From positions 248,001 through 312,000 of the forward strand of contig RQYE01000005.1 of assembly GCA_004010535.1 (NCBI GenBank): 64,000 nt of DNA, written 5' to 3'. The translations under genes were made by a program, and so were the position numbers. Within the stretch, counting starts at the first letter, position 1. Each line of letters starts with the position of its first letter. This DNA is from Coriobacteriales bacterium OH1046 (GTDB taxonomy: Bacteria; Actinomycetota; Coriobacteriia; Coriobacteriales; Atopobiaceae). Below the pieces are notes generated by a model. That model was not told where the DNA came from and made no database searches. It worked only from the letters and a program-made list of their open reading frames with translations. Positions 1-64,000 of this stretch are shown piece after piece.

Positions 1-54
1 GAGGTCCTGCGATCCCGTGCAGAACCAGAACTGGTACTTCTTGATCTCGAGCAT
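1..54 (-). CDS. araA: L-arabinose isomerase, N-terminal fragment (cut by window edge)
   Basis: The reverse strand from 54 to 1 encodes MLEIKKYQFWFCTGSQDL, which matches the start of L-arabinose isomerase (family pattern: aromatic-x-W-F-x-x-G-S-Q-x-L-Y-G). The enzyme converts L-arabinose to L-ribulose in the cytoplasm. The ATG has a GGAG ribosome binding site about 8 bases upstream. Only 18 codons are inside the window. It is the last visible gene of the minus-strand run that begins with the sugar-binding lipoprotein at 4900, and it is the best clue that the importer handles L-arabinose. A related GSQ-type isomerase is possible but less likely. Confidence 0.8.
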   Translation of the reverse strand, partial: MLEIKKYQFWFCTGSQDL

Positions 55-161
55 GTCTATCTCCTATCCGGTGCCGCGATACGGCTACGGTCGAAGGGCG
101 GTGAGGGGCGGGGCTCCCCGGAAGGAAGGGGACTGGGGCGCCCCGCAAGGGGGAAGGGAGC

Positions 162-1145
162 CTACTTGATGACCTGGATGGACTCGCGGTCCGAGAACAG
201 CGCGAGGAAGATCAGGAACACGATGCCCGTGATGAACTGCTTCATATCCGTCTGGAGCCCCATCATGACCAGGCCGCGATCGAGGACGCAGTAGGTGAGG
301 ACGCCCACGACGATGTTGGAGAACCGCACCTTGGCCCCGCCCGAGATGGGAAGACCGCCCAGGACCAACGCCAGCATGATCTGCGTCTCGAGCATGCTAC
401 CGCCCGTCGCGGTCACCGAACCGTTCCGTATGGCCAGTACGAAGGCCGCGAAACCCGTGATGGCACCGGCGGCGATGTAGACCAGCGTCTTGGTACGCGC
501 CACGCTTACGCCCGCGAAGCGTGCGGCGGTCTGCCCGGCGCCCACGGCCTTGAGCGTGGCTCCCAGAGGGGTGAAGGTGAAGACGAGATAGAAGGCCACG
601 AGGCATGCGATCGTCACCGGCAGCAGGAAGCCCGTCGTATTGAGATCCGCCTGAAGGTAGCCGGCCCCCATGGCAGGGGCGTTGGTGGTGAGATAGGCCA
701 CGATGCCGCGCACGAGGAACATCATGCAGATGGTCACGATGAAGGACGGGATCTGGCGTCTCACATGGAAGTAGGCGTTGATCGACCCCACCACCATACC
801 GCAGGCGATGCCGCCCAGGATGGCCAACGGCAAGCTCGTTTGGGAGAGCTCGCAGACCACGATGCAGGACAGGCCGATCATGGAACCCTGCGAGAAGTCG
901 AGCGAACCCATGGACATGATCATGAACACGCCGATAGAGGCGATGAGCAGGACATACGTGGAGTTGAGGATGAGGCGGACGTTGTTGGGCTGCACGAGCC
1001 TGCCGCCCGTGGCGATGGCAAAGAAGGCGACGATCAACACGAATCCCAAGATGGGCAGCACCGAGCGGAGCTTTCCGCTTTCGATCGCCTTGCACAGGTT
1101 CGCGCGAACGGACTTTGCCGTTGCAGCATTGACGGTATCAGTCAT
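162..1145 (-). CDS. Sugar ABC transporter permease (RbsC/AraH type)
   Basis: 327-residue polytopic inner-membrane permease of the ribose/galactose/xylose branch of ABC importers (BPD_transp_2). About eight to nine hydrophobic segments are visible. The motif GSLDFSQGSMIGL (residues about 80-92) corresponds to the family's conserved D-[LF]-S-x-G segment, and the cytoplasmic loop GVSVARTKTLVYIAAG is the expected ATPase contact. The ATG at 1145 follows AGGAGGG by 5 bases. It begins 10 bases after the ATPase stop, so it is in the same operon. Two different permease genes in this operon suggest a heterodimeric channel. Sugar specificity is inferred only from the araA fragment downstream. Confidence 0.88.
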   Translation of the reverse strand: MTDTVNAATAKSVRANLCKAIESGKLRSVLPILGFVLIVAFFAIATGGRLVQPNNVRLILNSTYVLLIASIGVFMIMSMGSLDFSQGSMIGLSCIVVCELSQTSLPLAILGGIACGMVVGSINAYFHVRRQIPSFIVTICMMFLVRGIVAYLTTNAPAMGAGYLQADLNTTGFLLPVTIACLVAFYLVFTFTPLGATLKAVGAGQTAARFAGVSVARTKTLVYIAAGAITGFAAFVLAIRNGSVTATGGSMLETQIMLALVLGGLPISGGAKVRFSNIVVGVLTYCVLDRGLVMMGLQTDMKQFITGIVFLIFLALFSDRESIQVIK

Positions 1146-1155
1146 CGTATCCCTC

Positions 1156-2649
1156 CTACACCATCAAGGCGATGAGATCCTGCTCGGTCATGTCGGGCCG
1201 ACGCTCGAGCTCACCCGCGATCTTGCGGTCCTTCATCACGATGATGCGGTCGCACATGCCGATAAGCTCCATGATCTCCTCCGAAATGACGAGAATCGCC
1301 TTCCCTTCCCGGCGCATCATATCGAGGAGCGCATAGATGTCGGCTTTGACCTTGATATCGATGCCGCGGGTCGGCGAGTCGAGCACGAGGATGTCCGATC
1401 CTGCACCCAGCCAGCGGGAGAGGACGACCTTCTGTTTGTTGCCCCCCGACAACGCCGAAACGAATTGGTCGACCCCCACCATCTTGGTGCTCATGACGTT
1501 GGCGTAGGTGGCGGCGAAGTCGCGTAACTCACCCGCGCGCAGGGGCAGGCCCATCCTGCGCAGCGAGGGGAGGGTGATGTTGTCCTGGATGGTGTCGTTG
1601 ATCAGCAGCGACTCGTTGTCGCGATCCTTGGACGCATAGGCAATGGAGTGGTTGATGGCCGTGTCGATGCTGTCGATAGGGGTGCCATCTCCAAGAACGA
1701 CTTCGCCGACGCGGTCGTACGACGCACCGAAGAGTGCCTTGCCCACCTCGTGCATACCGCACTCCGAGAGCCCCCCGATGCCCAGGATCTCTCCTTTGTG
1801 CAGGTCTAGGGACACCTCCTCCAGCTGTCCGGGAACCGACACCTTGCGCATGGAAAGCGCGACATCGCCCGTGAGGGGACATCCATAATCCTCGCGATAG
1901 TAGCGTTCGGACATCTGACGGCCGACCATGAGCGTCTTGAGCTTGCTCTCATCCACCTCGGACGCGCTGACGGTAGCGATGAACTCGCCATCGCGCAGAA
2001 TCGAGATGGTATCGGACATCATCAGCACCTCGGACATGTCGTGGCAGATGAAGATCACGGTACGCCCATCGTCGCGTACGGTCCGCATAACGTCGAACAG
2101 GATGTCGCGCCCGTTCTGCGAGAGTGCCGTGGTGGTCTCGTCCACCACGAGCACCTTGGGCTTGAACCACGTGGACTTGACGATCTCGACCAGCTTGCGA
2201 TCCTCGAAATTGTAGTGCTCTATGGGATCGGATGCCTTGATGCGGCCCAACCCATAGGAGTCGAGCAGCTCCTGCGCCTTCCGGTACATCGCCGGGGTGT
2301 TCTTGATACCGCGGCTCATGAACTGGTCCTCGTCGCCGAGGAACATGTTCTCGGCAACGGTCAGGCTATCGAGCGTGCCCTGCTCCTGGACGATGACGGC
2401 TGCCCCGAGGTGGTTGGCATCGACCTGGTTCTTGGGCACGATCTGCGCTCCATCGAGCTCGAAGGTCCCTTCTCCGATGGGGATGATGCCTGTCAGCATA
2501 TTGGTGAACGTGGACTTGCCCGAACCGTTCTCTCCGATCAGCGCATGGATCTCGCCCTTGGCGAAGTCGAGGGAGATATGGTCTACGGCATGCGTGGGCC
2601 CGAAGCGCTTGTCGATGCCCACGGCACGGAGCATGAGCTGCTTTGCCAT
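1156..2649 (-). CDS. Sugar ABC transporter ATP-binding protein, double domain (RbsA/MglA/AraG type)
   Basis: 497-residue duplicated ATPase, normal length for the sugar type. Domain 1 (about 1-245) has Walker A GENGSGKST and Walker B VLVVDETTTAL, but the usual LSGGQ-type signature is replaced by YNFEDRKLVEI. Domain 2 (about 255-497) has a degenerate Walker A region (GIGGLSECGMHEVGKALFG), which is normal for this family, with an intact signature LSGGNKQK and Walker B ILVLDSPTRGID. ATP hydrolysis in the cytoplasm drives uptake through the two flanking permeases. It lies 12 bases after the stop of the upstream permease and 10 bases before the next gene. The altered domain 1 signature is unusual. 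Confidence 0.9.
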   Translation of the reverse strand: MAKQLMLRAVGIDKRFGPTHAVDHISLDFAKGEIHALIGENGSGKSTFTNMLTGIIPIGEGTFELDGAQIVPKNQVDANHLGAAVIVQEQGTLDSLTVAENMFLGDEDQFMSRGIKNTPAMYRKAQELLDSYGLGRIKASDPIEHYNFEDRKLVEIVKSTWFKPKVLVVDETTTALSQNGRDILFDVMRTVRDDGRTVIFICHDMSEVLMMSDTISILRDGEFIATVSASEVDESKLKTLMVGRQMSERYYREDYGCPLTGDVALSMRKVSVPGQLEEVSLDLHKGEILGIGGLSECGMHEVGKALFGASYDRVGEVVLGDGTPIDSIDTAINHSIAYASKDRDNESLLINDTIQDNITLPSLRRMGLPLRAGELRDFAATYANVMSTKMVGVDQFVSALSGGNKQKVVLSRWLGAGSDILVLDSPTRGIDIKVKADIYALLDMMRREGKAILVISEEIMELIGMCDRIIVMKDRKIAGELERRPDMTEQDLIALMV

Positions 2650-2661
2650 GGCAAACCCCCC

Positions 2662-3612
2662 CTACTTGACCACGGCGCCGTTGAAGCGTTTGGTGGTAAG
2701 CGTGACGATGGCCAGCAGCGTGACGCCCGTGACGATGTTGTTGATGGTGGTCGGCACGCCCATGGCCACGAACCCCGCGAAGATCATGGAGACGATGTAC
2801 TCTCCGATGACGATGGAGACCACCGGATGCCCGTACTTCCTGAACGCCAGCCCGAAGAAGGTACCCATCAGCGGCTTGAAGTTGAGCGATTGGGAGAGCA
2901 TGCCCGTTTGCGGAGTCTGCGCGGTGCCATAACCCAAATAGAGGATGGACATGATGCCGACGAACAGGCCGCAGAGGGCGAAGGCGATGGCCTTGTATCG
3001 GTCGACGTCGACACCCATGTTCTTGGCTACCAGCTCGTTCGCCCCGATGGCGTTGGTATAGGTGCCCACCTTGGTGTACTTGAGCAGAAACCCGCACAGG
3101 CAGAAGGCTGCGAGCGCCACGACGAGGTTCCAGGGGTACGACCCGAAGGCGTTGTGGCTCGCCGGCAGGCGCGTCCCGTTGACGTTGGCCATCCACACCG
3201 ACGCGGCTTCGTACAGCAGCGAAAGGCCGGTGGTAACGATGATCGAGGGGATGCGCATCTTGATGTAGGCGACTCCGTTGAAAATGCCCAGCAAAAGGCC
3301 CACGAGCACTGGGACGACCACTACGGAGACGTAGCCTAGCCATGGAATGAAAGCAATGGCCGCCAACTCGGCCAATATCATCATGGCGCCTATGGAGAAA
3401 TCGAAGAGCCCCATGACGCAGATGAAGTAGAGGCCGCAACCTCCGACGGCATAGATAAGCGCGGTTTGCAGATATGAGACCAGCTTCTCCGGATCCCCGA
3501 AGTTCGAAGGCGTAAGCAGCTTGAAAACAGCCCAGATGGCTATGGCGATGAGCAATAGCAGCCCTACGCCATAGTATCGGCTCTGCCTCAGCTTCTTGAG
3601 AGCAGCTCGCAT
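2662..3612 (-). CDS. Sugar ABC transporter permease (second permease of the operon)
   Basis: 316-residue permease of the RbsC/AraH type, a distant paralogue of the product of 162-1145. The motif GLFDFSIGAMMIL matches the D-[LF]-S-x-G element of the family, and a cytoplasmic loop with 'VAKNMGVDVDRYKAIAFALCG' type spacing precedes the last helices. I chose the ATG at 3612 because AAGGAAGG lies about 9 bases upstream and the product starts directly with a short basic stretch and a transmembrane helix. The longer upstream reading (to 3816) has no hydrophobic or conserved content. It is the second gene of the importer operon, about 100 bases after the binding protein. Confidence 0.85.
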   Translation of the reverse strand: MRAALKKLRQSRYYGVGLLLLIAIAIWAVFKLLTPSNFGDPEKLVSYLQTALIYAVGGCGLYFICVMGLFDFSIGAMMILAELAAIAFIPWLGYVSVVVVPVLVGLLLGIFNGVAYIKMRIPSIIVTTGLSLLYEAASVWMANVNGTRLPASHNAFGSYPWNLVVALAAFCLCGFLLKYTKVGTYTNAIGANELVAKNMGVDVDRYKAIAFALCGLFVGIMSILYLGYGTAQTPQTGMLSQSLNFKPLMGTFFGLAFRKYGHPVVSIVIGEYIVSMIFAGFVAMGVPTTINNIVTGVTLLAIVTLTTKRFNGAVVK

Positions 3613-3712
3613 GAAGGACTTCCTTCCTTGATGCCTGCTATGGATACGAATCCCAGTTGGATTGAGTGGAAGCACATGCGGGACCCGTGCCATGCACGGG
3701 TCCCGGGCACTG

Positions 3713-4900
3713 TTATGACGCGTGGCGCGCCATGACGTCCGCGATGGACAGTTTCGCGGCAGCCGCCTTGAGGGCATCGAAGTCAAGCGTGCCGAGCTCG
3801 CGCAACTCGTCGTCATCGTAGGGAGGCTGGTCTACGAAGTACTGCTTGTAGGCCTTGTATTCATCAACCGAAGAGACGAAGGCATACGGGAACAGGATCT
3901 CGTATCCGTAGTTGCCCGCCTGAACCGTGTAGTTGCCCTTGACGGCGTTGTAAACCAGCAGGAACGCAAAGAGCGGGTCGCAGAAGTGGCCACCCGATTC
4001 GGCATACATGCCACCGCTCTCCAGCTGGTCCTCGAGATCATCCAAGAAGTCGGTGGAAACCACCCGGATCTTGCCGGTAAGCCCCATGTTTGCCAGCTGG
4101 CCGATCGACCCAACCAGCGGGTCGCCGCCGCCGCCGGCAATAATCAGGGCGTCCATGGTGTTGTCCTGGTTGTAGAACTGCTGGGTGATGTTGGCGCCTT
4201 CGGAGGAGGACGTGTTGGCATAGACCGGCTCGGAGAGCGTCATCTTGTCGGAGGGGTTCGCGGCATTCCAAGCCTCGACGCCGTTCTTATAGCCCTGCCA
4301 ACGCAGCTGGAAGGTAGCATCGCCCACGGTCCATGCCTCAAGCTTGATGTTGCGTGAACCCTTTTGGATTCCTTCCGGAACATCATCGCGATCCTGAGAG
4401 AGCAATTCGATAAGCTTCTCGCCATTGCCCACCTCATCCTCATGGACCGAGCCCACGAAGTACTCGGAGTTCTTGGCAACCTCGAAGACTTCCGGCGAAT
4501 CCGTCTCGGAAATCATCCGATAGAACTGGGCGAGATAGACGCCGTTCTCGTTGCAGGTGCTGATAGCGGAGGCCATCTCCGAGTCTGCCGAGTTGCATAC
4601 CACGATACCCTGGCAGCCTGCGGCGCACAGCGTCTCGATGGAGGCGGTCACCTGCTCGGACACATGCCCTTGATCGACGACCGAGACGATCTCGGCATCG
4701 CCCAACGCTTCAGCCGCACGCTTGATGATATCGACGGAAAGGCTTCCGAGCGCATCGGTCGAACTCCAAATGGAGACGCCTATCTTGATCTTCTCGCCCG
4801 AGCTGCCGTCGCCCGATCCATTGCAGGCCGCAAGGCCGAGCGCTCCCATACCGGTTAGGCCGGCCATCCGCAGGAAATTACGACGAGACATGTTCTTCAT
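3713..4900 (-). CDS. Sugar ABC transporter substrate-binding lipoprotein
   Basis: 395-residue periplasmic-binding-protein-like lipoprotein (Peripla_BP_4 type). The N-terminus has a twin-arginine-like SRRNFLRM followed by a hydrophobic stretch and a lipobox ending LGLAAC, so it is probably exported and lipid-anchored outside the membrane. The mature part begins with a Gly/Ser linker and then KIKIGVSIWSS, a typical first strand. The ATG at 4900 is favoured over a GTG at 4921 because GGAAGGAG sits 8 bases upstream. It is the first gene of the operon leading to araA. The family binds pentoses, hexoses or autoinducer-2, so arabinose is only the contextual best guess. Confidence 0.87.
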   Translation of the reverse strand: MKNMSRRNFLRMAGLTGMGALGLAACNGSGDGSSGEKIKIGVSIWSSTDALGSLSVDIIKRAAEALGDAEIVSVVDQGHVSEQVTASIETLCAAGCQGIVVCNSADSEMASAISTCNENGVYLAQFYRMISETDSPEVFEVAKNSEYFVGSVHEDEVGNGEKLIELLSQDRDDVPEGIQKGSRNIKLEAWTVGDATFQLRWQGYKNGVEAWNAANPSDKMTLSEPVYANTSSSEGANITQQFYNQDNTMDALIIAGGGGDPLVGSIGQLANMGLTGKIRVVSTDFLDDLEDQLESGGMYAESGGHFCDPLFAFLLVYNAVKGNYTVQAGNYGYEILFPYAFVSSVDEYKAYKQYFVDQPPYDDDELRELGTLDFDALKAAAAKLSIADVMARHAS

Positions 4901-4988
4901 TGCTGATGCTCCTTCCGTCACGCATCCATCCGCACCACCCCAAAACCCCGATGATTTTGGGAATTTCGTCCGGCACAGCTCAAACGCA

Positions 4989-5054
4989 GATAATGTTCAT
5001 ATAAATGTTTTATCTCAAAAAAATGGGACAAAAACAGTAATATGAATAATTATC
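4989..5054. promoter_or_regulatory. AT-rich control region with long inverted repeat upstream of the sugar ABC operon
   Basis: GATAATGTTCATAT (4989-5002) and ATATGAATAATTATC (5040-5054) form an inverted repeat that differs by one inserted base, with 37 bases between the arms. It lies 90-155 bases upstream of the binding-protein start, in the most AT-rich part of a 520-base gap (4901-5420) without a gene. This is where the minus-strand promoter should be. A repressor or activator binding two spaced sites is the natural reading, but the regulator is not identified. The rest of the gap, apart from the hairpin at 5369-5395, shows nothing I can name. Confidence 0.45.
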
Positions 5055-5368
5055 TCCTTTTTCTTTGATTGCGCCGCTTAGTTACGGTATACACTATGTT
5101 TTTTTACTGTTCATTATCGATGGGACAATCGGTAGTTTACAGCCGGTAAAAGGTATATTTTACCCTTATCATATCAAGTGTTTTCTTCTTTGTTTATATT
5201 TCGTCACCATGCACTTGCCTCCCAGCATCGGCATAGGACGAGAATCCGGAGGCCGGATGATCTTGCCGATGGCATGGAAAAATCAGCCGTTGCGATGCCG
5301 GGGCACGGCACGGAAGATCCCCTGTCCGCCAATCGAGGAGAGGGGATTGCTCAGCCCTGCCGGAGCGC

Positions 5369-5395
5369 GTGACAAGGGGACAGGTCATTTGTCAC
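5369..5395. repeat. REP-like hairpin (GTGACAA / TTGTCAC)
   Basis: GTGACAA (5369-5375) and TTGTCAC (5389-5395) are perfect inverted arms around a 13-base loop GGGGACAGGTCAT. The GGGGACAGGTCATTTGTC core resembles short palindromic elements that are dispersed in many bacterial genomes near REP-associated transposases. I see only this one copy in the window and no transposase, so the assignment is tentative. Confidence 0.35.
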
Positions 5396-5420
5396 GGGGT
5401 CCGACAAAGGAGCAGGCCCC

Positions 5421-5904
5421 ATGCCGCGCAGGCTCCCTTTCCGCAGCACAGCCCCCGGCGACTGCGCGGCCGTTCTCTACGCCGCGAGCTTTGCGCTCGC
5501 GGTTTTCGTGAGCTTGCTCATCTTGATCGCGACCGTGCCCGACCACTTCTCTGACGCGCTCGACGGGCTCTTCTCGCCCCTTGCACACGTGGGCCTACGC
5601 GGCCATGCGATAGCCGTGGTCATGACCCTTATGCTGCACTTTACTCCCGTCCTCGCCGACAGGGCCTCCGCCATCATAGACGATCAGTCCATGCGCGACG
5701 GCAAGCTTTGACGAGAACGGCGTCATCGCACGCGTGCGCGCCACCGTGCCTGTGGTCGTGGCACTCTTCGCAAGCGGCCTGCGCCATATCAAAGGGTTCT
5801 CGCTCGCCTTCATCGATGCAATCGTACTTCTGTCTTAGAGGGTACCAACTCGGCACCGTCCGCTCTACCGTAAAATGGATACGTATGCACTTGTCGATTT
5901 ACTA
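5421..5904 (+). pseudogene. Degraded ecfT (ECF transporter transmembrane subunit) remnant
   Basis: The first frame (5421-5711) reads through hydrophobic helices to LMLHFTPVLADRASAIIDDQ, which is the conserved EcfT/CbiQ segment (R-F-I-P-x-L-x-x-E-x-x-x-I-x-x-A-Q-x-A-R-G). The frame then closes, and the expected continuation appears in another frame from 5707 (VIARVRATVPVVVALFASGLRH, stop at 5836), followed by PTRHRPLYRKMDTYALVD resembling the R-T-R-x-R-x-L region after the second coupling motif. The N-terminal half of a normal 250-270-residue EcfT is absent and the first Ala-Arg-Gly motif is lost (QSMRDGK). This is a truncated, at least once frameshifted pseudogene, separate from the intact ecfT at 58514-59296. 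Confidence 0.5.
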
Positions 5905-5937
5905 TGCTTTTTCAGGCAGTTAATCTATTCAATATTG

Positions 5938-5955
5938 TTTTATATCATCATAAAA
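5938..5955. promoter_or_regulatory. Inverted repeat in the GntR gene promoter region
   Basis: TTTTAT (5938-5943) and ATAAAA (5950-5955) are perfect arms around ATCATC, 32 bases upstream of the GntR start codon, in AT-rich DNA. It is a candidate autoregulatory site of the GntR/HutC protein, inferred from position only. Confidence 0.25.
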
Positions 5956-5986
5956 TAATCAGTCATTATATCGAGGGGTTATCTGT

Positions 5987-6724
5987 ATGAATGACCAGCC
6001 AGATCTGCTCTATGCTCAAATCGAGAACGATCTCCGCCAGAAGATCATTTCCGGTGAGCTCGCAGTTGGTGTGAAAATCCCTACCGAATTCGAGTTGTGC
6101 AAAACGCATTCGGTAAGCCGCATCACCGTTCGCCGTGCTATCCAGAACCTTGTCGATGAGGGCATACTCTATCGGCTTCGCGGGCGCGGCACGTTCGTGG
6201 CGGCTCCCAAGCGCGAGATCCGCAAGGGTTCGAAAAGCCATTTCGGCTACCACGCATTCTCCGACAACGGCCCCTCGCCTTGCCGCATCATCGAGAAGCG
6301 GGCTTTTCCCGCCGACGGAAAGCTCGCCCGTAAGCTCGAGATTGGCGAGGGCACAGAAATACAGCTCGTCCGCCGCATCATGTTCGAAGACAACCTGCCG
6401 ATCGGCATCGACGAGGTTTATGTCCCCGTTTCGATCATCCCCGACTTCCTCGATACCATGCGCGAGGATGTCCACCTCTACGAGCTGCTCGAGAACCACT
6501 ATGCAGTCCAAGTAGGCGTGGAGGAGCTCAAAATCGATGTGGCCATCGCCCGCGAGGACGAGGCGAAGCTGCTCTCATGCATAAACGGCGCCCCGCTCTT
6601 CCTACTTGACAAGACCATGCGCGCGAAGGATGGGACGCTCGTGCACTACTCTCGCTCGCTCCTCCGAGGTGACCGCGCGAGCTTCGTCTTCTCCATCCAA
6701 GATGGGCGCATCCTTGAACGCTAA
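5987..6724 (+). CDS. GntR-family transcriptional regulator, HutC subfamily (UTRA domain)
   Basis: 245-residue DNA-binding regulator. Residues about 5-73 are a winged helix with the GntR signature (LRQKIISGELAVGVKIPTE ... SRITVRRAIQNL ... GILYRLRGRGTFVA). Residues about 90-240 form a UTRA ligand-binding domain with KRAFPADGKLARKLEIGEGTE-type spacing. HutC-type regulators usually bind a sugar phosphate or similar metabolite and leave the operator. The ATG follows GAGGGG by 9 bases. It points toward gldA, the last gene of the minus-strand PTS operon, so it may control that operon or the ABC importer on its other side. Which one is not decided by the sequence. Confidence 0.9.
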   Translation: MNDQPDLLYAQIENDLRQKIISGELAVGVKIPTEFELCKTHSVSRITVRRAIQNLVDEGILYRLRGRGTFVAAPKREIRKGSKSHFGYHAFSDNGPSPCRIIEKRAFPADGKLARKLEIGEGTEIQLVRRIMFEDNLPIGIDEVYVPVSIIPDFLDTMREDVHLYELLENHYAVQVGVEELKIDVAIAREDEAKLLSCINGAPLFLLDKTMRAKDGTLVHYSRSLLRGDRASFVFSIQDGRILER

Positions 6725-6808
6725 TCAAGGAATATAGGGCGGAGACAACGAGAAGGGGGCCATTGCCCGCTCGGATGCTCCGCGAGAGAGGGCATAAGAT
6801 TCTACAGA

Positions 6809-7906
6809 TCACAGATGCGCCACACAGCCAAGCGCATCGGCAACGCGCATGAGATCTACCACACCGGCAACATCACAGATCGCCGTAGGACTCGCCGCCC
6901 ATGATTCTGCAGCCAGAGCCGCCTCGGCGATCTTCTCGAGATCTTCCCGAGAGGGGTCGAGGCCAAGCGCCCCGAAGGTAATGGGGAGACCACACCGCAC
7001 ACAGAACGAGATCACCCGATCGATCTCCTCAGCCGGATAGTCCTCGGCGATGAGCAAGCAAAGCGTGCCGAACGCCACGCGCTCGCCGTGCATGGCACGC
7101 TCGCCCTCGGGAATAGCCGTTATAGCGTTGCCGATTCCGTGAGCGATAGAACAGCCGACATTCTCGAACCCTATGCCCGAGAGCAGAATGTTCGCTTCCA
7201 CCACGTTCTCGAAAGCGGGCGTAGGAACCTTGAGATCACAGGCAACTAGTGCGGCGGGAGCATCGGCAAAGAGCGTTTCGAAGCAGGCGCGCGCAATCGC
7301 CCTGCCGGCAATGCTGGCCCTCCCTTGCCCGGTATCGCACCACACGTAGTTAGCATGGCCCGTATGATCGTTGGAAAGTCCTTCGTAGTAGGTGGAGAGA
7401 GCATCACCGATACCCGAGATAAGGAAGCGACGCGGAGCAGCGGCTATCACGCGCGTGTCTACGAGCACCAGATCGGGGTTAGCCCGATGGATCACGATCT
7501 CGTTCATCTCCCCCTCATCGGAATAGAGGATCGACATGGCACTCGTAGGCGCATCAGTTGACGCAATAGTGGGGCATACGACGAGTGCGACGTGCTTTTT
7601 GGACGCAATCATCTTGGCAACATCGATAACCGTGCCACCACCTACGGAGATGATGACATCGAACCCGTCACCTATACGAGTCTCTATCCGCTCGACGGAG
7701 TGACGGGTGATATCGCCCTCAAAGAGCACCGTCTCATATACGTCATCGTCGTCATACGCCGCATAGAGTGCAGGCGCAAGCAAGCCCTGCACGTACGAAT
7801 CGACTAGGAACAGGTGGCTCCCGCCGAATCTATCGGCATAGCGGCGCACGTCGGCAAGAACGCCGGGCCCCTGAATGTAGTGGCCTACTGAACCCCAGCT
7901 ACGCAT
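6809..7906 (-). CDS. gldA: Glycerol dehydrogenase (iron/zinc-type alcohol dehydrogenase family)
   Basis: 365-residue NAD-dependent dehydrogenase that interconverts glycerol and dihydroxyacetone. Family marks are ISVGGGTVIDVAKM (dinucleotide binding), PTIASTDAPTSAMSILY, SGIGDALSTYYE (metal Asp) and the two metal His in CSIAHGIGNAI and ERAMHGERVAFG. Length is typical for GldA. I start at the ATG at 7906, with AGGAAGGG about 10 bases upstream; the longer reading to 8110 runs inside the upstream aldolase gene. It lies 16 bases after that aldolase. The aldolase-gldA pair mirrors the talC/fsaB-gldA arrangement of E. coli, where dihydroxyacetone from the aldolase is the natural substrate. Confidence 0.92.
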   Translation of the reverse strand: MRSWGSVGHYIQGPGVLADVRRYADRFGGSHLFLVDSYVQGLLAPALYAAYDDDDVYETVLFEGDITRHSVERIETRIGDGFDVIISVGGGTVIDVAKMIASKKHVALVVCPTIASTDAPTSAMSILYSDEGEMNEIVIHRANPDLVLVDTRVIAAAPRRFLISGIGDALSTYYEGLSNDHTGHANYVWCDTGQGRASIAGRAIARACFETLFADAPAALVACDLKVPTPAFENVVEANILLSGIGFENVGCSIAHGIGNAITAIPEGERAMHGERVAFGTLCLLIAEDYPAEEIDRVISFCVRCGLPITFGALGLDPSREDLEKIAEAALAAESWAASPTAICDVAGVVDLMRVADALGCVAHL

Positions 7907-7922
7907 GTGAACCAGTCCCTTC

Positions 7923-8531
7923 CTAAAATGCCATATCTTTGAGCATGGTAAGGTTGACGGTGACGTTTTGGGCGCCTGCCATAAGGGCGCGTTCCACGTC
8001 GCCTGGCACCTTGAGCGAGGCGGCGCACACCATGCAGCCGATGCCGTACGCATCGAAGGCCCGTCGGATCGCGCGCACAACCTCGATGCCATCACCACCG
8101 CACTTGTCAAGGCGGCTCACGTACACAGCCACGCAGACCGCCCCCGCCATGGCGGCGAGAAGCGCCTGATTCACATCGAACACCGCCGTGCACGATACCC
8201 GGATGCCCAGGTTCCTGAGCACCGGAATGGCCTTGTACCCCTCAGGACATGAGGGGATCTTGACGAGGGTGTTACCGGAAACCTCTGCGACGATGCGCTG
8301 CGCATCCTCCACCATCTCCCCGCAAGTATCGCCTAGGACCTCAAGATAGAACGGCACCTCGTCGCCTACAGCCGAGCGTATCTCGCGGGAGCGGGAGAGG
8401 AAGGTGGCACGCCCTCCCGTAAGGTCCTTCGCCGCCACCGAGGGATTGTCGGCGTAACAGTTGATGGGAAAGAGCGCCGAGGCCTCTCGAACCTCATCGA
8501 TGTCGAACGTGACCAGGCAGAACTCGAGCAT
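7923..8531 (-). CDS. Fructose-6-phosphate-aldolase/transaldolase-like protein, C-terminally short
   Basis: 202-residue class I aldolase of the small transaldolase (FSA/TalC) family. The Schiff-base lysine is K91 in NTLVKIP, and CTAVFDVNQALLAAMAGA, VAVYVSRLDKCGGDGIEV and AASLK are the conserved barrel strands. It is about 20-30 residues shorter than its neighbour and ends at LTMLKDMAF. It therefore lacks the last helix (consensus F-x-x-D-W-x-x-x-F-G) that packs against the adjacent subunit in FSA decamers. It lies 74 bases downstream of the full-length copy. It may be a partner subunit, a different specificity, or a copy losing function; the catalytic core is intact. Confidence 0.85.
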   Translation of the reverse strand: MLEFCLVTFDIDEVREASALFPINCYADNPSVAAKDLTGGRATFLSRSREIRSAVGDEVPFYLEVLGDTCGEMVEDAQRIVAEVSGNTLVKIPSCPEGYKAIPVLRNLGIRVSCTAVFDVNQALLAAMAGAVCVAVYVSRLDKCGGDGIEVVRAIRRAFDAYGIGCMVCAASLKVPGDVERALMAGAQNVTVNLTMLKDMAF

Positions 8532-8605
8532 AGAAGCTCCTTCTCAAAGGATGACCCCGTCTTGGGAGGGGCTGACGGGGCCACACAGGAGGGAACGGGC
8601 GATCC

Positions 8606-9304
8606 CTAGGAGACCATGTTGGCGATGCGGACGCCGACGCCGAACAGGCCCTCCCAGTCGGATTTGAACGTCTCGAGCGTCCCCGCTGTCATGGGATGCA
8701 CGGCCATCTGCTCGAGCAGCTCGAGGTTGAGGGCGATGTTATCGGCGCCCGCCTCGATGGCACGCTCCACCTCGCCCGCGCTCTTGATGGAGGCGGCGCT
8801 CACGACGCAGTCGATTCCGTGTTCGAGGAACGCCTGCTTGATGCGACGGATGGTCTCGATGCCGTTTCCGCCGTTGCGATCGAGTCTGCTCACGTACACG
8901 GCGACGTATTCGGCACCGGCAAGCGCAGCGAGCATGGCCTGGTTGAAGGTATACACCGCCGTACACGAGGTGCGGATGCCCTCGGCCTTGAGCACGGCGA
9001 TGGCTTTATAACCCTCAGGGCATGCGGGGATCTTCACGAGCGTATTGCCAGGAACGGCGGAAACCATGGCGCGGGCATCCTCAACGAGCTCCTCGGCCAC
9101 ATCGCCCATGGCCTCGAGGAAGAAGGGCATCTCATCGCCGATGACCTCGCGGATATCGCGGGCATTCTGGATGAACGACTTGCCGGTGCCCTTGAGACAG
9201 TTCACCGCGATCGTGGGGTTCATGCTGTAGCAGCCGAGCGGGTATACCTTGCTAGCGGCCTCTACCATCTCAAGGTCGCCGGTATCAAGACAGAACTCAA
9301 GCAT
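8606..9304 (-). CDS. Fructose-6-phosphate aldolase-like (FSA/TalC) full-length copy
   Basis: 232-residue small transaldolase-family enzyme. FSA members split fructose 6-phosphate into dihydroxyacetone and glyceraldehyde 3-phosphate by a Schiff-base mechanism. The lysine is K91 (NTLVKIP). Other family marks are GIRTSCTAVYTFNQAMLAALAGAEYVAVYVSR (read in pieces), SAASIKSAGEVERAIEAGA and the C-terminal KSDWEGLFG helix missing from its paralogue. The ATG at 9304 lies 9 bases after the PTS IID stop. Together with gldA it fits a cleavage pathway for a PTS-imported sugar phosphate. True transaldolase activity cannot be excluded from sequence alone. Confidence 0.88.
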   Translation of the reverse strand: MLEFCLDTGDLEMVEAASKVYPLGCYSMNPTIAVNCLKGTGKSFIQNARDIREVIGDEMPFFLEAMGDVAEELVEDARAMVSAVPGNTLVKIPACPEGYKAIAVLKAEGIRTSCTAVYTFNQAMLAALAGAEYVAVYVSRLDRNGGNGIETIRRIKQAFLEHGIDCVVSAASIKSAGEVERAIEAGADNIALNLELLEQMAVHPMTAGTLETFKSDWEGLFGVGVRIANMVS

Positions 9305-9313
9305 GCCCGGCTC

Positions 9314-10135
9314 CTAACCGAAGATCCCAAGCAGGCCTGCCAGGATGCCGATCACCATGATGCCGATGATCTGCGTGAGCACGGGCATGCCTTTCTTGTT
9401 GAGCGCATAGAGAGCGCCGAGCGCGCAGACGGGCAGCAGGCGGGGGAAGATGGAATCGAAGGTCTCCTGCAGCGAGAACAGCGTGCCATTGATATCGAAC
9501 GCGATAGGCGTGGTGAGACCCACGTTGGTGGCCACCATGGCACCGATCACCATGAGACCCACGATAGAGAGTGCGGTGGTGAGCTTGTGCATGACATCGG
9601 CATCGGAAATTTGGCCGATGATGTTGGCACCTAATCCGTAACCGTACTTCACGCCGAGCCAGCGGAGGGCGATGGTGGGCACGTTGTATACGAGCAGGAA
9701 CAGCAGGGGGCCGGCGAGTGAGCCGCTCATACACAGGCCAGCGGCGATGCCGGTAGCGATGATGCGCAGGGTACCGGCGATGAGGGAGTCACCGATACCG
9801 GCGAGCGGCCCCATGAGGGCGACTTTCATCGAGGAGATGGACGAGGTCTCGAAGTCATCGTTGTTGGCGTTCTCCTCCTCCATGGCGGCGGAGATGCCGA
9901 CGATAAGGGGCTGCATGGTAGTCTGGCAGTTGTAGAACTCCAAATGGCGCTTGTAGGCGGCTATGCGGTCCTCGGAGTTGTCGTAAAGCTTCTTAATGGT
10001 GGGGATCATCGCGAAGGCGAAGGCCATGTGCTGCTGACGCTCGAAGTGCCAAGCATGGCTTGTGGTGAAGGTACGCCAGAAGATACTGTTAAGCTCTTTT
10101 TGCGTGAGCTTCTTCTCGTTAGAATTCGTTGTCAT
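9314..10135 (-). CDS. PTS mannose-family component IID
   Basis: 273-residue membrane component IID of a mannose/fructose/sorbose-type phosphotransferase system. Family marks are LNSIFWRTFTTSHAWHFERQQHMAFAFAMIP at the N-terminus (seen in pieces), HLEFYNCQ (usual H-L-x-F-F-N-T), MEEENA and ALMGPLAGIGDSL, then C-terminal membrane segments. It forms the translocation unit with IIC. I use the ATG at 10135, preceded by GGAGG at 7 bases; a TTG at 10141 is in frame. It overlaps the IIC stop by 17 bases, which implies translational coupling. Confidence 0.93.
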   Translation of the reverse strand: MTTNSNEKKLTQKELNSIFWRTFTTSHAWHFERQQHMAFAFAMIPTIKKLYDNSEDRIAAYKRHLEFYNCQTTMQPLIVGISAAMEEENANNDDFETSSISSMKVALMGPLAGIGDSLIAGTLRIIATGIAAGLCMSGSLAGPLLFLLVYNVPTIALRWLGVKYGYGLGANIIGQISDADVMHKLTTALSIVGLMVIGAMVATNVGLTTPIAFDINGTLFSLQETFDSIFPRLLPVCALGALYALNKKGMPVLTQIIGIMVIGILAGLLGIFG

Positions 10136-10898
10136 CGTCAACCTCCGCAGCTACGATCTGGGAATCCTTGGGAATGAAAATGTGGGCCATGTATAGCACA
10201 CCGACGATCACAATAGCGAAACAGACGATACCCAGGATGGGGACGCCGAGATAGGCTGCAAGGAGGAAGCCGAGCAGCAGAAAGACAGCGGTTTCCTTGG
10301 AGGCAATCATGGTGATGAGCTGTGCGAAGCCCACGGCGGGAAGGATACCGGTGGCGATGCCAATGCCAGTGGTGAGCCAGTCGGGGATGGCGGCCACGAA
10401 GGCGGAGACCGCCTCGCCGCCGAACATGAAGGCCACGAAGGCGATCACGGCGAAGGTGACATCGAAGATGAAGCCGTTGGCCAAGAAGATCATGGTAATG
10501 CCGCGGTCGTTGTCGTCCTCGGCGAAGCGATCAGCGGAACGCGCCATGATCGGTGTGATGACGCCGTAGAACAGATTCACAATAAACGCCGAGAGCACGG
10601 CGGCGGGCATGGCGATGGTGACGGCTGTGTCGATACCGTTGCCCGTGGTGATGGCGAAAGCCGTGCCCAGCACGGAGCCCACGATCATGTCGGGCGGGAT
10701 GGAGGCGCCAATGGCCTGCATACCCATGAACACGAGCTCGAGCGAGAAGCCGATGATGGTGCCGGTCGAAGCATCGCCCAGAGCGAGGCCAACGAGAGCC
10801 CCGAGGACAATCGGACGACCGAGCATTGCGGTACCGACAAAGTAGTCGGCCTTGCCGATAAACACGATGAGCCCTATGAGGAACGCTTGGAATGCCAT
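10119..10898 (-). CDS. PTS mannose-family component IIC
   Basis: 259-residue polytopic IIC permease. Conserved family features include RPIVLGALVGLALGD close to the N-terminus, the glycine-rich ELVFMGMQAIGASIPPD segment and GTAFAITTGNGID. It carries the sugar through the membrane together with IID while IIB phosphorylates it. It starts at the ATG at 10898 and lies 29 bases after the IIB stop. The C-terminus overlaps the IID gene by 17 bases. Confidence 0.93.
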   Translation of the reverse strand: MAFQAFLIGLIVFIGKADYFVGTAMLGRPIVLGALVGLALGDASTGTIIGFSLELVFMGMQAIGASIPPDMIVGSVLGTAFAITTGNGIDTAVTIAMPAAVLSAFIVNLFYGVITPIMARSADRFAEDDNDRGITMIFLANGFIFDVTFAVIAFVAFMFGGEAVSAFVAAIPDWLTTGIGIATGILPAVGFAQLITMIASKETAVFLLLGFLLAAYLGVPILGIVCFAIVIVGVLYMAHIFIPKDSQIVAAEVDDDNEF

Positions 10899-10927
10899 TG
10901 CTTCCCCTTTCTTTGTTGAGCCGTTTC

Positions 10928-11401
10928 CTACAGGTCTGACTCTGAGAGAACGAATTTCTTATCCTTTGCGACTTGCCTGACCTCCACCTCGATTCCGTCG
11001 CGAATGAGCCCGCGTACGAGCTCGCGCTCCTCGTCGTTCAGATGGACGGCGATGCCGAGCGTCTTGGTTGCGCCTTCCTTCTTCTCGGTACCTCCGAGGT
11101 TCAGCGAGGAAATCCCGCATGCACGCGCGATGCGCTCGGCATCCGCCACGCATCCAACGACGATGAGAAGTTCGTACTTATCGGTCACCCCACTTCGGAT
11201 GGCGGCGATCGAGTCTTCGACGCTCTTGATGACGAGCTTCACGCCTGAAGGCTTTGCGAGACGCATGGTCTTCATGCGGATCTCGTCCCTCGCAACGGCA
11301 TCCGAGACAACGAGGATGGCATTAGCTCCCAGCGTATGGCACCACGAGAACGCCACCTGGCCGTGCAGTAGTCTATGGTCCACTCTCAGAAGCTTGATCA
11401 T
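10928..11401 (-). CDS. PTS mannose/sorbose-family component IIB
   Basis: 157-residue cytoplasmic phosphocarrier. The N-terminus MIKLLRVDHRLLHGQV contains the family motif R-[IV]-D-x-R-L-x-H-G-Q, in which His13 is the phosphorylated residue. It accepts phosphate from IIA and passes it to the incoming sugar at IIC/IID. The ATG at 11401 follows GGAGG closely; an in-frame TTG lies just before it. It lies between the TIM-barrel gene and IIC in the operon. Confidence 0.93.
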   Translation of the reverse strand: MIKLLRVDHRLLHGQVAFSWCHTLGANAILVVSDAVARDEIRMKTMRLAKPSGVKLVIKSVEDSIAAIRSGVTDKYELLIVVGCVADAERIARACGISSLNLGGTEKKEGATKTLGIAVHLNDEERELVRGLIRDGIEVEVRQVAKDKKFVLSESDL

Positions 11402-11413
11402 CAATCCTCCCCC

Positions 11414-12268
11414 CTAACGTGCGCTTTCGGCGCAGACACTATTTCCGAGGCACTTCTCGAAGAGCACCTTGGTCTCTTCCATGTAGATCGCGGGGTCGTG
11501 AAAGCTCATGGGATGGACGTACTCCATCGAGAATCCACCTTTGTAGTCGTTGCAAGCGAAGGTCGCCAGATCTGCGACCATGTCGCGCGTGCCGTGGCCC
11601 CAAGGCATATGGCCGGTAGGGGTGCCGTCGACGAAGTGGCAGTGCACGAGATCGTGACCGAACACGTCGAACCACTGGCCTATGGTCTCCCCCGCACTTC
11701 CCATTGCCCCGAAGTCCAGAGTTAGCTTGAGGTTCTCTCGATCAACGCGGTCCTTGAGACTAGCGATATCCTCGATTGTGGGAGCGATCTGCGAAGAGAC
11801 GGCCCAGATGCTCTCGAGTGCCAGTGTGATGCCACGAGGAGCTGCATAGTCGGCAAGGCGGGAGAGCATGGCAGCGCTTCTCGTACGAGCTTCCTCCACA
11901 GATTCGTCGTAATAGTTCCAGCCCGGCGTTACTAGCACGAGAGGCGAGCCGACCAGCTCTGCGAGGTCGATGACCCGTTCGAAGTAGGCGCGGACGTTGG
12001 CGATGAGCAGCTCACCCCTCGCTGCCATATTGTTGGGCTTGGGATTGTTCTGCTCTCCGCAGATGCAGGAGAGTTCCACACCGTACTCCTCCATAAGCGC
12101 CACGAGCCGGGAGGGATCCTCGCTGTACTGCGCGTTGATGAGGAAATGCTGTGGGCACAGCCAGAGTTCGGCAAACGAGAATCCATGCTCGGCGCAGGCG
12201 GCAAAGAAGCTCTCCAAGTCGTAGTAGCGCCAGTTAATGTTCATGGGATAGAGGCTCGCCGCATCCAT
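11414..12268 (-). CDS. TIM-barrel sugar-phosphate isomerase/epimerase (xylose-isomerase-like)
   Basis: 284-residue member of the AP-endonuclease-2/xylose-isomerase-like barrel superfamily, which includes tagatose/allulose 3-epimerases and UlaE-type 3-epimerases. The four metal ligands expected for the epimerase branch are visible in order: Glu in ALESIWA, Asp in TLDFGAMG, His in VHCHFVDG and Glu in FSMEYVHP. I start at the ATG at 12268, one base after the IIA stop codon, with GGAGG upstream. It sits inside a PTS operon ahead of two aldolases, so it probably converts the imported sugar phosphate into the aldolase substrate. The exact substrate is not recognisable. Confidence 0.8.
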   Translation of the reverse strand: MDAASLYPMNINWRYYDLESFFAACAEHGFSFAELWLCPQHFLINAQYSEDPSRLVALMEEYGVELSCICGEQNNPKPNNMAARGELLIANVRAYFERVIDLAELVGSPLVLVTPGWNYYDESVEEARTRSAAMLSRLADYAAPRGITLALESIWAVSSQIAPTIEDIASLKDRVDRENLKLTLDFGAMGSAGETIGQWFDVFGHDLVHCHFVDGTPTGHMPWGHGTRDMVADLATFACNDYKGGFSMEYVHPMSFHDPAIYMEETKVLFEKCLGNSVCAESAR

Positions 12269-12269
12269 C

Positions 12270-12680
12270 TCAGAAATCCTCCGCTTCCCCAGCGGACGCT
12301 GCGAGGTCGTTGCAGAGGAGAATAGCCTCGCGGCACTCCCCAATCGCCTCATCGATATCCTGCGCAGCCAGCTCATCCGACGAGAGCAGCTGCACGAGCA
12401 GAGGCATGTTCATACCGCATACGAGGAAGAACTCGTAGTCAGAGAGGGCAACCATGAACTCGTTGTTCACTGAACCACCGAAGATGTCGGTCACCACAAC
12501 GACAGTATCCTCGGGCGCATACATTGCGAACAGGGCTTTAATCTTAGTGCGTATCGTAATGTCGGGGTCAACATAGGCGCAGAGAGTATCCACGTTGTCG
12601 AGCTGTCCGAGGATGACCTGGAGAGTGTCTTTCATCCCTTCAGCGAGATGCCCATGCGACGCAAGGACGAACCGTAGCAC
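12270..12680 (-). CDS. PTS mannose-family component IIA
   Basis: 136-residue cytoplasmic IIA phosphocarrier. The phosphorylated His is His9 in VLASHGHLAEGM, and DTVVVVTDIFGGSVNNE is the second conserved loop (D-x-x-G-G-S-x-x-N). It takes phosphate from HPr and gives it to IIB. The start is GTG, preceded by AAGGAG at 5 bases. It is the first gene of the eight-gene operon that ends with gldA. It is the only intact mannose-family IIA in the window and might also serve the IIA-less PTS genes at 41.7-46.9 kb. Confidence 0.92.
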   Translation of the reverse strand: MLRFVLASHGHLAEGMKDTLQVILGQLDNVDTLCAYVDPDITIRTKIKALFAMYAPEDTVVVVTDIFGGSVNNEFMVALSDYEFFLVCGMNMPLLVQLLSSDELAAQDIDEAIGECREAILLCNDLAASAGEAEDF

Positions 12681-12926
12681 GAATTCTCCTTTATTATACG
12701 TTGTCCTATAACAATTACAAAAAAGATGATATTACAACGCATAATAAAATCAAGAAGAAATTTGTCTTATTTGTTATATCTATATCACGTATATGCTTTT
12801 CGTTTATTCGGATCTACACACGAAGCATGCCCATAAGTCCCGCTATCTGCAGCTTTGCTACGAAAGAAGTTTTCGTACGTAAAAACCGATAGAATAGCGG
12901 CGTCATCTCAAGCGTTATGGGTTGTC
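12681..12926. promoter_or_regulatory. AT-rich promoter region of the PTS/aldolase operon
   Basis: This 246-base gap is strongly AT-rich compared with both sides and must contain the minus-strand promoter of the PTS operon. The palindromic site TTGT-CCTATA-ACAA at 12701-12714 lies 21 bases upstream of the IIA start and is a candidate GntR-type operator. A TATAAT (12698-12693 on the minus strand) overlaps the region just before the ribosome binding site, probably too close to the start to be the only promoter. No gene is seen in the gap. Confidence 0.4.
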
Positions 12927-13214
12927 TCACCACCCGTGCGAGGTCAGATGCCAGCCTCCGCAGAAATCGCAGTGGTAGCAGCGCAGGCCGCGCGTACCGT
13001 GCTCCTCGCAGCGCACGATGGCATCCTCGGCATCCGCGCGCGTGTCGTAGCGCATCTTGCGCTCGCAGGATCGTGCCCGGTGCGCTGCCTCCCGCCGGGA
13101 ATCGAGCTCGTCCTGCCCGGCCTCCGCCCGCGCGAAGAGACCGTCGAGGCTGGTGAACCCCGCCTCGAACTCCTTGCGCTGCTTCCTTGTCGCCGAGCGC
13201 TTCCTGCTGGGCAT
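12927..13214 (-). CDS. Small cysteine/histidine protein of unknown function
   Basis: 95-residue soluble basic protein. The N-terminus is rich in Lys/Arg. The C-terminal part has a cysteine-containing motif ending GLRCYHCDFCGGWHLTSH (Cys-x2-Cys-x2-Cys-Gly-Gly-Trp-His), preceded by RYDTRADAEDAI, a combination seen in small actinobacterial and phage proteins. The Cys/His set suggests a zinc-binding knuckle. The ATG at 13214 follows GGAGATGAG. It is divergent from purL. I do not know its function; nucleic-acid binding is only a guess. Confidence 0.6.
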   Translation of the reverse strand: MPSRKRSATRKQRKEFEAGFTSLDGLFARAEAGQDELDSRREAAHRARSCERKMRYDTRADAEDAIVRCEEHGTRGLRCYHCDFCGGWHLTSHGW

Positions 13215-13331
13215 CTCATCTCCACGAATCCATGGCGCGGCGTCTATCCCCTGTCAACTGTACCCGTAACGGAAGTCCGAACTGCCGTAGAATGGAGGCG
13301 TTGCGTGCACCTCACGAGAAAGGCATGATCC

Positions 13332-16300
13332 ATGGTCTCACGCGTCTACGTCGAGAAGAAGCCCGGATTCGACCTTGAGGCGGAAGCCCTCGCACGCGAG
13401 CTGCACGATCTCGTGGGCATCTCCACCCTCTCGGGGCTGCGCCTCATCAACCGCTACGATGTCGAGGGCGCATCGGACGAGCTCTTCGCGCGCTGCATCG
13501 CATCGGTCTTCTCCGAGCCGCAATCCGATACGGCCACGTTCGAGATGCCCGACACGGGAGGTGCCCGCGTCTTCGCCGTCGAGTTCCTGCCCGGTCAGTT
13601 CGACCAGCGCGCCGACAGCGCCAGCGAGTGCATCCAGCTCATCAGCCAAGGCGAGCGCCCCCTCGTGCGCTCCGCAAAGGTCTACGTGCTCGAAGGCGCC
13701 CTCACGCAGGATGACGTCGATACCGTCAAGCGCTACGTCATCAATCCCGTCGAGGCCCGCGAGGCATCGCTCGCGCTGCCCGAGACGCTCGTCTCCAGCT
13801 ACCCCGCACCCGAGATGGTCGAGACGCTCGAGGGCTTCCTCGAACTCGACCAAGACGGCCTCGCCGCCTTCATCGACGAGCGCGGCCTGGCGATGGATCG
13901 TGCCGACATCGCCTTCTGCCAGAGCTACTTCGCAGAAGAGGGACGGGCCCCCACGATCACCGAGATCAGGATGATCGACACTTACTGGTCGGACCATTGC
14001 CGCCACACCACCTTCGGCACCGTGCTCGAGGACATCGAGATCGACGACGCGGCGGTCCAAGCCGCCTTCGAGCGCTACCTCGCCGTGCGCGAGGAGCTCG
14101 GCCGCACGGATAAGCCCATCACCCTCATGGACATGGGCACCATCGGGGCCAAGTATCTCAAGCACGCGGGCCGCCTCACCGGCCTCGACGAGTCCGAGGA
14201 GATCAACGCCTGCACGGTCAAGGTGACCGTCGATGTGGACGGCGAGGATCAGGATTGGCTTCTCCTCTTCAAGAACGAGACCCACAACCATCCTACCGAG
14301 ATCGAGCCGTTCGGCGGGGCTGCAACCTGCATCGGCGGTGCCATCCGCGATCCGCTCTCGGGCCGCTCCTACGTGTATCAGGCCATGCGCGTGACCGGTG
14401 CAGCCGATCCCACGGTTCCCGTCGCAGAAACCCTGCCCGGCAAGCTGCCCCAGCGCAAGCTCGTGACCACGGCCGCCGCCGGCTACTCCTCCTACGGCAA
14501 CCAGATCGGCCTCGCCACGGGCCAGGTCTGCGAGCTCTACCACCCGGGCTATGCCGCCAAGCGCATGGAGATCGGCGCCGTGGTGGGGGCCACGCCCGCA
14601 CGCCATGTCCGCCGCGAGACGCCTGCCCCCGGAGATGTGATCGTGCTCCTCGGCGGACGAACCGGACGGGACGGCATCGGCGGTGCCACGGGCTCCTCCA
14701 AAGCCCACAAGCAGACGAGCCTGGAGACCTGCGGAGCCGAGGTCCAGAAGGGCAACGCGCCCGTGGAGCGCAAGCTCCAGCGCCTCTTCCGCCGCGAAGA
14801 TGCCTGCCGCCTCATCAAGCGCTGCAACGACTTCGGCGCCGGCGGCGTCTCCGTGGCCATCGGCGAGCTGGCCGACGGTCTCTCCATCGACCTCGACAAG
14901 GTCCCCAAGAAGTACGAGGGACTCGACGGCACCGAGCTCGCCATCTCCGAGAGCCAGGAACGCATGGCGGTGGCCCTCGCACCCGAGGACGTCGATGCCT
15001 TCATCGGCTATGCCCATGAGGAGAACCTCGAGGCCACGCCCGTCGCCACGGTCACGGCCGGGAAGCGCCTGAGCATGACGTGGGGCGGAAAGGTCATCGT
15101 CGACATCTCCCGCGCCTTCCTGAACAGCAACGGGGCGCCCAAGCATGCCCGGGTGCATGTCGCCGGACCTGCGCCCTACCAGCGCACCTGGGAGGGCGCG
15201 TCTTTCTCGGAGAAGATGCGCTTACTCGTGGGCGATCTCAACGTGGCCTCCAACAAGGGCCTCTCCGAGCGTTTCGACTCCACCATCGGGGCGGCCACCG
15301 TCCTCATGCCCTTCGGCGGCAAGCACCAGCTCACGCCCGCCATGGCCATGGCGGCCAAGATGCCGGTGGACGGCGAGACCACCACGTGCTCCGGCATGGC
15401 CTGGGGTTTCAACCCCTACCTCATGAGCGCGAACCCCTTCACGGGGGCCTACCTCTCCGTGGTCGAGAGCATCGCGCGTCTCGTCTCCGCGGGTTTTCTG
15501 CACAAGGACTTCTACCTCACCTTCCAAGAGTACTTCGAACGCCTACGCGATGTGCCGGAGCGCTGGGGCAAGCCTGCGGCGGCCCTGCTCGGCGCGCTCA
15601 TGGCCCAGCTCGACCTGGGCATCGGCGCTATCGGCGGCAAGGACTCGATGTCGGGCAGCTTCGAAGAGCTCGATGTACCGCCCACGCTGGTCTCCTTCGC
15701 CGCTGCGGTGGGAGAAGTCTCCCGCGTAACCTCGCCCGAGTTCAAGAACGCGGGCTCGCCGGTCATTGCCGTGGTGCCGCGCTACCGGGCGGACGGCATG
15801 ACGCCCGAGGCGGGATCGCTCCTCTCCGCGCTCTCCTACGTGGAAGACCTCATCGGCAGCCGGGATGCCATCGCCGTCTCCACGCCCGGCTACGGCGGCG
15901 TGGCCGAAGCTGCTTTCAAAATGTGCGTGGGCAACGGCATCGGCCTCGCCGTGGAGGAAAGCTTTGACCAGGAGTCGCTCTTCTGCCCCGCATACGGCAG
16001 CTTCCTCGTGGAGCTCGCGCCCGGAATCGAGCTTCCCGAGGCGCCCGAAGGCGTCAGCGTATCGCTCTTCGGCGCCACGACGGCCTCCTACACGTTCTCT
16101 GCCTGCAAAGAGGAGCTTGCGCTCGCCGAGCTCCAAGAGCTCTGGGAGAGCGCCCTCGAATCCGTCTTCCGCTATCGCGGGGCCGGCGAGCAGGTCAAGG
16201 CCCTATCCTTCCCGTGCGGGAAACCGCACGGCTACAGCGGAGGCGCCCTCGCACGCCCCCGCGTCATCATTCCCGTCTTCCCCGGCACCAACTGCGAGTA

Positions 16301-17051
16301 CGATACCGTCCGCGCCTTCGGGCGCGCCGGCGCCATTGCGAAGACCCTCGTCATCGGCAACCTCACGCCCGCAGCCGTCGCCGAGAGCGCGGAGGCCCTG
16401 GTCAGAGCCATCGACGCCAGCCAGATCATCATGATCCCCGGCGGCTTCTCGGGTGGTGACGAACCCGATGGCTCGGCCAAGTTCATCACGGCGTTCTTCC
16501 GCGCCCCGACCGTCACCGAGGCGGTCCGCCGCCTGCTCTTCGAGCGCGACGGTCTCATGCTCGGCATCTGCAACGGCTTCCAGGCCCTCGTGAAACTCGG
16601 GCTTCTGCCCTACGGCGATATCCGCGCGATGGACGAGGGCTGCCCCACCCTCACCTTCAACACCATCGGCCGCCATCAGAGCCGTCTCGTGCGCACGCGC
16701 GTGGCCTCCACACTCTCGCCGTGGCTCTCCCAATGCGCTGTCGGCGATATCCATACCATCGCCATCAGCCATGGCGAGGGCCGCTTCGTCGCGGGCAAGA
16801 CGCTGCTCGACGAGCTTGCCGCACACGGTCAGATCGCCACGCAGTACGTGGACGAGCAGGGTATCCCATCGATGGACCTTTCGGCGAATCCCAACGGGTC
16901 GATCCTCGCCATCGAGGGTATCTCGAGTCCCGATGGCCGCATCTTCGGCAAGATGGGCCATACCGAGCGCGCGGGTGCGGGCCTCTACAAGAACGTGCCC
17001 GGCAACACCTTCCAGCCCCTCATCGAGGGCGGCGTCGCGTACTTTGCATAG
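13332..17051 (+). CDS. purL: Phosphoribosylformylglycinamidine synthase, single-chain form
   Basis: 1239-residue cytoplasmic enzyme of purine synthesis that uses glutamine and ATP to turn FGAR into FGAM. It has an N-terminal PurS-like segment, two AIRS-type synthase halves (signatures SDHCRHTTFGT, KNETHNHPTEIEPFGGAATC-type region, GGKDSMSG) and a C-terminal glutamine amidotransferase starting at IIPVFPGTNCEYD (about residue 975). The amidotransferase nucleophile is the Cys in LGICNGFQAL and the His/Glu pair lies in GHTERAGAG near the end. The length fits the single-chain form of anaerobic Firmicutes and Coriobacteriia. A hairpin terminator follows at 17080-17105. Confidence 0.96.
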   Translation: MVSRVYVEKKPGFDLEAEALARELHDLVGISTLSGLRLINRYDVEGASDELFARCIASVFSEPQSDTATFEMPDTGGARVFAVEFLPGQFDQRADSASECIQLISQGERPLVRSAKVYVLEGALTQDDVDTVKRYVINPVEAREASLALPETLVSSYPAPEMVETLEGFLELDQDGLAAFIDERGLAMDRADIAFCQSYFAEEGRAPTITEIRMIDTYWSDHCRHTTFGTVLEDIEIDDAAVQAAFERYLAVREELGRTDKPITLMDMGTIGAKYLKHAGRLTGLDESEEINACTVKVTVDVDGEDQDWLLLFKNETHNHPTEIEPFGGAATCIGGAIRDPLSGRSYVYQAMRVTGAADPTVPVAETLPGKLPQRKLVTTAAAGYSSYGNQIGLATGQVCELYHPGYAAKRMEIGAVVGATPARHVRRETPAPGDVIVLLGGRTGRDGIGGATGSSKAHKQTSLETCGAEVQKGNAPVERKLQRLFRREDACRLIKRCNDFGAGGVSVAIGELADGLSIDLDKVPKKYEGLDGTELAISESQERMAVALAPEDVDAFIGYAHEENLEATPVATVTAGKRLSMTWGGKVIVDISRAFLNSNGAPKHARVHVAGPAPYQRTWEGASFSEKMRLLVGDLNVASNKGLSERFDSTIGAATVLMPFGGKHQLTPAMAMAAKMPVDGETTTCSGMAWGFNPYLMSANPFTGAYLSVVESIARLVSAGFLHKDFYLTFQEYFERLRDVPERWGKPAAALLGALMAQLDLGIGAIGGKDSMSGSFEELDVPPTLVSFAAAVGEVSRVTSPEFKNAGSPVIAVVPRYRADGMTPEAGSLLSALSYVEDLIGSRDAIAVSTPGYGGVAEAAFKMCVGNGIGLAVEESFDQESLFCPAYGSFLVELAPGIELPEAPEGVSVSLFGATTASYTFSACKEELALAELQELWESALESVFRYRGAGEQVKALSFPCGKPHGYSGGALARPRVIIPVFPGTNCEYDTVRAFGRAGAIAKTLVIGNLTPAAVAESAEALVRAIDASQIIMIPGGFSGGDEPDGSAKFITAFFRAPTVTEAVRRLLFERDGLMLGICNGFQALVKLGLLPYGDIRAMDEGCPTLTFNTIGRHQSRLVRTRVASTLSPWLSQCAVGDIHTIAISHGEGRFVAGKTLLDELAAHGQIATQYVDEQGIPSMDLSANPNGSILAIEGISSPDGRIFGKMGHTERAGAGLYKNVPGNTFQPLIEGGVAYFA

Positions 17052-17079
17052 GCTCCATGCCCCCTCGCTGCCGCACCGC

Positions 17080-17105
17080 CATCGCCCCCTCGTCAGGGGG
17101 CGATG
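17080..17105 (+). terminator. Rho-independent-like terminator after purL
   Basis: CATCGCCCCCT (17080-17090) pairs perfectly with AGGGGGCGATG (17095-17105) across a four-base loop, 29 bases after the purL stop. The following tract GTCTGTCTTTCC is only moderately T-rich. Confidence 0.65.
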
Positions 17106-17237
17106 GTCTGTCTTTCCGAGCGTGCAGGCGGCCTTCCCCCTCCCGTACCTATGCCCTTGGATTTGGCCCCTATTCTGTTGACGAAAGCAGGGAATCTGCA
17201 GCTTGCCGGATACGGGTTCATGGTCTATGCTACTATT

Positions 17238-17263
17238 TGGAATCGACATTCAATTTCGAATTT
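17238..17263. promoter_or_regulatory. Possible Fur/Zur-type operator ahead of the regulator gene
   Basis: AT-rich stretch directly before the Fur-family gene with overlapping palindromic words: GAAT-CGAC-ATTC and a TTCGAA core. The position would suit autoregulation by the zinc repressor, but the match to known Zur boxes is weak. Confidence 0.25.
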
Positions 17264-17275
17264 ATGGGAGGCAGG

Positions 17276-17686
17276 ATGGCAGGACGGGGCAGATACAGGA
17301 CGCGTCAGCGCGAGCTCGTCGCCTCATGCCTTGCACAGCATCCCAACAGCTACCTGACGGTAGACGAGCTGCTTTCCGCCATTTCCGAACAGGGCAACCG
17401 GATCGGGCGCACCACCGTCTACCGGGCCTTGGAGTCGATGGTCGGAGAAGGGGCCGCACTCAAGGCCGCGGTACCCGGAAGCGAGGCAAGCTACCGGATC
17501 GCCACGGAAGGGGCGGCAGGGCAGCTCGTCTGCCTGTCATGCGGACAGGTCCTCCCTCTCGACTGCCGTATGGCGAATGGGCTTGCAGGCCACATACTCG
17601 AGCACCATGGTTTCAGGATCGATCCCACGCGGACGGTCCTCTACGGATTATGCACGGCCTGCTTGGAGGCAGACCATGCCCGCTAG
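17276..17686 (+). CDS. Fur-family metalloregulator, probably Zur (zinc uptake repressor)
   Basis: 136-residue Fur-family repressor. The N-terminal winged helix includes YLTVDELLSAISEQGNRIGRTTVYRALESM. The C-terminal dimer domain has the metal-site sequence LVCLSCGQVLPLDC, a distal HHGF and a second Cys pair GLCTAC that fits a structural zinc site. The start at 17276 is chosen for the GGGAGG just upstream; an in-frame ATG at 17264 has no ribosome binding site. It is immediately followed by a zinc importer operon, so zinc is the likely co-repressor, but this is from context. Confidence 0.85.
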   Translation: MAGRGRYRTRQRELVASCLAQHPNSYLTVDELLSAISEQGNRIGRTTVYRALESMVGEGAALKAAVPGSEASYRIATEGAAGQLVCLSCGQVLPLDCRMANGLAGHILEHHGFRIDPTRTVLYGLCTACLEADHAR

Positions 17687-17999
17687 CTTCTCGAAGAGGA
17701 TCGCTGCGAGCATGGGCCGTGTCCTGGCAGCCGCGGTGGCATGCGCGCTCGCCTGCATGACGCTCGCCTCCTCCTTTGCCATCGAAGGGCTGCACGACCA
17801 CGAGTGCGCAGGCGAGGGCTGCACCACCTGCATCGTCCTCCGCGCTGCGCGGACCGCGCTCTCCTCCGTAGCGATTCAGGCTGCAGCGCAGCCTGGCAGA
17901 CCCGCTCCCCTGCGTACGGGCACCGGCCTGCTGCCCGCATGGGCGCTCATCTTAACTGCGGAGACGCCGGTCAGCCAAGGCGTGAGACTCCTCATCTGA
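17676..17999 (+). CDS. Small membrane-associated His/Cys protein in zinc operon
   Basis: 107-residue protein whose start overlaps the end of the zur-like gene by 11 bases, with GGAGG at 7 bases. An N-terminal hydrophobic segment (LAAAVACALACMTLASSFA) acts as a signal or anchor. It is followed by GLHDHECAGEGCTTC, a compact His-x-His-x-Cys-x4-Cys-x2-Cys metal motif outside the membrane, and then a second mildly hydrophobic stretch. Small HxHxC proteins recur beside zinc importers in anaerobes, so a zinc-capturing or sensing accessory is plausible. The family is not one I can name. Confidence 0.6.
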   Translation: MPASFSKRIAASMGRVLAAAVACALACMTLASSFAIEGLHDHECAGEGCTTCIVLRAARTALSSVAIQAAAQPGRPAPLRTGTGLLPAWALILTAETPVSQGVRLLI

Positions 18000-18094
18000 T
18001 GGGATTGCGGCGCAAGCCCCGAGATGGCATGCGCCGTCTCCGCCTCACAGGAATCCCTACGGCCCGTCCACGGGCCATCGAGGAGTACACAGCA

Positions 18095-19177
18095 ATGAAC
18101 GAGAAACTGTCAGCCGCCATGGCGGCATGCGCCCTGTGCCTGGGCATGCTCGCAGGATGCGCGCCATCCGGAGAGGCCGCGGCCCCCGGCACCGGAACCG
18201 CAGCCGATGAGAAAATCGAGATCGTATGCACGACCTTCCCCGCCTACGATTGGGCGCGGCAGGTGGTCGGCGACCAAAGCGACCGTTACGAGATCAGCTA
18301 CCTCATGGGCAGCGGCACCGATCTGCATAGCTACCAGCCCACCGTCGAGGATATCGCGAGAATATCCCAGTGCGACCTGTTCGTCTATGCCGGCGGCGAA
18401 TCCGACGGATGGGTGGAGGATGTCCTCGCCGGAGCGGAGAATCCCGCTCTCCGAACGGTCAACATGCTGGAATCCATAGGCGGCGCCGCCGTCGAGGAGG
18501 AGCTGGCCGAGGGCATGCAGGCCGGGGGACACGACCATGACCATGACCATGACCATGGCGATGCAGACGAGCACGAGCACGATCATGACCATGACCACGG
18601 CGATGCGGACGAGCACGGACATGGGCACGAGGAGGGACCCGAGTACGATGAGCACGTGTGGCTCTCGCTCAGGAATGCGCAGGTCCTCGTGCAGGCGATC
18701 GCCGATGAGCTCGCAGTGATCGATCCCGCGCAGGCCGCATCCTACGCCGCCCATGCCGATGCGTACAACGCCGAGCTTGCAGAGCTCGATGCACGCTACA
18801 CCGCTGCGGTCGGTGCCGCCGCGAACGATACCGTGGTCTTCGCCGACCGCTTCCCCTTCCGCTATCTCGTCGAGGATTACGGCCTGACATACTACGCCGC
18901 GTTCATCGGCTGCAGCGCCGAGACGGAGGCGAGCTTCGAGACGGTGGCCTTCCTCGCGCAGAAACTCGACGAGCTCGGCTTGGATTGCGTGCTGGTCATC
19001 GAGAACTCGGACCAAGGGATCGCCCGCACCGTGATAGCGAGCACCCAGGCGAAAGACCAGCAGGTCCTCGTGATGGATTCGCTGCAGTCCGCAACGTCCT
19101 CCGATGTGGAGGGCGGGAAGACCTATCTGGGAGCCATGGAGGATAATCTGGGCGTCCTGACGACGGCGCTGGGGTAG
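18095..19177 (+). CDS. znuA: Zinc ABC transporter substrate-binding lipoprotein
   Basis: 360-residue cluster A-I metal-binding protein. The signal peptide ends in the lipobox LGMLAGC, so it is anchored on the outer face of the membrane. Metal ligands of the family are visible in GSGTDLHSYQP (His), DEHVWLS (His), and the later acidic/His positions. Between them is a long His/Asp-rich loop (about residues 148-185: repeated HDHDHDHGDADEH) typical of zinc rather than manganese carriers. The ATG at 18095 follows AGGAG at 9 bases. A hairpin GGCCCG-TCCA-CGGGCC (18061-18076) precedes the ribosome binding site. Confidence 0.92.
   Translation: MNEKLSAAMAACALCLGMLAGCAPSGEAAAPGTGTAADEKIEIVCTTFPAYDWARQVVGDQSDRYEISYLMGSGTDLHSYQPTVEDIARISQCDLFVYAGGESDGWVEDVLAGAENPALRTVNMLESIGGAAVEEELAEGMQAGGHDHDHDHDHGDADEHEHDHDHDHGDADEHGHGHEEGPEYDEHVWLSLRNAQVLVQAIADELAVIDPAQAASYAAHADAYNAELAELDARYTAAVGAAANDTVVFADRFPFRYLVEDYGLTYYAAFIGCSAETEASFETVAFLAQKLDELGLDCVLVIENSDQGIARTVIASTQAKDQQVLVMDSLQSATSSDVEGGKTYLGAMEDNLGVLTTALG
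18542..18616 (+). repeat. Two 33-bp tandem-type repeats inside znuA encoding the His-rich loop
   Basis: Units 18542-18574 and 18584-18616 differ at two of 33 positions and are separated by nine bases that continue the His/Glu pattern. The near identity at DNA level, including third positions, points to recent duplication. Confidence 0.8.
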
Positions 19178-19189
19178 GAGGCAGGACCC

Positions 19190-19873
19190 ATGGCATACCT
19201 CTTCTGCTCCGATCTCTGCGTCGGCTATGCCGGCAAGCCCGTCGTCGAGGGGATCTCGTTCGCCGTCGGCGCAGGGGAGATGCTCTGCATCGTCGGAGAG
19301 AACGGCTCGGGCAAATCGACGCTGCTGAAGACCCTGCTGGGCCTGATCCCTCCCCTCTCGGGAAGGTTGGGCTTCGGCGGCGGCATGGGAGCACAAGAGG
19401 TGGGCTACCTGCCCCAAGGCGATAAGGCGCAGCGCGACTTCCCGGCTTCGGTATGGGAGGTCGCGCTGTCGGGACGCGTCAGCCGCCTGGGGTCGAGGCC
19501 GTTCTTCTCGAAAGCGGACCGCGCGGCAGCCGAGGGCGCGCTTGCCCGCGTGGGCGCGCTGCCGCTGAGGGACGAGGCGTTCGCAACGCTCTCGGGCGGC
19601 CAGCAGCAACGTGTCTTCCTCGCGCGAGCCCTCGCGTCCGAGCCGCGCCTTCTGGCACTCGACGAGCCGACCACCGGTTTGGATCCGGAGTCGTCGGAAA
19701 CGCTTTACCGCGAGATCGACGGCCTGCTTACGGAGGGAGTCGGCGTGATAGCCGTAACCCACGATATCGCCGGGGCGCTGCCGCATGCAACGCAGGTCCT
19801 CTTGCTGGCAGACGGGAGGGCGTCGTTCGTGGGAGGATACGCGCACGGCACCGGGAACGGAGGAGCGCGATGA
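19190..19873 (+). CDS. znuC: Zinc ABC transporter ATP-binding protein
   Basis: 227-residue single-domain ATPase. Walker A is GENGSGKST, the Q-loop is VGYLPQ, the signature is LSGGQQQRVFLARAL, Walker B is LLALDEPTTGLD and the switch His is in VTHD. It energises zinc uptake through ZnuB. It starts 12 bases after znuA with AGGAGG upstream, and its TGA overlaps the znuB ATG (ATGA), indicating coupled translation. Confidence 0.92.
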   Translation: MAYLFCSDLCVGYAGKPVVEGISFAVGAGEMLCIVGENGSGKSTLLKTLLGLIPPLSGRLGFGGGMGAQEVGYLPQGDKAQRDFPASVWEVALSGRVSRLGSRPFFSKADRAAAEGALARVGALPLRDEAFATLSGGQQQRVFLARALASEPRLLALDEPTTGLDPESSETLYREIDGLLTEGVGVIAVTHDIAGALPHATQVLLLADGRASFVGGYAHGTGNGGAR

Positions 19874-20730
19874 CGGCCCTCGAGCAGCTTTCCCTGTATC
19901 TGGCCTATCCCTTCGTCGTCAATGCGCTGCTCGTGGGAGCGCTCGTGGCCCTGTGCTCGTCCCTGCTCGGCACGACGCTTGTCATGAAGCGTCTATCCTA
20001 TATCGGCGACGGCCTCTCGCACGTTGCATTCGGAGCCTATGCGGTCGCAGCCGTAGCGGGCATCACGCGCGACCTGCTCGTGATCGCCCCCGTCACCGTC
20101 ATCGCGGCCGTCCTCCTCCTGAGACGCGGGCAATCGTCCAAGGTCAAGGGCGACGCTGCCATCGCGATGATGTCGGTCGCCGCCCTTGCCGCAGGCTACC
20201 TGCTGATGAACGTGTTCGGTGCACGCTCGAACATCTCGGGCGACGTGTGCACCACCCTGTTCGGCTCGACGTCCATCCTCACGCTCACGGTCTTCGACGT
20301 GGCTCTCTGCGCCGTGCTGTCGGTCGCCGTCGTGGGCGGATTCGCGCTGCTCTACAACCGCATATTCGCCGTGACGTTCGACGAGGGCTTCGCACGCGCC
20401 AGCGGACTGCCCGTCGACCGCTGCAACCTCATCGTCGCCGCCATGATCGCCTTGGTCATCGTAGTCGGGATGAGCCTCGTGGGAGCGCTTCTCCTTTCGG
20501 CGCTCGTGGTGTTCCCCGCACTCGCCGCCATGCGCGTGTGCCGCACGTTCAAGGGGGTCACCATACTCGCCGGCATCATAGGCGTCTCGTGCGCCATCGC
20601 GGGGATGGCGGTCTCTATCCTGGCCTCCACACCTGTGGGTTCGACCATCGTGCTGATGGATGCGGGCGTATTCGCCCTCCTCTGCCTCGTCGGGAAGCTG
20701 CGGGGACGGGTCCTCAAAGACGGGCGATGA
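19870..20730 (+). CDS. znuB: Zinc ABC transporter permease
   Basis: 286-residue ABC-3 family permease with about eight transmembrane segments. MKRLSYIGDGLSHVAFGAYAVA near the N-terminus is the family's signature for zinc/manganese permeases, and DEGFARASGLPVDRCNL is the loop contacting the ATPase. The ATG overlaps the znuC stop. Its last 17 bases overlap the convergent methyltransferase gene on the minus strand. Confidence 0.92.
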   Translation: MTALEQLSLYLAYPFVVNALLVGALVALCSSLLGTTLVMKRLSYIGDGLSHVAFGAYAVAAVAGITRDLLVIAPVTVIAAVLLLRRGQSSKVKGDAAIAMMSVAALAAGYLLMNVFGARSNISGDVCTTLFGSTSILTLTVFDVALCAVLSVAVVGGFALLYNRIFAVTFDEGFARASGLPVDRCNLIVAAMIALVIVVGMSLVGALLLSALVVFPALAAMRVCRTFKGVTILAGIIGVSCAIAGMAVSILASTPVGSTIVLMDAGVFALLCLVGKLRGRVLKDGR

Positions 20731-21502
20731 ACAGGTAGTTCTCATCGTCAGAGAAATCCGCATCGGTGCACTCGGCCATCTCGACCTGCGGGAACTGCCG
20801 CTCGAGCGCCTCGCCAACCTCCTGAAGGCGTCGATACCCAGATGGAGGGCACACCGTATTCACCAGATAGAGCCCGTCCGCACGCAGATGCGCCTTCACG
20901 AGCGCCATGCCCTCGTCGGAGAGGAGTGCGCGCACGGCTTCGCCCGAAGCGAAGAGATCGTTGATGATGACGTCGTAGGACTTCCCGCACGCCACCAGGT
21001 AGTCGAGCGCATCTCCGATGTGGATGGAGAGCCGATCGCCCGCACGGGCCTCGAGCTCATCCAGATAGAACCAGCGCCGCGCCAGCTCGACGATGGCGGG
21101 ATCGATCTCGATCACATCCATGCGCATATCCTCATGCGCGGCGAGCGCGTGCTTGGGATAGGCGCATGCTCCCCCGCCCAACATCAGCACGTCATGCGCG
21201 GCGCCCTTCGCCATCACGGCGCGCTCGAAAGCACGGTGATATTCGAACGGCAGCTCGAAGCGCTTATCGCCGAGGTAGGTCCCCGATTGGACGGAGCGCC
21301 CCACCGCAAGCATGCGCACGGAATCACCCGCCCCGTCTTCCACGGTGAAGACGGATGCATGCCCGAACAACGTGTTGGGGCGGATGTGGAGATCGGCTTT
21401 GCGGAGCAGCAGGACAACGGCGGCCGCAGCTGCGCCGATAAGCGCGACAGTTGCCACGGCAGCGCCCTTGATCAGATGCTTCTCGGCATTCTGCCCGCCC
21501 AC
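20714..21502 (-). CDS. Spermidine-synthase-like methyltransferase-fold protein, membrane-anchored
   Basis: 262-residue protein with an N-terminal transmembrane helix (GAAVATVALIGAAAAAVVLLL) and a Rossmann domain of the spermidine synthase/SAM type: VLMLGGGACAYPKHAL (nucleotide loop), MDVIEIDPAIVELARRWF and IHIGDALDYL, then YDVIINDLFASG. A polyamine-synthase active-site Asp pair is not clearly complete, so the reaction is unknown; such fused or anchored homologues are common and uncharacterised. The start is GTG with GGGGAAGGAAG upstream. It is convergent with znuB and shares 17 bases with it. Confidence 0.75.
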   Translation of the reverse strand: MGGQNAEKHLIKGAAVATVALIGAAAAAVVLLLRKADLHIRPNTLFGHASVFTVEDGAGDSVRMLAVGRSVQSGTYLGDKRFELPFEYHRAFERAVMAKGAAHDVLMLGGGACAYPKHALAAHEDMRMDVIEIDPAIVELARRWFYLDELEARAGDRLSIHIGDALDYLVACGKSYDVIINDLFASGEAVRALLSDEGMALVKAHLRADGLYLVNTVCPPSGYRRLQEVGEALERQFPQVEMAECTDADFSDDENYLFIARL

Positions 21503-21632
21503 GCGCGCTTCCTTCCCCTATCCCGCCGAACTTCTTCGGATTATGCGTATTGCCGCTGAAAGATGCATGCGATCCGACCCTCAACGGCTACAATCATATC
21601 GTTGGTTATCACAGACAGAAAGGATGAGTCAT

Positions 21633-22409
21633 ATGGATCGCAATTACTTCAACCTCGAGGGGCAGGTCGCACTCGTCACCGGCTGCTCCGGCGGCCTCGG
21701 CGTCCAGATGGCCAAGGCCCTGGCTTCCCAGGGCGCCAACATCGTCGCCGTTGCCCGCCGCAAGGACAAGCTCGAGGCCGTCTGCGCCGAGATCGTCGAG
21801 GAGTTCGGCGTGAAGGCCCTCCCCGTCCAGTGCGATATCACCTCGACCGAGGCCGTCGAGGCTGCCGTGGATGCAGCGCTCGCCGAGTTCGGCCGCATCG
21901 ATATCCTCATCAACAACGCCGGCACCGGTGCCATCGCCCCCGCCGAGGACATCACCGACGAGCAGTTCGGCAACGAGATGGAGATCGACCTCTTCGGCTC
22001 CTTCCGCGTGGCCCGCTCCTGCGCCAAGAAGGCCATGATCCCTGCCAAGTACGGCCGCATCATCAACATCGCCTCCATGTACGGCCTCGTGGGCAACATG
22101 GTCGCCGGCTCCAGCCCCTACCATGCGGCCAAGGGCGGCGTCGTGAACCTGACCCGTGCGCTCGCAGCCGAGTGGGGCAAATACAACATCACCGTCAACT
22201 CCATCTGCCCGGGCTACTTCTACACCGACCTCACCGTCGACACCCTCAACAGCGACTTCTTCCAGGAGCACGCCAAGCGCACCATCCCCGAGGGCCGCTA
22301 CGGCAACGAGGGCGAGCTCGACGGCCTCGCCATCCTGCTCTCCTCCCCCGCCTGCAGCTACCTCACCGGCCAGAACATCGCCGTCGACGGCGGCTACACC
22401 TGCATCTGA
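21633..22409 (+). CDS. Short-chain dehydrogenase/reductase (SDR)
   Basis: 258-residue classical SDR. It has the dinucleotide loop TGCSGGLGVQMAK, NNAG, the catalytic Ser in NIASMYG, Tyr and Lys in YHAAKGG, and the C-terminal PGYFYTDL and VDGGYTC. It resembles gluconate 5-dehydrogenase or 3-oxoacyl-ACP reductase types; an Arg pair after strand 2 (VARRKDK) suggests NADP preference. The start at 21633 has AAAGGA at 9 bases; an in-frame ATG at 21624 directly abuts the ribosome binding site. It is a single-gene unit ending at a strong terminator. Gut Coriobacteriia have many SDRs, including hydroxysteroid dehydrogenases, so substrate cannot be named. Confidence 0.85.
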   Translation: MDRNYFNLEGQVALVTGCSGGLGVQMAKALASQGANIVAVARRKDKLEAVCAEIVEEFGVKALPVQCDITSTEAVEAAVDAALAEFGRIDILINNAGTGAIAPAEDITDEQFGNEMEIDLFGSFRVARSCAKKAMIPAKYGRIINIASMYGLVGNMVAGSSPYHAAKGGVVNLTRALAAEWGKYNITVNSICPGYFYTDLTVDTLNSDFFQEHAKRTIPEGRYGNEGELDGLAILLSSPACSYLTGQNIAVDGGYTCI

Positions 22410-22432
22410 TCCAGTGGCACGACTGCACGAGC

Positions 22433-22464
22433 AAAACGGGCCCCGCATATGCGGGGCCCGTTTT
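22433..22464 (+). terminator. Perfect palindromic terminator
   Basis: CGGGCCCCGCAT (22437-22448) pairs with ATGCGGGGCCCG (22449-22460), flanked by AAAA (22433-22436) and TTTT (22461-22464). It lies 24 bases after the SDR stop and can work in either direction. Confidence 0.9.
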
Positions 22465-22575
22465 CTGTCCACGTTTTCCTGTAGACAGTTCCCCGATCGC
22501 ATCGCCTGCGCTTATTTTTTGCGCACCACCCTGGCGCTATAATTTTCCCAACATCCCTTAAGGAAAGGACCCGTC

Positions 22576-23097
22576 ATGGGCTTCATCGAGGTAGACCCGC
22601 GTAAATTTGATGAGAGCATCTTCGATCTGCTCGACCGTTCCTGGGGCCTCGCTATGGCCGGCACAGCGCCCGAGCATTGCAATGCCATGACCATCGGCTG
22701 GGGGCAGATCGGCATGTTCTGGGGCAGGCCCGCATCCACCGTATTCATCCGGGAATCGCGTTTCACCAAGGAATTCATCGATGCGTGCGACACGTTCTCG
22801 GTGGCGTTCCTGCCTCCCGAATTGCACGGCAAGCACAAGGTGTTCGGCACCATGAGCGGTCGCGATGTCGACAAGACCGAGCTCACCGGCCTCACGCCCA
22901 TCATGATCGATGGCACGCCCCTCTACGAGGAGTCGATGCTGGTGTTCCTCTGCCGCAAAGCCTATGTGGACACGGTCGACCACAAGAACTTCGTGGATGA
23001 GACCGCCTATCGGCGCTACTACGATCGCGGGGCCGATCGCGACGATTGGCACAGCATGTACATCGCCTACGTGGAGAAGATCCTGCGCAAGGAATAA
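22576..23097 (+). CDS. Flavin reductase-like FMN-binding protein
   Basis: 173-residue protein of the flavin reductase/flavoredoxin fold (split-barrel FMN-binding). Family marks are the N-terminal AMTIGWGQIGMFWGRP (N-x-M-T-I-x-W-x-x-x-G-x-x-W) and FIRESRFTKEFIDACDTFSVAFL. Such proteins bind FMN and pass electrons to partner enzymes, rubredoxin or low-potential acceptors in anaerobes. The ATG follows AAGGAAAGGA. It is monocistronic between the SDR terminator and galE. Confidence 0.85.
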   Translation: MGFIEVDPRKFDESIFDLLDRSWGLAMAGTAPEHCNAMTIGWGQIGMFWGRPASTVFIRESRFTKEFIDACDTFSVAFLPPELHGKHKVFGTMSGRDVDKTELTGLTPIMIDGTPLYEESMLVFLCRKAYVDTVDHKNFVDETAYRRYYDRGADRDDWHSMYIAYVEKILRKE

Positions 23098-23151
23098 CGC
23101 AGAGGCGCGCTGGTATACTCTTGCGCGAAGCCATCGATCGAAAGGACAGCC

Positions 23152-24207
23152 ATGTCGCTTGAGAAGACACCCGCCGAAACCTGCGTGCTCGTGACCGGAG
23201 GCGCCGGCTTCATCGGCAGCCATACCGTTGTCGAGCTGCTCGAGGGCGGATACCAGGTCGTCATCGTCGACGACCTCTCCAATGCCAGCGAGAAGGTCCT
23301 AGGCCGGATCGCCCAGATCGTCGGGGCGGAGGCGGCCGAGCGTCTCTCGTTCATCCGCGCCGATGTGGCGGACCGCGATGCCCTCGAGACCGTCTTCGAG
23401 ACCTTCGCAATAGACCGCGTGATCCACTTCGCCGGTTTCAAAGCTGTCGGGGAGAGCGTGTCGAAGCCCATCGAGTACTACTCCAACAACCTCGGCAACA
23501 CGCTCGTGCTCGTCGACGTCATGCGCGCATACGGCTGCAAGGACATCGTCTTCTCGAGCTCGGCCACCGTCTACGGCGATCCCGACGCCCTGCCCCTCAC
23601 CGAGCTGTCGCCTAAGAAGATGGCCACCAACCCCTACGGCTGGACGAAATGGATGATCGAGCAGATCCTCTCCGACCTCGTCGTAGCCGACCCGGCATGG
23701 AACGTCGTCCTGCTACGCTACTTCAACCCCATCGGCGCGCACGGGAGCGGCCTCATCGGCGAGGATCCCAAGGGCATCCCCAACAACCTTTTGCCCTACG
23801 TGGCGCAGGTCGCTGTGGGCAAGCGCGACTGCGTGCACGTCTTCGGCAACGACTACGACACTCCCGATGGCACCGGTGTGCGCGACTACATCCACGTGGT
23901 CGATCTGGCTGCGGGCCATGTGGCGGCGCTCGCCTGGATGAACGGCCGTACCGGCTGCGAGATCTTCAACCTCGGCACGGGCACGGGCACGAGCGTGCTC
24001 GAGATCGTCAAGGCCTTCTCGGCGGCATGCGGCCGCGAGCTCCCCTACGTGATCGAGGCGCGACGCCCCGGCGACGTCACCGCCAACTGGGCCGACTGCA
24101 CCAAGGCGCACGAGCTCATGGGCTGGACCGCCAAGCGCGGCATCGCCGAGATGTGCCGCGACTCGTGGAACTGGCAATCGCATAATCCCGACGGCTACGA
24201 GGACTAG
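23152..24207 (+). CDS. galE: UDP-glucose 4-epimerase
   Basis: 351-residue extended SDR that interconverts UDP-glucose and UDP-galactose for galactose use and for cell-surface glycan precursors. It has VTGGAGFIGSHTVVELL (NAD loop), FAGFKAVGESV, catalytic Ser in FSSSATVYGD, Tyr/Lys in NPYGWTKWMIEQ, and NLGTGTGTSVLEIV near the end. The length is slightly above the usual 340. The ATG follows GAAAGGA. The next gene begins 1 base after its stop, so the two are likely cotranscribed. Confidence 0.95.
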   Translation: MSLEKTPAETCVLVTGGAGFIGSHTVVELLEGGYQVVIVDDLSNASEKVLGRIAQIVGAEAAERLSFIRADVADRDALETVFETFAIDRVIHFAGFKAVGESVSKPIEYYSNNLGNTLVLVDVMRAYGCKDIVFSSSATVYGDPDALPLTELSPKKMATNPYGWTKWMIEQILSDLVVADPAWNVVLLRYFNPIGAHGSGLIGEDPKGIPNNLLPYVAQVAVGKRDCVHVFGNDYDTPDGTGVRDYIHVVDLAAGHVAALAWMNGRTGCEIFNLGTGTGTSVLEIVKAFSAACGRELPYVIEARRPGDVTANWADCTKAHELMGWTAKRGIAEMCRDSWNWQSHNPDGYED

Positions 24208-24208
24208 C

Positions 24209-25228
24209 ATGGGCGGCAGGCAGTTCGTTTCCTATCTTGCGCAGAAGAAGCCGCTGGTAGATGCATGGCTCTCCGAGCATGCGTGGACACGGGCCGAGGA
24301 TGCCTCCGCCGACCTCGACGGCTACCTCTACGAACCGCTTGCCCGCTTCACCGCCGGTGGCGGCAAACGCGTGCGCCCGGTACTCGCCCTGCTGGGCTGC
24401 GAGGCCGTGGGTGCCGCACCGGAGCGCGCCCTGGCTGCCGGCTGCGCCATCGAGCTCTTCCAGAGCGCGGCCCTCATCCATGACGACATCGCCGACAAGA
24501 GCGAGCTGCGCCGTGGCGAGCGGTGCCTGCACCTCACGCACGGCACCGGCCTTGCCCTCAACGTGGGCGACGCCGCGCTCATCGAGGCATCCTGCGCGAT
24601 CCTCGAAGACCCGCTGCTCGATGACGGGACGCGCCTCAAGGTGCTCGACGCGTTCCTCACCATGGAACGCCGCACCATCGAGGGGCAGGCTCTCGATCTG
24701 GGCTGGGTGCGCGACAATCGCTGGGATGCCGATTACCTGGAGATGGCCACGCTCAAGACCGCCTACTATTCCTGCGCCTCCCCGTTGGCCATCGGCGCGC
24801 TCTGCGGCGGTGCCGACGAGGATCAGATCCGCGTGCTCGAGGCGTTCGGCCTCGATGCCGGCCTCGCATTCCAGCTGCAGGATGACTTGCTGAATCTCAC
24901 AGGCGACGCTGCCAAGCAGGGAAAGGACTTCATGAGCGACATCGCCGAGGGCAAGCGCACCCTCGCCGTCACGCACGCCCTCGAAGCGCTCGAGGGGGAT
25001 GCACGTACCGAGCTCATCTCGATCCTCGAGGCTGGAACGACCGATCGCGTGCTCCTCGCACGTGCCGTCGACCTGCTCGATCAAGCAGGCGCGCTCGCAT
25101 ACGTGCGCGATCTCGCGCACAGCATGGTCGCTCGCGCAGCCGATGCGCTCGCTCAGGCAGCTATCTCCTCGGATGCACGCGCAACGCTTGCGTCTATGGC
25201 AGACTATTTCGTAGAGCGGACGGGATAG
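24209..25228 (+). CDS. Polyprenyl diphosphate synthase
   Basis: 339-residue all-trans prenyl transferase that condenses isopentenyl diphosphate with allylic diphosphates. The first Asp-rich motif is LIHDDIADKSELRRG, preceded by FTAGGGKRVRP. The second is FQLQDDLLNLTGD, where the usual last Asp of DDxxD is Asn. The C-terminal KRTLAVTHAL segment is also typical. The product may be a quinone side chain or a longer lipid carrier precursor; chain length cannot be read from sequence. It is sandwiched between galE and a peptidoglycan-binding protein with 1-base gaps. Confidence 0.88.
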   Translation: MGGRQFVSYLAQKKPLVDAWLSEHAWTRAEDASADLDGYLYEPLARFTAGGGKRVRPVLALLGCEAVGAAPERALAAGCAIELFQSAALIHDDIADKSELRRGERCLHLTHGTGLALNVGDAALIEASCAILEDPLLDDGTRLKVLDAFLTMERRTIEGQALDLGWVRDNRWDADYLEMATLKTAYYSCASPLAIGALCGGADEDQIRVLEAFGLDAGLAFQLQDDLLNLTGDAAKQGKDFMSDIAEGKRTLAVTHALEALEGDARTELISILEAGTTDRVLLARAVDLLDQAGALAYVRDLAHSMVARAADALAQAAISSDARATLASMADYFVERTG

Positions 25229-25229
25229 G

Positions 25230-26141
25230 ATGGGTATGGAACCTATTGCAGAAGGCAGTGTCGGCATCGCCGTCGAGGATATCCAAGAGCGGCTGTCCGA
25301 GCTGGGCTATGCGATCGACGCGACCGAGCGCACCGCGAGCTCGTTCGGCAGCTCCACCGCGAACAGCGTCGCCCGCTTCCGTCTCGACCATGGACTGCCC
25401 ATGGGCACGTCGATCGACACCGCAACGTGGTCGGCGCTCGTCGACGAGGGCTACAGGCTGGGCGATCGAACCCTCTACCTGCGCCTTCCCAACTTCCATG
25501 GCCGCGATGTCCGCCAGCTGCAGGAACGCCTCAACATCCTGGGTTTCTCATGCGGCACGGTCGACGGCTGCTACGGCGTGCATACCGAGGCGGCCGTGAG
25601 GCTCTTCCAGGAGAGCGTCGGCCTGCTCGGCGACGGCATGGCCTTCCAGGAGACCTACGATGCCATCGAGCGCCTGCGCCACGTGTGGGCGGGCAAGCCC
25701 GCCAACGGCCCGCATCCCATGGGGGGCATGGGCTTCGCACGTGCGGCCAACGTGCTCGAATCCAGCCGCATCTCCATCACCGGCGAGGATCCCATCGCCC
25801 GCAACGTCGCGGCGCGCGCATGGAACCTCGCAGGCGCCACCACCGAGAGAAGCGGCCTCGACCTCGTGGATTCCGCCGATGCGGCACCCGAGGGGACGGA
25901 GGTCGTGCTCGTTCTCTCCTCAGCCCCGCCCGCCAAGCGCAACCGCGTCTCGACGGTGCCCGTCGATGAGCTCGACACGTTCCCGCGCAGGCTCCGCGCC
26001 GCTATCGAGAGCTCGCGCAGCAAGCCCCCCGTCATCCGCCTGACGCTTCCCGATAACGGGACCCCCAGCTTCACGGTGAGCGATGCGCAGACGCTCGCGG
26101 TAGTCCTGCTCGATGCCATCTGCACCGCGTTCGCGTCGTGA
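25230..26141 (+). CDS. Peptidoglycan-binding-domain protein
   Basis: 303-residue protein with two peptidoglycan-binding type 1 repeats (about residues 10-70: VEDIQERLSELGYAID...NSVARFRLDHGLPMG; about 85-150: VRQLQERLNILGFSCGTVDGCYGVHTEAAVRLFQ in pieces). There is no obvious signal peptide. The C-terminal half (DPIARNVAARAWNLAGATTER and later strands) faintly resembles the order of an amidase_3 domain but without its zinc ligands, so it is probably not an active amidase. It begins 1 base after the prenyl synthase stop. Confidence 0.75.
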   Translation: MGMEPIAEGSVGIAVEDIQERLSELGYAIDATERTASSFGSSTANSVARFRLDHGLPMGTSIDTATWSALVDEGYRLGDRTLYLRLPNFHGRDVRQLQERLNILGFSCGTVDGCYGVHTEAAVRLFQESVGLLGDGMAFQETYDAIERLRHVWAGKPANGPHPMGGMGFARAANVLESSRISITGEDPIARNVAARAWNLAGATTERSGLDLVDSADAAPEGTEVVLVLSSAPPAKRNRVSTVPVDELDTFPRRLRAAIESSRSKPPVIRLTLPDNGTPSFTVSDAQTLAVVLLDAICTAFAS

Positions 26142-26216
26142 TTCCGAGCGCATCCTCTGAGACGCTGCGGAGGAACTCTCAGACGATTTCGGGTTGCATC
26201 CGACGGTTTTCAGCTG

Positions 26217-26238
26217 TAAGTTAGATAAAGCTTACTTA
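26217..26238. promoter_or_regulatory. Candidate iron-regulator operator upstream of feoAB
   Basis: TAAGTTAG (26217-26224) and CTTACTTA (26231-26238) pair at seven of eight positions around a six-base centre. It sits about 75 bases upstream of feoA in an AT-rich patch and resembles the inverted repeats bound by DtxR/IdeR/MntR-type repressors. The fit to this class is inference. Confidence 0.45.
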
Positions 26239-26313
26239 TATCGGATGGTCGTGGCGGTCGTCGCAGGCGCCGATGCGCGCAAGCCGGGCGCACGCGGAGG
26301 AGATGGGGGCATC

Positions 26314-26541
26314 ATGGCTACATTGGATAGGGTATCGCCCGGCATGCGGGCGCGCATCCAACGCGTCGACGGCAGCGTGCGGCTGCTCACGCGCCTCGCG
26401 AGCGTCGGGCTCGTTCCCGGCAGCATCGTACGCGTCGAGCGCAACGACGCCAAGCGCCCCGTGCTCGTGTATGAGCGCGACACCATGCTCGCCATCAACC
26501 GCGAGGAGAGCAGGCGCATCCACGTCGAGGAGGTGGCATAG
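26314..26541 (+). CDS. feoA: Ferrous iron transport protein A
   Basis: 75-residue SH3-like cytoplasmic protein (TLDRVSPGMRARIQRVDG, LTRLASVGLVPGSIVRVER, INREESRRIHVE). It assists FeoB in ferrous iron uptake. The ATG at 26314 follows GGAGGAG; the region upstream to 26194 has no conserved content. It is followed after 2 bases by feoB and preceded by a candidate operator at 26217-26238. Confidence 0.9.
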   Translation: MATLDRVSPGMRARIQRVDGSVRLLTRLASVGLVPGSIVRVERNDAKRPVLVYERDTMLAINREESRRIHVEEVA

Positions 26542-26543
26542 CC

Positions 26544-28502
26544 ATGGCGGATAGCGTGAGCATCGCCCTCCTCGGGCAGCCCAATTCGGGCAAATCGACG
26601 CTTTTCAACGGCCTCACGGGCGGCCATCAGCGCGTGGGCAACTGGCCGGGCAAGACCGTCGAGAAGAAGCTCGGCACAGCGGTGCGCGACGGTGTGGCCT
26701 ACACCGTGTGCGATCTTCCCGGCACCTACAGCCTCTCGGCCATGAGCGACGAGGAGCGCATCACCCAGGACTACATCGCGCGGGGAGGGGCCGACGTCGT
26801 CTGCATCCTGGTCGATGCCTCGCAGCTCACGCGCAGCATGTACATGCTGGCCGACTACGCCGGCGGCCGCGTGCCGTGCGTGCTCGTCCTCAACATGATC
26901 GACGTCGCGGAGAGCCAGGGAAAGGCCATCGATGCGGCACAGCTTGAGAGGCGCCTCGGCATCCCCGTGGTGCCGTTCGTGGCAAACGATGCCTCCCGGT
27001 ATGGCAAGCTCACGGCAGCCATCCAGCGCGCCATCGCCGAGCACTCCTGCGTATCCTCGGATGCGCTTGCCGAACTCTATGCCCGCTACTCCCCCGAGTG
27101 GTCTGAGGCTTATGGACGGCTTTCCGCCCACGATGACGCCGCCGAGCGCTTCGATGCCGTCTGGCGCGCGGCCCATGAGGCGTCATCCACACGGGAAGGC
27201 ACCGTCAACTGCGGTTCCGCGCGCCTCGTCTGGGTCGATCGGATGATCGCCGGCGTGCAGGCCGAGAATGCCGGCGGGGCGCCTGCATTCCTCGCCCGTC
27301 TGGACGGGGCGCTCATGAGCGCCCGCTGGGGCAAGGCGATCGGCGTGCTCGTGTGCATCGGCGCGCTGCTTGCCGCCATCATCCTCGGAGCCCCGCTCAT
27401 GATGCTCGGGCAGATCCCGGTGATGGCCTCCCAACCGCTCGCCCAGGGACTCGGCACCCTAGGCGTCCATCCAGCCCTCGTGAGCTTCGTCTCGAGCGGG
27501 CTTATGACGGTGCTCTTCTATGTCTTCTCGATGGGGGGCTTCGTGTTCGGCGTTGCCTTCGTGTTCGGCCTACTCGATGAGATCGGCCTCGTAGCGCGTA
27601 TCAGCTACCTCTTCGACGGCACCATGAGCAAGCTCGGGCTCCCGGGCAAGGTCATGATGCCCTTCCTCTCGGGATTCGGCTGCAACATCGCCTCGGTCAC
27701 CGGTATGCGCGTCGTCGACTCATGGGGCCAGCGCGTGCTCGCCATCGCGCTCTCATGGGCCGTTCCCTGCGGCACCACCCTCTCGGTCATCCCCACGCTC
27801 GCCTATGCATTCTTCGGCTTCGGCGGTATGGCGATCGTCCTCGCCGGCCTTGCCGCAGGCATCCCGCTGGCGATGCTGCTCGCTGCCAAGGTGTTCGGCG
27901 ACCGGCTCTCCCCCGTCGAGGAGCGCGCCGGCCTCATCATGGAGTTGCCACCCTATCACAAGCCGCGCATCAAACCGCTGCTCAAGACCGCGTTTCGCCG
28001 CTATGCGGATATCCTCTGGCGTGCATTCAAGACGATCTTCGTGGTAGCTGCGGTATTCTGGGCGTTCTCCTACAGCGCAACGGGCAGTATCGAAGACAGC
28101 ATCATCTACGCCATCGGCAATGCGCTCGAACCCTTCAGCAGGTTCTTCGGCATGGGGTGGAAGCTCTTCATGGCCTTCCTCGCCGGGGTGCTCGCCAAGG
28201 AGGCCGTGCTCGGCTCGCTCGCGGCGCTTTTCTCATCCACAAGCGCCACCATGCTCACGGCGGCATCGGGCGCGGCGGCGGCAGGTTTCAGCCCGGCGAT
28301 CATCGCCGCTCAGGTCGCGCCCGCCGAGGCGATGGCGTTCATCTTCGCGCTCATGTTCAACATCCCCTGCGTCATGACGGTTGGCGCGACCCACTCCGAG
28401 ACGCACTCGCTCAAGTGGACCATCCTCATCAGCCTGTTCTATCTCGCGCTCTCGCTCCTGATCAGCTTCGTGGTCTACCGCATCGCCGTGCTCGTGATGT
28501 AG
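26544..28502 (+). CDS. feoB: Ferrous iron transport protein B
   Basis: 652-residue membrane protein with an N-terminal G domain: G1 GQPNSGKST, G3 DLPGTYSL, G4 NMID. The rest is a polytopic permease with the two gate repeats (SGFGCNIASVTGMRVVDS and the later FNIPCVMTVGATHSET). It imports Fe2+ under anaerobic conditions, where iron is needed for the many Fe-S proteins encoded nearby. It is slightly shorter than the E. coli protein (773), and the C-terminal tail is minimal. It is in an operon with feoA. Confidence 0.94.
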   Translation: MADSVSIALLGQPNSGKSTLFNGLTGGHQRVGNWPGKTVEKKLGTAVRDGVAYTVCDLPGTYSLSAMSDEERITQDYIARGGADVVCILVDASQLTRSMYMLADYAGGRVPCVLVLNMIDVAESQGKAIDAAQLERRLGIPVVPFVANDASRYGKLTAAIQRAIAEHSCVSSDALAELYARYSPEWSEAYGRLSAHDDAAERFDAVWRAAHEASSTREGTVNCGSARLVWVDRMIAGVQAENAGGAPAFLARLDGALMSARWGKAIGVLVCIGALLAAIILGAPLMMLGQIPVMASQPLAQGLGTLGVHPALVSFVSSGLMTVLFYVFSMGGFVFGVAFVFGLLDEIGLVARISYLFDGTMSKLGLPGKVMMPFLSGFGCNIASVTGMRVVDSWGQRVLAIALSWAVPCGTTLSVIPTLAYAFFGFGGMAIVLAGLAAGIPLAMLLAAKVFGDRLSPVEERAGLIMELPPYHKPRIKPLLKTAFRRYADILWRAFKTIFVVAAVFWAFSYSATGSIEDSIIYAIGNALEPFSRFFGMGWKLFMAFLAGVLAKEAVLGSLAALFSSTSATMLTAASGAAAAGFSPAIIAAQVAPAEAMAFIFALMFNIPCVMTVGATHSETHSLKWTILISLFYLALSLLISFVVYRIAVLVM

Positions 28503-28635
28503 GCGCGCGCAGGGGAGCGCTGCGAGGGATCCATCGTTGCGGGCCAACGGCCCGTAGACGGTCCTCAAAGGGGAAAAGCGGCAACATGCAGGCCGAGAGC
28601 GAAAACGGACCGCACAGGGCGGCCCGCAGAGGTTC

Positions 28636-28710
28636 TGGCTGGCGTAGAAGGATTCGAACCCTCATACTCGGCACCAAAAACCGATGTCCTAACCATTGGA
28701 CGATACGCCA
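28636..28710 (-). tRNA. tRNA-Gln (anticodon TTG)
   Basis: The minus strand folds into a complete cloverleaf: acceptor TGGCGTA/TACGCCA, D stem GTCC/GGAC, anticodon stem TCGGT/GCCGA around TTTTGGT (anticodon TTG), T arm AGGGTTCGAATCCT-type, discriminator G and an encoded CCA at 28638-28636. It is the only tRNA found. The remaining bases between feoB and glmU (28503-28900) hold only a short hairpin CGGGCC-AAC-GGCCCG at 28540-28554. Confidence 0.93.
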
Positions 28711-28900
28711 AAATCTAGAGGCCCATTGTAGCAGAGAGTGCACCGCCTGACAAAAACGCTCATCTGTGGCTAATTGAAGCCGAAGCGCATTGTCGCCCAC
28801 CCACGCGGGGCGTTAGGCTATCATCGATTATGGCCGCCGTATCCGAGGCATGATCGCCTACGGGCGGAAGGTTCCGTCAACGTTTTTCGGGAGGCGTGCT

Positions 28901-30304
28901 ATGCCCATCAACGCGATCATCCTCGCCGCCGGCGAGGGTACCCGCATGAGATCAGCCCATCCCAAGGTATGCCATAAGCTGCTCGGGAAACCCCTTGTCT
29001 GGTGGCCCGTCCATGCCGCGCGCACAGCCGGATGCGAGCGCATCATCGTGGTCGTAGGCCACGGCGCAGACGAGGTCAGGGCAGCGCTTGCGAACGAACC
29101 GGATATCGAGTTCGTGGAACAGTCCGAACGCAGGGGCACGGGCCATGCCATCCGCTGCGTGCGCGACGCCGTCGGAGCCTTCGAGGGTCCCACGGTCGTC
29201 CTCTACGGCGATACGCCGCTCGTACGTCCCGAGACCATCGCCGGGCTTGTGGACGAGACGCGCGCCCACCACAATGCTTGCACGATCCTCACCTTCGAAC
29301 CCGACGATCCAAGCGGTTATGGACGCATCCTGCGCGACGGGGACGGCGGGCTCCAAGGCATCGTCGAGGACAAGGATTGCACACCTGAGCAGCGTGATGG
29401 GCTCTTCGAATGCAACTCCGGCATCTACTGCTTCTGCGGCAGGCGACTCACCGCCAACATCGACAAGATCCAAGCGGACAACGCCCAACGAGAGTATTAC
29501 ATAACCGACATGGTCGGCATCTACAGGGATATGGGCGAACCCGTCTCCAGCCTTCTCGCCGATGACGCGGACGAGCTTCTCGGCGTGAATTCGCGCCTCC
29601 AGCTCGCCCAAGCCTCCTACGTCATGCAGGACCGCATCAACGCCCGCCTCATGGACGAGGGCGTGACCATGCTCGATCCCGCGCTCGTATGGGTCGGTCC
29701 CGAGGTCAGCGTCGGCCGCGACACCGAGATCCTGCCCCTGACCATGCTCTGGGGCGAGACCTCCATCGGCGAGGGCTGCACGATCGGCCCCAACACCCGC
29801 CTCACCGATACCCGCGTGGGCAACGCCTGCACGGTCGATGAGACCGTCGCCCAAGAGGCCGTCCTCGAGAACAACGTCTCATGCGGCCCGCGTGCGTACC
29901 TACGCCCCGGCACGCACCTGCTCGACAATGCCAAGGCGGGCACGCACGTGGAGATCAAGAACTCCACCATCGGCAAGGGTTCCAAGGTCCCGCACCTCTC
30001 GTACATCGGCGACACCACCATGGGCTCCGGCGTCAATATCGGCGCAGGGTCGATCACCTGCAACTACGATGGCGTCGACAAGCACCGGACCACCATCGGC
30101 GACGATGTGTTCGTCGGCTCCGATACCATGATGGTCGCGCCCGTGAGCATCGGCGACGGGGCGCTCATCGGCGCCTCCAGCTGCATCACCCGGGATATCC
30201 CCGCAGGAGCGCTCGCGCTCGAGCGCTCCGAGCAGCGCATCGTGGAGGGGTACGCGGTGGAGAGGCTCGAACGCCTGAAGGCACGCAAGAAGGGGAAGAG
30301 GTAG
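28901..30304 (+). CDS. glmU: Bifunctional UDP-GlcNAc pyrophosphorylase / glucosamine-1-phosphate acetyltransferase
   Basis: 467-residue cytoplasmic enzyme making UDP-GlcNAc for peptidoglycan. The uridyltransferase domain starts IILAAGEGTRMRS and has PKVCHKLLGKPLV. The left-handed beta-helix acetyltransferase domain (about 255-450) has LRPGTHLLDNAKAGTHVEIK and HLSYIGDTTMGSGVNIGAG. The ATG at 28901 has GGGAGG at 6 bases; an in-frame codon at 28850 has no such signal. prs starts on the base after its stop, a common actinobacterial pairing. Confidence 0.95.
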   Translation: MPINAIILAAGEGTRMRSAHPKVCHKLLGKPLVWWPVHAARTAGCERIIVVVGHGADEVRAALANEPDIEFVEQSERRGTGHAIRCVRDAVGAFEGPTVVLYGDTPLVRPETIAGLVDETRAHHNACTILTFEPDDPSGYGRILRDGDGGLQGIVEDKDCTPEQRDGLFECNSGIYCFCGRRLTANIDKIQADNAQREYYITDMVGIYRDMGEPVSSLLADDADELLGVNSRLQLAQASYVMQDRINARLMDEGVTMLDPALVWVGPEVSVGRDTEILPLTMLWGETSIGEGCTIGPNTRLTDTRVGNACTVDETVAQEAVLENNVSCGPRAYLRPGTHLLDNAKAGTHVEIKNSTIGKGSKVPHLSYIGDTTMGSGVNIGAGSITCNYDGVDKHRTTIGDDVFVGSDTMMVAPVSIGDGALIGASSCITRDIPAGALALERSEQRIVEGYAVERLERLKARKKGKR

Positions 30305-31300
30305 ATGTACGAAGATCTGAAGGGGCCGATGCCCATCACCACCGAGTTCAAGCTCTACACGGGTTCGGGCAACCCCGCTCTGGCGCAGGATATCGCCAGC
30401 ATCCTCGGCGTCAAGCTCAACGGTCTCAAGCTCGAGAAATTCGCCAACGGCGAGATCTACGCCCGCTTCGAGGAGTCGGTGCGCGGCGATGACATCTTCG
30501 TCGTCCAGTCGCTCTCCGGCCAGAACGTGAACGACCTCCTCATGGAGCTCCTCATCGTCACCGATGCCGCCAAGCGAGCGAGCGTCCGTTCCGTGACCGC
30601 GGTCATCCCCCACTACTGCTACGCGCGCCAGGACCGCAAGGCCGCCGCGCGCGAGCCCATCACCGCCCGCCTCGTGGCGAACCTGCTCGAGGCGGCGGGT
30701 GTCGACCGCGTGATCGCGCTCGACCTGCACCAGAACCAGATCCAGGGCTTCTTCGATATCTCCGTCACGCACCTCACCGCCCTCTACCTCTTCGGCGAGT
30801 ACTTCAAGAAGAAGAACTTCGACTGGAACAGCACCGTCGTCGTCTCGCCCGATGTGGGCCGCGCCAAGGCGGCCAAGAAGCTCTCCGATTACCTGGGCTG
30901 CTCGCTCGCCATCGCGCACAAGGGCCGTCCCAAGCACAATATGGCCGAGGTCATGGCCGTCATCGGCGACATCAAGGGCAAGACCTGCATCATCAACGAC
31001 GACATGATCGATACCGGCGGCACCCTCATCGGCTCGATCAACGAGCTCAAGAAGATGGGAGCGGGCGATATCTACGTCTGCGCGACCCATGGCATCTTCT
31101 CGCGCAATGCGGTCGAGCGTCTGGAGGAGGCGCCCATCGCCGAGTGCGTGGTGACCGATGCCATCCCCGTACCCCAAGCCAACCAGCCCGGCAAGAAGGT
31201 CAAGACGATCTCCATCGCAAGCGAGTTCGCCGAGTGCATCTACAGCGTCTTCACCAGCAATCCCGTCTCCCACATCTTCGGCGGGAACTCCAACATCTGA
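30305..31300 (+). CDS. prs: Ribose-phosphate pyrophosphokinase (PRPP synthase)
   Basis: 331-residue class I PRPP synthase that makes PRPP from ribose 5-phosphate and ATP for nucleotide synthesis. Marks are GEIYARFEESVRG, HYCYARQDRK, REPITARLVANLLEAAG, DLHQNQIQGFFD and the PRPP loop DDMIDTGGTL. Length is a little above the usual 315 because of an N-terminal extension of about ten residues. It abuts glmU, and its TGA overlaps the pth ATG by one base. Confidence 0.96.
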   Translation: MYEDLKGPMPITTEFKLYTGSGNPALAQDIASILGVKLNGLKLEKFANGEIYARFEESVRGDDIFVVQSLSGQNVNDLLMELLIVTDAAKRASVRSVTAVIPHYCYARQDRKAAAREPITARLVANLLEAAGVDRVIALDLHQNQIQGFFDISVTHLTALYLFGEYFKKKNFDWNSTVVVSPDVGRAKAAKKLSDYLGCSLAIAHKGRPKHNMAEVMAVIGDIKGKTCIINDDMIDTGGTLIGSINELKKMGAGDIYVCATHGIFSRNAVERLEEAPIAECVVTDAIPVPQANQPGKKVKTISIASEFAECIYSVFTSNPVSHIFGGNSNI

Positions 31301-31842
31301 TGGCGGCCGAGAAGGGCATCCGCTTGATCGCCGGCCTCGGCAATCCCGGGGCCGACTACGTTCACACGCGCCACAACGTGGGATTCCTCGCTGTAGACGA
31401 GCTGGCGGAGGCACTCGATGCGCCTGTGTGGGCGCTCAAGCACGGCTGCATGATAGCCCGCGCATCCTGCGCAGGGCGCGCGGTCCTGCTCGCCAAACCG
31501 CAGAGCTTCATGAACACGAGCGGCGGACCCGTCTCAAAGCTCATGCGCGCCGAGGGGATCGCCCCCTCCGAGCTCCTGGTCATCCACGACGAGGTCGATC
31601 TCGATCCCGGCGATGTGCGCACGCGCTTCGGAGGGGGTCTCAACGCCCACAACGGCCTGCGTTCCCTGAAGGGCAAGCTGGGCACGGCCGATTTCTGGCG
31701 CGTCCGCGCGGGCATCGGCCGCCCGCCGGGGAAGATGGACGTTGCGACCTACGTTCTGCGCCAGCTCAAGGGAGCTGCGCTCGAGGAGCTGCTCGCCACG
31801 GCATCATGCGCTGCCCGGGCGGCCCGGACCGCGCTCGGCTAG
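31300..31842 (+). CDS. pth: Peptidyl-tRNA hydrolase
   Basis: 180-residue enzyme that releases tRNA from stalled peptidyl-tRNA. Conserved residues include GLGNPG (Asn), TRHNVGFLAVD (catalytic His), KPQSFMN, IHDEVDLDPG and GGGLNAHNGLRS. The ATG at 31300 shares the A of the prs stop codon (TGATG), so it is translationally coupled to prs in a glmU-prs-pth operon. Confidence 0.95.
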   Translation: MAAEKGIRLIAGLGNPGADYVHTRHNVGFLAVDELAEALDAPVWALKHGCMIARASCAGRAVLLAKPQSFMNTSGGPVSKLMRAEGIAPSELLVIHDEVDLDPGDVRTRFGGGLNAHNGLRSLKGKLGTADFWRVRAGIGRPPGKMDVATYVLRQLKGAALEELLATASCAARAARTALG

Positions 31843-31857
31843 CGGGCGCGTCCCGCA

Positions 31858-31874
31858 CCCAACCAGCGGTTGGG
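31858..31874 (+). terminator. Possible terminator hairpin after pth
   Basis: CCCAACC (31858-31864) pairs with GGTTGGG (31868-31874) over a three-base loop, 15 bases after pth. The following TTCTCTGCT is not a strong T tract. Confidence 0.4.
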
Positions 31875-32007
31875 TTCTCTGCTCGTATGCCTTGTTTCCC
31901 TCAACCCGAAACTCAACGGATAGCTTATGGCATCCTACATGCCGTTGGGGCAAGATGAGAATCGAAGACGTCTTCCCCGCATATCCCGGACAAGATAGGA
32001 GAAGGAC

Positions 32008-32540
32008 ATGACCCACGAGAATACCGAGAGCCTGGGGCGCCGTATCGCCCGCCTGCGCCTCGAGCACGGCATGACCCAGGAGCGCCTCGCCAACCTCGCG
32101 AACGTGAGCGCACAGGCCGTGAGCAAATGGGAGAACGATCAGAGCTACCCCGATATCACCCTGCTCCCCCTCCTGGCGCAGACCTTCGACGTAACCGTCG
32201 ATGAGCTGCTCGGCGCCAAGACCGCCGCGCGAGAGCGCGGATCCGGGCTCGCGCCCGTGCCAGCACCTGCGTCCGAACCGGAACCCGAGACCAGTCCGGT
32301 CGCCGCAGGCAAAGCCACGCAGGTGCGCATCCGCATCGCCGAGGATGGCCGGGATGCCGTCAATATCGCGCGGTCCCGCTCATGGCCGCGAACACCCTCG
32401 CCAGCATCGCTGGCATCGTACCGGGCATCGCCCCCGGCATCGACCTCAAGGGGCTCGCCGGCATAGCGCAGGATGCGGAGCCGGGCACGCTCGTCGACAT
32501 CGATGATGACGAGGACCGCATCACCATCACCCTCGAATAG
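32008..32540 (+). pseudogene. XRE-family HTH regulator with a frameshift in its C-terminal half
   Basis: The frame from 32008 encodes an N-terminal Cro/C1-type helix-turn-helix (LGRRIARLRLEHGMTQERLA, VSAQAVSKWENDQSYPD), then a Pro/Glu linker and VRIRIAEDGRDAVNIA. It then runs into low-complexity Ser/Pro sequence and stops at 32466. In another frame from 32373 the reading VPLMAANTLASIAGIVPG continues to a stop at 32538-32540 with acidic and hydrophobic sequence that looks like the proper tail (DIDDDEDRITITLE). The break lies in ATCGCGCGGTCC (32365-32376), where one extra CG pair would explain the shift. It could be a true mutation, a slippage site or a sequencing error. Confidence 0.6.
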
Positions 32541-32873
32541 CACTCCACCGCCCTCCACGCCGAAAGGACCTCGCACCGGCCGACCACACCCCGGCTGTTG
32601 GAATCCGCCACGAGAAGGCCCCTGCCCGCAGGATTTCGCGGACAGGGGCTCCCTGCCATCTTCCTCCGCGCGGACAGGGCCCTTCCTGCGCCACAGCCCC
32701 TTTCGGCGAAGGCGGAGAGCCCCGCGCTGTGCGTTTTGGCCGAATTCTAACGGCAACCTCGCGATCATCGAACGGATACGATGCCGTTAGGGTGATAATA
32801 ATGCTTCGGTAGTGAACCTGTGCCCCGCACAGGTCGAGGAGAGGAACGACGTTTCAGGAGAGGAGTTCGCTTA
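32541..32873 (+). promoter_or_regulatory. Leader region of nfnAB with two inverted repeats
   Basis: This 333-base gap has no gene. CTAACGGCA (32747-32755) and TGCCGTTAG (32782-32790) are perfect inverted arms 26 bases apart. Next comes a GATAAT-like hexamer at 32794-32799 and then a perfect hairpin ACCTGTGC-CCC-GCACAGGT (32816-32834) ending 40 bases before the nfnA start. The first pair may be an operator and the second an mRNA leader structure. Earlier in the gap a GCGGACAGGG word occurs twice (about 32638 and 32670) next to imperfect hairpins. Confidence 0.4.
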
Positions 32874-33716
32874 ATGTACAAAATCCTCGAAAAGACGCGG
32901 TTCTCCGACAAGGTGTTCAAGTTCCGCATCGAAGCACCGGAGATGGCCAAGCATGCCCATGCAGGCCAGTTCCTGATGGTTCGTGCCAACGAGTACGGCG
33001 AGCGCGTGCCGTTCACGTTCGCGGACTGGAACCCCGAGGAGGGCTGGGTCGAATTCATCTTCATGGTGATCGGCAAGACCACCGCCATGCTGTCCGATCT
33101 CGAGGTCGGCGACTGCATCCAGGATGTCACGGGTCCGCTGGGACATCCCACCGAGATGGGCGAGGGAACATGGATCGTCATCGGCGGCGGCGTGGGCCTC
33201 GCGATCGCCTTCCCCGTGGCGCGCCAGCTCGTCGCCACGGGCCACGAAGTGCATGCCATCATGGGCGCCCGTACCAAGGATCTGCTTTTGCTCGAGGAGC
33301 AGTTCCGCACCATCCTCGACGACGATCACATCCACATCACCACCGATGACGGCTCCTATGGCGAGCAGGGCGTGGTCACCGCACCGGAGGAGCGCCTCAT
33401 CCAAGCCGGGAAAGCCGACCGCATCTTCTGCGTCGGCCCCGTGCCCATGATGAAGTTCGCCACCCTCACCGCTCAGAAGTACGGCATCCCCATCATCGCC
33501 AGCCTCAATCCCATCATGGTCGATGGCACGGGCATGTGCGGCTGCTGCCGCGTCGAGATCGATGGCGAGACCAAGTTCGCCTGCGTCGACGGCCCCGATT
33601 TCGACGCTACCAAAGTCGACTGGAACGATCTGCGCGCCCGCCAGGCCGCATATCTGACCGAAGAGGGCCAGTCCCTCAAGGCCTACGAGGAGGTGAGGTG
33701 CGCATGCCAGAGGTAA
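32874..33716 (+). CDS. nfnA: NADH-dependent reduced ferredoxin:NADP+ oxidoreductase subunit A
   Basis: 280-residue FAD/NAD-binding subunit of the ferredoxin-NADP reductase type, the same size as characterised NfnA. IGGGVGLAIAFPVA is the nucleotide loop, and GTGMCGCCRVEIDG with FACVDGPDFD carries the [2Fe-2S] cluster cysteines. With NfnB it bifurcates electrons between NADPH, NAD+ and ferredoxin in the cytoplasm. The ATG at 32874 follows AGGAG at 8 bases. Its end overlaps nfnB by 13 bases. A sulfide dehydrogenase or dihydroorotate dehydrogenase electron-transfer subunit is the alternative reading, but the NfnB partner argues for Nfn. Confidence 0.9.
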   Translation: MYKILEKTRFSDKVFKFRIEAPEMAKHAHAGQFLMVRANEYGERVPFTFADWNPEEGWVEFIFMVIGKTTAMLSDLEVGDCIQDVTGPLGHPTEMGEGTWIVIGGGVGLAIAFPVARQLVATGHEVHAIMGARTKDLLLLEEQFRTILDDDHIHITTDDGSYGEQGVVTAPEERLIQAGKADRIFCVGPVPMMKFATLTAQKYGIPIIASLNPIMVDGTGMCGCCRVEIDGETKFACVDGPDFDATKVDWNDLRARQAAYLTEEGQSLKAYEEVRCACQR

Positions 33717-35110
33717 ACGGCCGCTGGGTAGCCGATATGAAGCTGCCCCGCACCCCGGATAACGAGGAGCCGGCAGCGGAGCGAGCCCGTGACTTCCGCC
33801 CCGTCGACAAGGGCTTCACCGAGGAGATGGCGGTAGCCGAGGCTTCCCGCTGCATGAGGTGCAAGAACCCCCTGTGCGTCGATGGCTGCCCCGTCAACAT
33901 CAACATCCCCGCATTCATCACCCAGATCTACAACCGCGAGTTCGGCGACGCCCTGGATACCATCCGCGAGAGCTCGATGCTGCCCGCCATCTGCGGCCGC
34001 GTCTGCCCGCAGGAGAACCAGTGCGAGGGCCGCTGCATCCGCGGCCGCAAGGGCGATCCGGTTGCCATCGGACAGCTCGAGCGCTTCCTGGGCGACCAGC
34101 CCGAGCTCGCATCCAAGCCCCATATGATGCCGACCAACGGCCTGAAGGTCGCCGTCATCGGCTCAGGACCCTCCGGTATCGCCTGCGCCGGCGAGCTCGC
34201 CCGCAACGGATTCGATGTCACCGTCTTCGAGGCCTTCTTCACCGGCGGCGGGGTGCTCGTCTACGGCATCCCCGAGTTCCGCCTGCCCAAAGCGGTCGTC
34301 AAGCGCGAGATCGACGGCCTCATGGATCTGGGCGTCAAGTTCGAGTACAACTCCGTCATGGGCCGCCTGGCCGATGCCGAGGAGCTGCTGGGCGAGAAGG
34401 GCTTCGATGCCGTCTACGTCGCCACGGGCGCAGGCCTTCCCAAATTCCTCAACATCCCGGGCGAGAACCTGCCCAACGTCTTCTTCGCCAACGAGTACCT
34501 CACCCGCGTGAACCTCATGAAGGCGAACAATTTCCCCACCTACGACACCCCCACCAAACACGGCACCAACGTCGTCGTGTTCGGCGGCGGCAACGTGGCC
34601 ATGGACGCCGTCCGCACCGCCAAGCGCCTCGGTGCCGACCGCGCCATCATCGCCTACCGCCGCACCGAGGACGAGATGCCCGCCCGTAGGGCCGAGCTGC
34701 ACCACGCCAAGGCCGAGGGCGTCGAGGTCCTGCCGCTCGTCTCCCCCCTGGAGTTCCTCAAGGGCGAGGACGGCAACGTGTGCGCCGTACGCGTGCAGAG
34801 GTGCGAGCTGGGCGAGCCGGATGCCTCCGGCCGTCGCCGCCCGGTACCCATCGAGGGCGCCATCGAGGACATCCCCTGCGATGTCGCCATCTCCGCCATC
34901 GGCACGAACGCCAACCCGTTCGCCAAGCTCATCGGCGGCTGCGAGCTCAATAAATGGGGCTACATCGAAGCCGACGAGGATGGCCGCACGTCCAACCCCA
35001 GGATCTGGGCAGGCGGGGACATCGTCACCGGCGCCGCAACCGTCATCCTGGCCATGGGTGCCGGCAAGAGGGCCGCAGCATCCATCACCAAGGCTCTCGC
35101 CAAGAATTGA
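33704..35110 (+). CDS. nfnB: NADH-dependent reduced ferredoxin:NADP+ oxidoreductase subunit B
   Basis: 468-residue flavoprotein of the glutamate-synthase small-subunit family, equal in length to known NfnB. The N-terminal Fe-S part has CMRCKNPLCVDGCPVNINIP and CGRVCPQENQCEGRCIRG. The FAD loop is VAVIGSGPSGIACAGELA, the second nucleotide loop is VVVFGGGNVAMDAVRTAKR, and GGDIVTGAATVI lies near the end. It overlaps nfnA by 13 bases with GGAGGTGAGG ahead of the ATG. A stand-alone NADPH glutamate synthase small chain looks similar; the nfnA fusion-like coupling decides for Nfn. Confidence 0.9.
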   Translation: MPEVNGRWVADMKLPRTPDNEEPAAERARDFRPVDKGFTEEMAVAEASRCMRCKNPLCVDGCPVNINIPAFITQIYNREFGDALDTIRESSMLPAICGRVCPQENQCEGRCIRGRKGDPVAIGQLERFLGDQPELASKPHMMPTNGLKVAVIGSGPSGIACAGELARNGFDVTVFEAFFTGGGVLVYGIPEFRLPKAVVKREIDGLMDLGVKFEYNSVMGRLADAEELLGEKGFDAVYVATGAGLPKFLNIPGENLPNVFFANEYLTRVNLMKANNFPTYDTPTKHGTNVVVFGGGNVAMDAVRTAKRLGADRAIIAYRRTEDEMPARRAELHHAKAEGVEVLPLVSPLEFLKGEDGNVCAVRVQRCELGEPDASGRRRPVPIEGAIEDIPCDVAISAIGTNANPFAKLIGGCELNKWGYIEADEDGRTSNPRIWAGGDIVTGAATVILAMGAGKRAAASITKALAKN

Positions 35111-35143
35111 ACCCGCTACGTCTACTAAGAAAGGTGGAGAGAC

Positions 35144-35755
35144 ATGCAAGTTGATGCGAGAGACCTGTTCAGCCCGAAACCCACGGTCATGGCTCTTACG
35201 GCCCTGACCCAGCTCAAGAAGCACGAGACGCTCGCGGTGCTGGTCAACGACGGCAAGGCGGTCAGCGAGCTCATGCACCTCGCCGAAGAGCACAACTGCG
35301 GCTTCTCGCTCGAGAACGAGGGCGATTACTCCGTCGTCACCCTCGCCCCCACGTCCAAGGTGACGGTATCCAACCCGCTCGAGGAGGCCCTGCACCTCAT
35401 GGGCATCGAGCCCCTCGGGGCCCCCATCTTCCTCATCGGCTCCGAGTATGTCGGCGCAGGCGACAAGAGGCTCGGCAGCATCATCGCCAACGAGGTCATC
35501 TTCAACATCGGCCTCCAGGAGAACCTGCCCAGCTCTGTCGTCTTCTACAACAGCGGCGCCAAGCTCACCCGCAAGGACAGCCCGGTCCTCGACGCGCTCG
35601 AGGATCTCGTCGAGCTCGGCGTGGAGGTGCTCACCGATTCCGTCAGCGTCGAGGTCTACGGTGCCGATGACGGCACGGTCGCCGTGGGCGAGATCGTCGA
35701 CCCGTACATCATCGTGGCCCTGCTCTCGACCCAGCACGGCGTCATCACGATGTGA
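35144..35755 (+). CDS. YedF-like protein (TusA-like plus DsrE-like domains) lacking the family cysteines
   Basis: 203-residue protein whose layout matches the selenium-linked YedF family. Residues about 1-70 are TusA-like (DARDLFSPKPTVMALTALTQL), and residues about 88-203 are DsrE-like (LGSIIANEVIFNIGLQE, VVFYNSGAKLTRKDSPVLDALEDL, VGEIVDPYIIVALL). The TusA motif Cys-Pro-x-Pro is SPKP here, and the C-terminal C-G-x-C-x-D-x-Y region is TDSVSVEVYG. The only cysteine is in HNCGF. A sulfur or selenium relay by the usual cysteines is therefore impossible. It follows nfnB by 33 bases and is closed by a terminator. Its function is unknown. Confidence 0.75.
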   Translation: MQVDARDLFSPKPTVMALTALTQLKKHETLAVLVNDGKAVSELMHLAEEHNCGFSLENEGDYSVVTLAPTSKVTVSNPLEEALHLMGIEPLGAPIFLIGSEYVGAGDKRLGSIIANEVIFNIGLQENLPSSVVFYNSGAKLTRKDSPVLDALEDLVELGVEVLTDSVSVEVYGADDGTVAVGEIVDPYIIVALLSTQHGVITM

Positions 35756-35780
35756 CGCAGAGCCTGCCGGCGCGCAATCA

Positions 35781-35820
35781 GGCGGCCCATCGGGGATAAG
35801 CTCCGATGGGCCGCCTCCTT
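35781..35820 (+). terminator. Rho-independent terminator after the nfnAB-yedF-like unit
   Basis: GGCGGCCCATCGG (35781-35793) pairs perfectly with CCGATGGGCCGCC (35803-35815) over a nine-base loop, followed by TCCTTCTC. It separates this unit from hydCBA. Confidence 0.8.
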
Positions 35821-36009
35821 CTCATCCCCGGCCCTAGGCACGCGCATGGCTTTCCGCCGACGAGAACGTATTGCCGCCATCGCGTCCTCGTGCAAATGCC
35901 GCTTTGGTACAATTGGGCTACTATACCGAGACGTGTTGGGGAACGCCGATTCGGGGTAGCCGCTTCACATCAAGACCGCACAAGCGTTGTACTGGAGAGG
36001 AGCAGGCAC

Positions 36010-36501
36010 ATGGCACGGCTAAGCGGTGCATCCGTCGCGCGCATCGAGGAGATATGCGACGCATACCAGGGGGAGAAGACCCCGCTCGTCATGATCTTGA
36101 GCGACATCCAGCGCGAGTTCGGCTACGTGCCCCTCGAGGTGCAGGAAGTCGTCTCGCGCAAGACCGGGCTCTCCGTCGCCGAGATCTACGGGGTGGTCAC
36201 CTTCTACTCGTTCTTCTCCCTCACACCCAAGGGCAAGCACGTCATCGGCTGCTGCCTGGGCACGGCGTGCTATGTCAAGGGAGCCCAGCGGATCATCGAC
36301 CGCTTCTGCAACGACCTCGGCATCGAACCCGGCGGCACCACCGACGACGGCATGTTCACCATCGATGCCCTGCGCTGCATCGGCGCCTGCGCGGCAGCGC
36401 CCGCCGTCACCATCGACGGCAAGGTGTATGCCCGCGTCGACATCAGCCAGGTCCCCGGCATCATCTCCGCATATCGTCAGATGGAAGGGGGCGCCGAGTG
36501 A
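36010..36501 (+). CDS. hydC: Bifurcating [FeFe]-hydrogenase subunit C (NuoE-like)
   Basis: 163-residue 24-kDa-type subunit with a thioredoxin-fold [2Fe-2S] site: CLGTACYVKGA and CIGACAAAPAV supply the four cysteines. The N-terminal helices (LVMILSDIQREFGYVPLEVQEVVSRKTG in pieces) are typical of NuoE/HydC. It joins HydB and HydA in an NAD(H)- and ferredoxin-linked hydrogenase. The ATG at 36010 follows GGAGAGGAG. Its stop and the hydB ATG share one base (TGATG). Confidence 0.92.
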   Translation: MARLSGASVARIEEICDAYQGEKTPLVMILSDIQREFGYVPLEVQEVVSRKTGLSVAEIYGVVTFYSFFSLTPKGKHVIGCCLGTACYVKGAQRIIDRFCNDLGIEPGGTTDDGMFTIDALRCIGACAAAPAVTIDGKVYARVDISQVPGIISAYRQMEGGAE

Positions 36502-38366
36502 TGTACGCAACCACTGAGGAGCTGCAGCGCGATGTCCAGAGGTTCATGGACGAGCTGCACGGGAAGTTCGATGGATCCGATGGCAAGACCTACCTCGTGT
36601 TCTGCGGCGGCACCGGCTGCATGGCCGGCGGCACTCCCGACCTCATCGCCGAGGCGAGAAAGCTCATCGCCGATGAGGGCCTCGAGGAGAGCGTCGTAAC
36701 CCGCCGAGTCGGATGCTTCGGCCTCTGCTCGCAGGGCCCGTTCGTGCGCATCTATCCCGGCGATATCCTCTACCGCCTCGTCAAGGCCGAGGATATGTAC
36801 GACATCATCCACAAGCACATCATCGGGGGGGAGATCGTCGAGCGGCTCATCTACGAGGATCCCAAGACGGGCGAGAAGTTCGAGCACATGGCCGACATCC
36901 CCTTCTACCGGCGCCAGAAGCGCATCGCGCTGCACGGCTGCGGCGTCATCGACCCCACCAGGATCGAGGAGTCGCTCGCCATGGGCGGCTACCAGGGCCT
37001 CATGAGGGCCCTCACCATGGACCGGCAGGACGTCATCGACACGATCATCGCCTCGGGTCTGCGCGGCCGAGGCGGCGGGGGCTTCCCCACGGGCCGCAAG
37101 TGGCAGTTCGCCTATAACCAGGATAGCGCCGAGAAATACGTGGTCTGCAACGGCGACGAGGGCGATCCCGGCGCGTTCATGGACCGCTCGCTGCTCGAGG
37201 ACAACCCGCTCTCCGTGCTCGAGGGCATGGCCATCGCGGGCTACGCGATCGGCGCCTCTCAGGGCTACTTCTACATCCGGGCCGAATACCCCATCGCGGT
37301 CCAGCGCGTCAACGCCATCATCGAGCAGGCCGAGGAGCGCGGCCTTCTGGGCGATAACATCCTGGGGACGGGCTTCTCGTTCCACGCCCATGTCCGCCTC
37401 GGCGCCGGCGCCTTCGTCTGCGGCGAGGAGACCGCGCTGCTCAATTCCATCATGGGCCTGCGCGGCATGCCGCGCCCGCGTCCGCCATTCCCGGCCGTCT
37501 CCGGCCTCTGGGGCAAGCCCACGGTGGTCAACAACGTCGAGACCCTCTCCTGCACGGCCTACATCATGCGCGAGGGCATCGAGGCGTTCACGCAATACGG
37601 CACCGAGAACAGCAAGGGCACCAAGGTCTTCTGCCTGGGCGGCAAGGTCGTGAACGTCGGCCTCGTCGAGATGCCCATGGGCTACACCATGCGCGATCTC
37701 ATCTTCGACATCGGCGGCGGCATCCAAGACGACAAGGAGTTCAAGGCGCTCCAGACCGGCGGCCCCTCCGGAGGCTGCCTCACGCCCGAATACCTCGACG
37801 AGCCCATCGACTTCGACAACATGGTCCGCCTCGGCTCCATGATGGGCTCCGGAGGCGCCATCGTCATGGACGAGGACAACTGCATGGTCGACGTCGCCAA
37901 ATTCTACATGGGCTTCATCTGCGACGAGAGCTGCGGCAAGTGCTCGCCCTGCCGCATCGGCACCAAGCGCATGCTCGAGATCCTCGAACGCATCACCTCC
38001 GGCAAGGGCACCATGAAGGACTTCGACGAGCTCGATACCATCGCCGAGGCCTGCAAGACCAATTCCCTCTGCGCGCTCGGCCAGACCGCAGCCAACCCCA
38101 TCCTCTCGACGATCGCGCATTTCAAGGACGAGTACATCGCCCACATCGAGGAGCATCGCTGCCCGGCACGCGTCTGCAAGGATCTCATCGAGTACCACAT
38201 CGACCCCGACAAGTGCCGCAAGTGCTCCGCCTGCGCACGCGTCTGCCCGGTCTTCGCCATCGAGGGAGTTGCGGGCAAGACGCCGTTCGTCATCGATCTG
38301 GAAAAGTGCATCAAATGCGGCACCTGCGTGACCGCTTGCCGCTTCGACGCCATCTACAAGGCATAA
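36501..38366 (+). CDS. hydB: Bifurcating [FeFe]-hydrogenase subunit B (NuoF-like, NAD- and FMN-binding)
   Basis: 621-residue subunit. The N-terminal thioredoxin-like [2Fe-2S] domain has CGGTGCMAGG and GCFGLC. The NuoF core has GLRGRGGGGFPTGRKW (NAD/FMN binding), CNGDEGDPGAFMDR and ESCGKCSPCRIGT for a [4Fe-4S] cluster. Two C-terminal ferredoxin clusters lie in CRKCSACARVCP and CIKCGTCVTACR. It is the site of NADH oxidation or NAD+ reduction in the trimeric enzyme. Length matches HydB of thermophilic and acetogenic anaerobes. It is coupled to hydC and followed after 13 bases by hydA. Confidence 0.94.
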   Translation: MYATTEELQRDVQRFMDELHGKFDGSDGKTYLVFCGGTGCMAGGTPDLIAEARKLIADEGLEESVVTRRVGCFGLCSQGPFVRIYPGDILYRLVKAEDMYDIIHKHIIGGEIVERLIYEDPKTGEKFEHMADIPFYRRQKRIALHGCGVIDPTRIEESLAMGGYQGLMRALTMDRQDVIDTIIASGLRGRGGGGFPTGRKWQFAYNQDSAEKYVVCNGDEGDPGAFMDRSLLEDNPLSVLEGMAIAGYAIGASQGYFYIRAEYPIAVQRVNAIIEQAEERGLLGDNILGTGFSFHAHVRLGAGAFVCGEETALLNSIMGLRGMPRPRPPFPAVSGLWGKPTVVNNVETLSCTAYIMREGIEAFTQYGTENSKGTKVFCLGGKVVNVGLVEMPMGYTMRDLIFDIGGGIQDDKEFKALQTGGPSGGCLTPEYLDEPIDFDNMVRLGSMMGSGGAIVMDEDNCMVDVAKFYMGFICDESCGKCSPCRIGTKRMLEILERITSGKGTMKDFDELDTIAEACKTNSLCALGQTAANPILSTIAHFKDEYIAHIEEHRCPARVCKDLIEYHIDPDKCRKCSACARVCPVFAIEGVAGKTPFVIDLEKCIKCGTCVTACRFDAIYKA

Positions 38367-38379
38367 GGGAGGTCCTGGC

Positions 38380-40155
38380 ATGAGCTTGGTCAACATCAAG
38401 ATCGAAGGCAGGCCCTATCAGGTGGAGGAAGGCCTCACGATCCTCGAGGCGGCGCGTCAGTGCGGCTACGAGATCCCCTCGCTGTGCTCGTTCAACCATG
38501 GCGAGTGCAACCAGGGTTCCTGCCGCGTCTGCCTCGTCGAGGCAACCGGCGCCCGCGGCCTCGCGGCATCCTGCGTCTACCAGGTCGCCGAGGGCATGGA
38601 GGTCCTCATCAACTCGCCCAAGGCCGTCGCCGCCCGCCGCACGAGCGTGGAGCTGCTGCTCTCCAACCACAACGTCAACTGCCAGCAGTGCGGCAAGAGC
38701 GGCCAATGCGAGCTGCAGAACGTCGCGCGCATCGTCGGCGCGCGCGAGGGGATGTTCAAGGGCGCGAAGACCCCGACGACCTACGACGATGTCTCCCCGT
38801 CCATCGTGCGCGACACCAGCAAGTGCATCCTGTGCGGCCGCTGCGTCGAGCGCTGCAAGAACGCCCACGGCAATGGCGTCCTCGGCTTCCAGAACCGAGG
38901 TTTCGACGCCAAGGTCGGCCCCGCGATGGATATCTCGTTCGCCGATTCGCCGTGCATCATGTGCGGCCAGTGCGTGACGGTCTGCCCCACGGGCGCGCTG
39001 CTCCCCAAATCGGAGATCGATAAGGTCGATTTCGCCCGTGCGCAGGGCAAGTACATGGTCGTCCAGACCGCGCCCGCCGTCCGAGCCGCCCTCGGCGAGG
39101 AGTTCGGCCTGCCCATCGGCACGCCCGTCACCGGCAAGATGGCTGCGGCGCTCCGCCGCCTAGGCTTCAACCGCGTCTACGACGTCGACTTCGGGGCCGA
39201 CCTCACCATCATGGAGGAAGCCAACGAGCTGCTCGATCGCGTCAAATCGGGCGGCGTGCTGCCCATGATCACGTCCTGCTCGCCCGGTTGGGTCAATTAT
39301 GCCGAGACCTACTACGCCGACCTGCTCCCCCACCTCTCCAGCTGCAAGAGCCCGCATCAGATGCAGGGCGCGATCATCAAGAGCTACTTCGCCCAAGCCC
39401 ACGGCCTCGATCCGAAGGATATCTTCGTGGTCTCCATCATGCCCTGCACGGCCAAGAAGTCCGAGAAGGACCGTGCGCAGATGGAGGTCGACGGCATCCG
39501 CGATGTCGACGCCGTGCTCACCGTCTGCGAGCTGGGCGACCTCATCAAGAGAAGCGGCATGCAGTTCAACCGCCTGCCCGAGGAGGGCTTCGACTACGAC
39601 ATCATGGGAACCTCCACGGGCGCCGGCGTCATCTTCGGCGTAACCGGCGGTGTCATGGAGGCGGCACTCCGCACGGCCTACCGGGTGCTCGAGGGCAAAG
39701 AGCACGACGCGGTGGTCTTCAATGCCGTGCGCGGCTTCGATGGCATCCGCGAGGCCACCATCGCCATGGGCGGCATGGATGTCAAGGTGGCGGTAGCCTC
39801 CGGCATGGCCAATGCCAAGATCCTGCTCGATCAGATCCGCGAGGGCACGAGCCCGTACCACTTCATCGAGATCATGGGCTGCCCCGGCGGCTGCATCAAC
39901 GGCGGCGGCATGCCCATCGTGCGCCACTGCTTCCTCCCCAACGAGGATGTGGACATCGTCGATACCTACCGCGCCAAGCGCGCCCGTGCCCTCTATACCG
40001 AGGATGAGCGCAACACATTGCGCCAATCCCACAACAACCCGCAGATCATCGAGCTCTACAGCAGGTTCCTTGAAAAACCCAACTCGCACAAGGCGCATGA
40101 GCTGCTGCATACCACCTATGCAGGTCGCGAACCATTCCGCGTGCAAGATCATTAG
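38380..40155 (+). CDS. hydA: [FeFe]-hydrogenase catalytic subunit A
   Basis: 591-residue H2-evolving subunit. The N-terminal [2Fe-2S] domain uses CSFNHGECNQGSCRVC. A His/Cys3 cluster follows (NHNVNCQQCGKSGQCEL), then two [4Fe-4S] clusters (CILCGRCVERC, CIMCGQCVTVCP). The H-cluster motifs are TSCSPGWVNY (about residue 298), MPCTAKKSEKD (about 353) and MGCPGGCINGGG (about 498), all complete. With HydB and HydC it makes H2 from NADH plus reduced ferredoxin in the cytoplasm. No maturation genes (hydEFG) are in the window. A terminator follows. Confidence 0.95.
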   Translation: MSLVNIKIEGRPYQVEEGLTILEAARQCGYEIPSLCSFNHGECNQGSCRVCLVEATGARGLAASCVYQVAEGMEVLINSPKAVAARRTSVELLLSNHNVNCQQCGKSGQCELQNVARIVGAREGMFKGAKTPTTYDDVSPSIVRDTSKCILCGRCVERCKNAHGNGVLGFQNRGFDAKVGPAMDISFADSPCIMCGQCVTVCPTGALLPKSEIDKVDFARAQGKYMVVQTAPAVRAALGEEFGLPIGTPVTGKMAAALRRLGFNRVYDVDFGADLTIMEEANELLDRVKSGGVLPMITSCSPGWVNYAETYYADLLPHLSSCKSPHQMQGAIIKSYFAQAHGLDPKDIFVVSIMPCTAKKSEKDRAQMEVDGIRDVDAVLTVCELGDLIKRSGMQFNRLPEEGFDYDIMGTSTGAGVIFGVTGGVMEAALRTAYRVLEGKEHDAVVFNAVRGFDGIREATIAMGGMDVKVAVASGMANAKILLDQIREGTSPYHFIEIMGCPGGCINGGGMPIVRHCFLPNEDVDIVDTYRAKRARALYTEDERNTLRQSHNNPQIIELYSRFLEKPNSHKAHELLHTTYAGREPFRVQDH

Positions 40156-40187
40156 CACATAAACCGCGTCTCCGCACAAGCTGCATC

Positions 40188-40220
40188 AAGGCCCCGGGCT
40201 CGCACCTGGGGCTTTGTTTG
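40188..40220 (+). terminator. Terminator after hydCBA
   Basis: AAGGCCCCGGG (from 40188) pairs imperfectly with CCTGGGGCTTT (40205-40215), followed by a T-rich GTTTG. It marks the end of the hydrogenase operon. The next 220 bases to the RpiR gene become AT-richer and hold no gene that I can support. Confidence 0.65.
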
Positions 40221-40442
40221 ATACCATCAAAAATCTCCTGCATCTTCCCAGGCTTTTGGATAATCTCCATGGTGTTGCGGATACATCAGCCGAGCGCCTT
40301 ACGATAATGGAGCCGTCTTAGTTGCCTGCCCATCCATCGTCATGTTGTCGGTCTCGTCTCACCGGAAATGCAACCGCACCTTCGGCACTATCTTTTCGGA
40401 GGAGTCATTCGGAATATCTTCCAGCTCTTTACGAAACCTTGG

Positions 40443-41303
40443 CTATAAGCCTTCGCTATTGGTCACGGCATCCCAGATTATCTGTTCATTCGCTATGGAA
40501 CGCTCAAGATTTCTGAGCGCAAGATTAACGTAAATCGCATATATTATCGAATACTGCGCAATCCGGGAATTGATAGCTTCAGCTTTTGACTCTTGGGCTA
40601 CCGACACCAAGACGCAGTCTGCCAGTTCAGCTAGAGGAGATGCTGTGTCGCCGGTAACCGCTATGAGCTTGCACCCCTTTTCTTTTGCGATTCTTGCCGT
40701 CCGCAGCGGTATCTGAGATCCGCCAGATTGGGAAATAACGAGAACCGCGTCATCCGGGGTTAACAGCGAGCATCTCATAATCTGCAAGTACGCATCGGTC
40801 ATCAGCGTACAGTTAACGCCGATACGAAAAAGCTGGTAATACAGTTCCTCAGCAGTTGGGCTTGAATTGCCGACAGCCGCAATGAGGGTTGTTTTTGCAT
40901 TGTTGATATAGTCGATACACTTTTCCATAGATGCGTGATCTAAAACTTCCAGCGTAGCTTGCACTGCGTGGATAGCGCCGTTTAAGACTTTTTCAGCAAC
41001 AATTCCCGGTGTATCGGTAACGCTGATTGCCTCATATATTAGCTCGCTAGACACCGGCACGGATCTCGAAAGAGAAACTATAAACTCTACCCAGCGCTTA
41101 TATCCCAAGACCCTAAAAAAGCGCACTACAGTAGCATCGCTTACCCCAGCATTCAAAGCGACGTCCGCCAGAGACATTTTTATCACTTTCGTATAGTTTC
41201 CCTGAATAAACTCAGCCACCTTTTTCTCAGACGCTGAAAGCGATTCGTAAAAAGCAGTGATCCGACTCATCGCATCGTTGATAGTTTCCATTTCCCCCAT
41301 CAT
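40443..41303 (-). CDS. RpiR/MurR-family transcriptional regulator (HTH + SIS domain)
   Basis: 286-residue regulator. The N-terminal HTH_6 domain (SASEKKVAEFIQGNY, SLADVALNAGVSDATVVRFFR) is followed by a SIS sugar-isomerase fold that senses phosphosugars (TTLIAAVGNSSPTAEELYYQL, AVLVISQSGGSQIPLRTARIAKEKG in pieces, IAVTGDTASPLAELAD). It is divergent from the IIB/IIC-IID PTS genes, so it likely controls them. Base composition is clearly more AT-rich than the hydrogenase genes. The start could be either of two adjacent ATGs (41303 or 41300). Confidence 0.9.
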   Translation of the reverse strand: MMGEMETINDAMSRITAFYESLSASEKKVAEFIQGNYTKVIKMSLADVALNAGVSDATVVRFFRVLGYKRWVEFIVSLSRSVPVSSELIYEAISVTDTPGIVAEKVLNGAIHAVQATLEVLDHASMEKCIDYINNAKTTLIAAVGNSSPTAEELYYQLFRIGVNCTLMTDAYLQIMRCSLLTPDDAVLVISQSGGSQIPLRTARIAKEKGCKLIAVTGDTASPLAELADCVLVSVAQESKAEAINSRIAQYSIIYAIYVNLALRNLERSIANEQIIWDAVTNSEGL

Positions 41304-41369
41304 TTCCGCTTCTAGTTTTAGCTAATCGAGATTTAATTTGACTAGTAATTACACAGTTTATATAATAAA

Positions 41370-41407
41370 AGTATATATACTACAATACTACTATTTTATG
41401 TAGTATT
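41370..41407. promoter_or_regulatory. Palindromic operators between the RpiR gene and the PTS operon
   Basis: AGTATATATACT (41370-41381) is a perfect palindrome. Immediately after it, AATACTAC (41384-41391) and GTAGTATT (41400-41407) are perfect arms around an eight-base AT spacer. The shared TAC-TAC/GTA-GTA words suggest repeated half-sites of the divergent RpiR regulator. The whole gap 41304-41725 is AT-rich and otherwise contains only the remnant at 41506-41690 and a short possible leader frame. Confidence 0.5.
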
Positions 41408-41433
41408 ACTACATATTACTGAGGAGGGAGCTC

Positions 41434-41502
41434 GTGAGTGCTTGCTTTCAGTTTTCAAAAGAATCAACTCGAATCCCCTCGTCTTACGGAAAGAAAGGCT
41501 GA
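41434..41502 (+). other. Possible 22-codon leader frame with strong ribosome binding site
   Basis: GTG at 41434 lies just after GAGGAGGGAG and opens a frame of 22 codons (VSACFQFSKESTRIPSSY...) that ends at 41502, whose last base begins an ATG. There is no recognisable domain. It may be a short translated leader or the decayed start of the IIA-like remnant behind it. Confidence 0.25.
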
Positions 41503-41505
41503 TGC

Positions 41506-41690
41506 ATGTTTGACATCATTATATTCAGCCGCAAGAACTGCGCATCCGATTTATCTCATGATGCCGAGCGACTTCGGAAAACAAAAGGTTATTCGTACAT
41601 TCTCCGTTTGAGAGAACGGTGATTCACCCCTTCTCATCGAAATCGAGCTCAAGTATCTGGGGGGAGGTGCTATTGAGTGGATTATTCGAT
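41506..41690 (+). pseudogene. Probable remnant of a mannose-family PTS IIA gene
   Basis: A frame from 41506 reads MFDIIIFSRKNCASDLSHDA and continues ERLRKTKG...YILRLRER to a stop at 41622. The pattern M-x-x-I-I-I-x-S-x-x-x-x-A-x-x-L-x-x-x-A-E matches the N-terminus of mannose-family IIA, where the active site is S-H-G; here it is S-R-K. In a neighbouring frame GDSPLLIEIELKYL continues as IIA proteins often do after the first strand pair. It sits exactly where IIA would be expected, just before IIB, with AAAGAAAGG upstream. The evidence is a short alignment by eye, so this is tentative. Confidence 0.35.
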
Positions 41691-41725
41691 GCCTGTAAAA
41701 GCCCAAAAACGCAAGGAAGGTGAAC

Positions 41726-42208
41726 ATGAAAGATATAACTCTCGCACGAATTGACGACAGATTAATTCATGGGCAAGTCGTAGCTTTTTGGGCGAATGAG
41801 AAACCCATAAACAAAATACTGATTATTGATGACGACTTGCCGTCAGACGCCTTTATGAGCAGGGTATATCGGGCTTCCGCTCCAAGCGGAGTAGAAGTGA
41901 TCCTCAAAAACTGTACAGATGGCTTTTCTTTCCTAAAAGGAGAGGCTGAATCCAACGAGAGGATTTTGCTGCTCGTAAAAGTTCCCGAGCGTATCGAAGA
42001 ATTGATCGATTCTGGAATCCCCCTCAAAAAAGTGGTGTTGGGTGGAATGGGTTCCAATGATAAGAGAAGGACCTTCAACAGAAATGTCTCGGCGAGTGCT
42101 GATGAGATCGCCTGCTTCAAACGAATAATCGAAAAGGGAACAGAGATGGTTTATCAGATGATTCCCAGTGACAAACCGGTGCCCTTGCAGACAATCATCA
42201 GCCAATAG
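41726..42208 (+). CDS. PTS mannose/sorbose-family component IIB
   Basis: 160-residue cytoplasmic phosphocarrier with the active-site motif ARIDDRLIHGQVV, His15 being the phosphorylated residue. The rest (LIIDDDLPSD, KKVVLGGMGSNDKR) follows the IIB fold. The ATG at 41726 has AAGGAAGG at about 6 bases; a GTG two codons earlier is in frame. It lies 19 bases before the fused IIC-IID gene. No intact IIA accompanies it, so phosphate may come from a IIA encoded elsewhere, for example at 12270-12680. Confidence 0.92.
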   Translation: MKDITLARIDDRLIHGQVVAFWANEKPINKILIIDDDLPSDAFMSRVYRASAPSGVEVILKNCTDGFSFLKGEAESNERILLLVKVPERIEELIDSGIPLKKVVLGGMGSNDKRRTFNRNVSASADEIACFKRIIEKGTEMVYQMIPSDKPVPLQTIISQ

Positions 42209-42227
42209 GATGCCCGGGAGGATAACG

Positions 42228-43832
42228 ATGACGATTATTCAGGCGGTTCTCATAGCCCTCCTCTACTATATGTGCAATAGCACATGGGGGTTAGGTGTTG
42301 GCTGGTGGACGCTTATGCGCCCCCTGGTATCTGGGTTTTTAACTGGAATTATTCTTGGAGACCCGGTAGCAGGCACAATTGCCGGCGCACAAATAAATGT
42401 CTTGTATCTCGGATGGATCGGTGCCGGCGGAGCGCTGCCCAGTGACATTGCCCTCGCCGGCGTGGTCGGAACAGCGTTTGCCATCACAGGCGGAATCGAT
42501 GCAAACACCGCAATGGCTTTGGCTGTGCCTGTAGGCTTGCTTGGCTCGGTAATCTGGATTGTAAAGATGACCCTGAACACGGCCTATGTCAGGGTAGCAG
42601 AGAAGCTTGCGGCCAACGGGGATACCAAAAGGTTCTGGATTGCCGATGTCGCATTACCTCAAATCATGTTATTCATTTTTTCTTTCATCCCCGCATTCGT
42701 CCTCGTCTACTGGGGCTCGGAGCACATCCAGTCAATTCTTCAGTTTATGGGCGATAGCGTTGTAGGTGTTTTGGCTGTCGTTGGAGGCATGCTTCCAGCT
42801 GTCGGCATTGCGCTCACGTTGAAGTCGATATTCAAGGGCCAATCGGTACTGTTCTTCTTCTTAGGCTTTCTTTTGGTCCAGTATTTTGGTCTGGATATGA
42901 TCTCCGTTGGTTTCCTCTCCGCAGTGCTCACCCTGCTTTACATGCAGTTGGCCGGTCTTTCCACATCGAAAGAAGGCATCCGGCCAGAAGCTTTCGCGCA
43001 TGGAGAGAAGAGATATGTGCTTCTCGATAAGAGAACTATCTTCCGATCATGGCTGAACTGGATTATGTTCAACCAGGCAAACTACAACTACGAGCGTATG
43101 CAGGGTACTGGCTTCTGCCATTCAATGGCCCCAATCATCGACAGGCTCTATCCGAATGATAGGGAAAAGCGGGCCGAACGTATGAAACTTCAAATGCAAT
43201 TCTTTAATACTGAGCCTCAGTGGGGCGCATGCATCATCGGTCTGACAGCCGCATTTGAAGAGAAAAAGGCCCAAGGGTATGAGGATATCTCCGATGAAAC
43301 CATCGCCTCGACAAAGGCCGGGCTTATGGGCCCCCTCGCGGGAATAGGAGACACCATTGATGGAGGTGTTATAACGCCCCTGCTTTTATCGCTGTTTATC
43401 GGCATGGCCACGAACGGAAATCTTTTGGGGCCGATAGCCTATCTAATTGTTGAAGCATCCTTTATGTGGTCTATCTATTGGTTTTCCTACAAGCTCGGAT
43501 ATGAGAAGGGAAGCGAGGCGATTCTGGCCTTCTTGGAAAGCGGCAGGATCAATCAATTGATACTCGGCGCTTCAATTATGGGCTGTACAGTACTGGGTGC
43601 ATTGGTCGGCAACTTTGTCACCGTTTCGCTGGGGATTAATATTCCCGTTGGAACGGGTGAGCTGTTTAATCTGCAATCTCAACTTCTTGACACCATACTC
43701 CCTGGTTCGCTTCCTCTTCTTCTAACCCTCGGATGTTATTTCCTGCTGAAGAAGGGGTGGTCGTCGGTAAAAACGATTCTACTGGTTGTGGCCGTAGGCT
43801 TGATCGGCGGGCTGTCAGGCATTCTGGCATGA
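42228..43832 (+). CDS. Fused PTS mannose-family IIC-IID permease (first copy)
   Basis: 534-residue fusion. Residues about 1-255 are IIC (MRPLVSGFLTGIILGDPVAG, INVLYLGWIGAGGALPSD, GTAFAITGGID). Residues about 275-534 are IID (RSWLNWIMFNQANYNYERMQG, MQFFNTEP, AGLMGPLAGIGDTIDGG). The two are usually separate genes. The ATG at 42228 has GGGAGG at 7 bases; the upstream in-frame part overlaps IIB and is not conserved. The IID start lacks the usual F-x-R-S motif but keeps the rest. The substrate is unknown. Confidence 0.88.
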   Translation: MTIIQAVLIALLYYMCNSTWGLGVGWWTLMRPLVSGFLTGIILGDPVAGTIAGAQINVLYLGWIGAGGALPSDIALAGVVGTAFAITGGIDANTAMALAVPVGLLGSVIWIVKMTLNTAYVRVAEKLAANGDTKRFWIADVALPQIMLFIFSFIPAFVLVYWGSEHIQSILQFMGDSVVGVLAVVGGMLPAVGIALTLKSIFKGQSVLFFFLGFLLVQYFGLDMISVGFLSAVLTLLYMQLAGLSTSKEGIRPEAFAHGEKRYVLLDKRTIFRSWLNWIMFNQANYNYERMQGTGFCHSMAPIIDRLYPNDREKRAERMKLQMQFFNTEPQWGACIIGLTAAFEEKKAQGYEDISDETIASTKAGLMGPLAGIGDTIDGGVITPLLLSLFIGMATNGNLLGPIAYLIVEASFMWSIYWFSYKLGYEKGSEAILAFLESGRINQLILGASIMGCTVLGALVGNFVTVSLGINIPVGTGELFNLQSQLLDTILPGSLPLLLTLGCYFLLKKGWSSVKTILLVVAVGLIGGLSGILA

Positions 43833-43856
43833 GCTGATTGAGGCACACGAGAAAAG

Positions 43857-45080
43857 ATGGGCATCGATATGAACGAACAATATAAGTCTTTCCCGTACGA
43901 TGAGTATCTTTTGCATGTAAAAAAGCTGCAAAGCCAGATGAAGGAGAGCGGGATAGACGTCCTTCTCCTTTCCTCGCCGGAAAACGTCTACTACTCCACA
44001 GGATATCGTTCCTGGTATACATCGAGCCTTTTCAGGCCAGTACTCGCCGTTATCCCCCCCGAAGGAGACCCGGCTATTATTCTCAGGATTCTCGAGAAGA
44101 CGACTGTGCAATTTACCAGTTGGACGCCGAACATCTATTGTTCGGGAACACCTTCACGCAATTTGGGCCCGCTTGATGCAAGGGATCCGATTGAGGCAGT
44201 GGGCACATTCATCAAAAGAAATGTGCCCGATGCTAGGACAATCGGTCTTGAGGGGGGTGATGGGCTACATTTCTTCTGGTCTCTAGAGCTGCTGAAGAGC
44301 ATCATCGAGAGCTTGCCTGCGATTGAGTTTGTCAATGGTTCGATTCCCATCCAGAAAGCTCGTATGGTTAAGACGCCATGGGAGGTGGAAAGGATTAAAC
44401 ATGTTGGTAGGATTACCGAAAAAGCAATCATGGAAACAGGACTCTCGATTATTGCTGGGGTAACGACGGAAAAGGACATATCATCCGGTATCGCGAAGCG
44501 ATTGGCTGAAAATGGCGTTGATAAAATTTCCTATCTGACGGTGACGAGCGGAGTAGAAAAAAGCCGCACCTTCAACACCTATGCAACCGATCGTATCGTG
44601 CAAAAAAATGATTACGTCTTAGTGGATATCAGCGGACATATCGATGGATACGCCTCTGATTTGACAAGGGTGTTCTATACGGGAAGTGCTCCGGCCGAGG
44701 CACTTGAAATGGCACAGGTAGCCTCTGGATCTGTGCGCGCAGGAAAAGAGGCTGTGAAACCAGGGATCACGACCTCGTTTGTTAACCGTGTTTGCGAGGA
44801 CTATATCGCTAACTCAAAATTTGGAGATTTTCTCGTCCACTCCAGCGGTCATGGCATCGGCTTGAACGTAGTCGAATATCCGATACTAAACGACGAAACC
44901 CACATGCAGATGGAACCCGGCATGGTGTTCGCCATAGAGCAAGGAGTATATCCCTTTGATACGGAAAAGGGCGTTGAATCCATGTACCTTTCATTCAGAA
45001 TGGAAGATGAGGTGGTAGTAACGGATACGGGATCGGAATGGATCACCGGTCCGGGAGAAGCCCTCATCGAAATCCAGTAA
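43857..45080 (+). CDS. M24-family metallopeptidase (Xaa-Pro aminopeptidase/prolidase-like)
   Basis: 407-residue cytoplasmic peptidase. The N-terminal creatinase-like domain (GIDVLLLSSPENVYYSTGYRSW in pieces) precedes a pita-bread domain with the five metal ligands: two Asp in VDISGHIDGYASDLTRVFY, His in HSSGHGIGLN, Glu in VFAIEQGVYPF and Glu in RMEDEVVVT. It would cleave X-Pro bonds or a related amide. It sits between two fused PTS permeases in the same direction, 24 bases after the first. The start may be 43857 or the in-frame ATG at 43869; neither has a strong ribosome binding site. Why a peptidase is in a sugar PTS operon is unclear. Confidence 0.87.
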   Translation: MGIDMNEQYKSFPYDEYLLHVKKLQSQMKESGIDVLLLSSPENVYYSTGYRSWYTSSLFRPVLAVIPPEGDPAIILRILEKTTVQFTSWTPNIYCSGTPSRNLGPLDARDPIEAVGTFIKRNVPDARTIGLEGGDGLHFFWSLELLKSIIESLPAIEFVNGSIPIQKARMVKTPWEVERIKHVGRITEKAIMETGLSIIAGVTTEKDISSGIAKRLAENGVDKISYLTVTSGVEKSRTFNTYATDRIVQKNDYVLVDISGHIDGYASDLTRVFYTGSAPAEALEMAQVASGSVRAGKEAVKPGITTSFVNRVCEDYIANSKFGDFLVHSSGHGIGLNVVEYPILNDETHMQMEPGMVFAIEQGVYPFDTEKGVESMYLSFRMEDEVVVTDTGSEWITGPGEALIEIQ

Positions 45081-45336
45081 TAAGCTCAGAGCCGCAGAAG
45101 AAATTTTGGAGCAGAGCCCACACTACAAGCCCCATATGGAACTCATTTTCTGACTGAAAGCACAGAGAGCATCTATGCTCCGAGTCAAGGGCGACGCGTT
45201 GGTCGATGAAGCGACCCATGATGATTATCCGACCCAGGGAAGATAACCCATACATACAGGTTTTACAAAAAGAGAGATAGATGCTTGCAACAACTTAAGT
45301 TTTACTTAGATCGATCGATACGAAAAGGGAGGGGAC
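45081..45336 (+). other. Gap between M24 peptidase and second PTS permease
   Basis: 256 bases without a supported gene. The only clear element is GGGAGGGG just before the ATG at 45337. A weak promoter could lie in the AT-rich 45240-45320 stretch (TTTTACAAAAAG, TTTTACTTAG), which would allow separate control of the second permease. No hairpin terminator was seen. Confidence 0.4.
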
Positions 45337-46941
45337 ATGAGTATTATTCAAGCACTGCTAATCGCCGTAGCTGCGAACTTAGCTTCAGGTCGAATCTGGA
45401 GTCCGATTACTTGGCCATTTTGCTACCCTCTAATAAATGGAACGGTAGTCGGTGTTGTCCTAGGCAACCCCTTGTTGGGAATGTTGGCAGGGGCAACGAT
45501 CAACTTGGTATATATCGGGTGGATTTCTGCCGGTGGCGCCATGCCATCAAACATTGGCATTGCAGGTGTGTATGGTACGGCATTGACGATTCTCGCTAAA
45601 GCAAGACCTGAATTGGCTGTAACTTTTGCAATTCCAATCGGTCTACTTGGAGTCCTTCAATTCCAACTGCAAATGACCATTAATTCAGTTTGGGTGCATA
45701 GGCTTGATAGAAATGCAGAGAAGGCTGAGCTGGATAAAGTTTGGATTAACGCCGGCCTTCTTCCGCAGTTAACCTCATTCTCGATCAATGGCATTCCCGC
45801 TTTTATTCTGATGGCCGTCGGCGGGGATTTCTTTGTCGACATGATGAGCAAGATTCCTGAAGGAGTTGTGAATGCCCTCACAGTTGTAGGAGGTTTGTTG
45901 CCAGCCGTTGGTGTGGCCATGCTTCTTAAGTATCTAGGGGCAAGAAGGGTATCATTCCCCTTTTTTATCCTTGGCTTTTTTCTCACCTCATACCTTGACT
46001 TAGGCATCATGCCGCTGGCAATTATAGGAGCCTGTATTGCGGTTATATACTATTCCTCCACACAGAAGGCAAATGAAAAGTCGGAAGAAGACTACCTTTC
46101 CGATAATCTACCTCAAGTTGAATTGACAACACGTCTTACCAAAGCTGATCGGGCGAAACATTGGCTAATCGGACTAGGCGCTGAGATCGGCTATAACTAT
46201 GAACGGATGCAGGCTTCTGGCAATCTTCTAGCGATGGTGCCAATAATACGCCGACTATATAAGACACCAGAAGAAGTCAGCGCAGCAATGAAACGATATC
46301 TGGTCTTCTTCAATACCGAGCCCTCTTTCATCGGCACTGTGATACCGGGAATCTGCGCCTCTTTAGAGGAGCAGAAGGCAAATGGCGCAGATGTTTCCGA
46401 TGAGATGATTACTGGTCTACGCACTGGATTGATGGGGCCGCTTGCCGGCGTGGGCGATAGCCTAGCTGGAGGAATCATTTACCCGATTGGAATATCCATT
46501 GGATGCTCTCTTGCCCTCACGAATCAGAGCTTTGCGGGGCCAGTATTTTTCTTCGCTCTTTTCGCAGGCATCATGCTCCTACTTGGCGGGTATTTGTATA
46601 ACATGGGCTATAATCGCGGTGGAAATTCAATAATGAGCATCTTGGGTGAAGGCAGCCAATCCATTGTAAGGCTTACCGATGCTTTTGGCGTACTTGGTTT
46701 ACTGGTGATAGGCGGAATGGGTGCGACTCGAGTTGTTGCTAACACTCCTGTTGTCATTAATATCGGACAGACATCCATCATCTTGCAAGAGGTTTTCAAC
46801 GGCTTGGTGCCCAATTTCCTTTCATTTGGATTGATTATGGGAGTTTGGCTCCTCCTCAAGAGAAGAATTAGCGCCTCATGGGTGGTGTTGATTCTAGCTG
46901 TATTAGGATTTGTTGCCTACTTCCTAGGATTACTTGCATGA
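45337..46941 (+). CDS. Fused PTS mannose-family IIC-IID permease (second copy)
   Basis: 534 residues, the same length and domain order as the copy at 42228-43832 but clearly divergent in sequence. The IIC part has INLVYIGWISAGGAMPSN, and the IID part has YNYERMQASGNLLAM, FFNTEPSFIGT and GLMGPLAGVGDSLAGG. GGGAGGGG precedes the ATG. It lacks its own IIA or IIB nearby and would have to share the IIB at 41726. Two different fused translocators in one unit suggest either two substrates or a paired channel. A strong terminator follows. Confidence 0.88.
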   Translation: MSIIQALLIAVAANLASGRIWSPITWPFCYPLINGTVVGVVLGNPLLGMLAGATINLVYIGWISAGGAMPSNIGIAGVYGTALTILAKARPELAVTFAIPIGLLGVLQFQLQMTINSVWVHRLDRNAEKAELDKVWINAGLLPQLTSFSINGIPAFILMAVGGDFFVDMMSKIPEGVVNALTVVGGLLPAVGVAMLLKYLGARRVSFPFFILGFFLTSYLDLGIMPLAIIGACIAVIYYSSTQKANEKSEEDYLSDNLPQVELTTRLTKADRAKHWLIGLGAEIGYNYERMQASGNLLAMVPIIRRLYKTPEEVSAAMKRYLVFFNTEPSFIGTVIPGICASLEEQKANGADVSDEMITGLRTGLMGPLAGVGDSLAGGIIYPIGISIGCSLALTNQSFAGPVFFFALFAGIMLLLGGYLYNMGYNRGGNSIMSILGEGSQSIVRLTDAFGVLGLLVIGGMGATRVVANTPVVINIGQTSIILQEVFNGLVPNFLSFGLIMGVWLLLKRRISASWVVLILAVLGFVAYFLGLLA

Positions 46942-46968
46942 CTTAGAATATCGATACGAGATTTCAAG

Positions 46969-47001
46969 ATGGCGTACAAACAGAGACGGTTTGTACGCCA
47001 T
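46969..47001 (+). terminator. Strong terminator at the end of the PTS island
   Basis: ATGGCGTACAAAC (46969-46981) pairs perfectly with GTTTGTACGCCAT (46989-47001) over a seven-base loop, followed by TTCATTTCG. It lies 27 bases after the second fused permease. Confidence 0.85.
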
Positions 47002-47259
47002 TTCATTTCGTTTGAGAGTTTATTAATAGACAATGTCGGAGTTTTCGAGACGGCATCGGCAGGCTGATCCTGCTCTGATGGGGCGTTGGAATTGCCATCG
47101 GCGTCTACTCAAATATCTGAAGCCATGCTGGAACAGAGCCATACATCTAAACCATGTAGTGCAGGCTCATTACCCGAACATGAGAATCAGAATCCGCCCC
47201 TCCACCTGCAACGGTCTGCTCAGCAAAGCTAAGCGGCTGGATAGCCGACAGGCTGAACG
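47002..47259. other. Unassigned spacer between the PTS island and rnfB
   Basis: 258 bases with no supported gene. Base composition changes from AT-rich to moderately GC-rich at about 47040. Short open frames are present on both strands but have no recognisable domain or ribosome binding site. It may contain scar DNA from the insertion of the island. Confidence 0.35.
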
Positions 47260-48078
47260 TTATTCCACCCACACCAGGGGATTGATCGCGCCCGCAGGGC
47301 ATGCTTCGATACAGGCCCCGCAGCTGATGCACTGCTCGACATCGATATGGGCTACATTGTTCTCCACCGTGATGCACGCTACCGGGCAGACCTTCTCGCA
47401 CTTATGGCAGCCGAGGCAGGTGTTCGCGCAGGCTTCCTTGGCCTTCTTGCCCACGAGCACGCTGTGGCACAGAACGAACGAGACGCGGTCGTGATGGCCC
47501 TTCTCTTGCAGGCTGATGAGGTGGCGCGGGCAGATCGTGGTGCAGAGGCCGCAGCCGGTGCAGATCTCGGGGTCGACTACAGCCACATCGTTCTCGTTCA
47601 AAGCGATGGCATCGAAGGGGCATGCGGCAACGCAATCGCCGAAACCGATGCAGCCGTTGGTGCAGGAATCGGAGATGTGGCCCATGGTGGAGAACACGCG
47701 GCAACTCGGAGCGCCCTCGTAGTTAGCACGGTCGACGGTGATGAGTTTGCGATCGGCGGCTCCCCGGCAGGCTACGATGGCGCGTCTGACTACCGTCTCT
47801 CCCGCTTCGACGCCAAGGCAGGACGCGAGTTTCCGGGCAACTTCAGCGCCTCCGGGACCGCAGGCATTCACGGCGGCCCCGTCGAGCATGGCCTTGGCAT
47901 AGCCCTCGCAGCCCGGATAACCGCAGGAACCGCAGTTGGCTCCGGGCAAGATGGCCACGATCTCGGGCAGTCGTTCGTCCACTTCGACGGCAAGCGCACG
48001 CGAAGCCACGACCAGTATGATCGCGCCGACCAGGCCGATGGCGGCAACCAGTGCAACGGTCAGGATGATCGGATCCAC
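47260..48078 (-). CDS. rnfB: Rnf complex subunit B (multi-cluster ferredoxin subunit)
   Basis: 272-residue subunit with an N-terminal membrane anchor, then the [4Fe-4S] motif GANCGSCGYPGCEGYA and several ferredoxin motifs (CIGFGDCVAACP, CTGCGLCTTICP, CLGCHKCEKVCP, CISCGACIEACP). It is the entry point for ferredoxin electrons into the Rnf complex at the cytoplasmic face. It is the last gene of the minus-strand rnfCDGEAB operon, the order found in clostridia and acetogens. Confidence 0.95.
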   Translation of the reverse strand: MDPIILTVALVAAIGLVGAIILVVASRALAVEVDERLPEIVAILPGANCGSCGYPGCEGYAKAMLDGAAVNACGPGGAEVARKLASCLGVEAGETVVRRAIVACRGAADRKLITVDRANYEGAPSCRVFSTMGHISDSCTNGCIGFGDCVAACPFDAIALNENDVAVVDPEICTGCGLCTTICPRHLISLQEKGHHDRVSFVLCHSVLVGKKAKEACANTCLGCHKCEKVCPVACITVENNVAHIDVEQCISCGACIEACPAGAINPLVWVE

Positions 48079-48090
48079 CGCATACCTCCC

Positions 48091-48684
48091 CTATACGCCG
48101 AAGAGATGGTCGATGACGCCGGAGAAACCCATGAAGGCGATGGCCGTGATCGCAGCCGAGATGAGCGTGATGGGCATACCGCGGAAGCACTCGGGCGGCT
48201 CCGCATCCTCCACGCGCTTGCGCACGCCGGAGAAGATCACCATCGCAAGCAGGAAGCCCAGACCGGCACCGAGGCCGGCGACAAGGGCCTGCGGATAGGT
48301 ATAGCCTTCATCGATGGTCAGGATGGCGGCGCCGAGCACCGCGCAGTTGGTGGTGATCAGCGGCAGGTACACGCCGAGCGACTCGTAAAGCGGCGGGATG
48401 AATCTCTTGATCGCCATCTCGAGCAGCTGCACGAGCGTGGCGATGACCAGGATGAATGCGATGGTCTGCAGGTATTCGAGCCCCCATGCAACGAGCAGCT
48501 GCTGGATGGGCCAGGTCACGGCTATGGCAAGCACTATGACGAGCGTGACCGCGGCACCCATGCCCGCGGCTGAATCGAGTTTCTTCGAGACGCCGAGGAA
48601 GGGGCAGATCCCCAAGAAGCGCACGAGGACGAAGTTGTTGACCAAGACCATGCTGAAGAGAATGGATGCGTACTGGGCCATCAT
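48091..48684 (-). CDS. rnfA: Rnf complex subunit A
   Basis: 197-residue integral membrane protein with six predicted helices. It begins QYASILFSMVLVNNFVLVRFLGICPFLGVSKK (seen in pieces), the hallmark of RnfA/NqrE. It forms part of the electron- and ion-translocating core with RnfE. The start overlaps the rnfE stop by 4 bases, and it ends 12 bases before rnfB. Confidence 0.95.
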   Translation of the reverse strand: MMAQYASILFSMVLVNNFVLVRFLGICPFLGVSKKLDSAAGMGAAVTLVIVLAIAVTWPIQQLLVAWGLEYLQTIAFILVIATLVQLLEMAIKRFIPPLYESLGVYLPLITTNCAVLGAAILTIDEGYTYPQALVAGLGAGLGFLLAMVIFSGVRKRVEDAEPPECFRGMPITLISAAITAIAFMGFSGVIDHLFGV

Positions 48685-49448
48685 GCATCACGCTCCCCAA
48701 GTGCAGCCTCGACCTTCTCGACAAAAGCATCGCGGGCGCATGCAGGATCGGCGGGATCATCCAAGCCGCAGGCGAGCGCGCACCCATCGCAGGGATTTTC
48801 CGGCGAGCCCCCAAGGGGAAGGCCCAGCTTGCGCAGGCGTCGCTGCTCGAGCCATACCGAAGCGGCGATGAGGACGCCCAACACGGCGAAACCGCCCGCA
48901 GGGGTGACCATGATCAGCATGGGCTCGATGAACGAGGGCATGATCTTCACGCCGAGCAAGGTGCCGGCGCCGAGAAGCTCGCGGACGGCAGACATGAGCA
49001 CGAGCGAGACGGTGAACCCCAAACCCATGCCCAGACCGTCGAGAATCGCAGCTCCGGGAGGATTTTTCGATGCGAACATCTCGGCGCGCCCGAGCACGAT
49101 GCAGTTGACGACGATAAGCGGCAGATAGATGCCGAGCGCATCGTCGAGGGCGGGCAGATACGCCTTCACAAGCATCATGACGAGCGTCACGAAACTCGCG
49201 ATAATGGTGATGAGCGCGGGGATACGCACCGAGTTGGGAATGGCCTTGCGCAGAAGCGACACCGCAAGGCCCGAGCATACGAGCACGAAGGTGGTGGCAA
49301 CGCCCATGCCCAGGCCGTTGGTCACAGCCGTGGTGACCGCAAGCGTGGGGCACAGGCCCAGCATCTGCCTGAGCGAGGGATTCTCGGTAAGCAGGCCCTT
49401 GGAGAAGATCTCCCAGCCGGACTGCTTGGCAGCGAGCTCATCGGCCAT
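48681..49448 (-). CDS. rnfE: Rnf complex subunit E
   Basis: 255-residue membrane subunit paralogous to RnfA. Marks are GLLTENPSLRQMLGLCPTLAV and GLGMGVATTFVL, and later LGFTVSLVLMSAVRELLGAG. A hydrophilic C-terminal tail with Cys (NPCDGCALACGLDDPADPAC) is longer than in many RnfE proteins. It overlaps rnfG by 11 bases and rnfA by 4. Confidence 0.94.
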   Translation of the reverse strand: MADELAAKQSGWEIFSKGLLTENPSLRQMLGLCPTLAVTTAVTNGLGMGVATTFVLVCSGLAVSLLRKAIPNSVRIPALITIIASFVTLVMMLVKAYLPALDDALGIYLPLIVVNCIVLGRAEMFASKNPPGAAILDGLGMGLGFTVSLVLMSAVRELLGAGTLLGVKIMPSFIEPMLIMVTPAGGFAVLGVLIAASVWLEQRRLRKLGLPLGGSPENPCDGCALACGLDDPADPACARDAFVEKVEAALGERDA

Positions 49449-50004
49449 TTCGCACCTCCTCGAACACCTCGGCGGCGATATTGAATGCGGAGAGCGCCGC
49501 TTTGGACGAGACGGTCGCGCCGCTGATCAGATCGACGTTCTCCGCGGCAAGCGGCTCTGCGGGTTTGCCCTCGTACTGGCCGATGTAGGTCTCCTCGGCA
49601 ATGCGGGTGCCGAGGCCGGGAGTCTCGCTGTTTGCCATGGCCGTGATGCTCAGAACGGTACCGCCCATATCGAAGGCCACGGCGATGGGCACCTGCCCGC
49701 CGTAACCTTTGGACTGCGCCACGACAACGATGGCCATGGGATTCCCACCCGCATCGAGGGCGTACAGCGCTGCCGTGCAGCCGGCGACATCCACGTCGGC
49801 CTCTTCGAACGATGCGGCTCCAGGCACGAGCGCAGCGTAGGTATCCTGCGCTTTCTGCTCGGCCATAGCGGCTGCGATGGGAGCTGTGATCTCGTGGACG
49901 ACGCCCAAGAGCACGCCCGCGACGGCGCATATCGCCACGAGCACCACGATGGGCATGAAGGAGATGCCCTGCATGCGGTTTCCCGCTGCGGATTCACTAC
50001 TCAC
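49438..50004 (-). CDS. rnfG: Rnf complex subunit G (covalent FMN subunit)
   Basis: 188-residue subunit with an N-terminal helix (FMPIVVLVAICAVAGVLLG) and an extracytoplasmic FMN-binding domain. The flavin attachment motif is SGATVSSKA (Thr carries FMN), preceded by ETPGLGTRI. The GTG at 50004 is preferred because GGGGGAGG lies 8 bases upstream and it overlaps the rnfD stop by 8 bases; a GTG at 50034 has no such signal. Confidence 0.92.
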   Translation of the reverse strand: MSSESAAGNRMQGISFMPIVVLVAICAVAGVLLGVVHEITAPIAAAMAEQKAQDTYAALVPGAASFEEADVDVAGCTAALYALDAGGNPMAIVVVAQSKGYGGQVPIAVAFDMGGTVLSITAMANSETPGLGTRIAEETYIGQYEGKPAEPLAAENVDLISGATVSSKAALSAFNIAAEVFEEVRNGR

Positions 50005-50956
50005 GAGCAGCACCTCCCCCGCGTTTCTCGGCACCGACCGGCGTATTGGGGGTGAGCTGGTCGATATAGGGAACGAGCAGATTCATGAAGAGGATCGAGA
50101 ATGCCACGCCCTCGTTGAGGTTACCCCAGAAGCGGATGAGACAGGTGATGAGGCCGCAGCCCACCGCGAAGATGATCTTGCCCTTAAGCGTGGCCGGGGA
50201 GGTCGAGTAGTCGGTTGCCATGAAGACGGCGCCCAGCATGAGGCCACCCGAGCAAACCTGCATGAGGGGATCGAGGCCCGCGAGGGTGGACAGCGCGAAG
50301 ACGGTTCCCACGTAGGTTGCCGTGACATGCCAGGTGATGGTCTTGGTAACCAGCAGGAACACGAAACCGATGAGTATTGCGAGGACGCTCGTCTCGCCGA
50401 GGACGCCCATCTCAGAGCCGAGGAACATATCGGCAAGTGACAGCTCGGACGCGGTTGGCGCAAGCGCAGTGGCCGCGCTCACGACATCGACCGGCGAGAA
50501 GCTCACGAGCGGAGCGACGAAGTCGGTCATGGCGACCGGGAAGGCCACGGCCAGCGTGATGCGGCCGACGATGGCGGGATTCGCGAAGTTCCTGCCGATA
50601 CCGCCGAACAGCGCCTTGGCAACGATGACCGCCACGAAATCGCCGATGATGAGCATGTACAGCGGAATCGTGGACGGCACGTTGAAGGCGAGGAGCACCC
50701 CGGTGACTGCGGCGGAAAGATCGCCTGCGGTGTTGGGCAGCTTGAAGAGCCTGCACCACAGGTACTCGAAACCCACGCACGCGACAACCGAGACGCCTAC
50801 CACGACGAGGGCATCGAGGCCGAAGAAGATGAGGGAGGCCGCGAAGGCCGGAACCATTGCGATGAGGACGTTGCGCATGACCGACTGCGTGGTCTCGGGG
50901 CTCACGATCTGCGGCGCGGGAGCGAGCGCCAAGGGGCGCCCGGGAGCAAAGGCCAT
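49997..50956 (-). CDS. rnfD: Rnf complex subunit D
   Basis: 319-residue membrane subunit of the NqrB/RnfD family. FGGIGRNFANPAIVGRI and ATDYSTSPATLKGK are conserved; the latter region binds covalent FMN in the family. Many hydrophobic segments are visible. The ATG at 50956 follows GGGAGGGG. It starts 2 bases after rnfC and overlaps rnfG. Confidence 0.94.
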   Translation of the reverse strand: MAFAPGRPLALAPAPQIVSPETTQSVMRNVLIAMVPAFAASLIFFGLDALVVVGVSVVACVGFEYLWCRLFKLPNTAGDLSAAVTGVLLAFNVPSTIPLYMLIIGDFVAVIVAKALFGGIGRNFANPAIVGRITLAVAFPVAMTDFVAPLVSFSPVDVVSAATALAPTASELSLADMFLGSEMGVLGETSVLAILIGFVFLLVTKTITWHVTATYVGTVFALSTLAGLDPLMQVCSGGLMLGAVFMATDYSTSPATLKGKIIFAVGCGLITCLIRFWGNLNEGVAFSILFMNLLVPYIDQLTPNTPVGAEKRGGGAARE

Positions 50957-50958
50957 GG

Positions 50959-52293
50959 CTATCCCCTCCCTCTGGCCTTGCGCTGCTCGGCCTTGAGCAG
51001 ACGGCTGGCCAAGCCGACGGATTGGGTGAGCGGCTGCTTCGCCGGGCACACGTAGCTGCAGATGCCGCAGCCCACGCAGAGATCCGCCATAAGGCGGTCG
51101 AGCTCGGCCACATCGGCCTTGCGGTAGGCCTTCTGGATGCTGATCGGCGAGAGGCGCATGGGGCAGGAGCCGATGCACTTATCGCAGTGGATGCACGCCG
51201 TGGTCTCATGGCGCCCGCACAGGTCCTCGGAGAAGGCCAGGAGGCCGCTCTGCTGGCGCACGACGGGGTAGTCCATATCGATCTGGGTGATGCCCATCAT
51301 GGGCCCGCCGGCGATGACCTTGGCGGGTTTGCGGGAAAGGCCGCAGAACTCGAGGATCTCTCCCGTGGGGGTACCGATGAGGACCTCGAGGTTCATGGGG
51401 TTCTCGATGGCATCGCCCATGACCGTGATGCGGCGCTTGATAAGCGGCATGCCGGTCTTGAGGTACTTCGAGATCTCGGACATGGTGGTCACATTGAAGA
51501 GGATGGCGCCCACATCGGTGAGGTGCCCGCCGCGTTTGACGGCACGGCCCATGGCGTTCTTCAGGATGACGCGCGAGGCGCCCTGGGGATAGCGCGCCGG
51601 AAGCTCGAGCACGCCGATGCGCGCATCATCCGCAGCCATCGTGCGCAGGAGCTCGATGGCCTTGGGCTTGTTGTCCTCGATGCAGATGAGCGCACGGGGC
51701 ACGCCGGAGAGGTCGAGGCAGGTTCCGATGCCCGCGAGGATGTCATCGGGATGCTCCATCATCTCGCGGTAGTCGCTCGAGAGGTAGGGCTCGCACTCGG
51801 CCCCGTTCACGAGCCAGCAGTCGACGGCCGAGAGGTCGGCATCCATCTTGAGCCCGGTGGGATAGCCGGCACCGCCGAGGCCCACGATGCCGCTCCCCTT
51901 GACGGCCTCGACGAGGCTGGCGTAGTCCGTGACGACAGGCGGCGCGACGGTCTCCGCGACGGTCTGCTCCCCGTCGGGCTCGATGACGATGGCGACGTCG
52001 GTGCGGCCGTTGGAGTAGTAGAGGCTGCGGATCTCCGTCACGCTGCCGGAGACCGGCGAGAAGATATCGGCCGTGGTGCGCGCCTCGGCGTGCCCGACGA
52101 GCTGGCCCGCATCCACGTGGTCCCTGCGTTTGACGAGCGGGGCGCATTGGGCCCCGATGTGCTGCTGCATGGGGAGGACGATCTTATCCGGCAACGGCAT
52201 CACGACGGTTTCGAGCTCCGCCGTGGCCTTGTTGTGCGGGATGACCACCCCCATGCGGTTATGGGAGCGCAGACGCGCATGCGATGTGCCCAT
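50959..52293 (-). CDS. rnfC: Rnf complex subunit C (NADH-linked flavoprotein)
   Basis: 444-residue peripheral subunit holding the NAD(H) site: GIVGLGGAGYPTGLK (NADH/FMN loop), NGAECEPYLSSDYR and two [4Fe-4S] motifs CIHCDKCIGSCP and CVGCGICSYVCP. It connects NAD+/NADH with RnfB and the membrane part. The ATG at 52293 is used; an in-frame TTG at 52317 overlaps the ribosome binding site GGAGGGGG. It is the first gene of rnfCDGEAB. Confidence 0.94.
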   Translation of the reverse strand: MGTSHARLRSHNRMGVVIPHNKATAELETVVMPLPDKIVLPMQQHIGAQCAPLVKRRDHVDAGQLVGHAEARTTADIFSPVSGSVTEIRSLYYSNGRTDVAIVIEPDGEQTVAETVAPPVVTDYASLVEAVKGSGIVGLGGAGYPTGLKMDADLSAVDCWLVNGAECEPYLSSDYREMMEHPDDILAGIGTCLDLSGVPRALICIEDNKPKAIELLRTMAADDARIGVLELPARYPQGASRVILKNAMGRAVKRGGHLTDVGAILFNVTTMSEISKYLKTGMPLIKRRITVMGDAIENPMNLEVLIGTPTGEILEFCGLSRKPAKVIAGGPMMGITQIDMDYPVVRQQSGLLAFSEDLCGRHETTACIHCDKCIGSCPMRLSPISIQKAYRKADVAELDRLMADLCVGCGICSYVCPAKQPLTQSVGLASRLLKAEQRKARGRG

Positions 52294-52428
52294 GAGGCGC
52301 CCCAAATCCCCCTCCAAAAGATGATGGCGCGGTGCCCTCTATGATAGGTCTTTCACCGACGGGCTGCACATCCCGCCCGATGAACGGATATGCGCAGCGC
52401 GCCGGGGGCGGGCGGTGCGGCAGCGGCA

Positions 52429-53412
52429 TCAGCCCAGCGGCGGCATGGGTTCCCACGTGGGATCGCGGTAGATCGTGCGCGCGTCCCTCCAGCCCTCGAC
52501 CATGCGCTTGATCCCCGAGACGAGGCTCGTGCGGTCGACTGCGACGATGCGGATGAGTTCCTTCGCAAACGTGAGCGCCGTGCCCACGCCGAACGCGATG
52601 CGCCGGTAATCGCCGTAGCGCTGCAGGTAGCGCGCGATATAGCCGCGATTGCGCAGGATGTAGTAACGCGTCATGTCGGAGGTGGAGTTGAGCTGGCGCA
52701 CCGATCCCACCGCCACGTTCTTGACCGCGCGGCAGCGCCTCAGCACGAAATCGGGCACGAGGATGGTGCGGAGATGCCTGCTCGCCACATAGCCGTATAC
52801 CGCATCATCCCAGTAGATGAAGAAGCGCGGATCGGGCAGGCCGCAGGTGTCGACCACGCGGCGCGAGAAGAGCGCGCCCTCGAAGCACATGACGTTCGCG
52901 GATTTGAAGCGCTCGCCCTCGAAGGACGAGCGGGCGAGCGGATTGTAGATGCCGAGCGGCAGCCAGAGGTGGTACTGCCAGTAGAAGGGGCCCCCATCGA
53001 AGTCGTAACGGCAACCCTGGATGACATCGGCCTGCGCGGTCCACGCATCGAGCCGCGCAAGACCCTCGGGCTCGATGGCCACATCATCGTCCATGACCCA
53101 GAACCACTGGGCACCCAAGGCATGGGCTCGCTCGACGCCTGCGGAAAAGCCGCCGGAACCTCCGGTGTTCTCCGCCATGGGAACATACACCGCCCGCGAT
53201 GTCCCGCCCAGCGCATCCGGTCCCGTCGCGGGCCAGAGCTCGTCGACCTCATCCGAGAAGCGCTCCAACATGCGGGCCGTCTCGGGCGAGCCCTCGTTAT
53301 CGACGACCACGATGCGCCACGGTGCCACCGTGGACTTCTCGATGGATGCGAGCAGGCCTGCCAGCAGGTCCTGCCGCTTGTAGGTCACTATGACGATCGC
53401 AGGTCTGTCCAT
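52429..53412 (-). CDS. Family 2 glycosyltransferase (galactofuranosyl/rhamnosyltransferase-like)
   Basis: 327-residue cytoplasmic or membrane-associated glycosyltransferase. The fold begins AIVIVTYKRQDLLAGLL, the sugar-nucleotide Asp is in VVVDNEG, and the acceptor-side features NTGGSGGFSAGVERA, WVMDDDVAIEP (metal DxD) and YWDDAVYG are typical of the GlfT2/rhamnosyltransferase branch. It probably adds a sugar to a cell-surface polysaccharide. The start at 53412 has only a weak ribosome binding site. It is divergent from the next glycosyltransferase gene. Confidence 0.87.
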   Translation of the reverse strand: MDRPAIVIVTYKRQDLLAGLLASIEKSTVAPWRIVVVDNEGSPETARMLERFSDEVDELWPATGPDALGGTSRAVYVPMAENTGGSGGFSAGVERAHALGAQWFWVMDDDVAIEPEGLARLDAWTAQADVIQGCRYDFDGGPFYWQYHLWLPLGIYNPLARSSFEGERFKSANVMCFEGALFSRRVVDTCGLPDPRFFIYWDDAVYGYVASRHLRTILVPDFVLRRCRAVKNVAVGSVRQLNSTSDMTRYYILRNRGYIARYLQRYGDYRRIAFGVGTALTFAKELIRIVAVDRTSLVSGIKRMVEGWRDARTIYRDPTWEPMPPLG

Positions 53413-53497
53413 CGCATGTCCGTAGTCGAATCGCGGGGATACGTGCACTATTATAGAGGGTACAGGTTTTGGGCCGGAGCGGCGCCGAGGAGGCCAT

Positions 53498-54601
53498 GTG
53501 ACGCAGAAGAACCATCTTGTTTCGGTGATCGTCCCAATCTACAACATGGAAGCCTATCTCGACCAGGCGCTCGCCTCCCTCGAGGAGCAGAGCTTCCCCA
53601 ACCTCGAGATCATCTGCATCAACGACGGCTCCACCGATGGCTCGTCCGCCATCATGCGGGCCCATGCGGCGCGCGATGCGCGCATCCGCATCATCGACAG
53701 GGAGAATCAAGGCTACGGTGCCAGCTGCAACCTCGGCATTGAGGAAGCCTCGGGCGATTACCTGGCCATCTTGGAGCCCGACGACTGGATCGAGCGGGGC
53801 ATGTTCGCCGATCTGCTCGAACTGGCGGACTCCCTCGCCGTGCCCGTCGATGTGGCGAAGAGCGCCTACTGGCGCGTCTTCGAGCGGGCAGGCGAGACCA
53901 TCAAGGTCCCCTGCGCTTACAAGCAGCGCGTCAAGCCGGACATGCAGCCCTTCCGCGTGGCCGACCAGCCCGAGCTGCTGCTGCACCACCCGTCCATCTG
54001 GTCGGCGATCTACCGCTTGGAGTGGCTGCGCGAGAAGGGCATCCGCTTCAGGGAGGTCCCCGGCGCGGGCTGGGTCGACAACCCCTTCCTCGTGGAAACG
54101 CTCTGCCAGACGGATGCGATCGCCTATCTTGACCATGCCTACTACTGCTACCGCGAGGACACCGCCGAGAAGGCCCTCGCGTTCGCGCACCGCAATCCCC
54201 TCCTGCCGCTCGAACGCTGGTGCGACATGGTCGAGATCCTGGAGCGCCTCGGCGTGCGGGACGAGAGCGTGTGGCGTGCGCAGAACCTGCGCGGCATCAC
54301 CTACAGCTGCACGGCGATCGAGGCGAGCGGCTTGGATCATCCCGGTCTGCGCGACAAGATCGTCGAGGTCTTCTCCGCCATGGATCCGGCGCTCGTGATG
54401 GATGATGCGCATATCAAGCCTGCCGAGAAGCGCCTCTTCGCAACGCTGCTCGGCCTCCCCGAGCCGCAGATCTCCGCTATCGGCTACCTGCCCGAGTTGG
54501 CGAAGCAGGCCCTCTACCGCCTCCGCACGGCAGGCCCGCGCTTCACGTGGCTCTCGATCGTGGATTACGTCAAGCGCAAACGCGCCCGGGTGGGTTCCTA
54601 G
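53498..54601 (+). CDS. Family 2 glycosyltransferase
   Basis: 367-residue GT-A enzyme. The first 110 residues contain SVIVPIYNMEAYLDQALASL, CINDGSTDGS, NQGYGASCNLGIEEASGDYL in pieces and LEPDDWIE, where the DD is the metal-binding motif. The C-terminal half is specific and may bind acceptor or partner. The start is GTG with GAGGAGG just upstream. It is divergent from the enzyme at 52429-53412 and part of a small surface-glycan cluster. Confidence 0.88.
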   Translation: MTQKNHLVSVIVPIYNMEAYLDQALASLEEQSFPNLEIICINDGSTDGSSAIMRAHAARDARIRIIDRENQGYGASCNLGIEEASGDYLAILEPDDWIERGMFADLLELADSLAVPVDVAKSAYWRVFERAGETIKVPCAYKQRVKPDMQPFRVADQPELLLHHPSIWSAIYRLEWLREKGIRFREVPGAGWVDNPFLVETLCQTDAIAYLDHAYYCYREDTAEKALAFAHRNPLLPLERWCDMVEILERLGVRDESVWRAQNLRGITYSCTAIEASGLDHPGLRDKIVEVFSAMDPALVMDDAHIKPAEKRLFATLLGLPEPQISAIGYLPELAKQALYRLRTAGPRFTWLSIVDYVKRKRARVGS

Positions 54602-54672
54602 GAAGCTTTAACGCGGCGGATGTCCGTGCAACCGTGTGGCGAGGGAGATCCCCCTCTATAGGCGCCGAGCCT

Positions 54673-55743
54673 CTACGCGCGGCGATCGAGCGAGAGCGGG
54701 AGGCCGGCGTCTGCCCCGAACAGCCGAGTCATGACAGCTGCACCGCCCATCGCAAGCCTCACATTCTGCGCTTTGATGGGGATGGACATGGCGGAGACCA
54801 CCATGGAACGGGGCCGCTTGGTCACGCTTGCCGCAAGGCGCACGTGCTCGCTGCCGATGAGATCGACCACGATGCGGTGTTTCTCCTCGGGCGGCAGATC
54901 ACACGCGGGGCTGCACACGCTGCCGATGCACGCCACCACGCGCTCGAGGTAGCGGTTGCGGATCACATCCATGCTGACGGGATCGCCATCCAAACCCCAG
55001 TGGTGGTAGAGATCGAGCATGAGCTCGAAATGGCGGTCGCAGCGGGCGGGAAGGGTCGCGTAATCGCCTTGGCCGAGCTCGGGCATCGTCGCCGGGGGCA
55101 CATGCACCGTCACCGCCCCGAACACGCCCACGCGCTCGATATCGCGCACATACCGGGCCATGAACCCCTGCTCGCCGCAGGAGGTCTCATCGAAGCGCAA
55201 GCCCAGCAGCTCGATGCGCTCGCGCACGAAGAGCTTGCCGGAGACGACCGCCATCTGCCCCGCCTCGAACAGATGCCAGGCGTTGCTGCGGAACTCGTGC
55301 TGGCTCACGAACACCTGGGTGGGTTCGGAGAGCTCCTTGGAGAAGACGCTGCCATCGACCTTGGGGCTATCCACGCTCATACCGAAGAGCAGCAGGTCGA
55401 GATGGCTATCCTGCATGAAATCGAGCGCGTCGCCCAACGCATGCGGAGCAAACCAGGAGGCGCCGTCGATAAAGGCGATGTAGGTGCCGCGGGCATGGGC
55501 GAGGGCCAGATTGTACGCAGCCGAAGCGGATGGGGTATCCGAATGCAGGCAATCGATGCGGATATCGCGCTCGGAGAGTTTGCCGACGATGTCGGCGGAA
55601 CGGTCGCGGGAGGCGCAGTCGACGGCGACGACCTCGAATGAATCGAGCCCCTGCGCGAACACGCTCTCGAGAGCGCGCTGTATGCTCTCGGCATGGTCGC
55701 GCACACGCACGACAACCGAGATGAGCGGGGTCCTCACACGCAT
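54673..55743 (-). CDS. Family 2 glycosyltransferase-like protein with altered metal motif
   Basis: 356-residue GT-A-like protein: ISVVVRVRDHAESIQRALESV, VVAVDCASRDRS and YNLALAHARGTYIAFIDGAS. The last segment is where D-x-D/D-D is expected (usually FLDADD), but it reads FIDGAS, so the second Asp is missing. The protein may be inactive, use another ligand, or serve a regulatory role. The start could be the ATG at 55743 or the GTG at 55752; neither has a strong ribosome binding site. It faces the preceding glycosyltransferase tail to tail. Confidence 0.8.
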   Translation of the reverse strand: MRVRTPLISVVVRVRDHAESIQRALESVFAQGLDSFEVVAVDCASRDRSADIVGKLSERDIRIDCLHSDTPSASAAYNLALAHARGTYIAFIDGASWFAPHALGDALDFMQDSHLDLLLFGMSVDSPKVDGSVFSKELSEPTQVFVSQHEFRSNAWHLFEAGQMAVVSGKLFVRERIELLGLRFDETSCGEQGFMARYVRDIERVGVFGAVTVHVPPATMPELGQGDYATLPARCDRHFELMLDLYHHWGLDGDPVSMDVIRNRYLERVVACIGSVCSPACDLPPEEKHRIVVDLIGSEHVRLAASVTKRPRSMVVSAMSIPIKAQNVRLAMGGAAVMTRLFGADAGLPLSLDRRA

Positions 55744-55899
55744 CGAAGCCACGCAGCCATCACTTCCCGTCGATCGGCCAGCCTTCTGGTACCCGGATGC
55801 CCAGCGTATCAATCCGGTGTCGAGCGGATGTGTGCCAAACGTGCTGACTTGGTGAATTCAGCAAACGCACAGAATTTCCGAGGTGGAGACGGGAGGATG

Positions 55900-56673
55900 T
55901 CACTCGTTGGCGATGAGGATGCCCGTCTGAAGTCCGAAGGAGACCAGATCGACGCTGACCCGCGTCACCTCGCCGGCCTCGTTCATCTCCTCCTCGACCA
56001 CGGGGCACGCCTCGATCTCCAAGGAGCCCACACCGAGCGTCTGGAACAGGGTGCCATGCTCGACGAGCTCTCCTCCGCCTAGATCGGTGCGGATGCCCTT
56101 CACGAATTCGGGATCGGTATCCACAACATTGAGCGGGTTGGTACCGGAAAGGCCGATGATCGACGCCCAGGGGCTCTCCTCGCCCATGATGGTATGATCG
56201 GCATAGAGGTTGAACGATGTGGTGATGAGCGGGATGGAAGCCTCGGGCCCATAGGAGTCGAAGTATTCCCTGAAGGCATAGGTGGAGCCCTCGGTGCTCA
56301 CACGCACGGTGATCGGCACGTCGACCAGATGGGCTGCGGCGCCCGCCTCATCGATCAGCAGGAGCTGCGCGCCCAGGAGCTGGGGACGGTCAGCATCGAC
56401 GTCGTCGACATGGAGGAAGAGGATCTTCTCGATGTCGTTATCGGTATAGTAGAAATCTCCCTCGAGGGCGGTGGGGCCGGGTTGCTCTCCAAGCGCCTCG
56501 GCAAGGGCGGGGTCGTCCATGTGCGCCTCGATCTCCACGCGGCCCCACAGCATATCGACCAGCAGATACCCTATGACGGCTATAGCCAGCAGGACCGCCA
56601 GGGCTATGAGATTGCGGTGCGGATTGTCGCGGGGCACATCGCTGCGTTCGAATCGTTCGCGCTTGCGCGGCAT
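55900..56673 (-). CDS. Membrane-anchored extracytoplasmic protein, distant LytR-CpsA-Psr-like
   Basis: 257-residue protein with a basic cytoplasmic start (MPRKRERFERSD), one transmembrane helix (LIALAVLLAIAVIGYLLVDML) and an extracellular domain. The order EKILFLHVDD ... AQLLLID ... DVPITVRVSTEG ... GLSGTNPLNVVD resembles the strand order of LCP enzymes that attach glycopolymers to peptidoglycan, but the catalytic arginines of that family (for example in I-P-R-D) are not visible. The neighbouring glycosyltransferases make a surface-glycan role reasonable. The LCP assignment is low confidence. Confidence 0.5.
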   Translation of the reverse strand: MPRKRERFERSDVPRDNPHRNLIALAVLLAIAVIGYLLVDMLWGRVEIEAHMDDPALAEALGEQPGPTALEGDFYYTDNDIEKILFLHVDDVDADRPQLLGAQLLLIDEAGAAAHLVDVPITVRVSTEGSTYAFREYFDSYGPEASIPLITTSFNLYADHTIMGEESPWASIIGLSGTNPLNVVDTDPEFVKGIRTDLGGGELVEHGTLFQTLGVGSLEIEACPVVEEEMNEAGEVTRVSVDLVSFGLQTGILIANE

Positions 56674-56700
56674 CTCAGAACCTCCTGAATCAGGGCCGAC

Positions 56701-57654
56701 TTAGAAGATGATACCGAAAGATGCGACGACGAGGCCCGCGAGAACCGCGATCGCATAGACAATGACGGCGATGGCAAGGTTCTGCCTGAGGTCGGCGTTC
56801 GTCCTGAACAGCACGAGCAGGCCCACCCCGCCCGAAGCGAGCAGGCCGCTCATCATGGGACCGCTTGCGAGCACGCCCTCCATGAAGAGGTCGGCGATGG
56901 CGACGCTCGCGCCGCAGTTGGGGATGAGCCCGACGAGCCCCGCGAGGAAGACGGCGCCCGCAGGATGCGCGCCGAGAACCGCGACGAGGTTCTCGTGGCC
57001 CACCGCCTCGATGATGATGCCGAAGACGAGGCCCACGCAGAAGATGAAGAGCGCGATCTGGACGGTATGGAAGAGCGCCGAGCGCACGATGCCCGGGAAA
57101 CCATGCCCATGATGCCCGCAGGCATGGGCGGCATGATCATGGCGAGCGTCCTCCCCATCGTCGTCCCCAACGGACTCGAATCCCTCATCGCAGCAGCAAT
57201 GCGCACGCTCGCAGAGCTCGCGGATGTGGAGCCTGCCATCGCCGCCCCTGCCCAGCGCGGGGGCGACAAGGTCGATGAGAACGCCTGCGGCGAGACCGAT
57301 GAGCGCCTTCGCACCGACGATGGCGAGCATCCGCCCCATGGGGGATCGGTGCGCGATGAAGACCGGGATCATCTCATCTGATGTCGAGAGTATCACCGCG
57401 ATGAGCGTACCGACCGTGACGACGCGGCCCGAGAAGAGCGTCGCCGCCATCGCCGAGAAGCCGCATTGCGGAACCGCTCCGAGCACCGATCCCACCACCG
57501 GGCCCGCAGCACCCGCATGCACGATCATCTCCTGCATGCGGCCGCCCTCCACGTGCTCGAGCGCCTCCATCGCAAGGTAGGTCACGAATAGGAAGGGTAT
57601 GAGCTGCGCAGTATCCTTCGCGCTGTCTATCAGCACATCGATGAGCATATCCAT
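56701..57654 (-). CDS. Putative metal permease (ArsP_2/'putative manganese transporter' family)
   Basis: 317-residue polytopic membrane protein, with about five transmembrane segments on each side of a long cytoplasmic loop (about residues 148-190) rich in Cys, His and Asp (CERAHCCCDEG, HDHAAHACGHHGHG). Conserved elements GAVPQCGFSAMAATLFSG and GLIPNCGASVAIADLF form an internal repeat with a Cys in each half. This matches the family annotated as arsenic efflux or manganese transporter; substrate is unproven. The gene lies 6 bases upstream of truA. Confidence 0.8.
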   Translation of the reverse strand: MDMLIDVLIDSAKDTAQLIPFLFVTYLAMEALEHVEGGRMQEMIVHAGAAGPVVGSVLGAVPQCGFSAMAATLFSGRVVTVGTLIAVILSTSDEMIPVFIAHRSPMGRMLAIVGAKALIGLAAGVLIDLVAPALGRGGDGRLHIRELCERAHCCCDEGFESVGDDDGEDARHDHAAHACGHHGHGFPGIVRSALFHTVQIALFIFCVGLVFGIIIEAVGHENLVAVLGAHPAGAVFLAGLVGLIPNCGASVAIADLFMEGVLASGPMMSGLLASGGVGLLVLFRTNADLRQNLAIAVIVYAIAVLAGLVVASFGIIF

Positions 57655-57660
57655 GGCATC

Positions 57661-58476
57661 CTACCGTTCATCCCACAACCTGAGCGCTCCGGGGGGATAT
57701 TCGACATGGCAGAGGGTGAGGCCCTCTGCGGGCGCGTTCTGACCTGCCGCACGGCGATCGCGCGCCTCGAGCACCCGGAGCACCCATGCCGGCTCATGAG
57801 CGCCGCGCCCCACCTCGACGAGCGTGCCCGCAAGCGTGCGGACCATGTTGTGCAGGAAGGCATTGGCGCCCACGTCGAAGGCGATGAGCTCCTCCCCCGC
57901 TTCCTCGATGCGCGTAACATCGAGCTGCTCGAGGCAGCGCATGGTCGAGATGCCCTCGGCAGACGAAGCCTTGCAGAAGCTTTTGAAATCATGCTCCCCC
58001 AACAGCAGCTGGGCAGCCCGATGCATGGCCTGCACGTCGAGCTCGCCCACGCTCTTCAACCACCACACGGAACCCCGCATGAGCACGGGACCCGCCTCTC
58101 CGAGCACGATGCGGTAGCGATACCGGCGGCGCAGCGCATCGAAACGTGCCGAGAAGGATGCATCCGCACGGAAGAGCCCGCGGATCGAGATATCGTCGGG
58201 GGTGATACCTGAAAGCGCATGGATGATGCGCCTGCCCTCGAGCGCGCACTCGCCGGCACTCACCGGCAGGCTCACGTATTGGGCGAGTGCGTGCACGCCG
58301 GCATCGGTGCGTCCCGCGCAGGCGAGCGTCACCTCGCGGCGCAGGATCAACTCGAGCGCGCGGCGCAGCTCCCCCGCAACGGTACGGATCGCCGGATCCT
58401 TCTGCTCGGCGAAGCCTGCATACGCCTCGCCGCGATAACCCAGTTTCACCACCATCGCTGCATGTGCATCCTCCAC
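57661..58476 (-). CDS. truA: tRNA pseudouridine(38-40) synthase
   Basis: 271-residue enzyme that modifies uridines 38-40 in tRNA anticodon arms. The catalytic Asp is in CAGRTDAGVHALAQ. Other marks are KLGYRGEAYAGFAEQ, RFDALRRRYRYRI, DFKSFCK and FLHNMVRTLAGTLVEVG. I use the GTG at 58476, which has GGGAGG at 8 bases; ATG codons at 58497 and 58455 are in frame. It lies downstream of ecfT and the ribosomal protein operon, a usual arrangement. Confidence 0.93.
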   Translation of the reverse strand: MEDAHAAMVVKLGYRGEAYAGFAEQKDPAIRTVAGELRRALELILRREVTLACAGRTDAGVHALAQYVSLPVSAGECALEGRRIIHALSGITPDDISIRGLFRADASFSARFDALRRRYRYRIVLGEAGPVLMRGSVWWLKSVGELDVQAMHRAAQLLLGEHDFKSFCKASSAEGISTMRCLEQLDVTRIEEAGEELIAFDVGANAFLHNMVRTLAGTLVEVGRGAHEPAWVLRVLEARDRRAAGQNAPAEGLTLCHVEYPPGALRLWDER

Positions 58477-58513
58477 GAATCCCACCTCCCTCGCCATCCC
58501 GTATACCGGAAGA

Positions 58514-59296
58514 TCATACTGCGATCGCGACCACGACGGCACCGACGCCCAGGACGAGCACGAGCCATCCGCCCGCGTCCATGCGGGGGGAGCCTGTGCC
58601 GCGGATCCTTCCATCGTAGCCGCGCCGTGCCATGGCGATCGCCACATCATCGGCATAGCCGAAAAGCCTCACCGTGAGCGGGACCGCCACGGATGCGAGC
58701 CGCTTCACAGCCGAGATCGCCCCCCGTTTGCCGAGCAGCGCACCCCGTGCCGCCTGTGCTGCGGCGATGCGGCTGAACTCATCGGTGGCGAGGGGGATGA
58801 AGCGCAGGGCCAGCGAGAGCGACATGGCGATATCGCCCACAGGCAGGCCGAAAGAGCCCAACGGCGAGAAGATCCGCGTGAATGCATCGACGAGCTGCGT
58901 CTGCGTGGTCGTAGCCGCAACGATGAGCACGAACCCCACGAGGAGCACGATGCGGGCGACCGAACGCGCGCCGCGGACCATCCCCGCCCCCGAGATGCCC
59001 AGGGGGCCGAGGGGGATATCGGCCGAGGCGGCGGGCACAAGCGTGCTCGCAAGCAAGGCGAAGGCGAGCATAACGCCCGCAGGCCGGAGGGCGACGGCGA
59101 GCTGCAGGGGTTCGATGCGGGCAAGGAGCAGCGCCACGGCGAGCAGCACGGCACAGGCCGCGAACGATACCATGCTATGCGCGGCGAAGACCGCCGCTGT
59201 CATGAGCACGGCGAAGCCGATCTTCGCTCGTGCATCCAAGCCGTGGAGCGGCGTGCGCTTGGGCTGATAGGTCCCGAGTATCCTCACCTTAGCCAT
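58514..59296 (-). CDS. ecfT: Energy-coupling factor transporter transmembrane protein
   Basis: 260-residue EcfT with about five to six helices. The two coupling motifs are AAQAARGAL and AMARRGYDG, both with the conserved Ala/Arg-Arg-Gly. ALRFIPLATDEFSRI precedes the first. It joins the ATPase pair and vitamin-specific S proteins in the membrane. The ATG at 59296 overlaps the ATPase stop by 8 bases. No S component is adjacent, so it is a shared (group II) module. Confidence 0.93.
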   Translation of the reverse strand: MAKVRILGTYQPKRTPLHGLDARAKIGFAVLMTAAVFAAHSMVSFAACAVLLAVALLLARIEPLQLAVALRPAGVMLAFALLASTLVPAASADIPLGPLGISGAGMVRGARSVARIVLLVGFVLIVAATTTQTQLVDAFTRIFSPLGSFGLPVGDIAMSLSLALRFIPLATDEFSRIAAAQAARGALLGKRGAISAVKRLASVAVPLTVRLFGYADDVAIAMARRGYDGRIRGTGSPRMDAGGWLVLVLGVGAVVVAIAV

Positions 59297-60911
59297 GGGC
59301 GGGACTTCCCTCCGACCCCATGCCCGGCAGCGCGCGCAGCGCGACCGCGAGCGGGGGCTCGAGTCCGCAGGAGCTATAGGGCTGTGTACGCGTGCTCGCC
59401 GCCATGCCATCGCAGTCGGAGGCGATCGATCCCCCGCGTAAGAAGATGACGCGGGTCGCCATATCCAGCCATTCCTCCACATCGTGGGAGACGATGATGA
59501 CGGGGCGGTGTTCCAAGCGGAGGCGCCTCACGAAACGCTTGAGCTGGGAGCGCCCGGCGGCATCGAGGCCCGTGCAGGGCTCGTCGAAGATGTAGGCGGC
59601 CGGATCCAGGGCGACGATGCCCGCAAGCGCCACCCGGCGCGCCTGTCCGCCCGAGAGCTCGAAGGGGGTGCGGTCGAGCAGGTCGGTAACGCCCATCGCC
59701 TGCGCCGCATGGGAGACGGCGGCCTCGAGGACGGCGCCCGCGAGACCGAGGTTGCGGGGACCGAAGGCGATATCCTCGCGCACGGTGGCGGCGAAGAGCT
59801 GATCTTGGGGGTATTGCATGGAGAGGCCCACGCTGCCGGCACGCACGCGCCTACCGTCGAGGGTCGCCTCGCCCGCGTCGGGCGGGAGCACCCCTGCGAG
59901 GACCGCGGCGCAGGTGGATTTCCCCGAACCCGACGGACCCGCGATGATCACCAGCTCGTCGGCAACGGCGAGCGTCAAACCCTTGAGCGCGGCGCGGGTA
60001 TCGTAGACGACGCTTGCATCTGCGAGCGCGAGCTCATGCGTGCGGGCGCCGGCACCCTCCGCATACCTGGGCTCCACGGCCGAGCGCAGGCTGGGGCCCA
60101 GCCTGTTCGATGACGCGAAGGAGAGCACATCATCCGACGTGCAGCCGGATGCGAAGGAAAACCCCTTCGCATGGACCGCACGCAGGAGCGCCACGAGCTG
60201 ATCCCCGGCAAGACCCAGCAAACCGAGCAGATCATCATCGGCGAGAAGCGCTTCGAAGCAGCCTTGCCAGACGATCCCGCCCCGATCCATGAGACAGGTG
60301 CGATCCGCACCCATCGCGCGCAGGAGCGAATGCGAGATCTCGAGCACACCCATGCCCTCTGCCACGAGGCTGTCGACAAGGGTTTCGATCCTTTTGGCGG
60401 AGGTGCTGTCGAGCAGGGCGGTAGCTTCATCGAGCACCAGATAGGACGGCTCGAGGGCGAGCGCGGCGGCCAGGCCCACCAACTGCTGCCGACCGCCCGA
60501 GAGCTCGAAGGTCGAGCTACGCTGCAGGTGGCGGATCCCGCAGCGCGCGAGCGCCTCGACGACGCGCCCCGCCACCTGCTTGCGAGGGATACCCACGTTG
60601 CGCAGGCCGAACGCCACCTCGTCGAAGACGAGCGAGCTCACCATGCCCGTACGCGGATCCTGCGCCACGAAACCCACATCCCGGGCTATGGAGAGGGCGC
60701 TTTCTGGCGAGAGGGCCGTGCCGTCGACGGTGATCGTGCCTGACGAGGCGAAGCACACACCTGCGATGAGCCGCGCAAGCGTGGTCTTGCCGCTGCCGTT
60801 CGCACCGAGGATGCAGATGCGCTCGCCCTGATCGAGGGTAAGCGCGACGTTCTCGAGGACAAGCTCGTCCGAACCGCTGTAGCGATAGCCGACGTTATCG
60901 ACCTCGATCAT
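59289..60911 (-). CDS. Energy-coupling factor transporter ATPase, two domains fused (EcfA-EcfA')
   Basis: 540-residue fusion of the two ECF ATPases that are normally separate genes. Domain 1 (about 1-245): Walker A GANGSGKT, signature LSGGRQQLVGLAAAL, Walker B YLVLDEATALLD. Domain 2 (about 285-540): Walker A GPSGSGKS, signature LSGGQARRVALAG, Walker B AYIFDEPCTGLD, switch His in VSHD. It powers vitamin or metal uptake through the ecfT product. The ATG at 60911 follows GAGAGGGGGG. It lies downstream of rplQ as in many Gram-positive genomes. Confidence 0.92.
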   Translation of the reverse strand: MIEVDNVGYRYSGSDELVLENVALTLDQGERICILGANGSGKTTLARLIAGVCFASSGTITVDGTALSPESALSIARDVGFVAQDPRTGMVSSLVFDEVAFGLRNVGIPRKQVAGRVVEALARCGIRHLQRSSTFELSGGRQQLVGLAAALALEPSYLVLDEATALLDSTSAKRIETLVDSLVAEGMGVLEISHSLLRAMGADRTCLMDRGGIVWQGCFEALLADDDLLGLLGLAGDQLVALLRAVHAKGFSFASGCTSDDVLSFASSNRLGPSLRSAVEPRYAEGAGARTHELALADASVVYDTRAALKGLTLAVADELVIIAGPSGSGKSTCAAVLAGVLPPDAGEATLDGRRVRAGSVGLSMQYPQDQLFAATVREDIAFGPRNLGLAGAVLEAAVSHAAQAMGVTDLLDRTPFELSGGQARRVALAGIVALDPAAYIFDEPCTGLDAAGRSQLKRFVRRLRLEHRPVIIVSHDVEEWLDMATRVIFLRGGSIASDCDGMAASTRTQPYSSCGLEPPLAVALRALPGMGSEGSPAHG

Positions 60912-61032
60912 CCCGCCCCCCTCTCGCTGGTGCCCCGCGCTCGTCACGCCGCGCGATCATGCCGCCGACCCCGACTGGGAACAGCTCGTCCTATCCCGAA
61001 CAGCATACGCCGACGTGCATACCGACATGAAG

Positions 61033-61055
61033 AGGGTCCCTGCAAGAGGGACCCT
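61033..61055 (-). terminator. Terminator-like hairpin after rplQ
   Basis: AGGGTCCCT (61033-61041) pairs perfectly with AGGGACCCT (61047-61055) around GCAAG. It lies 32 bases beyond the rplQ stop on the minus strand. There is no strong T tract, so it may only attenuate. Confidence 0.55.
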
Positions 61056-61086
61056 CCCTTCGCGCTGCGTGAAGCGAAGCCCGAAC

Positions 61087-61605
61087 CTACTCGGCGGCTC
61101 CGTCGGTCTCCCCCGCAGCCTCGGCGGTCTCCTCGGCAGCTTCCTCGACGGCCTCGGGAACCTTCTCGGCCTCCTTGGCCTTGGGGGCGGCGGCCTTCTT
61201 GGCGACCTTCGTCACGCTGCTCTTGGGTGCCTTCTTCTTGACGGCCTCGGTCACGAGCTCGATGATGACGACCTCGGCGGCATCGCCCTTGCGCGGGCCG
61301 AGCTTCATGATGCGGGTGTAGCCGCCGTTGCGATCGGCCCACATACCCTGGGAGGCCTTCTCGAAGACCTCGCGCACCAGATCGGGGTTGCCGATCTTGG
61401 CGATGGCGAGGCGGCGGGAGGCAAGGTCGCCTTTCTTGGCCCAGGTGATGACGCGGTCGACATCGCCGCGGATGGCCTTGGCGCGCTGCTCGAGGGTCTT
61501 GATGCGATCGTTCTCGAACAGGGCGCACACCAGGCCCCTCTTCATTGCCTTGGTATGGCTGGCATCGGTGCCGAGCTTCATACCGTGTTTCTTGTTGTGC
61601 CTCAT
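61087..61605 (-). CDS. rplQ: 50S ribosomal protein L17 with C-terminal extension
   Basis: 172 residues; the first about 120 are standard L17 (RHNKKHGMKLGTDASHTKAM, NGGYTRIMKLGPRKGDAAEV). The remaining about 50 residues are an Ala/Lys/Glu tail (KKAAAPKAKEAEKV, EEAAEETAEAAGE), as in other Actinobacteria. It is part of the 50S subunit near the exit region and the last ribosomal gene of the alpha operon, 21 bases after rpoA. Confidence 0.97.
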   Translation of the reverse strand: MRHNKKHGMKLGTDASHTKAMKRGLVCALFENDRIKTLEQRAKAIRGDVDRVITWAKKGDLASRRLAIAKIGNPDLVREVFEKASQGMWADRNGGYTRIMKLGPRKGDAAEVVIIELVTEAVKKKAPKSSVTKVAKKAAAPKAKEAEKVPEAVEEAAEETAEAAGETDGAAE

Positions 61606-61626
61606 GATCTAGCTTCTCCTAAACAA

Positions 61627-62568
61627 TTACGCCTTGAGGGAAAGCCCCATGGCCTCGAGCTTATCCTTGACTTCCTCGATGGACTTGACGCCGAAGTTGC
61701 GGATGTTCAGGAGGTCGTTCTCGGAGAACTCGACCAGCTGACGCACGGCGTGGATGCCGGCGCGCTTGAGGCAGTTGTATGAGCGGACCGAAAGATCGAG
61801 GTCCTCGATCTGCTTCTCAAGCTCGACGTTATCCTCCTCGGTACCCTGGGCGAAGATGGACGGCTCTTCCTCGGCCTCGCCCGCATCGGTGAGGTTCATG
61901 AACGCGGTCATGTGCTGATTGATGATATTGGCTGCCTCGACGACGGCATCGCGCGGCGAGACGGACCCGTTGGTCTCGACCTCGAGCACGAGCCGATCGT
62001 AGTCGGTGTGGCGGCCGATGCGGCATGCCTCGACATGCTTGGCGCAGCGGCGCACGGGAGAATAGAGCGAATCGACGTGGATGACCCCGATGGGATCGCC
62101 ATCGCGCTCGTTATCCTCGCCGGAGACGTAGCCGCGGCCGCACCCGATGCGCATGCGCATGGTGAGGTGGGCACCCTTGCCCAGCGTGCAGATGACATGA
62201 TCGGGATTGACGAGCTCGAACTCGGCGGGCACGTCGAAATCGCCGCCGGTCACCGTGGCGGGACCGTCGATGTTGATGGAGGCTTCTGCCTCCTCGCCGG
62301 TGCCCATGGAGCGGAACACGAGGCCCTTGACATTGAGCACGATATCGGTGACATCCTCGCGGATGCCCTCGACGGTGGAGAACTCATGCTGCACGCCATC
62401 GATCGCGATCGCCTCCACGGCCGAGCCCTCGAGCGAGGACAGCAGCACGCGGCGCAGCGAGTTGCCCAACGTCTCGCCATACCCGTGCTCGAGGGGCTCG
62501 ACGCTCATACGTGCGAGGTTCTCGTGGATCTCCTCTACCGACACCTGCGGTCGGACAAATTCGGACAT
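61627..62568 (-). CDS. rpoA: DNA-directed RNA polymerase subunit alpha
   Basis: 313-residue alpha subunit. The N-terminal assembly domain has EPLEHGYGETLGNSLRRVLLSS (in pieces), and the C-terminal domain (about 235-310) has LDLSVRSYNCLKRAGIHAVRQL and NIRNFGVKSIEEVKDKL, which contact UP elements and activators. The ATG at 62568 follows TTGGAGG at 5 bases; the earlier in-frame codon at 62580 is inside the ribosome binding site. It is between rpsD and rplQ in the alpha operon. Confidence 0.97.
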   Translation of the reverse strand: MSEFVRPQVSVEEIHENLARMSVEPLEHGYGETLGNSLRRVLLSSLEGSAVEAIAIDGVQHEFSTVEGIREDVTDIVLNVKGLVFRSMGTGEEAEASINIDGPATVTGGDFDVPAEFELVNPDHVICTLGKGAHLTMRMRIGCGRGYVSGEDNERDGDPIGVIHVDSLYSPVRRCAKHVEACRIGRHTDYDRLVLEVETNGSVSPRDAVVEAANIINQHMTAFMNLTDAGEAEEEPSIFAQGTEEDNVELEKQIEDLDLSVRSYNCLKRAGIHAVRQLVEFSENDLLNIRNFGVKSIEEVKDKLEAMGLSLKA

Positions 62569-62590
62569 TGCTACCTCCAATACGCGCGGT

Positions 62591-63196
62591 CTACTTGGAG
62601 TAAAGCTCGACGATAAGCTGGGGATCGATGGTGCCGTCGCCGATCAGGTCGACCTGATCGATCGATGGGGCGGCGAGCACCGAGCCCGCAAGCTTCTCGA
62701 TATCGACCTCGAGCCAAGCAGGGACCGCCGTGTGCTCGGTGTAGATGAGGGCCTCCTTGATGGGGAGGAGATCCTTGAACTTGGGCGCGACCTCGATCTT
62801 ATCGCCCGCCTTCACGCGGTACGACGGGATATCGACGCGCGTGCCGTTCACAGTGATGTGACCGTGGCGGACGGTCTGGCGAGCCTCCTTGCGCGTGCGC
62901 GCGAAGCCCAAGCGGAACACGACGTTGTCGAGACGGCTCTCGAGGATGGTCATGAGGTTGTCGCCTGTGATGCCCTCGCCCTTGAGTGCGAGCTCGTAGT
63001 AGCCGCGGAACTGCTTCTCGAGGACGCCGTAGATGAACTTGGCCTTCTGCTTCTCGCGGAGCTGCATGCCGTACTCGCTCTCCTGCCGACGACGTTGGCG
63101 GGGCTTGCGATGCGACTCCTTGTTGATTCCCATGACAACGGGATCGATGCCGAGGGAGCGGCACCTCTTAAGGACGGGTGTCCTATCAATTGCCAT
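62591..63196 (-). CDS. rpsD: 30S ribosomal protein S4
   Basis: 201-residue S4 with the S4 RNA-binding domain (LESRLDNVVFRLGFARTRKEARQ in pieces, VRHGHITVNGTRV). It nucleates 16S rRNA folding, and in other bacteria represses its own operon. The N-terminal cysteines used for zinc in some S4 proteins are reduced to a single CRSLG, so this looks like a zinc-free form. It lies between rpsK and rpoA. Confidence 0.97.
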   Translation of the reverse strand: MAIDRTPVLKRCRSLGIDPVVMGINKESHRKPRQRRRQESEYGMQLREKQKAKFIYGVLEKQFRGYYELALKGEGITGDNLMTILESRLDNVVFRLGFARTRKEARQTVRHGHITVNGTRVDIPSYRVKAGDKIEVAPKFKDLLPIKEALIYTEHTAVPAWLEVDIEKLAGSVLAAPSIDQVDLIGDGTIDPQLIVELYSK

Positions 63197-63214
63197 TGCT
63201 CGTATCCTTCCTAG

Positions 63215-63616
63215 CTACACACGACGGCGCTTCTTGGGGCGGCAACCGTTATGCGGAATGGGGGTCTTGTCCAGAATGCCCGAGACCTCGAGGCCGGCGG
63301 CCTGGAGGGAGCGGACGGCGGTCTCGCGGCCGGAGCCGGGGCCTTTCACGAAGACCTGGACCTTCTTGAGGCCGTGCTCCATGGCCGCCTTGGCCGCCGC
63401 ATCCGCTGCCAGCTGGGCGGCGAACGGGGTGGACTTGCGGGAGCCCTTGAAGCCGACGGTGCCGCCGGACTGCCAGGAGATGACATTGCCCTGCGGATCG
63501 GTGATCGAGACGATCGTGTTGTTGAACGTGCTCTTGATGTGGGCCTGTCCCACTGCGATGTTCTTGCGTTCGCTACGACGCACGCGCGTGGTGCGGACGT
63601 TCTTCTTCTGCGCCAT
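63215..63616 (-). CDS. rpsK: 30S ribosomal protein S11
   Basis: 133-residue S11 with [40 protein letters not shown] in pieces, [13 protein letters not shown] and the conserved C-terminal [14 protein letters not shown]. It is part of the 30S platform and lies between rpsM and rpsD. Confidence 0.98.
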
Positions 63617-63626
63617 TGCCTACTCC

Positions 63627-63998
63627 CTAGCCCTTCTTCCTAGCACCGATCTGACGCTTCTTACCCTTGCGGGTACGGGCGTTGGTGTGGGTGCGCTGGC
63701 CATGGACGGGGAGTCCCTTGCGGTGACGCAGGCCACGATAGCAGCCGATCTCCATGAGGCGAGCGGTGTTCTGCCTTACCTCGCGGCGCAGATCGCCTTC
63801 CGTGGTGTAGTTAGCATCGATATAGTCGCGGATCTTGGAGACATCGTCCTCGGTGAGATCCTTGACGCGGGTGCTGGGATCGACACCGGTCTCGGCACAG
63901 ACCTTGGTGGCTGTGGTCCGGCCGATGCCATACAGGTAAGTGAGTCCGATCTCGACGCGCTTGTCGCGCGGAAGATCGACGCCGTTGATACGGGCCAA
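63627..63998 (-). CDS. rpsM: 30S ribosomal protein S13
   Basis: 123-residue S13 ([45 protein letters not shown] in pieces) of the 30S head. The start codon at 63998-63996 is TTG, exactly where the family begins Met-Ala-Arg-Ile. Its ribosome binding site is beyond the window edge. The coding region appears complete. Confidence 0.96.
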
Positions 63999-64000
63999 CT

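Follow-up and report, generated by a model that had tools for sequence, protein, structure and literature searches.

The locus analysed here raises the question of which sugar is broken down by an operon that combines a PTS with an epimerase, aldolases and a GldA-type enzyme. The window, a stretch of 64,000 nucleotides from Coriobacteriales bacterium OH1046, harbors eight collinear genes at positions 6809-12680 of the minus strand (Table 1). A preliminary description had proposed that a rare ketohexose is taken up, epimerised, cleaved to dihydroxyacetone and glyceraldehyde-3-phosphate, and that the dihydroxyacetone is reduced to glycerol.

Organization and conservation of the cassette

All genes named in that description were found in the order given there (IIA, epimerase, IIB, IIC, IID, two FSA-like aldolases and GldA), separated by overlaps or short gaps. 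The IIC and IID genes overlap by 23 nt, and the widest intergenic gap of the operon, 74 nt, lies between FSA1 and FSA2. For the epimerase (EPI) a start at 12268, 1 nt past the IIA stop, is most likely compared with 12376, and for GldA a start at 7906 compared with 8110. A ninth member, a gntR/UTRA gene on the opposite strand, had been overlooked. No Rfam matches occur within positions 4500-13400.

Table 1. Positions of the cassette genes, the adjacent regulator gene and putative operators in the window.
Feature	Position	Strand	Basis and remarks
Putative GntR operator ATTTTATGATGATATAAAAC	5937-5956	-	Motif search; in the gntR upstream region
GntR/UTRA regulator	5987-6724	+	PF00392, PF07702; convergent with the operon; position and orientation conserved in other cassettes
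GldA-type iron/zinc alcohol dehydrogenase (Fe-ADH/GldA), 365 aa	6809-7906	-	PF00465; PRK09423
FSA2, FSA1 paralogue, 202 aa	7923-8531	-	TAL_FSA PF00923
FSA1, class I aldolase, TAL/FSA family	8606-9304	-	PF00923; residue table, tree
Mannose-family PTS EIID	9314-10141	-	PF03613
Mannose/sorbose-family PTS EIIC	10119-10898	-	PF03609
Mannose/sorbose-family PTS EIIB	10928-11404	-	PF03830
EPI, xylose-isomerase-like TIM-barrel 3-epimerase, FrlC-related, 284 aa	11414-12268	-	PF01261
Mannose-family PTS EIIA, 136 aa, operon gene 1, GTG start	12270-12680	-	PF03610, E 1e-14; position same in all cassettes
Putative GntR operator GTTATAGGACAACGTATAAT	12693-12712	-	Motif search; overlaps the -10 of the operon's best promoter-like site (12720-12693)

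A 20-bp palindrome is located upstream of both the operon and gntR, and the operator-like motif scored 248 in the motif search compared with 153-167 in shuffles. This shared palindrome suggests that the cassette is under GntR control. The PTS, epimerase, aldolase and GldA genes appear to be co-regulated, in line with their earlier treatment as one unit.

A search for the same eight-gene order, which had been proposed as a check, retrieved the cassette together with its gntR gene at no fewer than ten other Coriobacteriia loci. Gene order and orientation are kept in loci L035-L044, with 50-97% protein identity, and in L085, which rules out a chance grouping of the genes. Carriers of the cassette include gut bacteria related to Olsenella; Thermophilibacter provencensis, Olsenella sp. 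An270 and Tractidigestivibacter montrealensis are carriers in culture. Beyond the Coriobacteriia, no cassette aldolase was detected at E <= 1e-45 among 396 Actinomycetota genomes, save the genome of the window itself and one divergent family relative, and plasmid records yielded FSA-type matches only (those listed at 36-39%).

The epimerase is related to FrlC

EPI was analyzed for its relationship to known sugar epimerases. The Glu-Asp-His-Glu metal ligands reported for it are present (E152, D185, H211 and E249) and invariant across the orthologues, and its AlphaFold model (pLDDT 92.5) matches sugar epimerases in Foldseek. Its assignment to the allulose/tagatose type could not be maintained. 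EPI scores 29.9 bits against the D-psicose/D-tagatose 3-epimerase model NF051856 and fails its cut-off of 300. His188 and Arg217 are named residues of D-tagatose/D-psicose 3-epimerases (PMC7008614); the position of His188 is occupied by alanine in EPI, in FrlC and in the epimerases of deglycase operons, and an equivalent of Arg217 was not apparent in EPI. The best NCBIfam match is fructoselysine 3-epimerase (FrlC) with 60 bits, which does not reach the cut-off of 305.

The nearest homologues of EPI belong to fructosamine-type operons. An FrlB-like deglycase is encoded in 31 of the 38 non-cassette loci of Coriobacteriia that harbor an EPI homologue, mostly alongside a mannose-family PTS or an FrlD-like kinase, and the nearest homologues in plasmid records likewise adjoin SIS proteins, either with a PTS or with PfkB kinase together with amino-acid ABC genes. 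The best reading of neighbourhoods, tree and residues is that EPI groups with the FrlC-type ketosamine epimerases. A shift in its substrate is possible, since EPI forms a group of its own that shares about 40% identity with the deglycase-operon epimerases and 22% with E. coli FrlC.

The aldolases differ from FSA on the donor side

With respect to E. coli FsaA, FSA1 keeps K85, D6, T109, Y131, R134, S166 and K168 and shows the changes Q59E, L107S and L163S. FSA2 carries Q59E, D6V, T26A, L107S and L163C as well as a short C-terminus without the C-terminal helix, and its Asp6 is replaced by valine in every orthologue. The nucleophile K85 and the acid-base residue Tyr131 are invariant in both proteins. 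Both also retain R134, S166 and K168 on the glyceraldehyde-3-phosphate side, which have been named as the acceptor-phosphate module (PMC13259622). The canonical donor side (Asp6, Gln59, Leu107) is found in neither, as both contain E59 and S107. The common label of two FSA-type aldolases masks the loss of Asp6 in FSA2. Equating the proteins with FSA itself does not hold: with 171.6 and 144.5 bits both fail the cut-off of 245.95 for fructose-6-phosphate aldolase (TIGR00875), and they form a clade separate from canonical FSA (100/98) with the signature E59 S107 C108 Y131 and a remodelled donor side. Dihydroxyacetone as the cleavage product is thus an assumption.

Among the sampled canonical FSAs, Q59 and L107 occur in all but one divergent protein, and position 163 varies (I, V, C, M). 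A laboratory L107A/L163A variant of FSA takes bulkier donors, and D6 variants widen the donor range (PMC9355150, PMC8097096, PMC13259622). S107 could equally hydrogen-bond ordinary dihydroxyacetone. Decay of FSA2 into a pseudogene was considered and rejected: nine sequences keep an open frame, the gene is under purifying selection (omega 0.09-0.23) and its predicted barrel is intact (pLDDT 92; TM 0.88-0.93 to TAL/FSA structures).

The cassette encodes a complete mannose-family IIA/IIB/IIC/IID, and an enzyme I domain is present in the genome. GldA was identified as such, passing the PRK09423 cut-off of 336 with 349.6 bits and retaining the zinc ligands D171, H254 and H271 and the D121 position.

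Proposed pathway and alternatives

From the encoded proteins, a general route of PTS uptake, C3 epimerisation, class I retro-aldol cleavage and reduction is plausible. We tentatively favor a cassette under GntR control for the catabolism of a ketose in which C1 is other than a plain hydroxymethyl group, with a 1-substituted fructose or psicose of the Amadori type or a related one as the likeliest candidate. The mannose-family PTS would bring in the ketose and phosphorylate C6. Judging from its kinship and metal site, EPI would then epimerise C3, as FrlC does with psicoselysine and fructoselysine. The intact acceptor-phosphate side and altered donor side of the aldolases point to cleavage between C3 and C4 by the Schiff-base chemistry of FSA1, which would release a C1-substituted hydroxyacetone together with glyceraldehyde-3-phosphate that could enter glycolysis; FSA2 perhaps handles another donor or serves as a partner subunit of FSA1. 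The GldA-type enzyme might turn the substituted hydroxyacetone into a vicinal diol and thereby regenerate NAD+. Such a route would bypass the SIS deglycase on which the fructosamine systems described from bacteria and compared here depend.

No SIS-domain ketosamine-6-phosphate deglycase is encoded within the cassette. It is unlikely that the cassette feeds a deglycase encoded elsewhere, because seven of the 11 cassette genomes have none beyond an apparent GlmS (weak matches below 30 bits, mostly frames of about 620 aa). The genome of the window harbors distant SIS and kinase genes on contig C2. Counterpoints to an Amadori-type substrate are that no cassette gene deals with the amino-acid remainder and that IID groups weakly (86/82) with class II-aldolase operons, not with deglycase operons.

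The route of the preliminary description is rather doubtful but remains a serious rival. A plain rare ketohexose would enter as the 6-phosphate of allulose or of a similar ketose, EPI would convert this to fructose 6-phosphate, and FSA would yield glyceraldehyde-3-phosphate and dihydroxyacetone, the latter to be reduced to glycerol by GldA. The general course of that description is plausible, and its metal ligands and the GldA site stand; its epimerase type and FSA identity found no support. The ketose 3-epimerase ligands and fold of EPI and the Lys85 and Tyr131 of FSA1 are consistent with it, as are the adjacency of fsaB, gldA and ptsA in E. coli and pneumococcal FSA/GldA genes beside a PTS (PMC3302838). 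DhaK is present in six of the 11 cassette genomes and absent from five, which would have to dispose of dihydroxyacetone in another way; a DhaK-DhaL-type kinase is encoded in the genome of the window, and the co-occurrence of DhaK with the cassette is ambiguous. Glycerol formation by GldA is a possible electron sink. However, fructose 6-phosphate enters glycolysis anyway, which would make a dedicated aldolase superfluous, EPI falls outside the allulose/tagatose epimerase subfamily, and the donor side of both aldolases is unlike that of canonical FSA, of which the genome also has a copy.

The residue Glu59, shared with transaldolases and the TalC-type clade, would fit a transaldolase-like FSA1 that transfers three carbons from one sugar phosphate to another in a pentose or heptulose pathway, with GldA handling leakage. 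This is improbable, since all cassette aldolases keep Tyr131 where the TalC-type clade has phenylalanine, position 107 is serine instead of asparagine, and a separate TalC-type protein (L004) is encoded in the genome. L-Sorbose is phosphorylated at C1 by its PTS. If the same applied here, the aldolases would free dihydroxyacetone phosphate from a ketose 1-phosphate and leave glyceraldehyde for GldA. The closest PTS, with weak support, is located in operons that also encode a class II aldolase and a homologue of EPI, and position 107 is polar in the cassette aldolases. But the retained R134, S166 and K168 would have no partner and no new basic residue occurs at the donor-side positions examined, which makes C1 phosphorylation highly improbable.

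Significance of a possible aldolytic route

In the cassette, two remodelled aldolases and a GldA-type reductase take the place of the customary amine-removing enzyme, which suggests an undescribed route for the breakdown of a modified fructose, and the literature searches made found no pathway with this gene set, as had been stated before. More specifically, and with less likelihood, the cassette might break down Amadori-type (C1-substituted) ketose phosphates by an aldolytic route that is independent of deglycases. Its two FSA paralogues, remodelled on the donor side, would then be natural counterparts of the laboratory L107/L163 and D6 variants. EPI is akin to FrlC-type enzymes that act on the glycated amino acids of cooked food. 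Of the bacterial routes described for such compounds, those considered here all end in a deglycase; cleavage of the carbon chain would leave a different, possibly excreted gut product and would bear on the processing of cooked-food compounds. Such a route would, in addition, hint at what an FSA-type aldolase does in nature, and biocatalysis could draw on naturally occurring FSA variants with altered donor sites. The role of the family in E. coli has been described as unknown or unclear (PMC6643234).

Comparison with known systems

The cassette shares the mannose-family PTS with gfrABCDEF of Salmonella and the linked regulator and an apparently FrlC-type epimerase with frlABCD of E. coli, and EPI homologues adjoin deglycases of this kind in the same bacterial class. 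In contrast to these systems it contains neither SIS deglycase nor FrlD kinase, but two aldolases and GldA in their place. The D-tagatose and D-allulose 3-epimerases resemble EPI in TIM barrel and metal site, whereas the alanine at the His188 position, the FrlC-like kin and an identity of 15-20% in structural alignments set it apart. FsaA and FsaB share the Lys85 Schiff base, Tyr131, Thr109, Arg134, Ser166 and Lys168 with the cassette aldolases, which differ in Q59E, L107S and L163S/C, the D6V and truncation of FSA2, their separate clade and scores under the NCBIfam cut-off. An FSA-family aldolase beside GldA and PTS genes also occurs in ptsA-fsaB-gldA of E. coli and in the pneumococcal PTS/PFL/FSA/GldA region SP0248-SP0253. 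These regions harbor other PTS types, no epimerase and, nearby, pyruvate formate-lyase genes that are absent at the cassette, and the E. coli aldolase has the canonical FSA residues, unlike those of the cassette.

Organization and distribution of the cassette

The eight operon genes overlap or are separated by gaps of 1 to 74 nt, and ORF coordinates and Pfam matches confirm the collinear order reported in the preliminary description. Orthologue ends and spacing favour starts at 12268 for the 3-epimerase (EPI) and 7906 for the glycerol-dehydrogenase-type enzyme (GldA); by the same evidence, the mechanical ORF starts of both genes are too early.

Coordinates of the cassette and its motif copies in the window
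Feature	Position	Strand	Remark
Operon IIA, EPI, IIB, IIC, IID, FSA1, FSA2, GldA	12680-6809	-	Pfam match for every gene
gntR/UTRA	5987-6724	+	convergent with the operon, downstream of the GldA end
Palindromic motif, copy 1	12693-12712		overlaps the -10 of a promoter-like site
Palindromic motif, copy 2	5937-5956		upstream of gntR

The OH1046 genome (2.38 Mb, completeness 98.6%) has its named relatives among Atopobiaceae and other Coriobacteriia. A database search for the same gene order, proposed earlier as a check, located IIA-EPI-IIB-IIC-IID-FSA1-(FSA2)-GldA with a convergent gntR in loci L035-L044 (50-97% protein identity), whose hosts include Olsenella, Thermophilibacter, Tractidigestivibacter and a record named Collinsella provencensis, and the cassette also at locus L085. 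The aldolase FSA1 occurs in 12 of the 140 genomes of the family (4 of 35 genera), and nine of the 12 genomes also harbor its paralog FSA2. EPI orthologues above 500 bits were present in 11 of 398 genomes of the class. Ten of the 11 belong to the FSA1-bearing set, a census that covered the family, and the remaining one (G198) comes from outside it. This indicates that EPI and FSA1 travel together and that FSA2 is optional.

In five lineages, a 20-bp palindromic motif with a consensus near GTTATATgATGaCATATAAC was located upstream of both IIA and gntR. It reached a Gibbs score of 247.9, above the 152.7-166.7 of ten shuffled sets, but this score overstates independence because the promoters are orthologous and in part share their ancestry. 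We infer that GntR represses the cassette via this putative operator. Elsewhere in the window (162-4921, minus strand) lies an ABC sugar operon with two permeases, an ATPase and a substrate-binding protein (weak xylF match); an FGGY-type kinase is encoded just beyond the window edge (G000:C14:245919).

Relationships of the epimerase

The best NCBIfam match of EPI is fructoselysine 3-epimerase (60 bits, cut-off 305), and the D-psicose 3-epimerase model gave 29.9 bits. Its AlphaFold model (pLDDT 92.5) matched isomerase Art22 first, followed by tagatose epimerase, the 3-keto-glucoside epimerase YcjR and UlaE. This resemblance to sugar epimerases in general means that the fold alone cannot pick the substrate, and gene neighborhoods are more telling. 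Of 39 EPI-homologue loci inspected, one (L085) is the cassette itself. An FrlB-like SIS-domain deglycase was found at 23 of the other 38, nearly always with a mannose-family PTS, and at eight more together with FrlD-like kinases and an AbgT-like transporter. In three, the epimerase gene is paired with genes for a class II aldolase and a mannose-family PTS; the remaining four are cut short or ambiguous. At 70-93 bits, under cut-off, the deglycases are remote relatives of FrlB, and the kinase scores above the fructoselysine 6-kinase cut-off. EPI, the epimerases of the deglycase operons and FrlC of E. coli all have alanine in place of His188, which with Arg217 is among the key residues of Pseudomonas tagatose epimerase (PMC7008614). 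Together with the D-psicose 3-epimerase score and the deglycases beside EPI homologues, this argues against the allulose/tagatose type first assigned to EPI. In the tree, the deglycase-operon epimerases group weakly with the long FrlC branch (81/93), and the cassette epimerases stay as separate branches.

Several relatives occur in other settings. Kinase/deglycase operons at L087:7160-8850, L088:7723-9401 and L108:5739-7414 contain two tandem EPI-like epimerases, the second of which forms its own clade (100/99). Another mannose-family PTS operon type without deglycase (L094:2351-9848, L114:1817-9448, L115:1306-8039) comprises IIA, IIB, a class II aldolase, an EPI homologue (25-30%), IIC, IID, a mannitol-dehydrogenase-like protein and a zinc alcohol dehydrogenase, with an additional aldo/keto reductase in L094 and L114. 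Outside the class, conjugative IncF Klebsiella plasmids (L150:2855-8712) encode an EPI homologue (31%) beside an SIS protein, a PfkB kinase and an amino-acid ABC transporter, a set reminiscent of a mobile fructosamine operon; 31 Klebsiella plasmid records have EPI-like matches.

Aldolases and dehydrogenase

FSA1 and FSA2 share a clade (100/98) that is distinct from both canonical FSA and the TalC-type proteins; within it, FSA2 goes back to one old duplication (100/100). By E. coli FsaA numbering, the cassette signature is E59 S107 C108 Y131, compared to Q59 L107 Y131 in canonical FSA and E59 N107 S129 F131 in TalC-type proteins. Position 163 is serine in FSA1 and cysteine in FSA2, and position 6 is valine in FSA2. 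The acceptor-phosphate residues R134, S166 and K168 (PMC13259622) are retained. L107A/L163A widens the donor range of FSA (PMC9355150, PMC8097096), D6 variants take other donors (PMC8097096, PMC13259622), and the solved engineered structure 8s7i bears L107C and L163C. Since canonical FSAs, too, differ among themselves at position 163, most weight rests on L107S, Q59E and D6V. With their own clade and altered donor-side residues, the cassette aldolases give no support to the initial equation with FSA. FSA2 is under purifying selection (omega 0.09-0.23); the C-terminal helix is missing from it in every lineage seen, and its predicted model is an intact barrel (pLDDT 92, TM 0.88-0.93). It may be a second-specificity aldolase or else a partner subunit. 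A divergent FSA-like protein of G007 (L135:3142-3819; His57, Gln59, Thr107), encoded beside a pyruvate formate-lyase-like sequence, is the sole canonical-side FSA sampled without Leu107.

The GldA assignment holds: the protein scores above the glycerol dehydrogenase cut-off and, at 36-39% identity, retains D121, D171, F245, H254 and H271 (E. coli numbering). The residues surrounding its second zinc ligand differ (ENVGCSIAHGIGN against ESGGLAAAHAVHN), which is consistent with another ketone or diol as substrate.

Predicted pathway

The PTS would import the sugar and phosphorylate it at C6, followed by C3 epimerization, retro-aldol cleavage to glyceraldehyde-3-phosphate and a C3 ketone, and reduction of this ketone by GldA. 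Three lines point indirectly to a C1-substituted ketone rather than dihydroxyacetone: the kinship of the epimerase, an aldolase donor side altered while the acceptor side is kept, and the consideration that aldolase cleavage of fructose 6-phosphate would duplicate glycolysis. A plain-ketose route yielding dihydroxyacetone is somewhat less likely but a serious rival. The closest PTS, weakly supported, is that of the class II aldolase operons, which weakens the reading of the substrate as an Amadori-type compound.

The OH1046 genome encodes a DhaK-DhaL-type fusion (L076, 596 aa), FGGY kinases, a PTS enzyme I domain, a canonical FSA and a TalC-type protein. DhaK is absent from five of 11 cassette genomes, so dihydroxyacetone kinase is no obligate partner. 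Two cassette genomes, G198 and G211, harbor a close PTS-type deglycase (75-79%), which speaks against redundancy. Seven have weak deglycase matches only, most of them in reading frames near 620 aa in length that we read as GlmS. Contig C2 of the OH1046 genome (129418-150074 and 251085-255802) carries SIS genes with distant resemblance to FrlB and kinases of FrlD type, both unlinked to the cassette.

Comparison with known systems

All component families of the cassette are known. In the papers searched, drawn from a library with few subscription journals, this combination did not turn up; within that scope the earlier statement that no described pathway has exactly this gene set stands. Among related systems, the gfr/frl fructosamine systems (PMC12675984) are defined by a deglycase that the cassette lacks, and fsaB-gldA-type operons are related, but the cassette aldolases depart from canonical FSA. 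Thus, the cassette is classified as a variant of both, with a predicted function partly like gfr/frl and partly like fsaB-gldA-type operons.
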